Below are positions 1 through 64,000 of a stretch of 64,000 nucleotides of DNA, one piece after another. The position numbers and the translations under genes were made by a program. The stretch lies in contig OX485806.1 in assembly GCA_950295325.1 (NCBI GenBank), positions 47,735,169 through 47,799,168 on the forward strand, given 5' to 3'. The notes below the pieces were generated by a model. The model was not told where the DNA came from. It saw only the letters and a program-made list of their open reading frames with translations, and made no database searches. Position 1 is the first letter of the stretch. Each line of letters begins with the position of its first letter. The DNA is from Polytrichum commune. Lineage: Eukaryota; Streptophyta; Polytrichopsida; Polytrichales; Polytrichaceae.

Positions 1-802
1 TTTGTGTTGGGCCAAACCATGGATCTTAACACAATGGTGTGGACTGTTGGTTTATGCCTTGCATTGCAAAGGTATTGTGGTGACCAGGTGTTGTCTCTGG
101 GTGCAGAGGACTCTGGTCAGGGGGCACAGCGGTCCACATCCATGGAGGCTAAGGGAGCCAAACAATTTTTTTGATTCGGGCAACAGATGATAGAAGAGCT
201 TCGAGCTCAACGGGTTTTTGCTGCTTTGGCTTCCGATTTTGGGAAGAAGGAGGCGTAGAGAATGTTTCCACGAATGTTTTCAGTCGATTTTCTGCCTCCA
301 GTGGTGGCTTTATCATCAACCAATGGTGGTGATGAAGGGAGACTAGACTCTTCTGTTGGGACTGAGGCTGGGAGCATGGTGGATGCTCCCTCTCCTGAGT
401 AGTAGTTAGAGTCTGTGCTAGCATCAGGTGGTTCCTCTTTGGTGGAGAGGGAGACCACAAAGTTTGATGATTGGCCATTGGAGTTGGGCCCTCATCTCAC
501 TAGTGCTGAGAGACGGAAGGTACGGGCGTTCATTCGCTTGTACCGTGGGTGTTTTGCTTTTAGTCATCAAAACCTTGAAGGCTACAAATGAAAACCTATC
601 CACATTCAGTTGGAGGACGACCATCCTATTTTCCGGAGACCTTGAAAGCTCAGTGTCGCTGAAAGGATTGGCGTCCAGGCTTGTTGCCAAGAGCTCTTGG
701 CAGCGAGACTAATCGAACTCTCCAACGAGAAGTATGCTTGTGCTACGGTTATGCCATTGAAAAAGGACATCTTTGGCAATTGGAAGGAGAAGCGTGTGGG
801 AG
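1..802 (+). mobile_element. Fragment of a second copy of the methyltransferase-carrying gypsy element
   Basis: This stretch aligns, with many substitutions, to about 31371-32125 of the larger gypsy element in the window. It runs from the last conserved block of the cytosine methyltransferase (a GQAMD/GQTMD-like motif), through the acidic linker, into the first part of the reverse transcriptase, ending near the FGNW-EKR block. It has frameshifts and stops and encodes nothing intact. It is cut off by the window edge on the left. On the right it ends abruptly near 802 against the CCGGA-rich retroelement. It shows that the methyltransferase-gypsy family has at least two members here. Confidence 0.8.
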
Positions 803-1309
803 CACACGAACACCAAAAATTTTCGGATAGGCGTTTTTCAACGCCTAATCTGGTTTGTCTGGATGATCCAAGTATTGTCCAGGGATTTTTTGAAGTGTAG
901 GATGTCAAGGATCCTCTTTTCCTACTTGAAAATCGACCACCGGCCGGATCGACTTTCCGGATCCAGATGGTCCTTTGGAAGTCCTTGTTCCGGGACTTGC
1001 CTTCCGGATTGAACCTCTATAATTAAGTCTTACTCCTACATGCTTATTTCCTCTATACCTACCTATCTATCTCCTACCTCCAATGATGATTTGGTTCATC
1101 CGGTGAAGACGTCCATGTATGGTCAGAATCCGGATTTCTCTCACAACCAATCCGGATCGGCCTAATGTTTCCTGGCAGGTCACACAGAGAATCCAGATAG
1201 TTCCCCAGAACTACAACGATAGAAATGTCAAAATTCATCCGGAGATTTGTTAATCCGGGATAACTGGGCGATCCGTGCCACTTTCCGGATTGCCCCGCCC
1301 AAAGACTGT

Positions 1310-1472
1310 GAGACCTCTTCAGAAGGTCGGATGGTGTAAGTCCGGCACCTCCTTGATCTTACCCAATCCTAACGACGGCTATCTCACATGGACGTTACCC
1401 AGGCATCCGGAATAATGAGGTTTCCTTCCCACTACACGTCGGAAATCATCTCCGACCTTCTGAAGAGGTCTC
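1310..1472. repeat. Perfect 22-bp inverted repeat around a 119-bp loop
   Basis: Positions 1310-1331 (beginning GAGACCTCTTC) are the exact reverse complement of 1451-1472 (ending GAAGAGGTCTC). The arms could form a stem in RNA or DNA. It lies in the non-coding CCGGA-rich part of the gag-only retroelement, so it may be an LTR or leader hairpin. No further role can be read from it. Confidence 0.7.
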
Positions 1473-2783
1473 AGACTTAGTAGAGCCTAAGTTCGCTGTA
1501 GCTGGATCGGTCTGTCGGAAGGAGGAGAGAAACCAGAACGAGTGTGATCCGGAATAACGAGGGTTTCCTCTCCTTTATCCTCTGCGTACTTCCTGCTCAT
1601 TCATTCTCTCTAGAGCTACAACATTATCCTAACAGTCCGTGCACCAAACAAATCAGAAAAAATTGACAACTAGAGCTTTATTGAGTAGGGAGCAACAAAA
1701 TACAACATCGGAGAAGAGAACCCTTCTCAAGCTCCTTATTCAGCCTTAAGTAGAGGCTGCAATCCCTAACTACTGGTGGCGGCCCAGGCGGCCGCCCTGA
1801 AAACCCCAGGCAACGAGAAATCCGGAAACGCATCCTTCGCGGAATTTCCGGATCTCGATCCGCTTTTCGCGCTGACAAAAATTTGAATTTACAGTTTTGC
1901 CAAAAACTCAAAAGTATCCTAAACCTTGTCTGCTTAATTTTGGTCTACCTACAACCGCATGCCTAAGTCTTATTTAAGTGGTACGATGCTTCTTCGAAGC
2001 CGTCCCAACCTTGGAGTGACTCGCGGGCCCACTGATGGCGGAGGAGCCTCCTCCAGGGGTCAAAGTCGACGCTCCTGCAGCCTCGTAAGTACCCTCCTCA
2101 TGTTTGGGGAGGGGGCAATTTCTTCCTCGAAATTGCCCGCAGCGGACGGATCCTCTCCTGGTCCGTCACCCGATTCGGACCGCGCTGTACCGGAAACATT
2201 CTTGACCTTCCGGGAGCTCCGGACTGGTGAAGGGTCACTTCCGGGGGTCCGCTCCCTATTTTAGCCACAAGAGACTGAAGTTGTCTAGGGATTCCTAGCT
2301 GACATCACGTGTGAAGGTGGGGGCGCCCACTGCTCCAATATCATACAATCCGGAGCAGGAGCTACCGAGACCTGCGACATCGGCGCCTTACCCCGATCCG
2401 GAGTCTTCGTCCGATCCGGTGTCCTCATCATTTCCGGAGTTTTGGCCCTCTCCGGTGTTCTGGACCGCTCTAATGTCCTACCCATGTCCGGATCTGGTTG
2501 ACCGTTCTGTGTTCTTCCGTCGAACCTGGGATGAGTTGGTCCGTTCTGGAACATGAGTCTTCTTCCGATTTGGGAATCTTCCGGATTCCGGTGGCTTGGA
2601 AATTCCTGCTGGCTGACTGGGCCCCGCACCCGCTTGAGAGGCCGGTACTAGTTCAACCTCCCCTATAACCTCATACAGCGTGCTTGTTGGAGATCCGGGT
2701 GGACCCGGATAGAACATCCGTCTGGGGGTACCACTCGGAGGCAAAAGCTTCTGGATCTCCTTGAGCAGATCCTTCATCGAGCG

Positions 2784-4486
2784 TGTCAGCCTTAAACTCC
2801 CACCCTTATGCGTCGTAGTCTGGGTAGGAGCTTGTGGCCCACATGTGTTGTTCTTCCCAACCCTTATGTTTAGACTCGTATCCTCAACCCCAACCGCATG
2901 TCAAATTCAACACACACTTTTATTCACAAAGCACAAGGTCACCAGTATTTAGAAATACTCAGTCACCTTAGAATGGTTGCCCAATACATTGCATTGTGAC
3001 TATCAAACACTCACCTTAACTTCAACCAAGTACATTTGTTCACCTAACTCTTCCCAACACTTCCCATGTGGTGTATTACGTAACCTAAGTACAATTTGTT
3101 TGCCAATGCCAGTGACACTGATTCACTTATTAACTCATTAAGCCCCTCCTTACAAGTTAATCTACGACCCTTATGACATCCGCTTGTAACCTGGCTATGG
3201 GCCTAACCCCCAAGGCCCCTTTCTCAACTCCTCCTTTGCTGCTGGATACCTCCAGGACTGTTATCAGCATCCTACCACCTCCTGGTCCTCGGACCTGCAC
3301 CTCGGACCTGCACCTCGGACCACTGAGTCCATCCCCTTTTGTTCCCCCGCAGACTGCCTCTCTCGCATCCCCTTTCCTACTGTAGTCGAATTCCTTGGCA
3401 TCTGCCTCTCCCCAATGCTTCAAGCAGCTGTTAGTTGCTGGGCCTCCGGTTGTGCAGCCCACGTCATTGCCTCTCCCATAGCCGTCAATCGACAACTGTG
3501 AATCTAGGTCTCGGCCGTAGGTTCTTCCAGTTGAGTCCTGGCCCTGGCCACCCCTCCCAGTTGAATGTGGGATCTTGGAAGCATCAGAAGTCAATCCAGA
3601 ATGCTCATTCACCCAGGGCATCTCAGCCATGTGACTGCCGAGGTGGAGGCCACCCAAATTAGTTGCGATTCATCCTTCGGCTAATGATGCGAGGATCTGC
3701 TTCCCTCCTCTGGATGTTCCCTTCCAACCCGGTAAAACGGCCCTGTTCTGCCTCTAACGAAGGCAGCTTCCCCGTTCAATTTTTAGTCTACCCCCCCTGT
3801 GAATCCTTGATAGCAGGCGGCTCACATTCTTGAGCTCCTTTATGCTATGCCTTGCCCTTCCATTGCCGCAATGAGTCCACCCTTCATGACACGGGCTCGA
3901 GCTGCTGGCGAGCTCAAGAGTCGCCGCCTCATCTCTTCACAATCCTTCATCCTACCTCCGCCCAGACTGCATTAGCGCTTATGCCCCCTCCTGAGGTTGC
4001 GCCTCCTCTTCGAGGTGCCCCTGATTCCTTCACATAGCTGGTTGCCGAATCTAGCAACTGGTTGGAAGAGAATTTTTTCCAATCTCCCAGCGTTCCTCAC
4101 TCCCTTGGCCGCACACCATTTTCCCACACACACACACACAGAGGTCCAGAGAGAGAGAGGGAGGGCCTCTCCCCTCACCGCTCCCATGGATTATCCGCAA
4201 AAGCCCCCCCCCCCTTACCTTTAAACAGATATCGAGTGAGCCCAATTCGGACGCTAAAACACTGGATTCGAACCTTTGCACCCTTAGGACCACCTAGCCT
4301 TTAACTATTTTTGAAATCAATAAGGCCAAAACACAATCCTTCTAATTAACTCAAAACCTACTCTTAACATAACTCTAATCTATGGTAAATAACATCACTC
4401 TTTTTATGTTTTAATAGCTTGATAGAAAATTCAAGCCCACACCTTAATAACTTAGGAACATATGTGGCCTAAATATTGGGCTCACA
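2784..4486 (+). mobile_element. Solo LTR, TGTCAGCC family, copy 1
   Basis: A 1703-bp insertion starts TGTCAGCC and ends GGGCTCACA, the TG...CA termini of an LTR. It is flanked by a perfect 5-bp target duplication GAGCG (2779-2783 and 4487-4491). The 3' end folds into a hairpin. It contains no credible gene: the open frames inside (for example at 3157-3657) have no family resemblance. A short tandem of TCGGACCTGCACC lies near 3290-3320 and a CA microsatellite near 4125-4140. It shares start, early sequence (CCCACCCTTA-GCGTCGTA) and end with the neighbour at 4551-6098. Confidence 0.8.
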
Positions 4487-4550
4487 GAGCGGGAATACTT
4501 CACCAGGATCTGGAGCGTTTGCCGGGCGGAAGACGGATCCGCTGACTCCA

Positions 4551-6098
4551 TGTCAGCCACAAACCCCCACCCTTAAGCGTCGTAATCCGGGTGAGAGCCG
4601 GTGGCTCACATGCTCTTGCTTGAAACCACGTAGCCCTTAAAATTGACTCCCCATGCTCCAACAGTGGAAATGTCCAACCCACACTTTTACTCAGGAAATG
4701 CGAGGTCAAGAATATTTAGAAATACTCCTCACCCTTGTGATCATTAAAAATGCCATTCCCTAATATAAATCACGCCCACACAAAACTTCATTACTTACTA
4801 ATGTAAACCATCCTAGACCAACTGATCCAACCCGTCCACAATGCTCAATCTCCTACACTACGATTGCCCACTGGCCCATCAATTGATAATTCTTAAATGC
4901 ACACTCTAACTAACTGCCACTACCCTAAGCTTAATTAAGCCCAGCTTTTAATTCCTCTAGCCCACCGGCCAGCCTCATGCACCTCGGCCCCTGCCTGGCT
5001 AGTAGGTGCCTCCGTGAAGGAGCTCCAGATCTTGAGAGTCTTCAGTCTGCCCTTACCGAATATAAGCGAACGCCCCTTCGAAGAGCATCCCCCCTGTTGG
5101 TACAGGCATGGTGCCTGGGTGAACTGAACCGGTAACTAAGCAGGCTAGGCAAGCAACCAGACTTCAATCACACCCTGATTTATCCCTCCCGACTTCCGGC
5201 AGTGGGTTGCAAGCCAGCTGCACCGCCCTCGGGATCAATGACGCAGATTCACATTGTCGAGGGCGTTGATATAGCAGACCCCTATTTTTGAGCTCCCCGA
5301 ATTTGCCAAAACCCTCTCAAAATCGATCCCTCCTCACAGCCACAGTGCCACTGAATCGTCCTGGCACCATTATCTCAGACCTGATCTGCACGTCACAATG
5401 CGAACCCATCAGAGTCCTCCCTCCTCCGCATTCATGGCGTCATCGCATTGGCCGGTCATCCTCCCACACACACAAAGGCTCCTCCTCGCCCAATTCACTC
5501 ACTGCCCTGGTTGAATGTCACCGCACCAGGGGCGGTTGGTATGGCCTGAAGCATTTCCCAGTTGCTCTTTCTGGGCTGCATTTCTCGCCGCAAGAGCCTC
5601 TTGTTGCCTCTGTGTAATTCCACCCTTGCTCCCTCTTCTCTGTCGTGTTGTGTGAAGGAGCAGCCTCGACCCCCAGTGGTGGCCGAAAACCAGATCAGCG
5701 GAGCTCCGCCTCTAGCCGCCTCAGCTCCACACTCCGAACTACTACCCTTTGCCGAGGCACCAGGGGCTTCCCCTTGCTCCCCGCGTCCCGCACCTGGCCT
5801 ATCCACAACTGATACCCCCCTTAACCGGCGACCTTCTAAGCCCAAAACAAACAATATTTCCAGCCGCTTGAGCTTAATCATGACTCAACCCCCCTTCAAC
5901 TAATTCATTTATTTTTAGTTTACTCTTTTAAAAATTCAACCTCACACCTAAACCCCAAATCCCACCAGCTACGAAATACCTAAGATTCAGTTCACATCAC
6001 ACTTTTATACATCCTCCTTGGCTCAACCCCACGCCCCTTCCTGAGATTTAACCATTTTTATGATTAGATTGACATGTGAACCCAATATTGGGCTCACA
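4551..6098 (+). mobile_element. Solo LTR, TGTCAGCC family, copy 2
   Basis: A 1548-bp insertion starts TGTCAGCCAC and ends GGGCTCACA with a perfect 5-bp target duplication CTCCA (4546-4550 and 6099-6103). The last 25 bases form an almost perfect hairpin (TGTGAACCC / GGGCTCACA). It lies in the same host retroelement as copy 1, 64 bp away, and in the same orientation. Open frames inside (5288-5617, 5495-5903) overlap each other on both strands and look like chance. Confidence 0.8.
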
Positions 6099-6664
6099 CT
6101 CCATCAATTGCTCATAGAGGTGCGCCTTGTTGACGACTTCTCCCGGATGGCCCACTAATTCCCGGACCCAGCTTAGGACTACAGCCTATTCCGCCTGATA
6201 TTTCCGGATCTCTTCGCTCTTCTGGGTGAGCTCCTGCGTCATAGCGGCCACCTACGCGGCGAGCTGCGCCTTCTCCGTCTCCAGGGTCTCTACCTGCTTC
6301 CGGTCCGTCCGCTTGGCCAACTTCCGGAGGATATTTCCGAGTCCACAGTTGTCTAAGGCCGGTTCACCCCGCGAGTGATATGTTCCATTCGGAAATATTG
6401 GTTCTGGACATCCGTCAACTCCTCCCGGACGCGCTTAAAGGGGGCTTCCGGAAACTCAAACGTCGATAGGTCGATGTCCCTCCAGGGAACTTCCCGGCTG
6501 GTTCCGGCTTCCTGTTGTGGTGGTGGTGAGGCTGGTTTCCGGACTTTCGGAGGGGACGGAGCAGGAGGTGGTTCCGGAACCACGGTGTCACTAGAGTCTT
6601 CAGTTCTGGATTCCGCAATCTCGACTTCCGGACCAAGCTTGTACACCACCTCGTGGACGACACA

Positions 6665-6690
6665 GCTATGTGAGCGTAGAGCGGAGAGGA
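6665..6690 (+). repeat. MULE-1 left terminal repeat
   Basis: AGCTATGTGAGCGTAGAGCGG here matches AGCTATTTTGCGAGCGTAGA... at the MULE-2 left end and, inverted, the MULE-2 right end at 29349-29374. It marks the junction between the CCGGA-rich retroelement and MULE-1. It lacks the ten-fold GAGCGGT tandem present at the MULE-2 left end. Confidence 0.6.
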
Positions 6691-7125
6691 AGAAAAAATA
6701 GCAAACTTGTCAAACTAAATTTAGCAAAAAAATTTAGCAAAGAATATACCTAGAATATACCTAGAATAATAAAAATGTATGACCTATTTCCGTGGTATGG
6801 ATAGGTCCAAAAATAAATGAAAATGATTTGAATTTGAAATGGACTCTTTAAATTTAGAAATCGGGAAGTGCACAAATGATATAAAAATTATGATAAAATA
6901 GATAAGTATATGATTTAAACCAAGGGTGATTTCAAAAAAGAATAATTGAAAATGATTTTATCAAGTTTGGTATAATTGAAGAATGAGTCAATCAAAATAC
7001 AAATGGTGACCAACTTGCTTCGTTTTTATTCCATCACTTTTATATTTGTCCTATGTGTGAGTCAACTGTAGAGCTTGGACTCCCACAATTATTGATTGTG
7101 ATGGAAGAGATTATCTTCAGCTGAA

Positions 7126-7136
7126 TATATATAAGG
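7126..7136 (+). promoter_or_regulatory. TATA box candidate
   Basis: TATATATAAGG lies 51 bp upstream of the ATG at 7187, a plausible core promoter position for the plus-strand ORF that follows. Surrounding sequence is AT-rich, so chance occurrence is possible. Confidence 0.4.
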
Positions 7137-7186
7137 ACATAAGTTAGACTCGTATCCAATACGGATGTAGAGTGTTTAGGGACACA

Positions 7187-7684
7187 ATGGAAGAGGAAAG
7201 AGACATGTTCGCTGGCCTAGGATGGGAGAAGGAGATTAAGAGTCTAGGAGATCCCCATGTTCCTTTTAATCCATTGCCGGAACATGACAACGGTGCTGGA
7301 AAACAATGTAGTGATAACTACAAGCTCACTCCATTTTCGCAGTCCACACAAGCCTGGAGGTGGAGGATGCAAGAGGAGGAGAAACAATATGCAAAGAATA
7401 ATAAAATGCGTGCGGATGTGCAGGAGAAGGACGTTGATGTGAATGAAGACGCTGATTTGAATGAAGACAAGACGACGAACGGGGAGGATGAGGTGAAGGT
7501 AGTAGGCGAATCTTCGAGGTCTTTGTTGTTTCGCGAGAGGATGAGAGGATTGTCGCCGCATCGTCGTCCACTCAAGGATCAAATGAGGGATAAAACGGTG
7601 GCATACATTGATTTGCTTCGACCGGGTCCACCTCCATCAAGAAGGGACGATGAAACATCTAGAAGGTTGGCGAAACGGAAGTAG
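7187..7684 (+). CDS. Hypothetical charged protein inside MULE-1
   Basis: From the ATG at 7187 (MEEERDMFAGLGWEKE) the frame encodes about 165 residues; the longer open frame starts at a GTG at 7172, which I do not use. The protein is hydrophilic and unrecognised. It has a middle part rich in Asp/Glu/Lys with a DVNEDADLNEDK acidic stretch and a basic C-terminus ending RRLAKRK, which could be a nuclear signal. It lies between the left terminal repeat and the 3' end of the transposase gene, convergent with it. The corresponding part of MULE-2 (12082-12500) has no such ORF. It may be an accessory transposon protein or the last exon of a longer gene; function unknown. Confidence 0.45.
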   Translation: MEEERDMFAGLGWEKEIKSLGDPHVPFNPLPEHDNGAGKQCSDNYKLTPFSQSTQAWRWRMQEEEKQYAKNNKMRADVQEKDVDVNEDADLNEDKTTNGEDEVKVVGESSRSLLFRERMRGLSPHRRPLKDQMRDKTVAYIDLLRPGPPPSRRDDETSRRLAKRK

Positions 7685-7901
7685 ATTTTATAGACATAGG
7701 TAGCACCTTCAAATTGAACATGAAATGTTCAATCGGGAGAGAGACACATGGCACATTTGAATATTGTAATACAAAATTTTGAAGAGAATAAAAATAATCC
7801 ATGAGATTATATTTATTATAGCAATCAATTATGAGCCTACATTCGGTCCAGAACTGACCACATCCATTAGGACAAAATGTAGTGCTAGGATGAGAGTAAT
7901 T

Positions 7902-8219
7902 CTAAGAAGTAGACTGTGTCAAGAGGCCCCTTTCAAGGATGAGTTTGACCTCATTGAAGCTAAAGGTAGGGGCGTGAATGAACAAGTCAACTTCAGGGTC
8001 TACATTAGAGACCTTGACAAATATGAAGTAGAGGTGCTTATAATGCGGGAACGAATTTCGTTTCCGGCCAAACTTTGATATCATATCCTTGAAGGCCGGG
8101 CAATTAAATTCGGGCAGGGAATTGACTGTGAGTTGGTAAATTAATTGAGTAGGTGCAAGTTTGGACTGCAACATGATAACGCAACCAAATCTAGGGCGTG
8201 GAATCATGGTCACTATCAC
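7902..8219 (-). pseudogene. MULE-1 transposase gene, 3' part cut off by the gypsy insertion
   Basis: The minus frame reads MIPRPRFGCVIMLQSK, then a segment KHLYFIFVKVSNVDPEVDLF, then FIHAPTFSFNEVKLILERGL and a stop at 7902. MULE-2 has the same C-terminal block (MLPAPALGCIV at about 12790, and KHLYYLF, FIHAASFSFNKVKRVLEGGL within 12501-12725). Joining this piece to the frame that ends at 35705-35710 across the shared 5-bp ATCAC gives an uninterrupted reading frame, so both are halves of one gene. The C-terminal domain is unrecognised. Confidence 0.75.
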
Positions 8220-8549
8220 GGTATGCGGCGTCGGCCGCCGCACCTTATCCGTTGGGCTTCATCCATTTAGAGTTGGATGGATGAACCTTAGTTTTGGAAA
8301 GTGAGGCTCCTAAGTGAGGAGCCTCCTCCTTGGCTTGGCATTCTTGCCAAGTCAAGTCTTGTGAGTTAGTGTGTGGAGAGAGCTTGTGTGAGGTGTATAT
8401 TGCATGATTTTGCAATAAATCTTGAGTTCTTCTCCCTCTCCTTATACTCTTGGATTCTCCCTTGGTAGAGTGAGAGATAGCTTGACTAATTGTGTGCATT
8501 TGAAGAAAGATTTAGAGTTATTATGAGTGTTCTACTCTCTTCCTTCTCA
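8220..8549 (+). repeat. 5' LTR of the gypsy element, lacking its first ~110 bp
   Basis: GGTATGCGGCG... to TTCCTTCTCA aligns to 35274-35599 of the 3' LTR. The first ~110 bp of the LTR (TGTCGAAATG...) are missing here but an extra copy is present at the far right end (35600-35704). TGGCAAGAATGC starts at 8552, in the position where a primer-binding site (begins TGG) is expected; I cannot name the tRNA. Confidence 0.65.
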
Positions 8550-10338
8550 CTTGGCAAGAATGCTTCATCTTTGATGTTATCTTCTTCATTCTTGAGATGT
8601 AACGCGCAAGGGAGGGCGTGAAGACAAGGAGTGACGAAGTTGTGAAGGTCCGGAGCGAAGAATGTTTGCTTGGGAATGTCACTTCAAGGTGAATTGTAGT
8701 GATAAGATGTTGAAATCTCTACGGAATTTTATGTCAATTGATTGCATTCAAGCTTGAATTCACAGCATTGAGCTGTGAGGAACTATTCTTGTTTGTATTC
8801 GAAAGCAATTCATTCATTCAAAACAACAAAAATTCAAAAAAAGATTTAAGAAAACTTGTGGCTTTGCTTCTGGTTTCTGGCTCCTGGCCGCCGACGCCGA
8901 GTAGGTTAACTCCGGAACAGAGGCAGCCTATCCTGCTAGACGTTCGAGCTCGGGTTTGAACCCGGGACCTCTTCGGTATAGAGGCAGATTGATAGCCGAC
9001 TGCGCCACCTCAACTTGCTGGCAGGAACAGAGCGGTTTACTACTTGTGGGTAAGGTTGAGGCCCTGGCTGCCTCCCTCGCAGCCAGGTGGTCGGGAAGAT
9101 TTTTGGGCATATTCGGGTGAGACCCTGGCTGCCTCCCTAGCAGCCAGGAAGCGGGCATTTTTGGGCATCTGTGGACATTTCCTGGAAGCTAGGAAGCTTT
9201 GGATTAAAGCCAGGAGGTTGGAGATTTTTGGGCTTAATCGGTTGAGATCTCAGTGTTTGCAAGTCCAATCGGTTACTTATTAATTTTCTCCACTAATTAC
9301 CCAATTCTGACACGGGGAGGTAGTGACAAGAAATAACAATAACTCGGTTTTGCTTTAGACGTTCGGTAATTGGAATGAGTACAATCTAAATCTCCTAACG
9401 AGGGTTCATTGGAGGGTGTGCATACGAATTAACTCCAGTATCCGTCATAATTCCAACTCCGATAGCGTGATATTAAGTTGTTGTAGTTAACAAGTGCGGA
9501 GTTGGATCGTGGTCGAGGTAGCGCGAGTGCGGCCGTCGGAACCGGAGTACTGATTAATATGGACAATTAGTGGAGTGATTTGTCTAGTTAATTCCGTTAA
9601 TGAACGAGACCTTAGTTTGATCATTAGTCACACGAAGAATCTTCTTTGTGGTTAATTTCTTAGAGAATATTTTTGGTGGCGGCGGCCTCCCTTCGGACAT
9701 TAAAATTGTTTAGAAATTGTGGAACACGGGATTGCCGAGAGATTGTCATTGGGAATTGGGCAGCATGTGGAATTTTCGTTCGGCCTAAAATAAATTATTA
9801 TTAGGGTCGAATTGTGTTTATCAACACATATTTCTGGCATTGTTGTGAGGAGAGATTCTTAGGTTGTAGTGGGAAGATGAGAGATGTGCATAGATAGCAT
9901 TTCTTTTTCTTAAGCAACAGGGGCTCTTCATTTAGACCACCAACCGCAGGTGGATGCCGGTTGATCGCGGTCACTTTCAATTTTTGTTTAAGTATTGTTT
10001 TGGGAAAGAGGATCCAGTGTTGTTATTGCATTGTTCCTTGTATTTTGTTGTAGTACCTTCCCTCGTGGCGGACTGTTGTGTTGGAGTCTTCCAACATTGC
10101 TCCATTTTGTGTTGTCCTAGTTTGTGATAGGGTATTGTGGGGGTGAAGTTGGAGTAATGACCGACGAGACCCTTGTGTGTGCACCAAGTGGGCGGTGCTT
10201 GTATTCCCTTATGGTGAGGCTGGATTGATGACCAGCAGACCATAAGATTTGGTGGTGGTTGCAGGTGCAGGTTGCCTTTACCCTAATACCACATTAGTTT
10301 AGGTTGTTGGCTCCAGTGACCGAACCCATTGTGGGTTT
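8550..10338 (+). other. Gypsy leader region, non-coding
   Basis: There is no convincing gene in these 1.8 kb. It contains a possible primer-binding site at 8552, a tRNA-like sequence on the minus strand (8942-9014) and its possible SINE tail (8830-8941). Two imperfect copies of a CCCTGGCTGCCTCCCTMGCAGCCAGG-type hairpin repeat occur near 9060 and 9124, with a third decayed one near 9180. Then follows AT-rich leader up to the gag ATG. Confidence 0.5.
8942..9014 (-). tRNA. tRNA-like sequence or SINE head, anticodon ACC by position
   Basis: The 73-nt minus-strand sequence has a full Pol III A box (TGGCGCAGTCGG), a B box (GGTTCAAACCC), a T stem CGGG/CCCG, a perfect 5-bp anticodon stem CCTCT/AGAGG with 7-nt loop ATACCGA (T33 present), and an acceptor stem GTTGAG pairing CTC-AAC with one bulge. 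By position the anticodon would be ACC, which is rare for a real tRNA-Gly, and the 5' end is not glycine-like. Downstream on the same strand is about 100 bp ending in a T/A-rich tail, so a tRNA-derived SINE or tRNA pseudogene carried in the leader is more likely than a working tRNA. Confidence 0.45.
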
Positions 10339-11751
10339 ATGGTTACAACTCAGAGCCAATATTATCGTTTTCCATCTCCGGCATCATCGCAAGGTCGATT
10401 TTCGGACCTTTTGGACAGTGAACCCGTGGTAGCACCCGACGAGGCTTTTCAGCCTACTTCGGCGTGGGGGACTGCCACTCGGTTTCACATCCTTCGGATG
10501 GGATCTTTTGACGAGATGAAAGAGGAGACGCGAGGCGCCATCCGGGACCGATTTTCTGGTCAAGTGGGGACCATTTCCCTGCAATATTGGAAAATTCGGT
10601 TCAGAACATGGATGAGGGAGAAGCGTCAACGCAATACCAACTTCAACGATTGGTATGCGTTCGAGCTTCTGCCACAACATTTGGAGCACGAAGCTCTCCA
10701 GACCTATGAGCAATGGATGGATGCTCATTGGATAGAGCTGCGCCAGGTGGAGCGGTATTGGGATACTCGGGTTGAGTTCGTGTCCGCATTGAAAGAAGAC
10801 GCAACTTCCAGTTTGATGGCCGTTCCTGAGGTTAAATCAAAGGTACCGGAGGGAGGTTATGTGGTGGATGTGGAGGGAGCTCCTCTTGGTGAGCCGAGGG
10901 CTACGGGTTCTACTCCCACTGCGGCGAGTACGTCGAGCCCAATTTTTCCATTATCACGTTATGCCCAGGCCACCCAAGCGGCTTTAGCCTCTTTAGGGGC
11001 TCCGCCAGATTTTGAGCCATTGCGGGCATTTGAGCTGCATCTACAAAAGGAGTACGGAGGCTTCCGTTGTGACCAGATGCAGCGGATACAAGATTTCAGA
11101 CGGGAGAAAGACGATACACCTCGTACCATGTATACTAGGTTGGTGAGGTTTCCCAGAGAATATGGAGGTGTATTCGCGGAAAGTCAGTTGGTAAAGGTGT
11201 TCTTGTCAAAGATTGACAAACGCCTCCTTGACTTGGCGTTGCCCATGATCATCATGGAGTTTGGTGGTCGGGCGACACTCGCAGAGGCATTCGCCATGGT
11301 AGAGCAGTGTGATCGTGCATTCTGTCAGCACGATGCCACTGATTTGGTGTCCTTGCTAGTGGATTCTAGCAAGTCCCGGAAGGCTCCAATCGCGACTGCA
11401 GGGTTGGCGGAGGCAGAGGTGGACAAAACCTTGCATTGTTGGTCTTGTGGGCAGGCGGGCCATGCTAAGAAGGATTGTCCTTCGAAGCAAAGGCAAGCCC
11501 AGACCATCACTACTGCGAAGCGGAAACCATTTGTTTCCGCTAAGGGTTTGGCGAAGGGGGCGGGTAATCAGTTACCCAAACAATTGAAGTGTTCCCATTG
11601 TGGGCGGAACAATCACGCGGTGGAGAACTGCTTTCTTCTCCATCCAGAAAAACGTCTTACTTCCGAACGGGAAAAGGCGTTGGAGGCCAAGGTTCGTGCC
11701 TTGGAGGAGAGGTTTAAGAGTTTGGCGTCATCCGGCCAAATTTTGGACTGA
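10339..11751 (+). CDS. Gag polyprotein of the gypsy element
   Basis: A 470-residue intact frame from the ATG at 10339. The central part (about residues 200-340) looks like a retrotransposon gag capsid (AFELHLQKEYGGFR..., FRREKDDTPRTMYTRLVRF). Two CCHC zinc knuckles follow: CWSCGQAGHAKKDC at about residue 367 and CSHCGRNNHAVENC at about 418. The C-terminus is a coiled coil (SEREKALEAKVRALEERF). It would form the virus-like particle and bind element RNA. The frame ends in TGA at 11749; about 240 bp of further gag/pol-linker sequence follows before MULE-2 interrupts. Unlike pol, this ORF has kept its frame. Confidence 0.85.
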   Translation: MVTTQSQYYRFPSPASSQGRFSDLLDSEPVVAPDEAFQPTSAWGTATRFHILRMGSFDEMKEETRGAIRDRFSGQVGTISLQYWKIRFRTWMREKRQRNTNFNDWYAFELLPQHLEHEALQTYEQWMDAHWIELRQVERYWDTRVEFVSALKEDATSSLMAVPEVKSKVPEGGYVVDVEGAPLGEPRATGSTPTAASTSSPIFPLSRYAQATQAALASLGAPPDFEPLRAFELHLQKEYGGFRCDQMQRIQDFRREKDDTPRTMYTRLVRFPREYGGVFAESQLVKVFLSKIDKRLLDLALPMIIMEFGGRATLAEAFAMVEQCDRAFCQHDATDLVSLLVDSSKSRKAPIATAGLAEAEVDKTLHCWSCGQAGHAKKDCPSKQRQAQTITTAKRKPFVSAKGLAKGAGNQLPKQLKCSHCGRNNHAVENCFLLHPEKRLTSEREKALEAKVRALEERFKSLASSGQILD

Positions 11752-11992
11752 CCATCTACCTCCGGCACTAAGGCTAGTTCTTCCACTCCAGATTATTATA
11801 TTATCGGAGATTCTGGACAAATGGAGAGTTCCGCAGCGGTGACACGTGCTCAAACTGTGTCAAAAGCCACGCCTCCGGCCACAGGGGAGTCTGTGGACAA
11901 CTTATGCGCTCGGAACAATGGTCCTGCGGATCAGATTGGCCAGGCACGTCTTCCATTGTTTTTTGGATTGGCTGATGCTGCCCAATCGGACG
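11752..11992 (+). pseudogene. Gag-protease linker, separated from pol by MULE-2
   Basis: After the gag stop the sequence continues with an open plus frame (MESSAAVTRAQTVSKATPPA..., FGLADAAQSDEAIL) that ends at the MULE-2 terminal repeat. The matching continuation resumes at 29375. In a gypsy element this would be the start of the gag-pol extension. No domain is visible. Confidence 0.5.
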
Positions 11993-12081
11993 AAGCTATT
12001 TTGCGAGCGTAGAGCGGTGAGCGGTGAGCGGTGAGCGGTGAGCGGTGAGCGGTGAGCGGTGAGCGGTGAGCGGTGAGCGGT
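11993..12081 (+). repeat. MULE-2 left terminal repeat with ten GAGCGGT units
   Basis: After AAGCTATTTTGCGAGCGTA comes GAGCGGT repeated exactly ten times head-to-tail (12012-12081). The right terminus has only about two units, so the tandem has expanded at one end, probably by slippage. GAGCGG words also occur in the MULE-1 end at 6665 and inside the island at 21110-21175. Confidence 0.8.
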
Positions 12082-12500
12082 AAAGTCCGAGATATTTTGA
12101 TTAAAATGTAACTTTAAACAGCAAGTTTATGGTATTTTTGGACTAAATGTATTTTTAGTAATTTTTTTTCTAAACTTAGTAAACATTGGGACCTATGGCC
12201 GTGGACAATTAAGGGCTCAGTTACAAGAAAAAATGGAATTATATCAGTGACAAATTTGTTAAATGTGGTAAATTGAACATTTGGAATTAATATCAGTAAT
12301 AAATAACTTATTGTCTCAAGTCAAAAACGTATTGTTTCAGTATAATAAGAATTAGTGGTACTCTAAAAGGGTCACGCAACTTTGGAACAGAGAAATACAT
12401 GTTGTGCGTCAAATGTATTGTAGTGGCCCTTTTAGTCTCACTACATCGTGATTATAACAAATCGAGCACACATATGTTTCTTTAAAAAAAATAAAAAACT
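12082..12500. other. AT-rich subterminal region of MULE-2, no gene seen
   Basis: About 420 bp of AT-rich sequence between the terminal repeat and the transposase 3' end. It contains no ORF comparable to the one at 7187-7684 in MULE-1. A decayed inverted pair CTCTAAAAGGG(T)C / GCCCTTTTAG lies near 12361 and 12427. Confidence 0.4.
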
Positions 12501-15500
12501 CTAAAAGTCAAGGTACTTCAGTAACCCACCCTCCAAAACTCGCTTCACTTTGTTGAAGCTAAAACTAGCTGCATGAATGAACGTGTCTGATTCTGAGTCT
12601 AAACCACAGACCACAATAAATAAATAGTACAAATGCTTACAGTTGGCCCATTGACCCCGTTTTCCAATTGCTTTAGTCGCCATCTCCTTGATTTTAGTGC
12701 ATGCTAGCAGATGCGAAATCGTCAAGTAGTATTACTGAACCTTTGGGGGCGTGCCGGAATCCAATGAAACGATGCATCCTAAGGCAGGGGCTGGAAGCAT
12801 GCACAAATTGTGCATTTTGGCATTCAGTGATAGGACTGAGGCACAATTATTGGCGTGTTTTGTTGACGGGGCCTTCTTGTTGCGCCTAATCAACTTCCCT
12901 GAACGGCGGGTGGGAAACTCATCCGGATATGCAGGAGTCGTGTAGCTTGCTAAGTCCAAAGGTAACGGGTGGTCCTGCAAAACTTTGGAAGGTGTCATAT
13001 CCTTCCGCTGGGGCAGTCTAAATCCTGCGTTTTCTAAAGAGAGGATCTCTTTGCAGGTTAAGTTGGTCCCCAACTTAACCGGCCATACCTCCAGAACGTT
13101 CGGGACTGAGACCACCCATCTTTTTTTTGTACCCTTAACGCATCTCTCAATGTCGTCACTGCAGAAAAAGAAGTCTTGAGGGTCCAATCTCTTCTTCCAA
13201 TAGTTGTCCATGAGGCCCGAGTAGGTAGGTGCAGCGGTGCTCTTCCCGTCTTGTACAATCCGAGCGACGCACTTCTTCTTAGTGATTGCTTGTAGAGCAA
13301 AGCAAGCCTTCGCAGATGTCTTAGGCAGCCGTGCGATGTACCACTGGGCAGGGTTGTATAATGTCTCCTCAATCGCGGTGACGTGGTACCGATCCACCTG
13401 CTGCGGAGCGTCGTGTGTTGGAAGTTGCGACTGCTCTTCATTTGTAGTTGTGGGAGAATCTGGAATTGTCGCAGGAGGTGGAAAATCGTTCAGTCGGGCA
13501 GATCTGGTTTGGACGCGTGGTCGGGATATACTGATCTTGTCTGGCTTGTGAGATTCACGTTCGTCACCGAACGCAGTATCTGGTTTACGCTTCAGAGAAA
13601 CAAATACCTCTTCCCCTTCGAGGTGGGGAGTCCTGGTGCACCACTCGTCACCGCCAGGCATCTTCAAAATGGCCTCATGCAGCGGTTTCGAGTTTCCTGT
13701 TTTTGCGGCTGACCTTTGAGCACGCCTCAACTTCAATTCCTATTTCGACGGTCCAGTTCCAGGGTTCTCTCCCTTCAAGAATTGGGAATATGCTAAGCAC
13801 TGCATGAAAGCACGCACGAAGTCATCGACTGTTGCCACATAAAGGTCACTGCCTCGATCGCCAGATTGCTGCTTCCACTTGTTATGAATAGATTCAGCAA
13901 GGTTACAGGATGGCATTTCCGTTAGTTCATCTTCACTTAGATCCTGCAATGAGAATACAGTCCGAAATTAGAATAATGGTGGAATCAATGTAGTTGAACT
14001 ATAAAGATTGAACTATAGAGGAAATATATAGGCAAGTATAGACTTACCAACTCCATAAATCCACCCCATTGGCGGTAACGGAAATACCAGAAGGCCAGCC
14101 AGAGCTCCAGTCGAGGTAGAGCTTGTTCAGTTGCTGCATCGGATGACATCCACCATGCCCGAATTGCCAGATACTTTGTCTCGGCCTCCGCCATCAATTT
14201 TGCATTCTTGTATTGCTGGCATAGTATTCGATGTTGATATTGCAGGTCTTGACGGATATCGGCCTTGGTATGTTTCTCCAAGGACTGCGTCCAATGGAAA
14301 AAACAAGTCCTCTCTCTGTCCACCATCCTCTCAGACGCATCTCCACTTCCGTATATGATTCGAACAGCATTCCAGTTGGTTTGGGCACTATCGGCCATGA
14401 AACCTTTAAAATTTACTTTGTCCACTCCATGTTGAGCCATGAGAGCGTTCAGGTTCTTCCATACGACTGACTGGGCTGCAACATCTTCAGACTGCATGTC
14501 GCATACTACGATGGTCATGACACGACAATATATGGAATCGTACACATGGCAAGCCATTGTCGTCCACGACCTGACCCGTTTGACATGGTCAAACATTATC
14601 CAGGAGTTCTCCAGATAACCACCGGATTGCATTCGTTTGACTAGGTCGACTCCGCTGCCCGGTCCAACTTCAGAGATTTTGAAGACAAAGACCTTGTCCA
14701 TGTCCGCTCCTTGCCCTAGAAACCTATTATGTTGCACGAACTTCCAATTGCTAGCACCGCGTAACTTGGTAATATTGTCCATGACTCCAAAGCGACGGAT
14801 AGTCCTGAACGTGGTGACTGCGTTACGAATGTTGGGCGAGGTGAGGTGCTTACACCGATCGAAAATAACTTGCAATTCGTCCAACTCCAAGATCTTCTGT
14901 GGTTCACCTTCTTTAGCAAGGAGGAGTGGGCCCAGTACTTCCTTTGCAGTTTCAAGCACAATAGCTGAGCGAGTGGCTGATGGGGTGCGTTCGATTTGCT
15001 CCCCAATCAAGTTGTTTGTCAAATTGATGAAGTCTCGATGATCACCTGACTTGACGGGATGGTCGTGAGATCCCAAATGCACACAAGCCCTCGTCATGTG
15101 AGGTGTCGCAGTAACATAGTAGATCTTGGAAGGGCAGACAGCAACACAAGTGGGAGGGACATTACAGGATTTGCAAACAACGGTTGAACCAATGGGAGGT
15201 TTGGACCCCATTTCAAACACTTTCTCAGATAATCTTTCCCACTCTGTTTCATTCACTTTGGAAGTCTTGTGGTCTCGCTGAAGATACTCATAGGCATGAT
15301 TGTCGCAACGGAGGTGGTCCAAACAAGAAGATGTACGAAACAAAAGCTTCAGATCATTCTGAATATTGGATGTAATCATGCAAGACCAAGCATGGCCATC
15401 GTACCTTCTATCCATTCCACGAAGCTGCTTGGCCTTTGTATTCTGGCCATGGTCACCTAAAGGTGGAAATTCGAAGATAACATCCCCATCGTAACGAGGG

Positions 15501-15589
15501 GGAAGGTAATCAACCTGCTGGAGTCTAATTGCATCAAAGTTAATTCGAGACAACACACTTTTGGACCGCTTACGAGCTCCAAGGCGCAT
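12501..15589 (-). pseudogene. MULE-2 transposase, zinc-finger/MULE type
   Basis: The minus-strand gene starts at the ATG at 15589. An N-terminal Cys/His region (C-x4-C-type SSCLDHLRC, then CKSCNVPPTCVAVC and ACVHLGSHDH) resembles the WRKY/GCM1-like fingers of MULE transposases. The core has ACHVYDSIY (about residue 345), FKGFMADSAQ and CFFHWTQSL, in the order of a DDE MULE domain. An intron with GTAAGT...TGCAG ends (13944-14047) sits at the same place as in MULE-1. A TAG at about 13740 and one at about 12732 interrupt the C-terminal part, which ends with the FIHAASFSF block. Defective relative of the MULE-1 protein. Confidence 0.7.
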
Positions 15590-15619
15590 CAATGAATGAA
15601 TGATACTGACAACAGGACT

Positions 15620-16138
15620 TTACACAACCTTGGACTGACCAGGATTACGAGACAAACTAACAGGAAGAGTTGTTTCCTTGCGAACTACTTGTGGAGACAG
15701 CGAAGCTTGGACTTTATTCTCTGATCTTAGAACTTCAACATCGCCGTCGGAATCATCACTCAACTCATAAATTGTTTTTAGACCGGGCTCAATTTTGACC
15801 CTAGACAGCACCGGTCTCTCAATGCTAACAGTGGACAACTCCTTAGGTGTTAGAAGTTCAGTCAAACACTCTAACATAGACTCTGAGACTCCATATACAC
15901 GATATTTTCCAAGCTTCAACAACCAGAACAAACCGACGTCATTCTCTCCTCTAGTTTGACGAACTGCATGTGAAAGTAGACCGGTTTGATCGTCAAAAAC
16001 TTCTTCTTCGACAAAGATAGTGACATCACGATACTGAAACCTCAAACTTAATGTTGTACAAGTGACTATAGCATGACCGTCTTCACCTAATGGAAAGAGG
16101 ACCGGAACATAATGATGTTCAACACGAAGCATGGCCAT
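15620..16138 (-). CDS. ORF1 upstream of the MULE-2 transposase, SUMO-motif protein
   Basis: Starts at the ATG at 16138 (MAMLRVEHHYVP), chosen because homology with the MULE-1 ORF1 begins there; about 172 residues. Conserved with MULE-1 are LLFP/VLFP, a beta-rich middle with WVERE/FVEEEV, and GKYRVYG. It then has VKIEPG (a SUMOylation consensus) followed shortly by IYELSDDSDGDVEV, which looks like a SUMO-interacting motif. It ends about 30 bp before the transposase ATG in the same frame, so it may be the N-terminal part of the transposase joined by splicing or readthrough, or a separate small protein. Confidence 0.55.
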   Translation of the reverse strand: MAMLRVEHHYVPVLFPLGEDGHAIVTCTTLSLRFQYRDVTIFVEEEVFDDQTGLLSHAVRQTRGENDVGLFWLLKLGKYRVYGVSESMLECLTELLTPKELSTVSIERPVLSRVKIEPGLKTIYELSDDSDGDVEVLRSENKVQASLSPQVVRKETTLPVSLSRNPGQSKVV

Positions 16139-16526
16139 AGTATTCCACAGAACTTTGAACAAAACAAGTACTCTGAACATTGAAATGGCATGAATATATA
16201 AGAGACAAGAAATTACAATGCAAACTGGCAATTTATGTCACAGTAAGCGGAATTTTAGAAGTTAATAGAGAGTCATGCAGAGTAAGCTGAAAGACGGCTG
16301 AAAAACCAATTTTAGATGTAGGTCCGAGATATGTAAGAAACATATATTTATTTTAAACATAGTAGTCCAATATAAATAAAGCTATAGATGTGGTCGTATC
16401 ATATACACTCAAAAGTTGTTATGTTTACGTGTTTTCAAATAGTAGAATCCAATAACATGCATACATTCTAAACATGATAGTAGCTATGGAATAAAAAATT
16501 CCAAACATTAGAATGCTACATTGTGA

Positions 16527-17012
16527 TTAACGACGAAGACGCTTATGGGGCCCTTTGCCATTATTATCACCGTCATTGTTATGACAATGGTCCAACCCTA
16601 AACTATGAACTGCAGTGCATCCTGCTGAACCGAGTTTCTGTCGTTTGGGACGTGGGGGACGTAGAGATCTAGAGTACGTGCCCGGTTTAATAACACCTAC
16701 TCTAGAATAGGCATGAGTCTATAAAGTAGACTTGTCCTCTATCAACGTTGCATCATTTGCCTGCAAAGATGGAGTCTGTGGATGTGGAGTGTGAACCACG
16801 AACGCCGGAGTAACTGAGCAGTCAGGTGGGTTGGCAATCTTCATGTTGTTGACATCTGCAAAACCATCGATGGACAACGTGGTGTGAATTTGAGATGAAC
16901 TAGGAGAACCTAAAGGAGCAAGGCTTGGGAGACTTGAGTCAGTACCCATTGGAGACGAATATGATGAGATGACATGAAGGAATGGGTACAAGTAATCGGG
17001 TAATATATACAC
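16527..17012 (-). CDS. Small hypothetical minus-strand ORF(s), MULE-2
   Basis: An open minus frame at 17012-16719 (Ser/Pro/Thr-rich, PPDCSVTPAFVVHTPHPQTP) ends in a stop. A second frame to 16527 is basic and ends GPHKRLRR, like a nuclear signal. They lie in the 1.2-kb gap between ORF1 and the divergent plus-strand gene; MULE-1 has only 200 bp there and no counterpart. They could be upstream exons of the transposase gene or non-coding. Low certainty. Confidence 0.25.
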
Positions 17013-17299
17013 CTAGGGTAGACACCAATGCTCGAATCTATGAGAACTTGTTACATCAATTGATAATCAACATTTATTAATGTAAATTCAGGACAAGCTG
17101 TTTCATCAAGGATTAGAATGTACTACCACAATAGCCACCAAATATCTGACATGGCATATCTTGATTAGACTTTAGCGCCGCCTTTTAAAGTGTATTATTG
17201 CAGTGAGGATTAACCCTGCATTAATTTAAGAAACCGTAGATTAATTTTCTAAATCAAATGATTGCGCATGGATGTTAATTATGACAGACTAGACAATGA

Positions 17300-17307
17300 T
17301 ATATAAG
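17300..17307 (+). promoter_or_regulatory. TATA box candidate of the ParB-methyltransferase gene
   Basis: TATATAAG lies 34 bp upstream of the first ATG (17334) of the plus-strand gene. MULE-1 has a comparable TATAAATA at 39094 before its copy of the same gene, which supports a real promoter, although the leader would be very short here. Confidence 0.45.
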
Positions 17308-18703
17308 ATCTGTTTGATTCAGTGTTGGTAGAGATGATCACTAGGTTGAGAGCGAGAGCAGATCAAGAAGTTAGGAGGTTTATTGAAAAACAGAGGCGTA
17401 TTGAGAGAAGGCAAAGGTTAGAATCAAGAGAGAGCTTAGAAATGCCGTACAACTTGCGGACAACAATGGGTAGAAGAGGGGTTAATTCTTCTAGGGGTAC
17501 AGGTAGAGGTTCAAAAGGGGAAAAGACGTTTGATGTCGCAGCGGTAGCTCCCATAGTTTTATTTCCTGTATCAGAGGAAGACAACCAAGTTGACAAAGGG
17601 GGCAGTGAGGTGTTGTTTATCTGCATTCCTAATGATATTATTTTCTTTTTAATCGTAATGTTAACCACTCTCACGGATAGTTAGAACAATTGAGACCCAT
17701 TTGCTTCCCTTTATGTAGTTTTTTATCTTTGGTGATGGAATGTAACTAGGATTTGGCTTGGGCATCTGGAACAGGGAGTGACGCAGACACAGCTTCAACC
17801 TGGGGCAGCCTCGAGTGCCTCAACATCAGATCATAGTGAGCAGCAGGTTTGTGAAGAATGTTTTCAATTGGTGACTTTTAGGGTTTTGGGTTTAGAGTAA
17901 TGTTTATTTCAAATGCCAACAATTTTTTAGGCCAACTTCTTAGCTAATGAGGACAGGACATATCCACTTAACAGAGCCTTGGAGATTTTGATGGGGATGC
18001 TGAGGTTGCTCAGTTAAGCCTAGGATAATTTGATCGCAACACTGATGTGGTAGATCTTTGCGAAGGGAGCATGGATAATGAGGAGAGGCACTTCGGGGAA
18101 GAGGTAGGCTTTCCCACATTCCTACACCCCGTAGGGTTCGAAGATCGAAGGTGTGACCTAATATTGTACTATCAGACCCGAGAGAGACTTTCTGAGCTTG
18201 TTTATCCATATCGGTGCCGAGGGGGACATTTGAGGAATCCAAGTCAATTCGGTGGTCTAAAATGGGCGAAGTAAGCTTACTTTGCATGTTTCCGAGTTAG
18301 AAATTAGGGGTTTGAATCATATGTGAGGCAGTTAGATTGAAATTCATGTGGGTGTCTCGGTCCCGAGATAGCTACTCGGAGGGGTTCTGAAATGGTTTGA
18401 AATTGTCATATTAAGCTTAATATGCGTGTTTCTTACTTAGAAAATAGGGGTCTAAATCAAATGTGGGGCAATTAGATTGAACTTCATGTGGGTGTCTCAA
18501 TCCCGAGATAGCAACTCGGAGGGGTATGAGGTGGTCTGAAATGGTCTCATTAAGCTTAGTTTGCATGTTTCTGAGTTAGAGATTAGGGGTCTTAGGTGGT
18601 CTGAAATGGTCTGGAATGGTCCGATTAAGCTTAGTTTGCATGTTACTTAGTTAGATAGTAGGGTCTGAATCATATGTGGGGCAGTTAGATTGAACTTCAT
18701 CTG

Positions 18704-19639
18704 TGTCGCAACCCTTGCTAGTTTCCTTCACTTAGCTTGACCGCCTTTCCCACCTAGCAAGTGCCACGAGCGCTAACTTGCACATCCCACGCACATGCAT
18801 GGTTAGCTCCCAAAACCGCGGACCTTCAAGCTCATGGCTAGGTCACCAAACCCTCCTACACATGCATTCGGGACTCTCCCCATAATAGGTAGCCAATGGC
18901 TAAGGTGGACTTCCATCCATGGAAGTCCACTCTTGAGTTGATCATCGTGTTGCCAAAACAACACTACAACTACCCGGAGCACATTGCCAAGTATGCTCCG
19001 GGGGGGTCGGTCGGCTAAGCCGCCTCACCCATATAAGCCTCTAGGACTTTGGGCGGGGCCCCTACCCCACCATCAAGTATCCTTTTGTCTCTCTACAAGG
19101 GGTGGGGCCAAGTGGACATTTTCCCTTAGCCGCTGGGGCTAGAACCTCCCAGCAGCTTCAGACCACCATAACTTCTACATATGATGTCTGATGCTCTCAA
19201 GCGACCACTCTATCGTCATCTACTCTTTGCGTAGATGCCGATGGACTCCTCACCTGCCCCATTTGGGCAAGTATTGAGGAAGTTATGGCTCCTCAAACCT
19301 TGGCAGTCCCGGGCACCACTCCCAGGTCACTGCTGTCCCAGGGTGCTGTCCCGGGACAGCGCCCCACTCAAATGGCCATATCTCCTAGCTAGCACCTCCG
19401 ATTGAGGTGTTCCTTAGCATTCTAGAATTCCACCGCCATAAGCTACTTGTAACTTATGGCCTTACCCTCATGACTCTTAGTCCTCGTGGGTGAGAGGCGT
19501 TCTCAACGCCCGGGGCCCTCACCCATACTAAGAGTACTTGGGCCCTCTCACCAATGGCGCCACAAGTCCCGGGTGTCACTCCGGGGTCCCCCTTGTGCCC
19601 ATGGTGTTGCGGGCACTCCTCATGGAGAGGTGCGCGACA
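18704..19639 (+). mobile_element. Solo LTR, TGTCGC family, copy A
   Basis: A 936-bp insertion starts TGTCGCAACCCTTGCTAG and ends GGTGCGCGACA, with a perfect 5-bp target duplication ATCTG (18699-18703, 19640-19644). It interrupts one unit of the intronic array. It contains a CATATAAG promoter-like word and inverted repeats shared by the family. Confidence 0.85.
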
Positions 19640-20579
19640 ATCTGGGTGTCTTGGTCCCGAGATAGCTACTGGGAGGGGTATTAGGTGGTTAGGGATGGTT
19701 AGGGATGGTTCTGAGTTAGAGATTAGGGGTCTTAGGTGGTCTGAAATGGTCTGGAATGGTCCGATTAAGCTTAGTTTGCATGTTACTTAGTTAGATAGTA
19801 GGGGTGTGAATCATATGTGAGGCAGTTAGATTGAACTTCATTTGGGTGTCTCGGTCCCGAGACAGCTGCAAGGAGGGGTATTAGGTGGCTAGAAATGGTC
19901 TGACTAAGCTTAGTTTGCATGTTTCTGAGTTAGAGATTAGGGGTGTGAATCATATGTGGGGCAGTTAGATTTAACTTCATTCGAGTGTCTCGGTCCCGAG
20001 ACAGCTGCAAGAAGGGGTATTAGGTGGTTAGAAATGGTTTGATTAAGCTTAGTTTGCATGTTTCTGAGTTAGAGATTAGGGGTGTGAATCATATGTGGGG
20101 CAGTTAGATTGAACTTCATTTGGGTGTCTTGGTCCCGAGACAGCTGCAAGGAGGGGTATTAGGTGGTTGGAAATGGTCATATTAAACTTAGTTTGCATGT
20201 TTTTGAGTTAGAAATTAGGGGTCTTAGGTGGTCTAAAATGGTCTGGAATGGTCCGATTAAGCTTAGTTTGCATGTTACTTAGTTAGATAGTAGGGGTCTG
20301 AATCATATGTAAGGCAGTTAGATTGAACTTCATTTGGGTGTCTCGGTACTGACATAGGTACTGGGAGGGGTATTAAGTGGTTAGAGATGGTCATATTAAG
20401 CTTAGTTTGCATGTTTCTGAGTTAGAAATTAGGGGTCTTAGGTGGTCTGAAATGGTCTGAAATGGTCACATTAAGCTTAGTTTGCATGTTTGTGAGTTAG
20501 AGATTAGGGGTCTGAATCATATGTGGGGCAGTTTGATTGAACTTCGTTTGGATATCTCGGTGCCGAGATAGCTACTGGG

Positions 20580-21335
20580 AGCAATGAACGGGTAGTGCCG
20601 GCAGTTAGTTACGAGCTAGCCGGTTGATTTTGAGAATTTCCGAATGCAATTGGAAAGTTTAGGCAGCGGTTCCGGAAAAAAATGAAGGTTGATGGAAAGG
20701 GGCCGATTAGAAAAATAAAATGCCGGCATTTCGGCAAGCTCCCCTTGAGTATCCACGGAAAATTGCTGATTGAGAAAAAAATTTCACGGCGGGCAGCCGA
20801 CCAAATATATATATTTTAGGTAAGGATTTCAATACTATGCATAGTTGGAGACTATGCCTTGTTGGCTTGTGGTTTAGGCCCTTTAGGGTTAGAGTGGCTT
20901 GTGGTTTAGGGCTCCCTTTGCTTCCCTAAACCAACTTTGACTCCGTAGTAGTGGAGGTTCCATTTTCGTTGTTGGTTTCACAAACAAGCACCTGGACCCT
21001 AAATTTTTTGTTACTTTTGTGAGAGAGTTGTTGTGTCGTCGTAGTACGTGTGTGATTCGTGAGGGAGCCGGCCTCTTTGAGTTGTGAAATCTATGAGTTG
21101 TGATACCTGTGAGCGGAGAAACCTGTGTGAGCGGCGAAGTCTGTGTGAGCGGAGAGGCGAAGTCTGTGAGCGGCGAACCCATAACCATTGCTTCAAACCC
21201 ACCAGGCATCCTTAAAGAAAGAAAAAGACGGAGAAGGAGAAGGAGCGGGCGCGGGCCGGGCGAGGCGGTGCGGTGCGGTTCGTTTTGTTTCGTTTCGTTT
21301 CGTTCTTCAGCTTTCTTTTTCTTTGAGTTGTGAGT
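20580..21335. other. Non-array island inside the palindrome array, with GTGAGCGG repeats
   Basis: About 750 bp unrelated to the surrounding units. It contains a cluster of GTGAGCGG/GAGCGGCGAAG words at 21110-21175 that recall the MULE terminal repeat, and a GGCTTGTGGTTTAGG duplication near 20870-20910. It also has CGTTTTGTTTCGTTTCG simple repeats near 21280. It may be a degraded small non-autonomous MULE insertion. Array units with the palindrome resume immediately at 21343. Confidence 0.35.
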
Positions 21336-23288
21336 ATGAGTGTCTCGGGACCGAGACGCTCTTTTTGGAACAAATTTGTGTGTAAAAAGTGTATTCTGAT
21401 ATGAGGATAGATAGGTCTGAAATGATTTCCTAGTTGTGAGTATGAGTGTCTCGGGACCGAGACAACTGCAAGGAGGGGTATTAGGTGGTTAGAAATGATC
21501 TGATTAAGTTTAGTTTGCATGTTTTTGAGTTAGAGATTAGGGGTGTGAATCATATGTGGGGCAGTTAGTTTTAACTTCATTCGGGTGTCTCGGTCCCGAG
21601 ACAGCTGCAAAGAGGGGTATTAGGTGGTTAGAAATTGTCATATTAAGCTTAGTTTGCAGGTTTGTGAGTTAGAAATTAGGGGTCTTAGGTGGTCTGAAAT
21701 GGTCATATTAAGTTTAGTTTGCATGTTTGTGAGTTAGAAAGTAGGGGTCTGAATTATATGTGAGGCAGTTAGATAGAACTTCATTCGGGTGTCTCGGTCC
21801 CGAGACAGCTGCAAGGAGGGGTCTTAGGTGGTTAGAAATTGTCATATTAAGCTTAGTTTACAGGTTTGTGAGTTAGAAATTAGGGGTCTTAGGTGGTCTG
21901 AAATGGTCATATTAAGCTTAGTTTGCATGTTTGTGAGTTAGAAAGTAGGGGTTTGAATCATATGTGAGGCAATTAGATAGAACTTCATTTGGGTGTCTCG
22001 GTCCCGAGACAGCTGCAAGGAGGGGTCTTAGGTGGTTAGAAATTGTCATATTAAGCTTAGTTTGCATGTTTTTGAGTTAGAAATTAAGGGCCTTAGGTGG
22101 TCTAAAATGGTCATATTAAGCTTGGTTTGCATGTATGGTATACATTATGCGATGTATTAGCAATGCCGGCCCGATTTTCAATGAAATGTTGTTATACGCT
22201 GTATAACTTGTTTACACATAGAAAGTATCGAACCTGCAGGTTGAGAACAACGCAAAGGATATTGTTCCTGGTGTTTCTCAGGTTTCTATGGAAAATTTTG
22301 AAGAGGGGCTTGGAGATAGAGATCCATATGAAGGTGATGAAGATGATATCAAGACTCGACAGAAACTTAACTCCGTTGCCACAATTTCTCGACTGAGAGT
22401 CCAACCCCTGAGTTCTTCAAGGTTCCATATTCCCTTGTGCAGAATGTTGGCCATGCCTATGGTGAGGCCAACTCTCTCAAGTGATCTTGCTAAATTGGAG
22501 CATGAGTTTGTCCATGGGTGTAGAGAGGGTGCCTCAGTATTTTATGTCACAATAACGGATGAAGAAGGCAAAACACATGAGGTGACTGAAGCGCATAAGA
22601 CATCGTGGGGTCCCATTTGGAGTGCCAAAAATGAAGAATTCAACTCCTTTCTTCAGTCCGTTCCGGATTTAGCAAATTTTAAGAATTTGATGTTCTTTGT
22701 TTGTAACGGGAACCATAGGCGGCATGCTTGGCTCAATCATATTCAAGACTTCACAAAACCGAAGAGGCCTGGCATTGTTCGGTGGATAGCATCCTACTTA
22801 ACACGAAGGGGAAAATTGGTGTTGTTATGCAAGTTATGCATAACATCAACAAGTAAGTTTTCATTATGTAATGTTTTCATCTATGTACACTACTTTGAAT
22901 CTACAAATATTATGATGTGTTAATCTTTACTCTATGATTATTGATTGTAGACATACTGAAGACTCTCACGTCAAGACCAACACAGTTCACACTCTATTTA
23001 GGGTGCAGAAATATGGACTTCTGCCGCTCGAACAGTACCAAGACATATTGACTCCAGCGGACATTAAAAGGTGCAAGAATTCTCAAAATAGGAAGAAGAC
23101 GTGGTATTCATTAAATCTACATGTTTTTACGAACTTCATATTCCAAGTATGATCTCTATTTATTTTTTATTCCTTCTATTTATGTTTGACTAGAAGTGGG
23201 AAATTTGGATTATTAGACTAAGCTGTTCTGCTCACGTATAAAGACCGCCTGTGTTACTTTTTGTTTTGGCCAGATATCAATTGTTGAA

Positions 23289-23302
23289 TCTCGGGACCGA
23301 GA
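23289..23302 (+). promoter_or_regulatory. Palindrome TCTCGGGACCGAGA inside a coding exon
   Basis: An exact copy of the array palindrome lies in the exon that begins at 23274, where it encodes ESRDRDI. It is outside the repeat arrays. If the palindrome is a protein-binding site, this one would be fixed by both coding and binding needs; it may also be the source of the arrays. Confidence 0.4.
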
Positions 23303-25076
23303 TATAGTTTCTACACTAGCTTTGGATGTCGAAATTTCATATGCATTCGTCTTTCTTTTTTGTTATCTATTTCAACATTATATTGCTCTTGATCTACTTC
23401 ATCATCTTGATGACAAACTAACTAAGGTAATCCTTTTGCAGCACGAACTGGCACAAACTGCAGATGAAGGTGTTCGTCAACTTGTTGAACAAACGGATGG
23501 AGAGGTGTGTGCTGCTGAGAAAGCAACCGCCATGAAGGTAGCTGCTTCAAAGAGAGCCGAGGCACTTCATAAGAAAATGTCAGAACTAGTTTGTGTGGCA
23601 AACCCAAAGTTGACAGATGGATGGCTTCGAGAGGTATGCCCACTATTTTAAGACCCATTTTTCATTCCTCAAGTAATTCAATGAACTCCATGATTCTAAT
23701 ATATTGCTCTATGGTTCACAGATTGCGCGTCACTATACTCTTAACTCAATTACACCGGAGCTCAACTTAGAGAAATTGCAGTTGATTGCTACTGCAAAAG
23801 CATCACCCGCTTCTAAAATCAAATGGTTGGAATATTTCAATTCCTCTACATCAACCCGTGAGGCCCGCAAAGTGCCAACCAAGCCCACCAACGAGGAGAA
23901 ATTGCAGGCATTCCTATCCAAGGCATGTTTTTGGGAAGGAGTGAGTACATATCCTCCTATGTACCCTTTAGTTATGTGTGACCTGATTTGAGCACTTACA
24001 TTAATTCGGCCTTTCTCTTAGTCTTGCTCACTCTGATGTCAATATATGAATAAGTTTTGTTCTCATTCTTGCTCTCGGCCTTGCTCACTCTGTTTCTACA
24101 GATATCCGATCAGGCTTCCATTATCTTTGAAGACACTTTGCGCCAAGATAGACTGGCTATCAACTTTGATATACCCAGCAAGCCCTTGACCTTGGCTTTA
24201 TACATCGAGGACTGTAGAATGAAATTATGGGAATATGCGTTTTCCACCTTCTTCCGAGGGCAGGAGGCTTTTAACAAAACTCTCGAATTTGTGGGATTTA
24301 ACGGGACTAACTTAATTGTGCGAAGAGTACTCTTTCGGTGCGTTTTCTCTTTTAACTACTAGTACTCTCTTATATTTGGCATAGTGTTTTGGTTTTTCAC
24401 ATGACAGTTATTTCCATTGCAAGGTATATAATGATGAGTTGTGTCTTACCCGCAGGTATTTCAAGTACGAACTCCTTGCAAAAGGAGCAATAACAAAAGA
24501 AGATCTCCCCATATTTCTCTCTGCATGGCTGGACAGGTCTAACTCAACGTGCATGTTTTCAGCAAATCAACAGGGTACGTGGTCAACCTCACATCTCACA
24601 GGAGGTGGTTGGTACCTTGACTGTGCTCCTAGTTTCACTCCTTCCTTTGAAACTGAACTTAGGAAGTCAAGGGAGGCAGTTGGAGAATCTGGTGTTGAGA
24701 TGGTTGACTTACAGGGCATAGAAGACGAGCATGAGAGGGCAAAGGCCCTCTCGCGACGTCTTGAAGAGGATAGGAAGAAAACGCTTAGAGTAAAGGAAGC
24801 AGAGGAGAAAGCGGCATAGAAAGAGATGGAAAAACTTCAGAAGTCATTGGAGAAGACTAGCATGAGGGGGAAAAAGAAGATGAAACCCCATTCTGAGCCA
24901 GAAGGTAAAAGTCTTCTTTCTCCAAGCCCGACTAATGATTTTGGATCTCAAGCTCCTATTTTTTCCCGAGGTACAAAGCGGGATTCTTCATACGACCAGT
25001 TGAGTCCTGTTTTTTATTTGGGAGAGGAGAACGAAAGCCAGATTGACGAGCTCATTCTCAATGCCTCCATGATGGA

Positions 25077-26074
25077 TGTCGCGCACCTCTCCATGAGGAG
25101 TGCCCGAAACACCATGGGCACAAGGGGGACCCCGGAGTGACACCCGGGACTTGTGGCGCCGTTGGTGAGAGGGCCCAAGTGATCCTAATGTGGGTGAAGG
25201 CCCCGGGCGTTGGGAACGCCTCCCACCCACAAAGACTAGGAGGCACAAGGGTAAGGCCATGAGTTATGCGTAGCTCATGGCGTGGTGATTCTAGAATGCT
25301 CAAGAACACCTCAATCGGAGGTGTGAGCTAGGAGTTATGGCCATTTGAGTGGGGCGCTGTCCCGGGACAGCGCCCTGCTACAGCAGTGCCTGGGAGTGAT
25401 TCCCGGGACTGCCAAGGTTCAAACAGGCATAACTTCCTCAAGACTTGCCCGAATGGGGCAAGTGAGGAGTCCATCGGCATCTACGTGAAGCGTAGATGAA
25501 GATGGAGTGGTTCGTTGTTATGATCAGACATCATACAAGGAAGTTATGATGGTCTGAAGCTGCTGGGGGGGTTCTAGGCCCAGCAGCTAAAGGAAAATGT
25601 CCACTTGGCCCCAACTCTTGGTAGAGAGACAAGAGGTTGGTTGACGGTGGGGTAGGGGCCCCGCGTGAAGTCCTAGAGGCTTATATGGGTGAGGTGGTGT
25701 GGCCTCACCCACCCGAGGCCGAACGGCACGGCCTCCATGGGCATTGGCCCAATGTGAGGCCATAGTTGCCTAGTATGGTTCGGGTTGTTGTAGTGTTGCT
25801 CCGGCAACGCGATGATCAACATGGGATTGGACTTCCATGGATGGAAGTCCACATCTAGGAATGGGTTACCGATTAAGGGGTGAGTCCCTAAAGCAAAGTA
25901 GGAGGATTGGTTCCCTCCTATGAACTATAAGGTCCGGGGTAGGAGGAGCTAACCATTAGCATGGCGGAATGCGAATGGTTAGCGCTCGTAACCTTTGCTA
26001 GAATTGAAAATTGGCAAGATTGCTAAGGGGGTTAGCAAGGGTTGCGACAAGGAGGGCTAGCAAGGGTTGCGACA
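25077..26074 (-). mobile_element. Solo LTR, TGTCGC family, copy B, inserted in an exon
   Basis: A 998-bp insertion in reverse orientation (starts TGTCGCGCACC, ends GTTGCGACA) with the target duplication ATGGA (25072-25076, 26075-26079). Its last 25 bp, ending GCTAGCAAGGGTTGCGACA, are present twice. It interrupts the exon of the ParB-methyltransferase gene that encodes LILNASMMD before it and EVFGNSSDDYTSYYK after it, so it postdates the functional gene. Confidence 0.85.
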
Positions 26075-26479
26075 ATGGAAGTCTTTGGCAATAGCTCAGA
26101 TGACTACACCTCTTATTACAAAGACTTAAAAAGCTTCATGATTAAGGTATTTTTTCTTTTATTTGTTATGCCAACATTAACAATTTTTATTTTCATATTA
26201 TAGTTTAAGCGACGTGATCATTTTAAGTGAAAGAAGGATCTTTTTTTTTACCTCTTATAATTTTTGCATCTCAACTCTGATTTTGACACATGGAAAAACA
26301 ATCTTCATGATACACAAATGCTAACTGGATGAAACAATTTGTAATCCCATCCAGCAGCCAGAAGTGCACGTGAAGTTAGAAGTGTCCATTATAGGCATGC
26401 ATACCTTATACAAGATTTGTATATGGTTGGGATATGGTTCATAATAGCCATACAGAAATTCAAGTAGTAAAATGAGTTA

Positions 26480-27280
26480 TTAGGTGAGGGGTATTAGGTG
26501 GTTAGAAATGGTCTGATTAAGCTTAGTTTGCAGGTTTGTAAGTTAGAAAGTAGGGGTCTGAATCAAATGTGAGGCAGTTAGAATGAAATTCATTTGGGTG
26601 TCTCGGTGCCGACATAGCTACAGGGAGGGGTATTAGGTGGTTAGGGATGGTCATATTAAGCTTAGTTTGCAGGTTTGTGAGTTAGAAATTAGGGGTCTTA
26701 GGTGGTCTGAAATGGTCTGAGCTGGTCATATTAAGCTTAGTTTGCATGTTTATGAGTTAGAGATTAGGGGTCTAAATCATATGTGAGGCAGTTAGATTGA
26801 ACTTCATTTGGGGGTCTCCGTGTCGAGATAGCTACTGGGAGGGGTATTAGGTGGTTAGAGATTGTCATATTAAGCTTAGTTTGCAGGTTTGTGAGTTAGA
26901 AATTAGGGGTCTTAGGTGGTCTGAAATGGTTAGAAATGGTCTGATTAAGCTTAGTTTGCATGTTTGTAAGTTAGAAAGTAGGGGTCTGAATCATATGTGA
27001 GGCAGTTAGATTGAACTTCATTTGGGTGTCTCCGTGCCGAGATAGCTACTGGGAGGGGTATTAGGTGGTTAGAAATTGTCATATTAAGCTTAGTTTGTAG
27101 GTTTGTGAGTTAGAAATTAGGGGTCTTAGGTGGTCTAAAATGGTTAGAAATGGTCTGATTAAGCTTAGTTTGCATGTTTGTAAGTTAGAAAGTAGGGGTC
27201 TGAATCATATGTGAGGCAATTAGATTGAACTTCATTTGGGTGTCTCCGTGCTGAGATAGCTACTGGGAGGGGTATTAGGT
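26480..27280 (+). repeat. Second palindrome array, 214-bp units
   Basis: Four units in the intron just before the methyltransferase exons are spaced exactly 214 bp at the palindrome position (26601, 26815, 27029, 27243). Here the palindromes are decayed (TCTCGGTGCCGACA, TCTCCGTGCCGAGA and similar). The unit sequence is otherwise the same as in 18301-22125, so the same array type occupies two different introns. Confidence 0.8.
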
Positions 27281-28888
27281 GTATTAGCTACTTGGGTAGT
27301 GGGACTCGTTCCTGATTGCCAAAAAATGGACCAGTAGATGTAGATGTACTAATTTCTGGGTGTGTTTGTATACTGAGCAGCATTCCACTGGCAAAGTTCG
27401 ATTGTATAAGGGGACTACCGGTGTCCAGCCCTGTTTGGACTTGATACTTGCTGATATCCCGCAAGGCTTGCCCGTTCCAGGGATCTCCAACCCACCAACG
27501 TCGATTCCTGCCTGGAATCAAAAAACTCACGAGTGGCTTCAGCCAATCTTTGATTTTGCAGATAACCATTTGCATGATGACGGGGCCATCATTTTATTTC
27601 ATCATTTTCGAATGACTACAAAAGCCATGATTCTTGGATATTGTGAGTGTTTCGGTTTTCAAGTTCGGAAGGAGTGGTGGGGTATGAACCGCCTTCATCT
27701 GACGTCCCCGATTAACCAGAGTGTCACTGTAAGTTAATTCTCTAATTTAAATTACTCTTTATTTTTTAACAATTTTAAAACATTGTTTGACACGAATGCT
27801 ACATAATGATTTTCTCATATTTTTGGTTCATTGTTCTCAGTTGACAAGTGCTGCTTGCAATGGCTGGACCCTAACTCAGTCCATAGGTCTTGGAATCTCA
27901 TTGGCTGATGTGGAGTTCTGAACTGCTTTGTTCTGTATATTGAACTCATTAATTTTGGACCATGCCTGGCAAACCTACTTCCAATTTCTCATTTCAGCCT
28001 GTCCCCGCTCTTGACCAACATGGGGTAGATGTATCAAGAGATGATATTCTAAAGAACCTCGTCTCTCGTGATGATCAGCTCATGAATGGACCCACGCCGT
28101 GGCGAGGTCCAAGAGAGAAGTCTACTCTTTTAATGTAGATGTTAATTCAAAGTTCTTCCTCTCTTGGGGATGTTGTTTTAGACTGCACTGCTGCTATGGG
28201 TATGTTAATTCAATCTGCCAACTCACATCTTTAACTATTTGTTTTTAGTTCCACAGAAAGCACACTAATTTTATTGTCATTCTTTTTATTGTAGGTTCTT
28301 CCATCCATGCGTCCCGCAACGTCCAGCGTCACATCGTGGCATTAGAGGCTGATGAGGCCATTTTCCATGCCTTGCTTAAACCCTTGATTCATTCGAGTGT
28401 TGCTCCTGAGGTCACTTCTGGAGCAACGGCAACTAGTGAGGACCCGGAGGGCGATGTACTTGTGGTCCCGAGAATTGTGAAGAAGTCTCGATTCAGTAAG
28501 TGAGTTTGTTGAACATTCTCTCATATATTTGTTTTATTTTTTAGCGTCATTGTATCTAATATCGAGTCCTAAACATGGTACTTTTGGAATTTGCAGATAT
28601 GGAGCAATGAGCTATCCTAGTCACCGCCCTTTCTTCTGTGACCCTACGTTTCATCCAAGTCCTCCAAAGTCCTGGCAACTCCCTTCATACGCAAATGACG
28701 TTGCCAATGAATTAGCGGAAGGTTCATATCGTACATTTAGACCTAAGAATTTGATGCTAAGAGGTATAGAGTATGTTGATTTACAAGCTGTTGAATCTGA
28801 GGATGAAGGCTCCTCAGATGTAGATAGTACAGATTCTAAAGTCTCTGTAGCATTATCTAATAATTGTGATTTCAATTATATGACTTAG

Positions 28889-29348
28889 CTAGAATTTTGT
28901 GTCTTATTGCTTACATTAAAATATATTTTTGCATTTGATTATTCAGTGTCCTTTTAGTGTGGGTATAACGGGAATAACTAAACCAAAAAATTAAAGATGA
29001 AAAATATAAAATATCAATACATTTTTAAGAATTACAAAAAATAAGAAGATAGACTGGAAGAAGAATGGAAGAATAAATCCTAAACAAATAAATAACGGAA
29101 GAAAAATGGAAGAATAAAAAAATAAGAAGATAGAATGGAAGAAGAACGAAAGAATTAAGAAATTGCACTACTTATTTTGTATTATAATAATTACACCCTC
29201 GCATTCTGAAATTAGCCCCTAAACCTGAACCACAGATATAGGCATGATTTTTTCCCTAAAATATTGTATTATATTCAAAACAACTATCAAAACCGCGGTC
29301 ATAGGATATGATTCAGTTGACAGCAATTTCCAAAATTACAAAAAAGTC
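28889..29348. other. AT-rich subterminal region of MULE-2, no gene seen
   Basis: Downstream of the last stop of the ParB-methyltransferase gene is AT-rich sequence with AGAATGGAAGAA-type short repeats (about 29050-29155). It probably holds the polyadenylation region; no coding sequence is seen. Confidence 0.4.
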
Positions 29349-29374
29349 ACCGCTCACCGCTCACTAAATAGCTT
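29349..29374 (-). repeat. MULE-2 right terminal repeat
   Basis: CACCGCTCACCGCTCACTAA followed by ATAGCTTT is the inverted counterpart of the left end, with about two GAGCGGT units instead of ten. Gypsy sequence resumes immediately after. Confidence 0.65.
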
Positions 29375-29401
29375 TCCCCGTGTTGCACACCCCTTTGTTC
29401 A

Positions 29402-30480
29402 CAGCGATGGAGTGGTCATCATCTGATGTCCAACCCTCTAAGGTTTTTCACCTAGCAGGTAGGATTTTGGATGGCAAGACATCCCCACCTTCTTTGACTA
29501 TGGCTCAAGCCACCGCGGACCTTCCTACCACGGAAATTCGGAGGAAGCGGCCAAACGGCGAGCGAGGCTTGCGGCTGAGGTCATTGCGTCTTTTGACGCA
29601 CACACCTTAGATGGCCAAGAGCCAACCTCATCTTATGATTCACCAACCTCTACAGGCGCCGCTTATCTTTCAGATGTGGCTGCTCGACCTGCTCGCGAGC
29701 GTCAAGGCATTCGACCTGGCGTTGTACGGATGGTGAATGATTCCGGCATTTTGATGGTCGGTCGGACTGGGGGCAACCCTGTTCGAGTTGCTCCCCAGTG
29801 TATGATGATGGATTCAAGAACACAACCTGTTATGATTAGCAAAAGGCTTGCGCAGGAATTGCGATTGACGGCCGACGACTTGGCTCCTTGCCCATTTACC
29901 ATCGTCACATCTATTGGCCACGTGGAGCGGGCCACTGGTTATACTCGGGAGCCATTACAGCTTAGCTTCCAAGTAAAGCCTGGAGATTCACCCGCACCTC
30001 TTCTTCTTAGGTGTGCGGTGACGGATGCGACCAACTATGACATTTTAGTTGGTCAGCAAGCACTTTACCCTCTTGGTTTTGGTTTGGACAACTGGATTGA
30101 GGAGGCGTGGATCCGACCAAGTTGGTCGGCTGGGGATGGCCGCAGGAAATTTATTCCCGTGGTTTTCGCGGCAGCCGCAACCATAGCACCATTATCTATG
30201 GTTTTTGGATGTGGTGCTATGGTGGACATATTGCCTTATGGTTCCGCATTGTTGGAGGAGTCATTGGCATTCATGGGGAGTACACACGATCAACGGGATA
30301 TGGCACCTAAGGGTGCATTGGTGCGCCATCCCAAGGATCCCCTTCTTCCTTGGCGTGATTCCGCTGAGCTATTTTGGAGGTGCGAGGATATTGTTCACTC
30401 TTTCACTCCTAAGACACCGGTCATACCGGATGCCCTCTCGGCATTGGCACATCCCATTTTATGGCAGCCGCCAGACGCGG
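29402..30480 (+). pseudogene. Gypsy aspartic protease region
   Basis: A plus frame resumes the gag-pol linker (MEWSSSDVQPSKVFHLAGRI), with a frame change near 29600. From 29676 the frame has a retroviral-type protease: MDSRTQPVMISKRLAQEL, where the usual active-site D-S/T-G is D-S-R, so the glycine is lost. It is followed by TSIGHVERATGYTREPL and NYDILVGQQALYPLGFGLDNW, the flap and C-terminal strand typical of plant gypsy proteases. It would cleave the gag-pol polyprotein. The active-site change suggests it is inactive. Confidence 0.65.
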
Positions 30481-31470
30481 GGATTACTTTGGTGGAACTG
30501 TTTGGGGGGATCGGCACAGGCTTAGCGGCCGTATTGGAGGCTGGCCTCACGGTTAGACGGTATGTCTATGTGGACAACTCTCAAGTGTCCACCCGTGTCA
30601 CTCGTCACCATCTTCACCAATTGATGGTATTGTATCCCAGCAGTTACCTCCAACTGCCATTCGTGGGTGTTTTTCACGTCTCCCTCGTGATGATACACTT
30701 ATCAGTGAGGCCGACACTTGGGTCCAGTGGATATGGTAATTGCAGGATGGCCATGCTAGGGCCATTCACGTGCTGGAGCCGGCCGAGGTCTAGAGGATCC
30801 CATGTCTAGTCTATTTTGGGACCTCATCCGCCTCATGCAGTGGTGGTTTTCCCACCAACATACCCCTCCAGGGTATATCTTCGAGAATGTACCATTGTTG
30901 GGAGACTCTCGGGACAAGGTGTTGGAAGGCGATCATTATGTTCGTCAACACCTTGGAGATCCCATTTTTGTGGATGCCGCGAGCATTGGTTCTTATGCCC
31001 ACCGGCCTCGGTGGATTTAGACCAACCTCGCATTGTCATCTACTTTGGCTGCAGCAATATCTGCAGTACCTCCACCTTTTGATCAGAAGGTGGATGACAT
31101 CTTGGATCCAAACCGGACCTCTTTGCCGGTTGTTCGAGATGATTTATCCCCGTTGGCATTAGTCAACAACGTGGGGGCACCACGGAGGGCTTTTCCCACC
31201 TTTATGACGTTTTCACAGTCATTCGCCTTCCGCGATCGGGGGCCGGGTATGGTATGGGATGCTAACACCAAAACCCACACCAAACCCTTGGCTGATGAAC
31301 GAGAGCGTGCCATGGACTTCCGCACTGGTACCACCGCAGCTTCTAGCCTTTCTGAGGGCCAATGACGCTTCGTATTGGGCCAAGCCATGGATCTCCATAC
31401 CATGGTGTGGACTGCTAGTTTATGCCTTGCATTGCAACGGCATCATGGTGACCAGTTATTGTCTCTGGGG
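30481..31470 (+). pseudogene. C5-cytosine DNA methyltransferase domain in gypsy pol
   Basis: Conserved motifs run in order. Motif I is ELFGGIGTGLAAVLEAG (about 30493). Motif II is YVYVDNS. Motif IV is DMVIAGWPC, with the catalytic Cys codon at 30754-30756. Motif VI is FENVP, motif VIII is AHRPRWI, and a motif X-like RERAMDFRTG... LGQAMDLHTMVW lies near 31300-31400. The domain would methylate cytosine in DNA, possibly the element's own copies. It is broken by frameshifts near 30650 and 30711, a TAG right after the catalytic Cys (30757), a TAG at 31018 and a TGA at 31363. Such domains in charophyte gypsy elements have been reported. Confidence 0.85.
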
Positions 31471-31806
31471 GCAGAGGATTCTGGTCATGGGGCACAACGG
31501 TCCACATCCATGAAAGAGGGAATTGATGTCAGGGTTGGAGAAGCCGAACGAATCTTTCGATTCGAGCAGCAGGTAATGGAGGAGCTCCGAGCTCAACGAG
31601 TTTATACTGCTTTGGCTTCTTCACCTCCGGTGGTGGCTTCATCATCATATATTGGTGGTGATGAAGAGGGGATGGACTCTATTGCTAGCACGGAGGTTGG
31701 GGGCATGGTTAATGTCCCCTCCTCTCATTAGCAGTTAGAGTCCGCGCCAGCACCAGGTGGCTCTCTTCCAGTGGAAAGGGAGACCACATAGTTTGATGAT
31801 TGGCCA
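31471..31806 (+). pseudogene. Linker between methyltransferase and reverse transcriptase
   Basis: In the same reading frame as both neighbours. It has a coiled-coil-like segment (RIFRFEQQVMEELRAQRVY) and a Ser/acidic-rich part, with TAG stops at 31729 and 31789. The 1-802 fragment carries the same linker. No catalytic domain is seen. Confidence 0.55.
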
Positions 31807-33249
31807 TTGGAATTAGGCCCTCATCTCACTGGTGCTGAGGCACGGAAGGTACGAGCATTCATTCGCTTGTACCGTAGGTGTTTTGCTTTTAGCCTTCAGG
31901 ATCTTGAAGGTCATAAAGGAAAACCTATCCACATTCAGTTGGAGGACGACCATCCCATTTTTCAGAGACCTTATAGGCTCAGTGTTTCCGAGCGGATTGG
32001 CGTTCAGGCTCGTTGTCGAGAGCTCTTGGCAGCATGGCTAATCAAACTTTCCAACAGGGAGTATGTTTGTGCTACGGTTATGCCATCGAAGAAGGATATC
32101 TTTGGCAATTGGACGGAGAAGCGGATGTGTGGGGATTACCGTCTAGTAAATCGGAAAACCAAGTCGGATCGATATCCCATGCCAATCCCGGAGGAGTTGT
32201 TCGATGTCATTGGATTTTCTCGGGTCTTTAGCAACCTAGACTTGAGATCCGGATATCACCAGCTCCCATTACTTACGGGAGATCGGGTGAAAACCGCATT
32301 TTGGGGAGTTGATCATGATGGGAAGGATCAACTATACCATTGGAAGTTTCTTCCATTTGGCCTCAATAATGCGCCTGCTGAGTTTCAGAGAGTGATGGAC
32401 CAAGTTCTTTCTGGCCTACCTTTTGCTCGGTGTTACATTGATGATGTGATCATTTTCAGCAAAACACCACATGAGCATATAAAGCATTTTCAGGCCATTT
32501 TTGAGCGATGACGGCGGTGGGGATTGCGCTTGCACCATGGCAAGTGCAAGTTTTTCCATGACCGACTAGCATATCTAGGTCATATGATTATTCCAGGAGA
32601 TCTTGGGGTGCAACAAGCTAAGGTGGACGCCTTGCAGAAGATCCCGGCACCGGTCGATGTACCGAGACTTCGTGCTTTCTTGGGCTTGGCGAATTACTAT
32701 CGTCGATTCATCAAGAACTTTAGCTTGATCGCCAAGCCTCTCACCATTCTCACGAGCAAGGACCAACCTTGGACTTGGGGTCGTGAGCAGCAGCAAGCAT
32801 TTGAGACGTTGAAGCAGAAACTGGGTGCGGCTCCAGTGCTTCGACATCCGGATGTCTCCAAATCCTTCCAGTTGCATACGGATTGGAGTTCATTGGGTTT
32901 GGGAGCGGTTCTCACTCAGAAGGATGATTTTGGCCGGGAGTATGTTGTTGCTTACGCTTCGCGAAGCAATAACACGGCGGAGGCTAATTATTCGTCCTAT
33001 GAGGGAGAAGCATTGGCGGCGGTATAGGCTATTGCTTATTTTCGGCCGTATCTTTATGGTCAGGACTTTACTTTAGTGACTGACCATCAACCGTTACGGT
33101 GGCTCATGGAGTCGGATAAGCTTACTGGCAAGATTGCCAGGTGGGCTTTGTTGCTCCAGGAGTATGATTTTGAGGTGATACACCGTGTTGGGATTACCAA
33201 CTTGGATGCAGATGGATTCTCACGCAATCCAAGTCCTTCGGATGAGGCC
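31807..33249 (+). pseudogene. Gypsy reverse transcriptase and RNase H
   Basis: RT blocks are KKDIFGNWTEKRMCGDYRLV, NLDLRSGYHQLPL, FLPFGLNNAPAEFQRVMD and the catalytic YIDD at 32434-32445, then LAYLGHMI. The connection YRRFIKNFS leads to RNase H (HTDWSSLGLGAVL, YASRSNNTAEANYSSYEGE, DHQPLRWL). Copies element RNA to DNA and removes the RNA strand. One reading frame throughout, broken by TGA at 32509 and TAG at 33025. No other damage is seen in this part. Confidence 0.9.
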
Positions 33250-34695
33250 TTGACCGGGGCCAGGTGGCATGGAGATTGTGATCGAGAGGTGGTTCCAGGT
33301 TGGCACGCGGCTGCTTACCTCAGTTTACTTTCTGGTGCATCTGTTGAGATTCCGATACATGGCTCGGATGATGAGACTGATCGGCCTCAAGCTATTGTGG
33401 ATATATGGGAGGATCTCCCCGTATTGCATAAGCTTCAACAGGGTACCTTTCATTTGTCTATTTCGGCAATGGAAATGGATAGGATTGGACATCGAATAAC
33501 AAGGTTCCGTTGGGAGAACGGTTTGTTATTTCGATTGTGGCCGGATGGGACAAGGCGTATTGTTCCTAGGCCGGATCAGATGGCCTCCTTGGTGCGACAA
33601 GTGCACGAGGAACTTGGCCATTTTGGCATACGCAGGACACATTCGATGTTGCGTGGCCAATATTGGTGGACTGGCATGTATCAGCAGGTGGCTGCCTATG
33701 TCGGGAGGTGTGACGTTTGTGACCGGGTCAAATCTAGCTTTAACACCTTATCACCTCAGTTACAGCCCTTACCTATCATGGGATTGGGCTACCGTTGGTC
33801 GCTGGACTTTGCAGGGCCGTTGGTAGTTACACCACGTGGAACAAAGTATGTTTTGGTTATGGTGGAGCATTTTAGCAAGTGGATTGAGCTTGTTGCTATA
33901 CCCAAAACTCTGCAGAGTTGGCCACAACCGCCTTTTGGATCGTGTGTTAGCACGTTTTGGAGCACCGGCGGAGGTGTTGACGGACCAAGGGAGGGAGTTC
34001 CTTGGTGCTTTCGAGGAATTGTGCACTAAGGCGCTCATAAATCACCGTGCCACCTCTCAGGATCATCCGGAGGCAGATGGCTTGGCTGAACGGGTTGTTT
34101 AGACAACCAAGCGTGGCTTGAGGAAATATGGATTACTTCGGGAAAACCACCGGGATTGGGACCTTATGTTGCCTTGGATTGCTATGGCTATCGATTTAGT
34201 AGGCAGGCCTTTTTGGCATCCTACAACCCGTATCAATTATTATATGGACGTGAGCCTATTCTCCCGAGTTCTATTCGGAAAAAGTTAGCTCTTGTTGTGG
34301 ACTTGGATGACCCAAACATTTGGGCAGAGTATTTGCAGGAGCGGGCTCAATTCTTCCAGAGAGCCATGCCTATGGCCATGGAGAATTTGTCCATTGCTCA
34401 GCACCGTGACACATTGCGTTATGTACGCATTCGCAGTGGTGCTTACCGACCTCAGTTGCGGAGATTTCGGCAAGGGAATTATATTTATTGTCAATGTGAG
34501 GCGCCTACGACATTGGATGTCAGGGCGGGGCGCACTATCCTTCGGGTGAAGGAGGTGTTGCCGAGTGGTTTGTTGTTGTTAGAAGGCAAGGATGGCAAGG
34601 AATGTCGCGAACATTCCAAAAATTGTGCCCCATGTCATCTACCCATTGAGGGTACAGTTCATCCTGAACTGGCCGTCGTGCCAGAGGGTCTTCCA
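33250..34695 (+). pseudogene. Gypsy integrase
   Basis: The zinc-binding HHCC region HEELGHFGIRRTH...CDVCDRVK lies at about 33603-33730. The catalytic core has RWSLDFAG (first Asp), then, after a frameshift near 33911, VLTDQGREF (second Asp) and HPEADGLAERVV (catalytic Glu), with a TAG at 34100. The C-terminal part reads YNPYQLLYGREP and a tail with KEVLPSGLLLLEGKDG at the place of the usual DNA-binding or chromodomain region. It would insert the DNA copy into the genome. Confidence 0.85.
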
Positions 34696-34875
34696 TGTTT
34701 TGTATGTGGAGAGAAGAAAAGAGCGGCTACTATGCTCTTGTGTGATCAGTGTCAACGCGTTTGGCACATGGCATGCTTGAGGCCACCCTTGACTTCTCTA
34801 TCATCTGGACAGTGGAGTTGTCCTCGCTCTCGAGGATCTTCAGAACTTGGTCCTTCGACCAATCGTACTCAATGA
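34696..34875 (+). CDS. PHD-like finger at the pol C-terminus
   Basis: In frame with the integrase tail: CFVCGEKKRAATMLLCDQCQ, then a VWHMACLRPPL segment and QWSCPRS. Spacing C-x2-C, C-x2-C, H-x3-C, C-x2-(C) fits a C4HC3 PHD finger, with the last Cys replaced by Ser. PHD fingers commonly read histone H3 tails, so this may target insertion to a chromatin state, as chromodomains do in other gypsy elements. Function is inferred; the missing last ligand may reflect decay. Confidence 0.65.
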   Translation, partial: CFVCGEKKRAATMLLCDQCQRVWHMACLRPPLTSLSSGQWSCPRSRGSSELGPSTNRTQ

Positions 34876-35144
34876 TCTTGTGTGGTTTTCATCATCTTGT
34901 GCCTGCCCAAATGGAAGATGAAGAGTTATGGCTTACAAACGCAATCGACATGAGGCCGTGAAATTAATTCTGTGAAATCTGATGGCCAACCATTAGAGGC
35001 GATTAAGGATGGGGCTCACATTGCACCCAGCCTACAGTTCCTTGGGATGACGTTCGCTACATTAGTTGGTTGCGGAGCAATCCTTCATTATCCATACCCT
35101 TGGATTGACTTGGTCCTAGCTGCTTGGCGGGACTCCATAGTCAG
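34876..35144 (+). other. Gypsy 3' untranslated region
   Basis: About 270 bp between the pol stop and the polypurine tract. No gene is seen. Confidence 0.5.
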
Positions 35145-35156
35145 CTAAGGGGGGCA
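35145..35156 (+). promoter_or_regulatory. Polypurine tract of the gypsy element
   Basis: CTAAGGGGGGCA sits directly before TGTCGAAATG, the start of the 3' LTR. This is the normal place for the plus-strand DNA primer. Confidence 0.7.
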
Positions 35157-35704
35157 TGTCGAAATGTGTTGTTCATGTGTGACCTTGCTTTGTTTTAGTG
35201 TTGTTTGTTAGTGGTCGTTTGTACTCGAGCTACAGTGACACACGATCGGTATTTACACGAAAGTTGTCACGGTATGCAGCGTCGACGGCCGCACCTTATC
35301 CGTTGGGCTTCATTCATTTAGAGTTAGATGGATGAACCTTAGTTTTGGAAAGTGAGGCTCCTAAGTGAGGAGCCTCCTCCTTGGCTTGGCATTTTTGCCA
35401 AGTCAAGTCTTGTGAGTGAGTGTGTGGAGAGTGCTTGTGTGAGGTGTAGATTGCATGTTTTTGCAATAAATATTGAATTTTTCTCCCCTCTCTTGCACTC
35501 TTGGATTCTCTCGTGGTAGAGTGAGAAATAATTTGACTAAATGTGTGCATTTGAAGAGAAATTTAGAGCTATTATGAGTGTTTTATTCTCTTCCTTCTCT
35601 GTCAAGGTATGTTGTTTATGTGTGACTTTGCTATGTTTTAGTGTTGTTTGTTAGTGGTGGTTGGTACTCGAGCTGCAGTGACACACGATCAGTATTTACA
35701 CGAC
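35157..35704 (+). repeat. 3' LTR plus the first 105 bp of another LTR
   Basis: 35157-35599 is a full LTR (TGTCGAAATG... TTCCTTCTC). At 35600 a new LTR start (TGTCAAGGTATGTTG) follows directly and runs to 35704, where the ATCAC target duplication begins. The 35599/35600 join looks like an LTR-LTR junction of a two-LTR circle. The 5' LTR at 8220 lacks exactly this first part, so the insertion is circularly permuted. Confidence 0.65.
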
Positions 35705-35709
35705 ATCAC

Positions 35710-38466
35710 CTTCAAAATGGTCCCGTCCATAGCTCGTGCAGATGCGACCATCTGCATTTGTTTTGTTGATGGTGCGGTGGCAGACCGTCTCGTATTCCTG
35801 GACTGCCTGGAAGAAGGATACGAGTCTGGGTTGGCTGAAATGTCCACTCCAGAGAGGTCGAATGGAGGAGTCGATGTGTTGAAGAGGCGGGTGGGCGTGA
35901 TGCGCTCTTTTTGAGGGAGCTGAAAGCCGGCGTTCTCAAGCTTAAGGATCTCCGGACGAGTGAGGTTGGTACCAATCTTGACAGGCCACACGGGCGGGAT
36001 TGAAGGTCGTTCTTGGTTTGCAGAGAATTTGTCGACCCACTTGCGATGGGATCCTTTGACACAACGTTCAATGTCGTCTGGGAAAAAAAAGCTTCTCGAC
36101 CTTAGGTGTTGTGAATTTGTAATAGTTCCAAACTCCAAGGTATGCCGGTGCAGGGGTGCTCTTGGAGTTGGAGACGATTTTGGCAGTGCATTTCTTCTTT
36201 GTGACAGCATGCATGGCCCAACATGCCTTGAAGGAATTGTAAGGAACTCGAGCAATATGCCAGAGCTTCTCGTCGACTTCGGATTCTTGAACAACAGTGA
36301 CTCGGCGAAAATCCAGACTTGTAGGGGGGGTGGAACCTTGAGCACTGACGGAGAAGACTCCTCGATGATAGTAGGCAGAGGTGAAGCATGAGATCTTGTG
36401 GTTTTCTGAGCGACACGAGGGCGAGACAAGTTAAGGGTGTCGGGGCGGTGGGTCTCATCGTCAGCTCCAATGGGGGTGTCAGGCTTGCGTTTTTGGGAGC
36501 CAAAGACCTCGGCACCCTCAAGGTGGGGACTACGAGTACAAAATTCCTCTCCGCCACGCATGTCGAGAAGAACCTTCTGCAGGATAGCGGGGTCATCCGT
36601 ACGTTGAGCACAACGTTGAGCGGCACGAAGCTTGAGTTCTTCTTTGCTAGGGCCATCGCCCCCAACGCCACCCTTAAGAAACTGACGGTACGCCACAACT
36701 TGGAGGAAGGCTCGAATATAGTCATCCATAGTGGCCACGTATAGATCGCCACCTTTGTTGCCGAACGCTTGGAGCCATTTGTAGGGAATGGACTCGGCAA
36801 GGTTGCAATTGGGCATTTGTGCAAATTCCTCGGCGGTCATGATTTTCTTCTGCGAAATGGAAAGGGTGTGCAAGAAATAAGAAAAGCTTGAAAAAAAAGA
36901 TAAAAGATAAAACAAAGAGCAATAACACTAAAGACGCACCAATTCCATGAAGCCACCCCATTGTCGATAACGAAAGTGCCAGAAGGCCAGCCAAAGCTGA
37001 AGGTGTTTCAACCCCTCCTCGGAGGTGCAGCTAGACGAAGCCCACCAGGCCTTGATGGCGAGGTACCTCGTTTCCGCCTCGAGCATAGAGGATGCATCGC
37101 GATACTGCAAGCATAGACGCTTGTGTTGGTCTTGCAAGTCATGCTTGATATACAGCTTGGTGTGTTTCTTTAAAGACTGGGTCCAATGGAAGTAGCAGGT
37201 TCTTTCACGCCCATCGATGGGAACCTTTGGGTCTCCGGACCCGTAAACAATCCTCACGGCATTCCAATTGGCTTGGGCACTATCTGCCATGAAGCCTTTG
37301 AAGTGGGGCTTGGGGAATCCATGGCGGGCCATGACGTGGTTGAGGTTATGCCAGAAAAAAACTTGAGCATCCTTGTCCTCGGATTGGAAGTCGCAAAAAG
37401 CGATGGTCATGACGCGCTGGTAGGTTCCATCATATACGTGGCAGGCCATGGTGGTCCACTTGGCGACGCGTTTGACAAGGTCAGACATCATCCAAGCATG
37501 CTTGAGATCCCCACCAGGTTGCATGCGCTTAACCAAGTCGACCCCACTACCAGGGCCGACCTCAGACATCTTGAAAACGAAAACTTTGTCCGTATCGTCA
37601 CCCTGTCCCGAGAATTGATTACACTGGACATAGGCCCAATTGCTGACACCTCGAAGCTTGGCGATGCCATCCATAACCCCTAACCTACGTAAGTATTTGA
37701 AATTGGTAACCTTGTTACGGAGGTGGGGGGAATTCAACTCCTTGCAACGATCAAACACGGGCTCAAGTTCTTCCAACGAGAGAAGGTGATGAGGATCACT
37801 ATCATTACGAAGGAGGAACTCACCCACAAAGTCCTTGCTGGCTTCAAGGACGATTTTGCTATGAGTGGCTTGGGGCGTTCGCTCGACGTGCTCCTCGATT
37901 AGGGCGTCGATGCGTTGGCGGCTATCTCTGCAGTTGCCGACCTTGACTAGGTGGCAATGGTTGCCAAGATGAATGCATGCACGCTGAGTGGTGTCATTGC
38001 CGTGGACGTAGAAGATTTTGGCGTGGCATGGTGCAATGCATGTGGGGGGCTCCTTACAGATCCTGTACATTAGAGCGGAGCCCAAAGGGAAGGGACCACG
38101 AACTGGAAAGGGCACCTTTGTGAAGCCGTTGAAATTAGTTTCATTGACCGGGGAAGTGCGACAAGCACGTTGGAGGTAATCGCAAAGAGGATTTTGGCAT
38201 TGGAGGTGGCCAACGCAACTGGAGGAGCGAAAAACAAGGCCCATGCCATTGGTGATATTGGTGATCTGGGTTTTGGTCCAAACATGGCCGTCATAGCGTT
38301 TGTCCATGCCGTCCATGGATTTGGCCTTCGTATGAGAGGACGAGACGCCTACTGGGGGGAGGACAAACATCCGATTCCCATCAAAACGAGGCGGCAGGAA
38401 ATTCACCTCTTCAATTTGCAATGTGTCATAATCCAGTTTCTTGAGGATGTTCTTCCTACCGGGCAT
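35710..38466 (-). pseudogene. MULE-1 transposase, zinc-finger/MULE type, main part
   Basis: The ATG at 38466 (MPGRKNILKKLDYDT) matches the start in MULE-2. The N-terminal region has RYDGHVWT, SSCVGHLQCQNPLCDYLQR, CKEPPTCIAPC and ACIHLGNHCH (WRKY/GCM1- or FLYWCH-like zinc ligands). The core has CHVYDGTYQRVM (DGTY is the classic first MULE motif, about residue 345), FKGFMADSAQANWNAV (second Asp, about 392) and CYFHWTQSLKKHT, followed by a Glu-rich helix LEAETRYLAIKAWW. The intron is 36850-36939. Downstream are MPNCNLAESIPYKW and a Ser/Pro/basic tail. The frame is otherwise open; only the gypsy insertion at 35704/35705 separates it from its end at 7902-8219. Would cut and join transposon ends in the nucleus. 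Confidence 0.7.
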
Positions 38467-39004
38467 GGAAGCAAGAGAACGTAGACATTGAAGAATGGAA
38501 TTCGGGGGTTTGGCTGGGGAGGGAGGATGGGGATGGCTTGTGAATGGGAGAGGATACGGGGGGCTCATCACCATCAAAGGAATCGGAAAGATGTATGACA
38601 GTGTGTGTACCGGGTTCAATCTTAACTTTGACCAAGGGAGGAGTATTGAAAGTGAAAGCAGAGGAATGAGGAGGGGTACGGATATCCGTGGATACATTCG
38701 TGCAAGGACCTGGGAGTCCGTACACACTGTATTTACCAGCGCAGAGTTCCCACATTGAAGATCCGTTGTCGGCAACCCTAGGATTCTCATGCATGGTCAA
38801 TGACAAAAGAGAAGTAGCAGTATCATAAATCTCGCGTTCGACCCATATTGTATTTTTTTGCAACCAAAACCTGATACTAAGGTCCAGGGAAGAGACAGAT
38901 GCAAATCCGTTCGCATCTATGGGGAAAAGAAGGGGGATCCCCACGCCATTGGAACGGAGCTCAACCATTTCCGTTAAAGAAGGCATTTTGGACGAGGAAG
39001 CCAT
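38456..39004 (-). CDS. ORF1 upstream of the MULE-1 transposase, SUMO-motif protein
   Basis: An intact frame of 182 residues from the ATG at 39004 (MASSSKMPSLTEMVELR). It shares PLLFPIDANG, WVEREIYD, CAGKYSVYG and VKVKIEPGTHTVIHLSDSFDGDE with the MULE-2 ORF1. VKIE fits a SUMOylation site, and the IHLSDS-acidic stretch fits a SUMO-interacting motif. Its end overlaps the transposase ATG (38466) by about 11 bp in another frame, so the two are either separate proteins or spliced together. No known domain is recognised. Confidence 0.6.
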   Translation of the reverse strand: MASSSKMPSLTEMVELRSNGVGIPLLFPIDANGFASVSSLDLSIRFWLQKNTIWVEREIYDTATSLLSLTMHENPRVADNGSSMWELCAGKYSVYGLPGPCTNVSTDIRTPPHSSAFTFNTPPLVKVKIEPGTHTVIHLSDSFDGDEPPVSSPIHKPSPSSLPSQTPEFHSSMSTFSCFHAR

Positions 39005-39093
39005 GGAGATAGAGAGAGGGCATAGTAAAAGGGGTCCTGTAAGGGAACTTAAACCCTAGGCATCGGGAAACCCTAAATATCATACATGGATAG

Positions 39094-39101
39094 TATAAAT
39101 A
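39094..39101 (+). promoter_or_regulatory. TATA box in a 200-bp divergent promoter region
   Basis: TATAAATA lies 103 bp before the ParB-like gene ATG (39204), inside the 199-bp gap that separates it from the minus-strand ORF1. Both genes must be driven from this gap or share elements within it. Confidence 0.5.
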
Positions 39102-39203
39102 TAATAGAAGGTGAATGAAGAGTCTTAGAGGGTGTGGAGTAGAGCGATGCCTAAATAGTAGAGAGCAAGATTAAGGGAATTACTGGGGGACCGGGACGTA
39201 TAC

Positions 39204-42200
39204 ATGAAGGAACCAAGTCACAATACAGATCCCACAATTGATGTAGCGACAAAGCGGAAGAGGAGAAAGGGAGGCACGAGTTTCAGCAATTCGAAACAAA
39301 GGAAACGGAGAAAACTAAAGAAAAAGGGTCTAACGAGCATAGAGAGAAGAGGGACTCCTTCAAACTTGAGCAAGCCATTTGCTATAGATGAAACAGGGTA
39401 CACAAATCCGCAGTCAAACTTGCACCCAATAGAGGAAGAAAGGGAGGACAGTGGTTCACGCGCACCATCAATGGCAGGGAGCGAGCACCGCACCAATTCT
39501 AATCAAAGCGGTTCTCGCGAAGATACAAGAGAAGATTCAATTAGCACTGTAAGATTGTCTTGGGTGTTATCGCCACTAGGGGTAGAACAAGATTTTAGGT
39601 TTTGGGTTTAGGGTTTTGGAAATACATTTCTCTTAATATGGATGTGATTGCTGATATCTGTGGGGGGGTCTCGGAACCGAGAGGGAGGGGGAGCTAAGGA
39701 AGTGAATGACTTTGATTTTAGTTTGAAATATTTCTTGTTCAAATATGGTGTGATTTTTGAAATGTAGGGGGGGGGTTCTCGGAACCAAGAGGGGGGGGGG
39801 AGGTGTATGTTGTGAGGGACTTTGATTTTAGATTGAAATATGTTTGGTTAAATTCTGTTGTGATTTTTGAAATGTGGGGGGGGGTCTCGGAACCGAGAGG
39901 GGGGGAGAGGTCAATGTTGTGAGGGACTTTGATTTGAGCTTGAAATATTTTTGGCTGAATTCTGGTGTGATTTCTGAAATGTGGGGGGGGTCTCGAAACC
40001 GAGAGGGGGGAGGTAGTGTAGAGTACTTGTGATTGAGAGAAGATAAGGTTGTGGGTGACATTGATGTAAGCTCCAAGACCCAAGATAAAGATTTGTGTGA
40101 AATCTGGTGTGGCCAAGTTTGATAGTTGTGTGAAATTTGGTGTGGAGTGGGGTTGTGGAATGGATAGGGTGGAATTAGTGAAGCTTGAATGTGATTGAGA
40201 GAGGATGAGGTTGTGGGTGATATTGATGCAAGCACAAACACCTAAGATTGAGATTTGTGTGAAATCTGGTGTGGCCAAGTTTGATAGTTGTATGAAATCT
40301 GGTGTGGAGTGGGGTTGTGGAATGGATAGGGTGGAGGTAGTGAAGCTTGAATGTGATTGAGTGTCGCGCACCTCTCCATGAGGAGTGCCCACAACACCAT
40401 GGGCACAAGGGGGACCCCGGAGTGACACCCGGGACTTGTGGCGCCATTGGTGAGAGGGCCCAAATACTCTTAGCATGGGTGAGGGCCCCGGGCGTTGAGA
40501 ACGCCTCTCACCCACAGGGACTAAGAGTCATGAGGGTAAGGCCATAAGTTATGAGTAGCTTATGGCGGTGGAATTCTAGAATGCTAAGGAACACCTCAAT
40601 CGGAGGTGCTAGCTAGGAGATATGGCCATTTGAGTGGGGCGCTGTCCCGGGACAACACCCTGGGACAGCAGTGACCTGGGAGTGGTGCCCGGGACTGCCA
40701 AGGTTTGAAGAGCCATAACTTCCTCAATACTTGCCTAAATGAGGCAAGTGAGGGGTCCATTGGCATCTACGCAAAGAGTAGGTGACGATAGAGTGGTCGC
40801 TCAATAACATCAGACATCATATGTAGAAGTTATGATGGTCTGAAGCTGCTGGGGGGTTCCAGCCCCAGCGGCTAAAGGAAAATGTCCACTTGGCCCCTAC
40901 CCTTGTAGAGAGACAAAAGGATACTTGATGGTGGGGTAGGGGCCCCGCCCAAAGTCCTAGAGGCTTATATGGGTGAGGCGGCTTAGCCGACCGACCCCCC
41001 CGGAGCATACTTGGCAATGTGCTCCGGGTAGTTGTAGTGTTGTTTTGGCAACACGATGATCAACTCAAGAGTGGACTTCCATGGATGGAAGTCCACCTTA
41101 GCCATTGGCTACCTACTAAGGGGAGAGTCCCGAATGCATGTGTAGGAGGGTTTGGTGACCTAGCCATGAGCTTGAAGGTCCGTGGTTTTGGGAGCTAACC
41201 ATGCATGTGCGTGGGATGTGCAGGTTAGCGTTTGTGGCACTTGCTAGGTTGGAAAGGCCGTCAAGCTAAGTGAAGGAAAACTAGCAAGGGTTGCGACATT
41301 GAGAGAAGATGAGGTTGTGGATGATATTGATGCAAGCACAAAAATCCAAGTTTTAGAGTTGTGGAAAATCTGGTGTGGCCAAGTTTGAAATTTGTATGAA
41401 ATCTGGTGTGGTGGTAAATGGAAGCTAAGTTTGTGAGTGACTTTGTTTCGTGCATGCAAGCATCGCAGTCTTTGGATCTTACCGGATCACAAAGGCATTC
41501 AATGGAGGATCACAATGTTGAGTTGTTGCTTCCTTTGGTTCCCGCTGTGGCTAGTGGGGACGTTCCACAGGCAGAGGTGATCGATTCATGGAACTTTGAT
41601 TGAAATGTTAAAACATTTGAAATGTTTGGCAAATGTTCTTATATTCGGTTTTTGTGATCTATTCTTATTATTTGCTTCATTTTTTTTCAGATTGATGTAC
41701 CGGTTATGATGGACTGCGTGCGACCTCTTGATGAGTCGAATCCGGATGAGACTGAGCTCCATATTAGAAGATCACAGAAGGAGGACTCGAACAGCGTGAT
41801 TCACCGGGTTCGAATGAAACCAATTGGGAAGTCACGATTCCCGATTCCATTATGTCGTTTGCGTTGTCTACCTCTTGGTAGACCCATCAACAAGGTTGAT
41901 GTGGCTCATTTGGAAAATGAGTTCGTGATGGGTTATCGTGATGGTGATCGAGTTTTGTATGTCTCTCCATTCAACAACCTCGATGAGGTCCTTTATGTAT
42001 CGGATGATATGAAGGCGTCATGGAGTCCATTATGGTAGGAGGCCAATAAAGAGTTTGATGCCAACCTCATAAAAGACCCCGACCTCTCTCACCTAGTTGG
42101 CAAGATGTTCTTTGTGTGGGAAGGCAATCATCGATTGACAGCTTGGTTTAGGCACATTAACAAGCACCATTCCATGGACAAAGATTGGCACATATCCGTG

Positions 42201-42268
42201 GACTGCATTGTTGTGGACCCAAGAAACTGCACCGCAGTCTTCCTTAATGCGATGAATGACATCAACTG
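39204..42268 (+). CDS. ParB-like domain gene of MULE-1, 5' exons
   Basis: Exon 1, 39204-39548, is very basic (KRKRRKGG...KQRKRRKLKKKG, a strong nuclear signal) and ends at a GTAAGA donor. A middle exon lies near 41457-41577 (SLDLTGSQRHSMEDHNVELL). The exon at 41691-42268 (TTTTTTTCAG acceptor, GTGAGT donor) has RFPIPLCRLRCLPLGRPI, YRDGDRVLYVSP, then MFFVWEGNHRLTAWFRHI. The G-[NH]-H-R-L-x-A box is the signature of ParB/sulfiredoxin-like domains, which bind DNA and in ParB bind nucleotide. A TAG at 42037 breaks the exon. Introns hold the palindrome repeats, a solo LTR and the satellite. Later exons, including any methyltransferase, are not found in the window. Confidence 0.65.
39669..40004 (+). 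repeat. Palindrome array of MULE-1, about 107-bp units, first block
   Basis: TCTCGGAACCGAGA or near variants occur at 39669, 39777, 39885 and 39991 (spacing 106-108 bp), each next to a G-run and followed by GTGAGGGACTTTGATTTTAG and GGTGTGATTTCTGAAATG. They lie in intron 1 of the ParB-like gene. The unit has no similarity to the MULE-2 arrays except the palindrome. Confidence 0.85.
40005..41456. other. Intronic repeats and solo LTR host region of MULE-1
   Basis: Outside the solo LTR (40362-41298) this intron has two to three degenerate copies of a unit with GTTGTGGGTGAYATTGATG, TGGTGTGGCCAAGTTTGATA and GGTGTGGAGTGGGGTTGTGG (about 40030-40190, 40200-40360, 41305-41415). No coding sequence; antisense open frames here follow the repeat period. 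Confidence 0.6.
40362..41298 (-). mobile_element. Solo LTR, TGTCGC family, copy C
   Basis: A 937-bp insertion in reverse orientation, starting TGTCGCGCACC and ending GTTGCGACA, with the target duplication TTGAG (40357-40361, 41299-41303). It lies in intron 1 of the MULE-1 ParB-like gene. Confidence 0.85.
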
Positions 42269-42359
42269 GTGAGTTTTTGGATTTTGAAAGTGTGTGACTT
42301 TGAGTTTAGTTTGAAGTAAATGTGTTCGAATTCTGGTATGATTTTTGAAATGTGGGGGG

Positions 42360-42584
42360 TCTCGGAACCGAGAGGGGGGGGGGGGAGGTGTATGTAGTGA
42401 AGGAGTTTGATTTTAGTTTGAAATATTTTCAGTTGAAATATGGTGTGATTTCTGAAATGTGGGGGGGGTCTCAGAACCGAGAGGGGGGGAGGTGTATGTT
42501 GTGAGGGACTTTGATTTTAGTTAGAAATATTCCTTGTTCAAATATGGTGTGATTTCTGAAATGTGGGGGGGTGTAATTCTTATA
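42360..42584 (+). repeat. Palindrome array of MULE-1, second block
   Basis: Two palindromes (TCTCGGAACCGAGA at 42360, TCAGAACCGAGA-type at 42469; spacing 109 bp) with the same unit as 39669-40004, in the intron after the ParB-like exon. The block runs directly into the first 85-bp satellite unit. Confidence 0.8.
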
Positions 42585-45500
42585 GGCTTGAGGATTGGGC
42601 CGTTCACACCAGATTCTCCACTTCCTTTGTGTTTGACAGGTTGTATAATCTAAGGGTGTAATTCTTATAGGTTTCAGGATTCGGCCCCTCACACCAAATT
42701 CTCCACTACCTTTGTGTTTGACAAGTTGTGTAATCTAAGGGTGTAATTCTTCTAGGCTTCAGGATTCCGCCCTTCACACCAGATTCTTATGTTCTTTTGT
42801 GTTTGACAATGTGTGTAATCTAAGGGTGTAATTCTTATAGGCTTGAGGATTCGGCCCATCACACCAGATTTTCATCTTCCATTGTCTTTGACAAGTTGTA
42901 TACTCTAAGGGTGTAATTCTTATAGGCTTGAGGATTCAGCCCTTCACACCAGATTCCCAACTTCCTTTATATTTGACAAGCTATGTAATCTAAGCGTTTA
43001 ATTCCTATAGGCTTGAGGATTCGGCCCCTCACACCAGATTCTCATCTTCCTTTGTGTTTCACAATGTGTGTAATCTAAGGGTATAATTCTTATAGGCTTG
43101 AGGATTCGGCCCCTCACACCAGATTTTCATCTTCCATTGTCTTTGACAAGTTGTATAATCTAAGGGTGTAATTCTTATAGGCTTGAGGATTCAGCCCTTC
43201 ACACCAGATTCCCAACTTCCTTTATATTTGACAAGCTATGTAATCTAAGCGTTTAATTCCTATAGGCTTGAGGATTCGGCCCTTCACACCAGATTCTCAA
43301 CTTCCTTTGTGTTGGACAAGTTGTATAATCTAAGGGTGTAATTCTTATAGGCTTGAGGATTCGGCCCCTCACACTTGATTCTCAACTTCCTTTGTGATTG
43401 ACAAGTTGTGTAATCTAAGGGTGTAATTCTTATCGGCTTGAGGATTCGGCCCCTCACACCATATTCTCCACTTCCTTTGTGTTTGACAATGTGTGTAATC
43501 TAAGGGTGTAATTCTTATAGGCTTGAGGATTCGGCCCTTCACACCATATTCTCCACTTCCTTTGTGTTTCACAAGTTGTGTAATCTAAAGGTTTAATTCT
43601 TATAGGCTTGTGGTTTCGGCCTTTCACACCACATTCTCTACTTCCTTTGTGTTTGACAAGTTGTGTAATCTAAGGGGATAATTCTTATAGGCTTGAGGAT
43701 TCGGCCCTTCACACCAAATTCTTATGTTCTTTTGTCTTTGACAATGTGTGTAATCTAAAGGTGTAATTCTTATAGGCTTGAGGATTCGGCCCTTCACACC
43801 ACATTCTTCTAAGTTTGGCAATCTGTGTAATCTTGGAGTGTAATTCATATAGGCTAGAGGATTCGGCCTTTGACACCAGACCTCAACTTCCTTTGTATTT
43901 GAGAAGTTATGTAATCTAAGGGTTTCATTCTTATAGGCTTGAGGATTCAGCCCTTCACACCTGATTCTCAACTTCCTTTGTATTTGACAAGCTATGTCAT
44001 GTAAGGGTTTAAATTCTTATAGGCTTGAGGATTCGGTCCTTCACAAAAGATTCTCAACTTCCTTTGTGTTGGACAAGTTGTGTAATCTAAGGGTGTAATT
44101 CTTATAGGCTTGAGGATTCGGCCCTTCACACCACATTCTCGACTTCCTTTGTATTTGAGAAGTTATGTAATCTAAGGGTTTAATCCCTATAGGCTTGAGG
44201 ATTCGGCCCTTCACACCACATTCTCAACTACCTTTGTGTTTGACAAGCTGTGTAATCTAAGGGTGTAATTCTTCTAGGCTTCAGGATTCCGCCCTTCACA
44301 CCAGATTCTTATGTTCTTTTGTGTTATACAATGTGTGTAATCTAAGGGTGTAATTCTTATAGGCTTGAGGATTCGGCCCATCACACCAGATTTTCATCTT
44401 CCATTGTCTTTGACAAGTTGTATACTCTAAGGGTGTAATTCTTATAGGCTTGAGGATTCAGCCCTTCACACCAGATTCCCAACTTCCTTTATATTTGACA
44501 AGCTATGTAATCTAAGCGTTTAATTCCTATAGGCTTGAGGATTCGGCCCCTCACACCAGATTCTCATCTTCCTTTGTGTTTCACAATGTGTGTAATCTAA
44601 GGGTATAATTCTTATAGGCTTGAGGATTCGGCCCCTCACACCAGATTTTCATCTTCCATTGTCTTTGACAAGTTGTATAATCTAAGGGTGTAATTCTTAT
44701 AGGCTTGAGGATTCAGCCCTTCACACCAGATTCCCAATTTCCTTTATATTTGACAAGCTATGTAATCTAAGCGTTTAATTCCTATAGGCTTGAGGATTCG
44801 GCCCTTCACACCAGATTCTCAACTTCCTTTGTGTTGGACAAGTTGTATAATCTAAGGGTGTAATTCTTATAGGCTTGAGGATTCGGCCCCTCACACTTGA
44901 TTCTCAACTTCCTTTGTGATTGACAAGTTGTGTAATCTAAGGGTGTAATTCTTATCGGCTTGAGGATTCGGCCCCTCACACCTGATTCTCAACTTCCTTT
45001 GTGATTGACAAGTTGTGTAATCTAAGGGTGTAATTCTTATAGGCTTGAGGATTCGGCCCTTTACACCATATTCTCCACTTCCTTTGTGTTTGACAATGTG
45101 TGTAATCTAAGGGTGTAATTCTTATAGGCTTGAGGATTCGGCCCTTCACACCACATTCTCAACTTCCTTTGTGTTTGATAAGTTGTGTTATCTAAGGCTG
45201 TAATTCTTATAGGCTTGAGGATTCGGCCCTTCACACCACATTCTCAACTTCCTTTGTGTTTGACAAGTTGTGTAATCTAAAGGTTTAATTCTTATAGGCT
45301 TGTGGTTTCGGCCTTTGACACCAGACTCTCAACTTCCTTTGTATTTGACAAGTTATGTAATCTAAGGGTGTAATTCTTATAGGCTTGAGGATTCGGCCCC
45401 TCACACCACATTCTCAACTACCTTTGTGTTTGACAACGTGTGTAATCTAAAGGTGTAATTCTTATAGGCTTGAGGATGCGGCCCTTCACACCACATTCTC

Positions 45501-48500
45501 AACTTACTTTGTGTTTGACAAATTGTGTTATCTAAGGGTGTAATTCTTATAGGCTTGAGGATTCGGCCCTTCACACCACATTCTTGACTTCCTTTGTATT
45601 TGAGAAGTTATGTAATCTAAGGGTTTAATCCCTATAGGCTTGAGGATTCGGCCCTTCACACCACATTCTCAACTTCCTTTGTATTTGACAATGTGTGTAA
45701 TCTAAGGGTGTAATTCTTATAGGCTTGAGGATTGGGCCGTTCACACCAGATTCTCCACTTCCTTTGTGTTTGACAGGTTGTATAATCTAAGGGTGTAATT
45801 TTTATAGGCTTGACGATTCGGCCCCTCACACCAAATTCTCAACTACCTTTGTGTTGGACAAGTTGTGTAATCTAAGGGTGTAATTCTTATCGGCTTGGGG
45901 ATTCGGCCTTTCACAGCACATTTTCCACTTCCTTTGTGTTTGACAAGTTGTGTAATCTCAGGGTTTAATTCTTATAGGATTGAGGATTCAGCCCTTCACA
46001 CCACATTCTCAACCTCCATTGTGTTTGACAAGTTGTGTTATCCAAGGGTGTAATTCTTATAGGCTTGAGGATTCGGCCCTTCTCACGACATTCTCAACTT
46101 CCTTTGTGTTTGACAAGTTGTGTAATCTAAAGGTGTAATTCTTATAGGCTTGAGGATTCGGCCCTTCACACTACGTTCTGCACTTCCTTTGTGTATGACA
46201 AGTTGTGTAATCCAAGGGTGTTATTCTTATAGGCTTGAGGATTTGGCCCTTCACACCACATTTCCAACTTCATTGTGTAATCTCAGGGTTTAATTCTTAT
46301 AGGCTTGAGGATTCAGCCCTTCACACCACATTCTCAACCTCCATTGTGTTTGACAAGTTGTGCAATCCAAAGGTTTAATTCTTATAGGCTTGGGGATTGG
46401 GCCCCTCACACCAAATTCTCAACTTCCTTTGTGTTTGACAAATTGTATTATCCAAGGGTGTAATTCTTATAGGCTTGAGGATTCGGCCCTTCACACCAAA
46501 TTCTCAACTTCCTTTGTGTTTGACAAGTTGGATAATCCAAGGGTGTAATTCTTATAGGCTTGGGGATTGGGCCCCTCACACCAAATTCTCAACTTCCTTT
46601 GTGTTTGACAAATTGTGTAATCCAAGGGTGTAATTCTTATAGGCTTGAGGATTCGGCCCTTCTCACCACATTCTCAACTTCCTTTGTGTTTGACAAGTTG
46701 TGTAATCCAAGGGTGTAATTCCTATAGGCTTGAGGATTCGGCCCTTCACACCACATTTCCAACTTCCTTGTGTTTGACAAGTTGTGTAATCTCAGGGTTT
46801 AATTCTTATAGGCTTGAGGATTCAACCCTTCACACCACATTCTCAACCTCCATTGTGTTTAACAAGTTGTGTAATCCAAGGGTGTAATTCTTATAGGCTT
46901 GAGGATTCAGCCGCTCACACCAAATTCTCAACTTCCTTTGTGTTTGATAAGTTGTGTAATCCAAGTGTGTAATTCTTATAGGCTTGGGGATTCGGCCTTT
47001 CACAGCACATTTTCCACTTCCTTTGTGTTTGACAAGTTGTGTAATCTCAGGGTTTAACTTTTATAGGCTTGGGGATTGCGCCCCTCACACCAAATTCTCA
47101 ACTTCCTTTGTGTTTGACAAATTGTGTAATCCAAGGGTGTAATTCTTATAGGCTTGAGGATTCGGCCCTTCTCACCACATTCTCAACTTCCTTTGTGTTT
47201 GACAAGTTGTGTAATCCAAGGGTGTAATTCCTATAGGCTTGAGGATTCGGCCCTTCACACCACATTTCCAACTTCCTTGTGTTTGACAAGTTGTGTAATC
47301 TCAGGGTTGAATTCTTATAGGCTTGAGGATTCAGCCCTTCACACCACATTTTCAACCTCCATTGTGTTTGACAAGTTGTGTAATCCAAGGGTGTAATTCT
47401 TATAGGCTTGAGGATTCGGCCCCTCACACCAAATTCTCAAATTGCTTTGTGTTTGATAAGTTGTATAATCCAAGTGTGTAATTCTTATAGGCTTGAGGAT
47501 TCGGTCCCTCACACCACATTCTCCACTTGCTTTGTGTTTGACCAGTTGTGTTATCCAAGGGTATAATTTTTATAGGCTTGAGAATTCGGTCCCTCACACC
47601 ACATTCTCCACTTCCTTTGTGTTTGGCAAGTTGTCTAATCTAAGGGTCTAATTCTTATAGGATTGAGGATTCGGCCCTTCACACCACATTCTCAACTTCC
47701 TTTGTGTTTGACAAGTTGTGTAATCCAAGGTGTAATCCTTATAGGCTTGAGGATTCAACCCTTCACACCACAATCTGAACTTCCATTGTCTTTGACAAGT
47801 TGTGTTATCCAAGGTAGTAATTCTTATAGGCTTGTGGATTCGGCCCCACACCACCTTGTCAACTTCCTTTGTGTATGGGAAGTTGTATAATTCAAGGGTG
47901 TAATTCTTATAGGCTTGAGCATTCGGCCTTTCACACCACATTTTCAACTTCCTTTGGATTTGACAAGTTGTGTAATCTCAGGGTTTAATTCTTATAGGCT
48001 TGAGGATTCGGCCCCTCACACCAAATTCTCAACTTTCTTTGTGTTTGACAAGTTGGGTAATCCAAGGGTGTAATTCTTATAGGCTTGAGGATTCGGCCTT
48101 TCACACTACGTTTTGCACTTCCTTTGTGTATGACAAGTTGTGTAATCCAAGGGTGTAATTCTTATAGGCTTGAGGATTCGGCCCTTCACACCACATTCTG
48201 AACCTCCATTGTGTATGGCAAGTTGTGTAATCCAAGGGTGTAATTCTTATAGGCTTGAGGATTCGGCCCTTCTCACCACATTTTCAACTTCCTTTGTGTT
48301 TGACAAGTTGTGTTATCTCAGGGTTTAATTCTTATAGGCTTGGGGATACGGCCCTTCACACCTGATTTTGCACTTCCTTTGTGTATGACAAATTGTGTAA
48401 TCCAAGGGTGTAATTCTTATAGGCTTGGGGATTCGGCCGCTCACACCAAATTCTCAACTTCCTTTGTGTTTGACAAGTTGTGTAATCCAAGGGTGTAATT

Positions 48501-49533
48501 CTTATAGGCTTGAGGATTCAGCCCTTCACATCACATTTTGCATTTCCTTTGTGTTTGAAAAATTGTGTAATTCAAGGGTGTAATTCATATAGCCTTGGGG
48601 ATTCGGCCCCTCACACCAAATTCTCAACTTCCTTTGTGTTTGACAAGTTGTGTAATCCAAGGGTGTAATTCTTATAGGCTTGAGCATTCGGCCTTTCACA
48701 CCAAATTCTCAACTTCCTTTGTGTTTGACAAGTTGGGTAATCCAATGGTGTAATTTTTGTAGACTTGAGGATTCGGCCATTCACACCACATTCTGCACTT
48801 CCTTTGTGTATGGCAAGTTGGGTAATCCAAGGGTGTAATTCTCATAGGCTTGAGAATTCGGCCCTTCTCACCACATTTTCAACTTCCTTTGTGTTTGACA
48901 AATTGTGTAATCCAAGGGTGTAATTCTTATAGGCTTGGGGATTCGGCCCCTCACACGAAATTCTCAACTTCCTTTGTATTTGACAAGTTGTGTAATCCAA
49001 GTGTGTAATTCTTATAGGCTTGAGGATTCAGCCCTTCACACCACATTCTCCACTTCCTTTGTGTTTGACAAGTTGTGTAATCCAAGGGTTTAATTCTTAT
49101 AGGCTTGAGGATTCGGCCCTTCACACCACATTTTGCACTTCCTTTGTGTATGACAAATTGTGTAATCCAAGGGTGTAATTCTTATAGGCTTGGGGATTCA
49201 GCCGCTCACACCAAATTCTCAACTTCCTTTGTGTTTGACAAGTTGTATAATCCAAGGGTGTAATTCTTATAGGCTTGAGCATTCGGCCTTTCACACCAAA
49301 GTCTCAACTTCCTTTGTGTTTGACAAGTTGTGTAATCCAAGGGTCTAATTCTTATAGGCTTGAGGATTCGGCCTTTCACACGAAATTCTCAACTTCGTTT
49401 GTGTTTGACAAGTTGTGTAATCCAAGGCTGTAATTCTTATAGGCTTGAGGATTCGGCCCTTCACATCACATTTTGCATTTCCTTTGTGTATGACAAATTG
49501 TGTAATCCAAGGGTGTAATTCTTATAGGCTTGG

Positions 49534-50506
49534 TGTCGCAACCCTTGCTAGCCCCCTTAGCAATCTTATTAATTTTCCTTTCTAGCAAAGGTTACGAGCG
49601 CTAACCCTTCGCATTCCGCCATGCTAATGGATAGCTCCTCTTACCCCGGACCAATAGTTTATAGGAGGGAACCAACCCTCCTACTTTGCTTTCGGGACTC
49701 ACCCCTTAATCGGTTACCCATTTCCACAATGTGGACTTCCATCCATGGAAGTCCAATCCTATGTTGATCATCGCGTTGCCGGAGCAACACTACAACAACC
49801 CGAAGCATACTAGGCAACTATGGCCTCACATTGGGCCAATGCCCATGGAGGCCGTGCCGTTCGGCCTCGGGTGGGTGAGGCCACACCACCTCACCCATAT
49901 AAGCCTCTAGGACTCTACGCGGGGCCCCTACCCCACCGTCAACCAATCTCTTGTCTCTCTACCAAGAGTTGGGGCCAAGTGGACATTTTCCTTTAGCTGC
50001 TGGGCCTAGAACCCCCCAGCAGCTTCAGACCATCATAACTTCCTTGTATGATGTCTGATCATAACAACGAACCACTCCATCTTCATCTACGCTTCACGTA
50101 GATGCCGATGGACTCATCACTTGCCCCATTCGGGCAAGTCTTGAGGAAGTTATGCCTGTTTGAACCTTGGCAGTCCCGGGAATCACTCCCAGGCACTGCT
50201 GTACCAGGGCGCTGTCCCGGGACAGCGCCCCACTCAAATGGCCATAACTCCTAGCTCACACCTCCGCTTGAGGCGATCTTAAGCATTCTAGAATCACCAC
50301 GCCATGAGCTACGCATAGCTCATGGCCTTACCCTCATGCCTCCTAGTCTCCGTGGGTGGGAGGCGTTCCCAACGCCCTGGGGCCCTCACCCACACTAGGA
50401 TCACTTGGGTCCTCTCACCAACGGCGCCACAAGTCCCGGGTGTCACTCCGGGGTCCCGCTTGTGCCCATGGTGTTTCGGGCACTCCTCATGGAGAGGTGC
50501 GCGACA
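49534..50506 (+). mobile_element. Solo LTR, TGTCGC family, copy D
   Basis: A 973-bp insertion with the target duplication CTTGG (49529-49533, 50507-50511). A perfect 24-bp palindrome is centred at 50218/50219 (arm GGGCGCTGTCCC). Another inverted repeat reads TGGACTTCCAT / ATGGAAGTCCA, and an ATATAAG promoter-like word lies at 49897. It interrupts a satellite unit. Confidence 0.9.
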
Positions 50507-53500
50507 CTTGGGGATTCGGCCGCTCACACCAAATTCTCAACTTCCTTTGTGTTTGACAAGTTGTCTAATCCAAGGGTGTAATTCTTATAGGCTTGAGGAT
50601 TCGGCCCCTTACACCAAATTCTCAACTTCCTTTGTGTTTGACAAGTTGTCTAATCCAAGGGTGTAATTCTTATAGGCTTGAGGATTCGGCCCCTCACACC
50701 ACATTCTGCACTTCCTTTGTGTATGGCAAGTTGTGTAATCCAAGGGTGTTATTCTTATAGGCTTGGGGATTCGGCCCCTCACACCAAATTCTCAACTTCC
50801 TTTGTGTTTGACAAGTTGTGTAATCCAAGGCTGTAATTCTTATAGGCTTGAGCATTCGGCCTTTCACACCAAATTCTCAACTTCCTTTGTGTTTGACAAC
50901 TTGTATAATCCAAGGGTGTAATTCTTATAGGCTTGAGGATTCGGCCCTTCACATCACATTTTGCACTTCCTTTGTGTATGACAAATTGTGTAATCCAAAG
51001 GTGTTATTCTTATAGGCTTGGGGATTCGGCCCCTCACACCAAATTCTCAACTTCCTTTGTGTATGACAAGTTGTGTAATCCAAGGGTATAATTCTTATAG
51101 GCTTGGGGATTCGGCCCCTCACACCAAATTCTCAACTTCCTTTGTGTTTGACAAGTTGTGTAATCCAAGGGTGTAATTCTTATAGGCTTGGGGATTCGGC
51201 CCCTCACACCAAAATCTCAACTTCCTTTGTATTTGACAAGTTGTGTAATCTAAAGGTGTAATTCTTATAGGCTTGAGGATTCGGCCTTTCACACCACATT
51301 CTGCACTTCCTTTCTGTATGGCAAGTTGTGTAATCCAAGGGTATAATTCTTATAGGCTTGGGGATTCGGCCCCTCACACCAAATTCTCAACTTCCTTTGT
51401 GTTTGACAACTTGTGTAATCCAAGGGTGTAATTCTTATAGGCTTGGGGATTCGGCCCCTCACACCAAAATCTCAACTTCCTTTGTATTTGACAAGTTGTG
51501 TAATCTAAAGGTGTAATTCTTATAGGGTTGAGGATTCGGCCTTTCACACCACATTCTGCACTTCCTTTGTGTATGGCAAGTTGTGTAATCCAAGGGTGTA
51601 ATTCTTATAGGCTTGAGGATTCGGCCCTTCTCACCACATTTTCAACTTCCTTTGTGTTTGACAAATTGTGTAATCCAAGGGTGTAATTCTTATAGGCTTG
51701 CGGATACCGCCCTTCACACCACATTTTGCACTTCCTTTGTGTATGACAAATTGTGTAATCCAAGGGAGTAATTCTTATAGGCTTGGGGATTCAACCCCTC
51801 ACACCAAATTCTGAACTTCCTTTGTGTTTGACAAGTTGTGTAATTCAAGGGTGTAATTCTTATAGGCTTGAGGATTCGGCCTTTCACACCACATTCTGCA
51901 CTTCCTTTGTGTAATCCCAGGGTGTAATTCTTATAGGCTTGGGGATTCGGCCCCTCACACCAAATTCTCAACTTCCTTTTTGTTTGACAAGTTGTATAAT
52001 CCAAGGGTGTAATTCTTATAGGCTTGAGGGTTCGGCCCCTCACACCACATTTTGCACTTCCTTTGTGTATGGGAAATTGTGTAATCCAAGGGTGTAATTC
52101 TTATAGGCTTGAGGATTCGGCCCTTCTCACCACATTTTCATCTTCCTTTGTGTTTGACAAATTGTGTAATCTCAGGGTGTAATTCTTATAGGCTTGAGGA
52201 TTCGGCCCTTCTCACCACATTCTCAACTTCCTTTGTGTTTGACAAGTTGTGTAATCCAAAGGTGTAATTCCTATAGGCTTGAGGATTCGGCCCTTCACAC
52301 CACATTTCCAACTTCCTTGTGTTTGACAAGTTGTGTAATCTCAGGGTTTAATTCTTATAGGCTTGAGGATTCAACCCTTCACACCACATTCTCAACCTCC
52401 ATTGTGTTTAACAAGTTGTGTAATCCAAGGGTGTAATTCTTATAGGCTTGAGGATTCAGCCGCTCACACCAAATTCTCAACTTCCTTTGTGTTTGATAAG
52501 TTGTGTAATCCAAGTGTGTAATTCTTATAGGCTTGGGGATTCGGCCTTTCACAGCACATTTTCCACTTCCTTTGTGTTTGACAAGTTGTGTAATCTCAGG
52601 GTTTAACTTTTATAGGCTTGGGGATTGCGCCCCTCACACCAAATTCTCAACTTCCTTTGTGTTTGACAAATTGTGTAATCCAAGGGTGTAATTCTTATAG
52701 GCTTGAGGATTCGGCCCTTCTCACCACATTCTCAACTTCCTTTGTGTTTGACAAGTTGTGTAATCCAAGGGTGTAATTCCTATAGGCTTGAGGATTCGGC
52801 CCTTCACACCACATTTCCAACTTCCTTGTGTTTGACAAGTTGTGTAATCTCAGGGTTGAATTCTTATAGGCTTGAGGATTCAGCCCTTCACACCACATTT
52901 TCAACCTCCATTGTGTTTGACAAGTTGTGTAATCCAAGGGTGTAATTCTTATAGGCTTGAGGATTCGGCCCCTCACACCAAATTCTCAAATTGCTTTGTG
53001 TTTGATAAGTTGTATAATCCAAGTGTGTAATTCTTATAGGCTTGAGGATTCGGTCCCTCACACCACATTCTCCACTTGCTTTGTGTTTGACCAGTTGTGT
53101 TATCCAAGGGTATAATTTTTATAGGCTTGAGAATTCGGTCCCTCACACCACATTCTCCACTTCCTTTGTGTTTGGCAAGTTGTCTAATCTAAGGGTCTAA
53201 TTCTTATAGGATTGAGGATTCGGCCCTTCACACCACATTCTCAACTTCCTTTGTGTTTGACAAGTTGTGTAATCCAAGGTGTAATCCTTATAGGCTTGAG
53301 GATTCAACCCTTCACACCACAATCTGAACTTCCATTGTCTTTGACAAGTTGTGTTATCCAAGGTAGTAATTCTTATAGGCTTGTGGATTCGGCCCCACAC
53401 CACCTTGTCAACTTCCTTTGTGTATGGGAAGTTGTATAATTCAAGGGTGTAATTCTTATAGGCTTGAGCATTCGGCCTTTCACACCACATTTTCAACTTC

Positions 53501-55082
53501 CTTTGGATTTGACAAGTTGTGTAATCTCAGGGTTTAATTCTTATAGGCTTGAGGATTCGGCCCCTCACACCAAATTCTCAACTTTCTTTGTGTTTGACAA
53601 GTTGGGTAATCCAAGGGTGTAATTCTTATAGGCTTGAGGATTCGGCCTTTCACACTACGTTTTGCACTTCCTTTGTGTATGACAAGTTGTGTAATCCAAG
53701 GGTGTAATTCTTATAGGCTTGAGGATTCGGCCCTTCACACCACATTCTGAACCTCCATTGTGTATGGCAAGTTGTGTAATCCAAGGGTGTAATTCTTATA
53801 GGCTTGAGGATTCGGCCCTTCTCACCACATTTTCAACTTCCTTTGTGTTTGACAAGTTGTGTTATCTCAGGGTTTAATTCTTATAGGCTTGGGGATACGG
53901 CCCTTCACACCTGATTTTGCACTTCCTTTGTGTATGACAAATTGTGTAATCCAAGGGTGTAATTCTTATAGGCTTGGGGATTCGGCCGCTCACACCAAAT
54001 TCTCAACTTCCTTTGTGTTTGACAAGTTGTGTAATCCAAGGGTGTAATTCTTATAGGCTTGAGGATTCAGCCCTTCACATCACATTTTGCATTTCCTTTG
54101 TGTTTGAAAAATTGTGTAATTCAAGGGTGTAATTCATATAGCCTTGGGGATTCGGCCCCTCACACCAAATTCTCAACTTCCTTTGTGTTTGACAAGTTGT
54201 GTAATCCAAGGGTGTAATTCTTATAGGCTTGAGCATTCGGCCTTTCACACCAAATTCTCAACTTCCTTTGTGTTTGACAAGTTGGGTAATCCAATGGTGT
54301 AATTTTTGTAGACTTGAGGATTCGGCCATTCACACCACATTCTGCACTTCCTTTGTGTATGGCAAGTTGGGTAATCCAAGGGTGTAATTCTCATAGGCTT
54401 GAGAATTCGGCCCTTCTCACCACATTTTCAACTTCCTTTGTGTTTGACAAATTGTGTAATCCAAGGGTGTAATTCTTATAGGCTTGGGGATTCGGCCCCT
54501 CACACGAAATTCTCAACTTCCTTTGTATTTGACAAGTTGTGTAATCCAAGTGTGTAATTCTTATAGGCTTGAGGATTCAGCCCTTCACACCACATTCTCC
54601 ACTTCCTTTGTGTTTGACAAGTTGTGTAATCCAAGGGTTTAATTCTTATAGGCTTGAGGATTCGGCCCTTCACACCACATTTTGCACTTCCTTTGTGTAT
54701 GACAAATTGTGTAATCCAAGGGTGTAATTCTTATAGGCTTGGGGATTCAGCCGCTCACACCAAATTCTCAACTTCCTTTGTGTTTGACAAGTTGTATAAT
54801 CCAAGGGTGTAATTCTTATAGGCTTGAGCATTCGGCCTTTCACACCAAAGTCTCAACTTCCTTTGTGTTTGACAAGTTGTGTAATCCAAGGGTCTAATTC
54901 TTATAGGCTTGAGGATTCGGCCTTTCACACGAAATTCTCAACTTCGTTTGTGTTTGACAAGTTGTGTAATCCAAGGCTGTAATTCTTATAGGCTTGAGGA
55001 TTCGGCCCTTCACATCACATTTTGCATTTCCTTTGTGTATGACAAATTGTGTAATCCAAGGGTGTAATTCTTATAGGCTTGG

Positions 55083-56055
55083 TGTCGCAACCCTTGCTAG
55101 CCCCCTTAGCAATCTTATTAATTTTCCTTTCTAGCAAAGGTTACGAGCGCTAACCCTTCGCATTCCGCCATGCTAATGGATAGCTCCTCTTACCCCGGAC
55201 CAATAGTTTATAGGAGGGAACCAACCCTCCTACTTTGCTTTCGGGACTCACCCCTTAATCGGTTACCCATTTCCACAATGTGGACTTCCATCCATGGAAG
55301 TCCAATCCTATGTTGATCATCGCGTTGCCGGAGCAACACTACAACAACCCGAAGCATACTAGGCAACTATGGCCTCACATTGGGCCAATGCCCATGGAGG
55401 CCGTGCCGTTCGGCCTCGGGTGGGTGAGGCCACACCACCTCACCCATATAAGCCTCTAGGACTCTACGCGGGGCCCCTACCCCACCGTCAACCAATCTCT
55501 TGTCTCTCTACCAAGAGTTGGGGCCAAGTGGACATTTTCCTTTAGCTGCTGGGCCTAGAACCCCCCAGCAGCTTCAGACCATCATAACTTCCTTGTATGA
55601 TGTCTGATCATAACAACGAACCACTCCATCTTCATCTACGCTTCACGTAGATGCCGATGGACTCATCACTTGCCCCATTCGGGCAAGTCTTGAGGAAGTT
55701 ATGCCTGTTTGAACCTTGGCAGTCCCGGGAATCACTCCCAGGCACTGCTGTACCAGGGCGCTGTCCCGGGACAGCGCCCCACTCAAATGGCCATAACTCC
55801 TAGCTCACACCTCCGCTTGAGGCGATCTTAAGCATTCTAGAATCACCACGCCATGAGCTACGCATAGCTCATGGCCTTACCCTCATGCCTCCTAGTCTCC
55901 GTGGGTGGGAGGCGTTCCCAACGCCCTGGGGCCCTCACCCACACTAGGATCACTTGGGTCCTCTCACCAACGGCGCCACAAGTCCCGGGTGTCACTCCGG
56001 GGTCCCGCTTGTGCCCATGGTGTTTCGGGCACTCCTCATGGAGAGGTGCGCGACA
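55083..56055 (+). mobile_element. Solo LTR, TGTCGC family, copy E (duplicate of D)
   Basis: Same 973 bp as copy D, same CTTGG flanks, offset 5549. It arose by the segmental duplication, not by a new insertion. Confidence 0.9.
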
Positions 56056-59000
56056 CTTGGGGATTCGGCCGCTCACACCAAATTCTCAACTTCCTTTGTG
56101 TTTGACAAGTTGTCTAATCCAAGGGTGTAATTCTTATAGGCTTGAGGATTCGGCCCCTTACACCAAATTCTCAACTTCCTTTGTGTTTGACAAGTTGTCT
56201 AATCCAAGGGTGTAATTCTTATAGGCTTGAGGATTCGGCCCCTCACACCACATTCTGCACTTCCTTTGTGTATGGCAAGTTGTGTAATCCAAGGGTGTTA
56301 TTCTTATAGGCTTGGGGATTCGGCCCCTCACACCAAATTCTCAACTTCCTTTGTGTTTGACAAGTTGTGTAATCCAAGGCTGTAATTCTTATAGGCTTGA
56401 GCATTCGGCCTTTCACACCAAATTCTCAACTTCCTTTGTGTTTGACAACTTGTATAATCCAAGGGTGTAATTCTTATAGGCTTGAGGATTCGGCCCTTCA
56501 CATCACATTTTGCACTTCCTTTGTGTATGACAAATTGTGTAATCCAAAGGTGTTATTCTTATAGGCTTGGGGATTCGGCCCCTCACACCAAATTCTCAAC
56601 TTCCTTTGTGTATGACAAGTTGTGTAATCCAAGGGTATAATTCTTATAGGCTTGGGGATTCGGCCCCTCACACCAAATTCTCAACTTCCTTTGTGTTTGA
56701 CAAGTTGTGTAATCCAAGGGTGTAATTCTTATAGGCTTGGGGATTCGGCCCCTCACACCAAAATCTCAACTTCCTTTGTATTTGACAAGTTGTGTAATCT
56801 AAAGGTGTAATTCTTATAGGCTTGAGGATTCGGCCTTTCACACCACATTCTGCACTTCCTTTCTGTATGGCAAGTTGTGTAATCCAAGGGTATAATTCTT
56901 ATAGGCTTGGGGATTCGGCCCCTCACACCAAATTCTCAACTTCCTTTGTGTTTGACAACTTGTGTAATCCAAGGGTGTAATTCTTATAGGCTTGGGGATT
57001 CGGCCCCTCACACCAAAATCTCAACTTCCTTTGTATTTGACAAGTTGTGTAATCTAAAGGTGTAATTCTTATAGGGTTGAGGATTCGGCCTTTCACACCA
57101 CATTCTGCACTTCCTTTGTGTATGGCAAGTTGTGTAATCCAAGGGTGTAATTCTTATAGGCTTGAGGATTCGGCCCTTCTCACCACATTTTCAACTTCCT
57201 TTGTGTTTGACAAATTGTGTAATCCAAGGGTGTAATTCTTATAGGCTTGCGGATACCGCCCTTCACACCACATTTTGCACTTCCTTTGTGTATGACAAAT
57301 TGTGTAATCCAAGGGAGTAATTCTTATAGGCTTGGGGATTCAACCCCTCACACCAAATTCTGAACTTCCTTTGTGTTTGACAAGTTGTGTAATTCAAGGG
57401 TGTAATTCTTATAGGCTTGAGGATTCGGCCTTTCACACCACATTCTGCACTTCCTTTGTGTAATCCCAGGGTGTAATTCTTATAGGCTTGGGGATTCGGC
57501 CCCTCACACCAAATTCTCAACTTCCTTTTTGTTTGACAAGTTGTATAATCCAAGGGTGTAATTCTTATAGGCTTGAGGGTTCGGCCCCTCACACCACATT
57601 TTGCACTTCCTTTGTGTATGGGAAATTGTGTAATCCAAGGGTGTAATTCTTATAGGCTTGAGGATTCGGCCCTTCTCACCACATTTTCATCTTCCTTTGT
57701 GTTTGACAAATTGTGTAATCTCAGGGTTTAATTCTTATAGGCTTGAGGATTCGGCCCTTCACACCACATTCTCAACTTCCTTTGTGTTTCACAATATATG
57801 TAATCTAAAGGTGTAATTCATATAGGCTTGAGGATTCGGCCCTTCACACCACATTCTCAACTTCTTTTTTGTTTGACAATATATGTAATCTAAAGATGTA
57901 ATTCTTACAGGCTTGAGGATTCGGCCCTTCGCAACAAATTCTCAACTTCCTTTGTGTTTGACAATGTGTGTAATCTAAGGGTGTAATTCTTATAGGTTTG
58001 TGGATTCGGCCCTTCACACCAGATTCTCAGCATCCTTTGTGTTTGACAAGTTGTTTAATCTAAAAGTGTAATTCTTAGAGGCTTGAGGATTCGGCCCCTC
58101 ACACCACATTCTCCACTTCCTTTGTGTTTGACAAGTTGTGTAATCCAAGGGTGTAATTCTTATAGGCTTGAGGATTCGGCCCCTCACACCACATTCTCCA
58201 CTTCCTTTGTGTTTGACAAGTTGTGTAATCCAAGGGTGTAATTCTTATAGGCTTGAGGATTCAGCCCCTCACACCAAATTCTCAACTTCCTTTGTGTTTG
58301 ACAAGTTGTGTAATCTAAGGGTGTAAATCTTATAGGCTTGAGGATTCGGCCCTTCACACCACATTCTCAACTTCTTTTGTGTTTGACAATGTGTGTAATA
58401 TGAGGGTGTTATTATTATAGGCTTGAGGATTCGGCCCTTCACACGACAGTTTCAACTTCCTTTGTGTTTGACATGTTGTGTAATCCAAGGGTTTAGTTCT
58501 TATAGGCTTGAGGATTTGGCCCTTTACACTACATTCTCCACTTCCTTTGTGTTTGACAAGTTCTGTAATCTAAAAGTGTAATTCTTATAGGCTTGAGGAT
58601 TCAGCCCTTGACACCACATTCTCAACTTCCTTTGTGTTTGACAATGTGTGTAATCTAAGGGTGTAATTCTTATAGGCTTGAGGATTCGGCCCTTCACACC
58701 ACATTCTGCACTTCCTTTGTGTTTGACAAGTTGTGTTATCTAAGGGTTTAATTCTTATAGGGTTGAGGATTCGGCCCCTCAAACCTAATTTTCAATTTCC
58801 TTTGTGTTTGACAAGTTGTGTAATCTTAAGCTGTAATTCTTATAGGCTTGAGGATTCGGCCCTTCACACCACATTCTCAACTTGCTTTGTGTTTGACAAT
58901 GTGTGTAATCTGAGAGTGTAATTCTTATAGGCTTGAGAATTTGGCCGTTTACACCACATTCTCAACTTTCTTTGTGTTTGACAAGTTGTGTAATCTAAGG

Positions 59001-59152
59001 GTTTAATCCTTATAGGGTTGAGGATTCGGCCCTTCACACCACATTCTCCACTTCCTCTATGTTTGACAAGTTCTGTAATCTAACAATGTAACTCTTATAG
59101 GCTTGAGGATTCGGCCCTTCACACCACATTCTGCACTTCCTTTGTGTTTGTG

Positions 59153-59320
59153 CCGTACTAGTTTCTGTGGGTGGGAGGCGTTCCCAACGCCCGGGGCCCT
59201 CACCCACACTAGGATCACTTGGGCCCTCTCACCAACGGCGCCACAAGTCCCGGGTGTCACTCTGGGGTCCCCCTTGTGCTCATGGTGTTTCGGGCACTCC
59301 TCATGGAGAGGTGCGCGACA
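59153..59320 (+). mobile_element. Solo LTR, TGTCGC family, copy F, 5'-truncated
   Basis: Only the last ~165 bp of the family LTR are present (GTGGGTGGGAGGCGTTCCC... GGTGCGCGACA). Its left edge abuts a satellite unit cut in mid-unit, so a deletion or rearrangement ended the satellite here. Confidence 0.75.
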
Positions 59321-60365
59321 ACTCCCTTTCCGTCCCTCCAGGGGGGAGCAACCTCATCCTAGCTATCAAGTCTCGTCCTAGGGAAGTGCAGTCGACGTGA
59401 GCAACGACACTTGTGGTTTAGAAGCTCGAGAGAATCGCGAGATCATTTACCATTCCTTGCACTCCCCCTTGGTTCCTCCATACCCCCTGAGAGGATCTCC
59501 ATACCAACCCGACACCAACTGCATCTAAGTCGTGCATCTGAGGTGCTACATCTCCTTGCAGCTATGCAGTTTCCCCCAACCGCCTCGCCTCGCCTACCCA
59601 CTCCACCTTCAACCCTGAGTCACCAATCTGGCGAATGTGAAGTTGTAGAGCCTGACTTCATATCCACGCTGAGTCGAAGAAGATTCAATGGCACAGTGCC
59701 ATCCACCGTGAGCCTCATCCAGGAAGCGACAACAATTGTCCCTTCGCCTTCCTCTGTTAGTCTTTCTCTCTCTACACCCCCCCCCCCCCGAGATCAACAC
59801 AGATATAGAAAGACTATTGTTACGCCACCATCATCCCCACTTTAACCTTTAATCTCACCAACTAACTCCCTCTCTCGCTCTTTCTCACTCCTCCTCGCAC
59901 CCATGTTGCCTAGGTCTGTCTCGCTCATCATTGGGGTTTCACCTCTCCAGCACATCAATGCCCCTCCTTTCCCAGATCTGCATTCTTCTTGACACTACCA
60001 TCCGTGTGACCACCCAGGAGGAGAAGTTGAGGCAGCGCTTCCACCTCCTTCCGTTCCTCTCCCTCTAGCATGCACATTGAGTTCCCCTCCTCCTACCTCC
60101 CGATACCCCTCCAACTTCCTCTTTTTTTCTCGCACTGCCCGGCATCTTCGGGCCGCCCGGAAAAAAACGGTTTTTGCTTTCTCATTGCCTTTTCTTCCCT
60201 TGTAAGATTCGCCCTTCCCGTGCATGGTAATTCCACTTACCTTTTGTTTTAGTTTATTACAACTTATTTTTTTAAGGGTGAAATTAACCTCTTTAGTCTG
60301 TTTTTTTACCTTCCAACATTTGTGTTGGGGTTAATTAACATGTGAGTAAATTGTTCGGGCTCACA
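59321..60365 (+). mobile_element. LTR-like pyrimidine-rich fragment, ends GGGCTCACA-type
   Basis: About 1 kb, C/T-rich, with no credible gene. The 3' end AACATGTGAG...CGGGCTCACA forms the same terminal hairpin as the TGTCAGCC-family solo LTRs at 4486 and 6098. It shares a ~300-bp 3' part (CCTCCAACTTCCTCTTTTTT, CCCGGCATCTT, GGCCGCCCGG) with the next block. No TG start or target duplication was found. Confidence 0.4.
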
Positions 60366-62191
60366 ACCCTCTCTAAGGTACTTCCCTCTGAATGGTACTG
60401 CTCCTCCAATCCTAAGTCTAACTATACAAATTAGTATTCATACCTTGATACAAGTCAATTGTTCCGTTGCGAAGGCGAACACACACCAAAGTGAAGGTTC
60501 CCTTGGACAGCCAACCTCCCTACAAGAAGAGTTGGACCCTACTACCAGCTCTACATTACAGTCTTGGCTCCAGTGCTCACAGCGGATTCCCGCTTGACCT
60601 TATTTTTCCCACCCGTCATTCCGAGACTGTCTCTTATTTTATACAATAGCAGAATTGCCCCATGATCGATGAAAACTCATGAAGTGAACTGTAACTGTTC
60701 CCATTACCGAACATTCTCCCTTAATCCTATTTGATCGCTACGCATCTAAGTGGTGCCATTCACTGTGGCTGGATTATGTTTGTTACCCATTAGCGCCCCT
60801 ACCACCCTTCTTTGATTCATCTAGACCTTGTGTTGAGCTCTGCCACCTAGATGCCATTCCTTTCCTCCTCCCCTACGATGATCGTCAACACCATTCCCAA
60901 CTATGTGCATGATGCGACAGACCCTCAACGCAGCCGTTTCTCTACTCTACTCGGCTTGTTGCATGTAGTTTTTCTGTGAATCCATTCAGTTTCCCCTTAA
61001 GCTCGATCACTAAAACCATGGATCCTTCACCCATAGAAAAACTACCCTTAATGTTGACCACTATTGGCATAGAGGAAACATGACAAGGGAAGAAAGGGTA
61101 AGAGGAACCTCAATACTATGGACGTAGACTCTTGCAACACCACCGCCTGAACAGACAACCCTCCCTTGCAGTAGAGCTCCCGCCTTCCTCAGTGTTCCTA
61201 CTCCCTTTGGACTAACCCCTCATGGACCGATCCAATCCAACTCCTCCATCTTGAGAATCCAAGTCAGGGTCCCAAGCGTGCCCCGTGTAGATTTGTCAGC
61301 AAGTCGTGCACTGAGCCTCACAGCAACTCCCTTAGACCTTCCACAAGCATGTTACGGTGGGGCACCATAAAGTAGATCTTCCCCTATCCTTCGCTTCCTA
61401 GGGCTAATCTTATACTAAAGTGAACACATGACTCCCAACTAGGCACAATCCTTCCCCCCATGTCCACAATGACCCAAACATTTTTTTAAGAGAGAACCTC
61501 TTTATTTCTAACTTTCGGCTCCCTCTGTGCTCGGTACTTGCTTTTCCAACTCTCTTGATACCACCTCTACACTCACCAAGCCTACGCATTGTCCCTCTGC
61601 TGCCTTTGTGATCATCACCCTACTTCGGCAAGAAGAAAAAAAACAACCACACACACAATAGAGGGAAACCTATAGAAGAAGTTCGCCCTCCGGTAGGGCT
61701 TTTGCCTTCCTTAGTTGTCTAACCTCTACATCCACTTAAAGCCACAACCCAAGTTCCCTCATTCCTCCAATGGAGGAACACCTTCCTCGCACCTACCTAC
61801 TAGATTATGCGATGGGGTCGTTTGAAGCACAAAAAAAACTCCCCGATGCAGCAGGGCTTTCGCATGCCTCTCCTCCCTACCACACTATGCCTCCTTAATG
61901 AGCCTTTTTTTCCCTACCTCCCAAGACCCCTCCAAATTCCTTTTTTTTTGTCACGCTACCCGGTATCTTGGAGGCCGCCTGCAGAAGAAAAAAAAACAGG
62001 CTTGACCCTTTTTCTTTTACCGTTCCCTGCACTTTGCCTTTACCATTCGACCCAACCAATATTATTGTAATTTAATTTGCTTTGGTTTTTCTCTTACCTT
62101 TTGAGTGTTTCTCTCCTTAATGTGTTTTTTATTTCCAAGATTATGTTATTTTGATATTAATTAGCATGTGAGCGTAATTTTTAGGCTCACA
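60366..62191 (+). mobile_element. LTR-like pyrimidine-rich block, second copy, inserted against a copia fragment
   Basis: About 1.8 kb without genes, similar in size to the TGTCAGCC-family LTRs. It ends AGCATGTGAGC...GGCTCACA with an 8-bp perfect terminal stem (ATGTGAGC/GCTCACAT). It cuts the copia integrase frame exactly at 62192. Both ends of a target duplication could not be identified. Confidence 0.4.
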
Positions 62192-63060
62192 TGGCCTTGA
62201 GCACGTACACCCAAATCTTGCGCGAAAAATCGTTAATGAAGGTGAGAAAATACCTTGCGCCTTGAATGGACACGGTTTTCATCAGTTTGCATACGTCGGA
62301 ATGCACGAGCTCCAAGATCTTTGTAGCGCGGGTACCTCCATTCGTCAAGAATGGTTGCCTTGCTTGTTTTCCGTCCACACATCCTTCGCATGCAAACGAA
62401 TGCACATCGTTTTGCGTCACTTCCAAGTCCATCCCACTTACCATGCCTTGAAGCATTTTCACGTTATTTGCGTTGAGATGCCCCAACCTCTTGTGCCAAA
62501 GCTCCAAAGAATGCGAGTTTCCATTGGAACCCGCCAAACAACTCGTTTTGGCCCCATTCATCACATTCGTGTCCAATTGATACAAGTTGGACTCCAAGGA
62601 AGCAACGACCAACATCTCGCATCCCAATGAATTGAAATGCACCTTCAAACCCATCGAAATGAGTTTGCTCATTGAAAGCAAGTTTGAATGCAAATTGGGC
62701 ATATGAAGCATGTTATGCATTCTAATGCTCAACGCATGACCTTTCACATGTGTTTTACAGAGCTTTTGCCTACGGCCTCTACCATGCCGTTATCACCCAT
62801 AAACACTTTGCAACCTAATACGGGTTCGTAAATGTCGGAAAAAAAACTTATGCGGTGGCATGTGTTGCGAGGCCCCCAAATCATCGATCCATCTAGTGGC
62901 GGTGTTATTAAATGCTCAATTTGTCATGACAAATGCAAAATCATCACTCGAGCTTGCAATGTTTGCATTCACCTTGCTTGTTTCGACAATTACGAGCAAT
63001 GTGGCCCAACTTACCACAATTCTAGCACCTCAGGGTGTTGGCGCGCCGTTTGTTGTTGTT
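62192..63060 (-). pseudogene. Ty1/copia fragment: zinc knuckle, protease remnant, GAG-pre-integrase, start of integrase
   Basis: Read on the minus strand. A CCHC knuckle (C-x-N-C-GKLGHIARNC at 63027-62986, with TAG for one residue) comes first, then a protease remnant WIDDLGASQHMPPH where the D-S-G is changed to D-L-G. Next come LLSMSKLISMGLKV and the zinc-binding LWHKRLGHLNANNVKML...CEGCVDGKQARQPF block, then HSDVCKLM and YFLTFINDFSRKIWVYVLK of the integrase core. This is the normal copia order. It is cut at 62192 by the LTR-like block and lacks RT. Confidence 0.8.
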
Positions 63061-63084
63061 GAACGCTCGAGGTGGGCATGACAA

Positions 63085-64000
63085 CATAGGTACATCATAT
63101 CTCAGATATGAAATACATCACATATTTTCAACATCTCTAGCAACTCTAATCTGTAAGCCACTTTGCCCAACCTTTTTAATATTTTGAAAAGACCAATCCA
63201 ACTAGGTAGCAACTTCTTTGCTACTGGCATCTTTAACTTAATGTTAGATGTACTCAACAATACTTGAGTTCCAACATTAAAAAATATTTCACGTCTCTAC
63301 ATATCATGATAGGACTTTTGTCTATTATGTGCAACTAGCAAATGTTTCTTAGCCTCTTGCAAAATACTAGACATCGATTGCACTAAGTCCTTTGCAACAG
63401 GGACATGACATTTGTTGATCCCAATATTTAAAGGTGTCAAGGGATGCCGACCATGATTCGATATAAAATTAGTAGTTTGAATTGATTTTACCAAGCATTA
63501 TTGTATGCAAACTCTACCAAGGACAAATAAAGATCTTAGTCACCTTGAGTTGGGCTAACATAATGCCTTAGCATATCTTTTAGAATCCTATTAACTCTCT
63601 CCGTTTGCCCATTTATTTGAGGATGAAAAGTTGTAGACATAGTTTGTTTTGTGCCCAAAACATTACATAATGCAACCCAAAACCGACTAGTAAATCGAGT
63701 ATCTAGATCACTAACTAGCTTTCTAAGAAGACCATGATGCTCATACACCAAGTCTATGAATAGTCTTGATGTTTTTTCTGCAAGATCTATGGTCACGGTG
63801 GCTATAAAATTGATCATCTTGCTCAATTTATCCACACAAACCAATATTGCATCATGCCTTTATTTTATGGGAATTAATCTAGTGATAAAATCAAGGCTAA
63901 CACATTCCTACCTCATTTAAGGAATTTCTAAGGGTGACAATAATCTTGCCATCATTGTAGTAGAGGTTTTACTACGTTGACATACATCACATGTATTCAT
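63085..64000 (-). pseudogene. Ty3/gypsy integrase and C-terminal fragment, window edge
   Basis: On the minus strand from the right edge: TCDVCQRSKTST (end of the HHCC zinc region), SLDFIT (first catalytic Asp), LVCVDKLSKMINFIATV, VSDLDTRFTSRFWVALC (second Asp) and FHPQINGQTERVNRILKDML (catalytic Glu). Then SIQTTNFISNHGRHPLTPLN, a KKLLPSWIG-type segment and a terminal KICDVFHI. It belongs to another gypsy lineage than the 8220-35704 element and has stops between the blocks. No chromodomain is visible before its end near 63085. Confidence 0.8.

What the first reader, a model, noticed from the sequence alone, without database searches (positions are those of the whole stretch)
17334..28888. Transposon gene fusing a ParB-like domain to a permuted (beta-class order) amino-methyltransferase
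A spliced eukaryotic gene inside MULE-2 has a ParB-like box (GNHRRHAW), long helical regions, a DPPY-like motif (ADIPQGLP at about 27450) and then, in later exons that join in phase, GDVVLDCTAAMGSS and RHIVALEADEAIF, the SAM-binding block. Motif IV before motif I is the order of bacterial and phage N6A/N4C methyltransferases, and ParB-methyltransferase fusions are a phage/bacterial style. I know of no described DNA transposon with this gene. Capture from a bacterium or phage, followed by intron gain, is my inference.
Basis: partly seen in the sequence, partly recalled or inferred. Interest (0 to 1): 0.92.

Follow-up and report, generated by a model that had tools for sequence, protein, structure and literature searches.

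The report
Transposon gene with adenine-type DNA methylase
A decayed DNA transposon in a eukaryotic genome, probably an alga or early plant, carries a many-exon gene whose end is a bacterial-style DNA methylase and whose start looks ParB-like; similar genes have been reported in brown, red and green algal transposons, but here the element also carries repeated copies of one short palindrome that could be where the protein binds.

Summary
The gene is real, but this copy is broken (one frame change, two in-frame stops, a ~975-bp repeat inside an exon). The ParB half is not proven: family, profile-profile and HMM tests were negative. It does show a ParB-like GxxR box, conserved in a second, 43%-identical copy at 41.7-42.3 kb. 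Both copies lie divergently beside related transposase-like genes (56% identical). 'No described DNA transposon with this gene' is wrong: Ectocarpus Sola1-1_Ec32 encodes a ParB-like plus N4C/N6A methyltransferase protein opposite its transposase, and its authors cite green and red algal cases (PMC12477816). New here: the dyad TCTCGGNNCCGAGA occurs 13 times exactly, only in elements A and B, 10 of 13 in tandem arrays, with none expected. I propose a self-marking or anti-silencing protein acting on those arrays, as VANC proteins do in VANDAL elements. That mechanism is inferred.

The parts
11993..12081 (+). probable left end of element A: TIR-like AAGCTATTTTGCGAGCG followed by (GAGCGGT)n
   Evidence: score 41, 0 of 500 single-base shuffles reach it, but the part outside the GAGCGGT repeat is reached by 73 of 1000; no target-site duplication next to the ends
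12531..16108 (-). transposase-like gene, copy A (broken by stops), SWIM-like remnant at its C end
   Evidence: 41-42% identical to the two ORFs of L001 by tblastn; 56% to copy B over 523 aa; no transposase family in Pfam
17307..17684 (+).
   Evidence: no match in copy B
18247..22137 (.). tandem arrays (139/204/214-bp units) upstream of exon E1, with TCTCGGNNCCGAGA dyads; interrupted by a 975-bp-type repeat at 18704-19642
22240..22852 (+). exon E1: ParB-like region with the GxxR box GNHRRHAW; frame changes near 22782
   Evidence: 57/133 identical to copy B
22951..23146 (+). exon E2
   Evidence: in phase with E1 tail and E3
23274..23633 (+). exon E3, contains one dyad site at 23289-23302
23722..23940 (+). 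exon E4
   Evidence: in phase
24102..24337 (+). exon E5
   Evidence: in phase
24456..25076 (+). exon E6 with an in-frame TAG at 24817-24819
25077..26049 (.). ~975-bp repeat inserted in the gene; 95.8% identical copies at 49534-50506 and 55083-56055
26077..26146 (+). likely rest of exon E6 after the insertion, ending at a GT donor
   Evidence: inferred
26487..27281 (.). 214-bp tandem array before E7, with four dyads that carry 1 or 2 mismatches
27376..27728 (+). exon E7: DIPQG (motif IV-like) and the following region; 5' edge unresolved
27998..28199 (+). exon E9: motif X-like region and first part of motif I; contains an in-frame TAG
28295..28499 (+). exon E10: rest of the SAM-binding block
28597..28888 (+). 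exon E11, C-terminal tail and stop
29358..29374 (-). probable right end of element A, TIR-like
35689..39055 (-). transposase-like gene of the second element (B)
39643..40010 (.). ~107-bp tandem array of element B with TCTCGGAACCGAGA dyads
41700..42269 (+). ParB-like exon of element B (GNHRLTAW), one in-frame TAG; no later exon found in the window
42270..42571 (.). second dyad-bearing array of element B, just after its exon E1

Best explanation
A degenerate copy of an accessory gene of a large (about 17.4 kb) MULE-like DNA transposon. Shown: the gene's first half lies divergently beside a transposase-like gene in two diverged elements, and copy A ends in a permuted (beta-class order) N6-adenine/N4-cytosine methyltransferase domain. 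Inferred: its N-terminal half is a ParB-like nucleotide/DNA-binding domain; both halves form one protein; the intact protein binds the dyad TCTCGGNNCCGAGA repeated in the element's introns and intergenic arrays and methylates the element's DNA, marking or protecting it against host silencing (VANC-like) or regulating transposition. This copy would not be expected to do so.
For: PF01555 37.4 bits, cut-off 26.7, and 34.2 without E8; DpnA and CcrM are the best PDB matches. Divergent linkage to a homologous transposase in both elements. Element A lies between a gag-like ORF and gypsy pol on the plus strand, with TIR-like ends. GxxR box conserved in both copies. 13 exact dyads, all in elements A (10) and B (3), 0 in 100 shuffles. 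An 1104-aa ParB-like + methyltransferase protein is encoded opposite the transposase of Ectocarpus Sola1-1, whose authors propose such proteins bind and modify their own transposon (PMC12477816). VANC targets form tandem repeats in introns and upstream regions of VANDAL genes and vary between related elements (PMC5735166).
Against: No profile support for ParB; both structure predictions failed (mean pLDDT 30.9 and 33.5). The catalytic motifs are off consensus (DIPQ for DPPY; DCTAAMGSS for D-F-G-G), so activity cannot be assumed. No methyltransferase part was found for copy B, so the two halves are seen together in one copy only, across an insertion and an unresolved exon edge. No binding or methylation data; the dyad could belong to the transposase or be carried by the arrays without function. 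Array flanks show a weak mean similarity between A and B, above control means but under the 95% levels, so shared descent may explain part of the dyad sharing. No dyad in L001. No target-site duplication.
Confidence: 0.5

Rival explanations
1. Two neighbouring genes: a ParB-like/helical gene (E1-E6) and a separate methyltransferase gene (E7-E11), not a fusion.
For: An insertion at 25077-26049 and a repeat-filled stretch separate the halves; no E7 acceptor was found; copy B shows only the first exon.
Against: Same strand; the likely end of E6 runs open to a GT donor with no stop; an 1104-aa single protein with the same two domains is described in Ectocarpus.
Confidence: 0.2
2. The dyad arrays are sites for the element's transposase, or passive satellite, and the methyltransferase gene is unrelated to them.
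For: Arrays amplify by tandem duplication; within A the dyad positions (0.93) are only slightly better conserved than flanks (0.85), though in B the contrast is larger (0.96 vs 0.71).
Against: Same 12 dyad bases in two elements whose array flanks barely align; a further context inside E3; no exact dyads in the rest of the window.
Confidence: 0.35
3. The first half is not ParB but a transposon-specific domain in which GNHR arose by chance; only the methyltransferase is of bacterial type.
For: All profile tests negative; the real sequences rank among shuffles; at least 10 of 60 shuffled alignments scored higher in hhalign.
Against: The box is conserved in both copies at 39-43% overall identity and is the best local match, in register with the GxxRxxA box; literature analogue with the same two domains.
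Confidence: 0.3

Closest known systems
ParB-like + N4C/N6A methyltransferase protein of Ectocarpus Sola1-1_Ec32 (PMC12477816, passages), with green and red algal cases cited there (Iyer 2011; Petroll 2025, neither held)
   Same: same two predicted domains, about 1100 aa, opposite strand to the transposase, giant DNA transposon
   Different: transposase there is Sola1; here it is MULE-like or unclassified; sequences could not be compared; dyad arrays are not mentioned in the passages I read
Phage ParB-N6_N4_Mtase fusions (e.g. Latilactobacillus phage TMW 1.2272 P1, L003; PMC12704722, passages)
   Same: domain order ParB then PF01555
   Different: 384 aa, one ORF, DPPY present
VANC anti-silencing proteins of VANDAL MULEs (PMC5735166, passages)
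   Same: transposon accessory gene; short motif amplified as tandem repeats in introns and upstream regions that differ between related elements
   Different: no similarity tested; VANC causes loss of host methylation, whereas this gene encodes a methyltransferase
Methyltransferases in viral Mariner elements (Mariner-2_PGv, Mariner-1_OLpv; PMC3627910, passages)
   Same: DNA transposons carrying a methyltransferase gene
   Different: Mariner, other methylase domains, no ParB-like part mentioned in the passages
C5 methyltransferase-bearing retroelements of charophytes and dinoflagellates; Dam-like genes in DIRS (PMC5890265, passages)
   Same: transposable element encoding a DNA methylase
   Different: retrotransposons, other methylase classes

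Membership tests
PF01555 N6_N4_Mtase (beta-class amino-methyltransferase) | profile match above curated cut-off | tested here: met
   37.4 and 34.2 bits vs 26.7
PF01555 N6_N4_Mtase (beta-class amino-methyltransferase) | motif IV before motif I | tested here: met
   DIPQG in E7, GDVVLDCTAAMGSS in E9/E10 (motif names recalled; the profile match starts after DIPQG)
PF01555 N6_N4_Mtase (beta-class amino-methyltransferase) | intact catalytic (D/N/S)PPY | tested here: not met
   DIPQ in this broken copy; no intact copy available
ParB_N (PF02195) | profile match | tested here: not met
   no ParB family; no better than shuffles
ParB_N (PF02195) | GxxR phosphate-binding box | tested here: met
   GNHR in copies A and B; motif as in PMC12704722
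ParB_N (PF02195) | ParB/Srx fold | tested here: inconclusive
   AlphaFold mean pLDDT 33.5
MULE superfamily | transposase profile match | tested here: inconclusive
   none for window copies; L001 PF00872 E 0.038, below cut-off
MULE superfamily | D-D-CxxH-W-E pattern | tested here: inconclusive
   D344, D410, C439xxH442, W507 invariant in 3 sequences; Muta1 has D214, D283, H307, W401, E419; E523 is Q in L001
MULE superfamily | 8-11 bp target-site duplication | tested here: not met
   no direct repeat adjoining the TIR-like ends; the only ones found lie about 20-40 bp outside; the ends themselves are uncertain
Algal transposon ParB-methyltransferase accessory genes | gene opposite a transposase in a DNA transposon | tested here: met
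Algal transposon ParB-methyltransferase accessory genes | sequence homology to the Ectocarpus protein | not testable with these tools
   sequence not held; protein database switched off

The most novel reading that the evidence does not exclude
The transposon encodes its own epigenetic self-recognition system: a ParB-like/N6A-N4C methyltransferase that recognises a parS-like dyad (TCTCGGNNCCGAGA) amplified in the introns of its own gene and in the element's intergenic DNA, spreads from there, and methylates the element to escape host silencing or time transposition, parallel to but independent of VANC/VANDAL.
Probability: 0.25. Interest if true: 0.85.

Novelty: new variant of a known kind. Interest (0 to 1): 0.55.

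Why it matters
Transposon genes that could write 6mA or 4mC on their own DNA bear on how bacterial-type DNA marks entered eukaryotes. The class has been noted in one open paper of which I read passages. This window adds what looks like a further transposase type, shows the ParB-like gene beside the transposase in two diverged elements, and offers a concrete candidate binding site that can be tested by EMSA, DAP-seq or methyl-aware long reads.

Tried and rejected
ParB by sequence: Pfam, PHROGs and NCBIfam scans gave no ParB family (only unrelated hits, E 0.068 or worse). hhalign against the first 130 residues of 10 phage proteins from ParB hits (10 chosen of 275 records, 60 of them listed) gave 14 columns, probability 0.34%; only the ten best of 60 shuffled scores were printed and all ten exceeded it. 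hmmsearch --max gave copy A rank 503 and copy B rank 755 of 1330 reported rows (2002 sequences given). All negative, so I do not file it as ParB.

Structure prediction of the transposase core and of the copy-B ParB-like exon on two-row alignments failed (mean pLDDT 30.9 and 33.5), so no fold search was run.

Relatives: viral contigs gave none in five scans. Genome contigs gave one transposase relative, L001, in a record titled cyanobacterial MAG, which I take for a eukaryotic contaminant; its transposase ORF runs off the contig on the side where a divergent gene would lie. The nearest phage hit to the methyltransferase is E 0.2; plasmids gave only weak hits to the transposase (E 5 to 8). The profile of the three transposases found nothing relevant in the PDB, nor did the ParB-like pair. 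The methylase call was checked without the uncertain exon E8.

Dyad as chance or a general palindrome excess: rejected. Among gapped 6+6 dyads with gaps 0-8, TCTCGG with gap 2 is the commonest and the only one with three or more copies in both A and B; the other dyads shared by A and B have one or two copies in each, several also in the rest of the window. DNA hairpin folding of two sites was unremarkable (z -1.61 and -0.55).

Element ends: the 17-base end pattern was made from the two ends themselves, so its exact match there is no independent test.

Papers. PMC12477816, PMC12704722, PMC5890265, PMC5225508, PMC6446971, PMC5735166 and PMC3627910 were seen only as passages found by term. Iyer 2011 and Petroll 2025 are not held. 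All ten paper searches. Recalled, from no call: names of methylase motifs, the Srx fold name as a target, the guess that the host is a charophyte or early plant.
Full report
WHAT IS THERE. The plus-strand gene at 22240-28888 has GT-AG introns. From the E1 tail to E6, five introns join in phase into 567 codons with one stop; E9-E10-E11 also join in phase with one stop before the end. It is a broken copy: E1 changes frame near 22782, E6 and E9 each contain a TAG, and a ~975-bp repeat sits in E6 at 25077-26049, with 95.8% identical copies elsewhere in the window. Exon E8 and the 5' edge of E7 could not be fixed, so the join of the two halves is inferred.

METHYLTRANSFERASE. The joined E7-E10 translation matches PF01555 with 37.4 bits (cut-off 26.7; E 3.5e-9), and 34.2 bits without the doubtful E8. 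E9+E10 alone gives 25.0 bits, just under the cut-off, and E7 alone gives none. PHROG methyltransferases (E 2.7e-5 and weaker), NCBIfam CcrM (E 3.3e-4, far below its equivalog cut-off) and PDB DpnA and CcrM (E 0.001 and 0.038) agree. DIPQG precedes GDVVLDCTAAMGSS, the permuted order. Both motifs depart from consensus, so this copy would not be expected to act even if whole.

PARB HALF. No library or profile test supports it, and folding failed. In its favour: copy B of the exon (41700-42269) is 57/133 identical, and both copies keep a GxxR box (GNHR), the conserved P motif of the ParB-CTPase fold in PMC12704722 (passages). That box is where both profile comparisons place their best, though not significant, match. 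I call it ParB-like, unproven.

THE ELEMENT. To the left on the minus strand lies a transposase-like gene (16108-12531). A second element has the same divergent pair: transposase 39055-35689 (56% identical over 523 aa) and ParB-like exon 41700-42269; no later exon of the gene was found in the window for it. A third transposase homologue, L001 (47%), ends in a SWIM-like CxC..CxH by my reading. D344, D410, C439xxH442 and W507 are invariant in three sequences, similar to the MULE Muta1 (passages of PMC5225508), but the glutamate candidate is not conserved, and Pfam gives only a sub-threshold Mutator hit for L001. Element A lies between a gag-like ORF (10303-11751; CCHC match just below cut-off) and gypsy pol (reverse transcriptase, RNase H and integrase parts at 31792-34029) on the plus strand, which I read as insertion into one gypsy element. 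TIR-like ends AAGCTATTTNGNGAGCG lie at 11993 and 29374. The full end match beats 500 shuffles, but the part outside the GAGCGGT repeat does not stand out (73 of 1000). No target-site duplication adjoins the ends.

DYAD ARRAYS. TCTCGGNNCCGAGA occurs 13 times exactly (chance mean 0.00), 10 in element A and 3 in B, none elsewhere. With up to 2 mismatches there are 27 (chance 1.34), of which one, at 695, lies outside both elements. Ten of the 13 exact sites lie in tandem arrays; the other three are at 21343, 21449 and in exon E3 at 23289. The arrays lie upstream of exon E1 in both elements, just after E1 in B, and before E7 in A, where only mismatched dyads remain. No word longer than 12 bases is shared between the A and B arrays, and their flanks align above control means but under the 95% levels, while the 12 dyad positions are the same. 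None was found in L001. This fits a protein-binding site. Which protein reads it is not known.

MECHANISM AND NOVELTY. Best reading: an accessory protein that binds the element's own dyads and methylates its DNA, for self-marking, anti-silencing or control of transposition. VANC proteins of VANDAL elements give a working parallel: their targets form tandem repeats in introns and upstream regions that differ between related elements (passages of PMC5735166). Ectocarpus Sola1-1_Ec32 already has a ParB-like plus N4C/N6A methyltransferase gene opposite its transposase; its authors propose that such proteins bind and modify their own transposon and cite green and red algal cases (passages of PMC12477816). 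So the gene class is known; the transposase context, the second copy and the dyad arrays are what this window adds. I found no mention of such dyads in the passages read; the full papers and supplements were not read.

Noticed in passing
window 10303-11751 and 29463-34875: A gypsy-type retroelement with reverse transcriptase, RNase H and integrase parts, a PHD finger (E 5.6e-11) and a C5 DNA-methylase fragment (PF00145 E 0.001, below cut-off) in pol, apparently split by element A; charophyte retroelements with C5 methylases are known (PMC5890265, passages).
   Followed up: partly
window 7932-8548: Relic of a third transposase of the same family (SWIM-like end, minus strand); 8216-8548 is 92% identical to 35267-35599.
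   Followed up: no
window 42569-59150: Very long 85-bp tandem array, interrupted by copies of the ~975-bp repeat at 49534-50506 and 55083-56055; it begins just after the last piece of element B.
   Followed up: no
L001 (CADCWO010000080.1): Contig filed under a cyanobacterial MAG encodes a eukaryotic-looking transposase 47% identical to the window's; probable contamination of the bin.
   Followed up: partly
window 12012-12081 and 29347-29364: Subterminal GAGCGGT repeats at both ends of element A in inverted orientation.
   Followed up: partly
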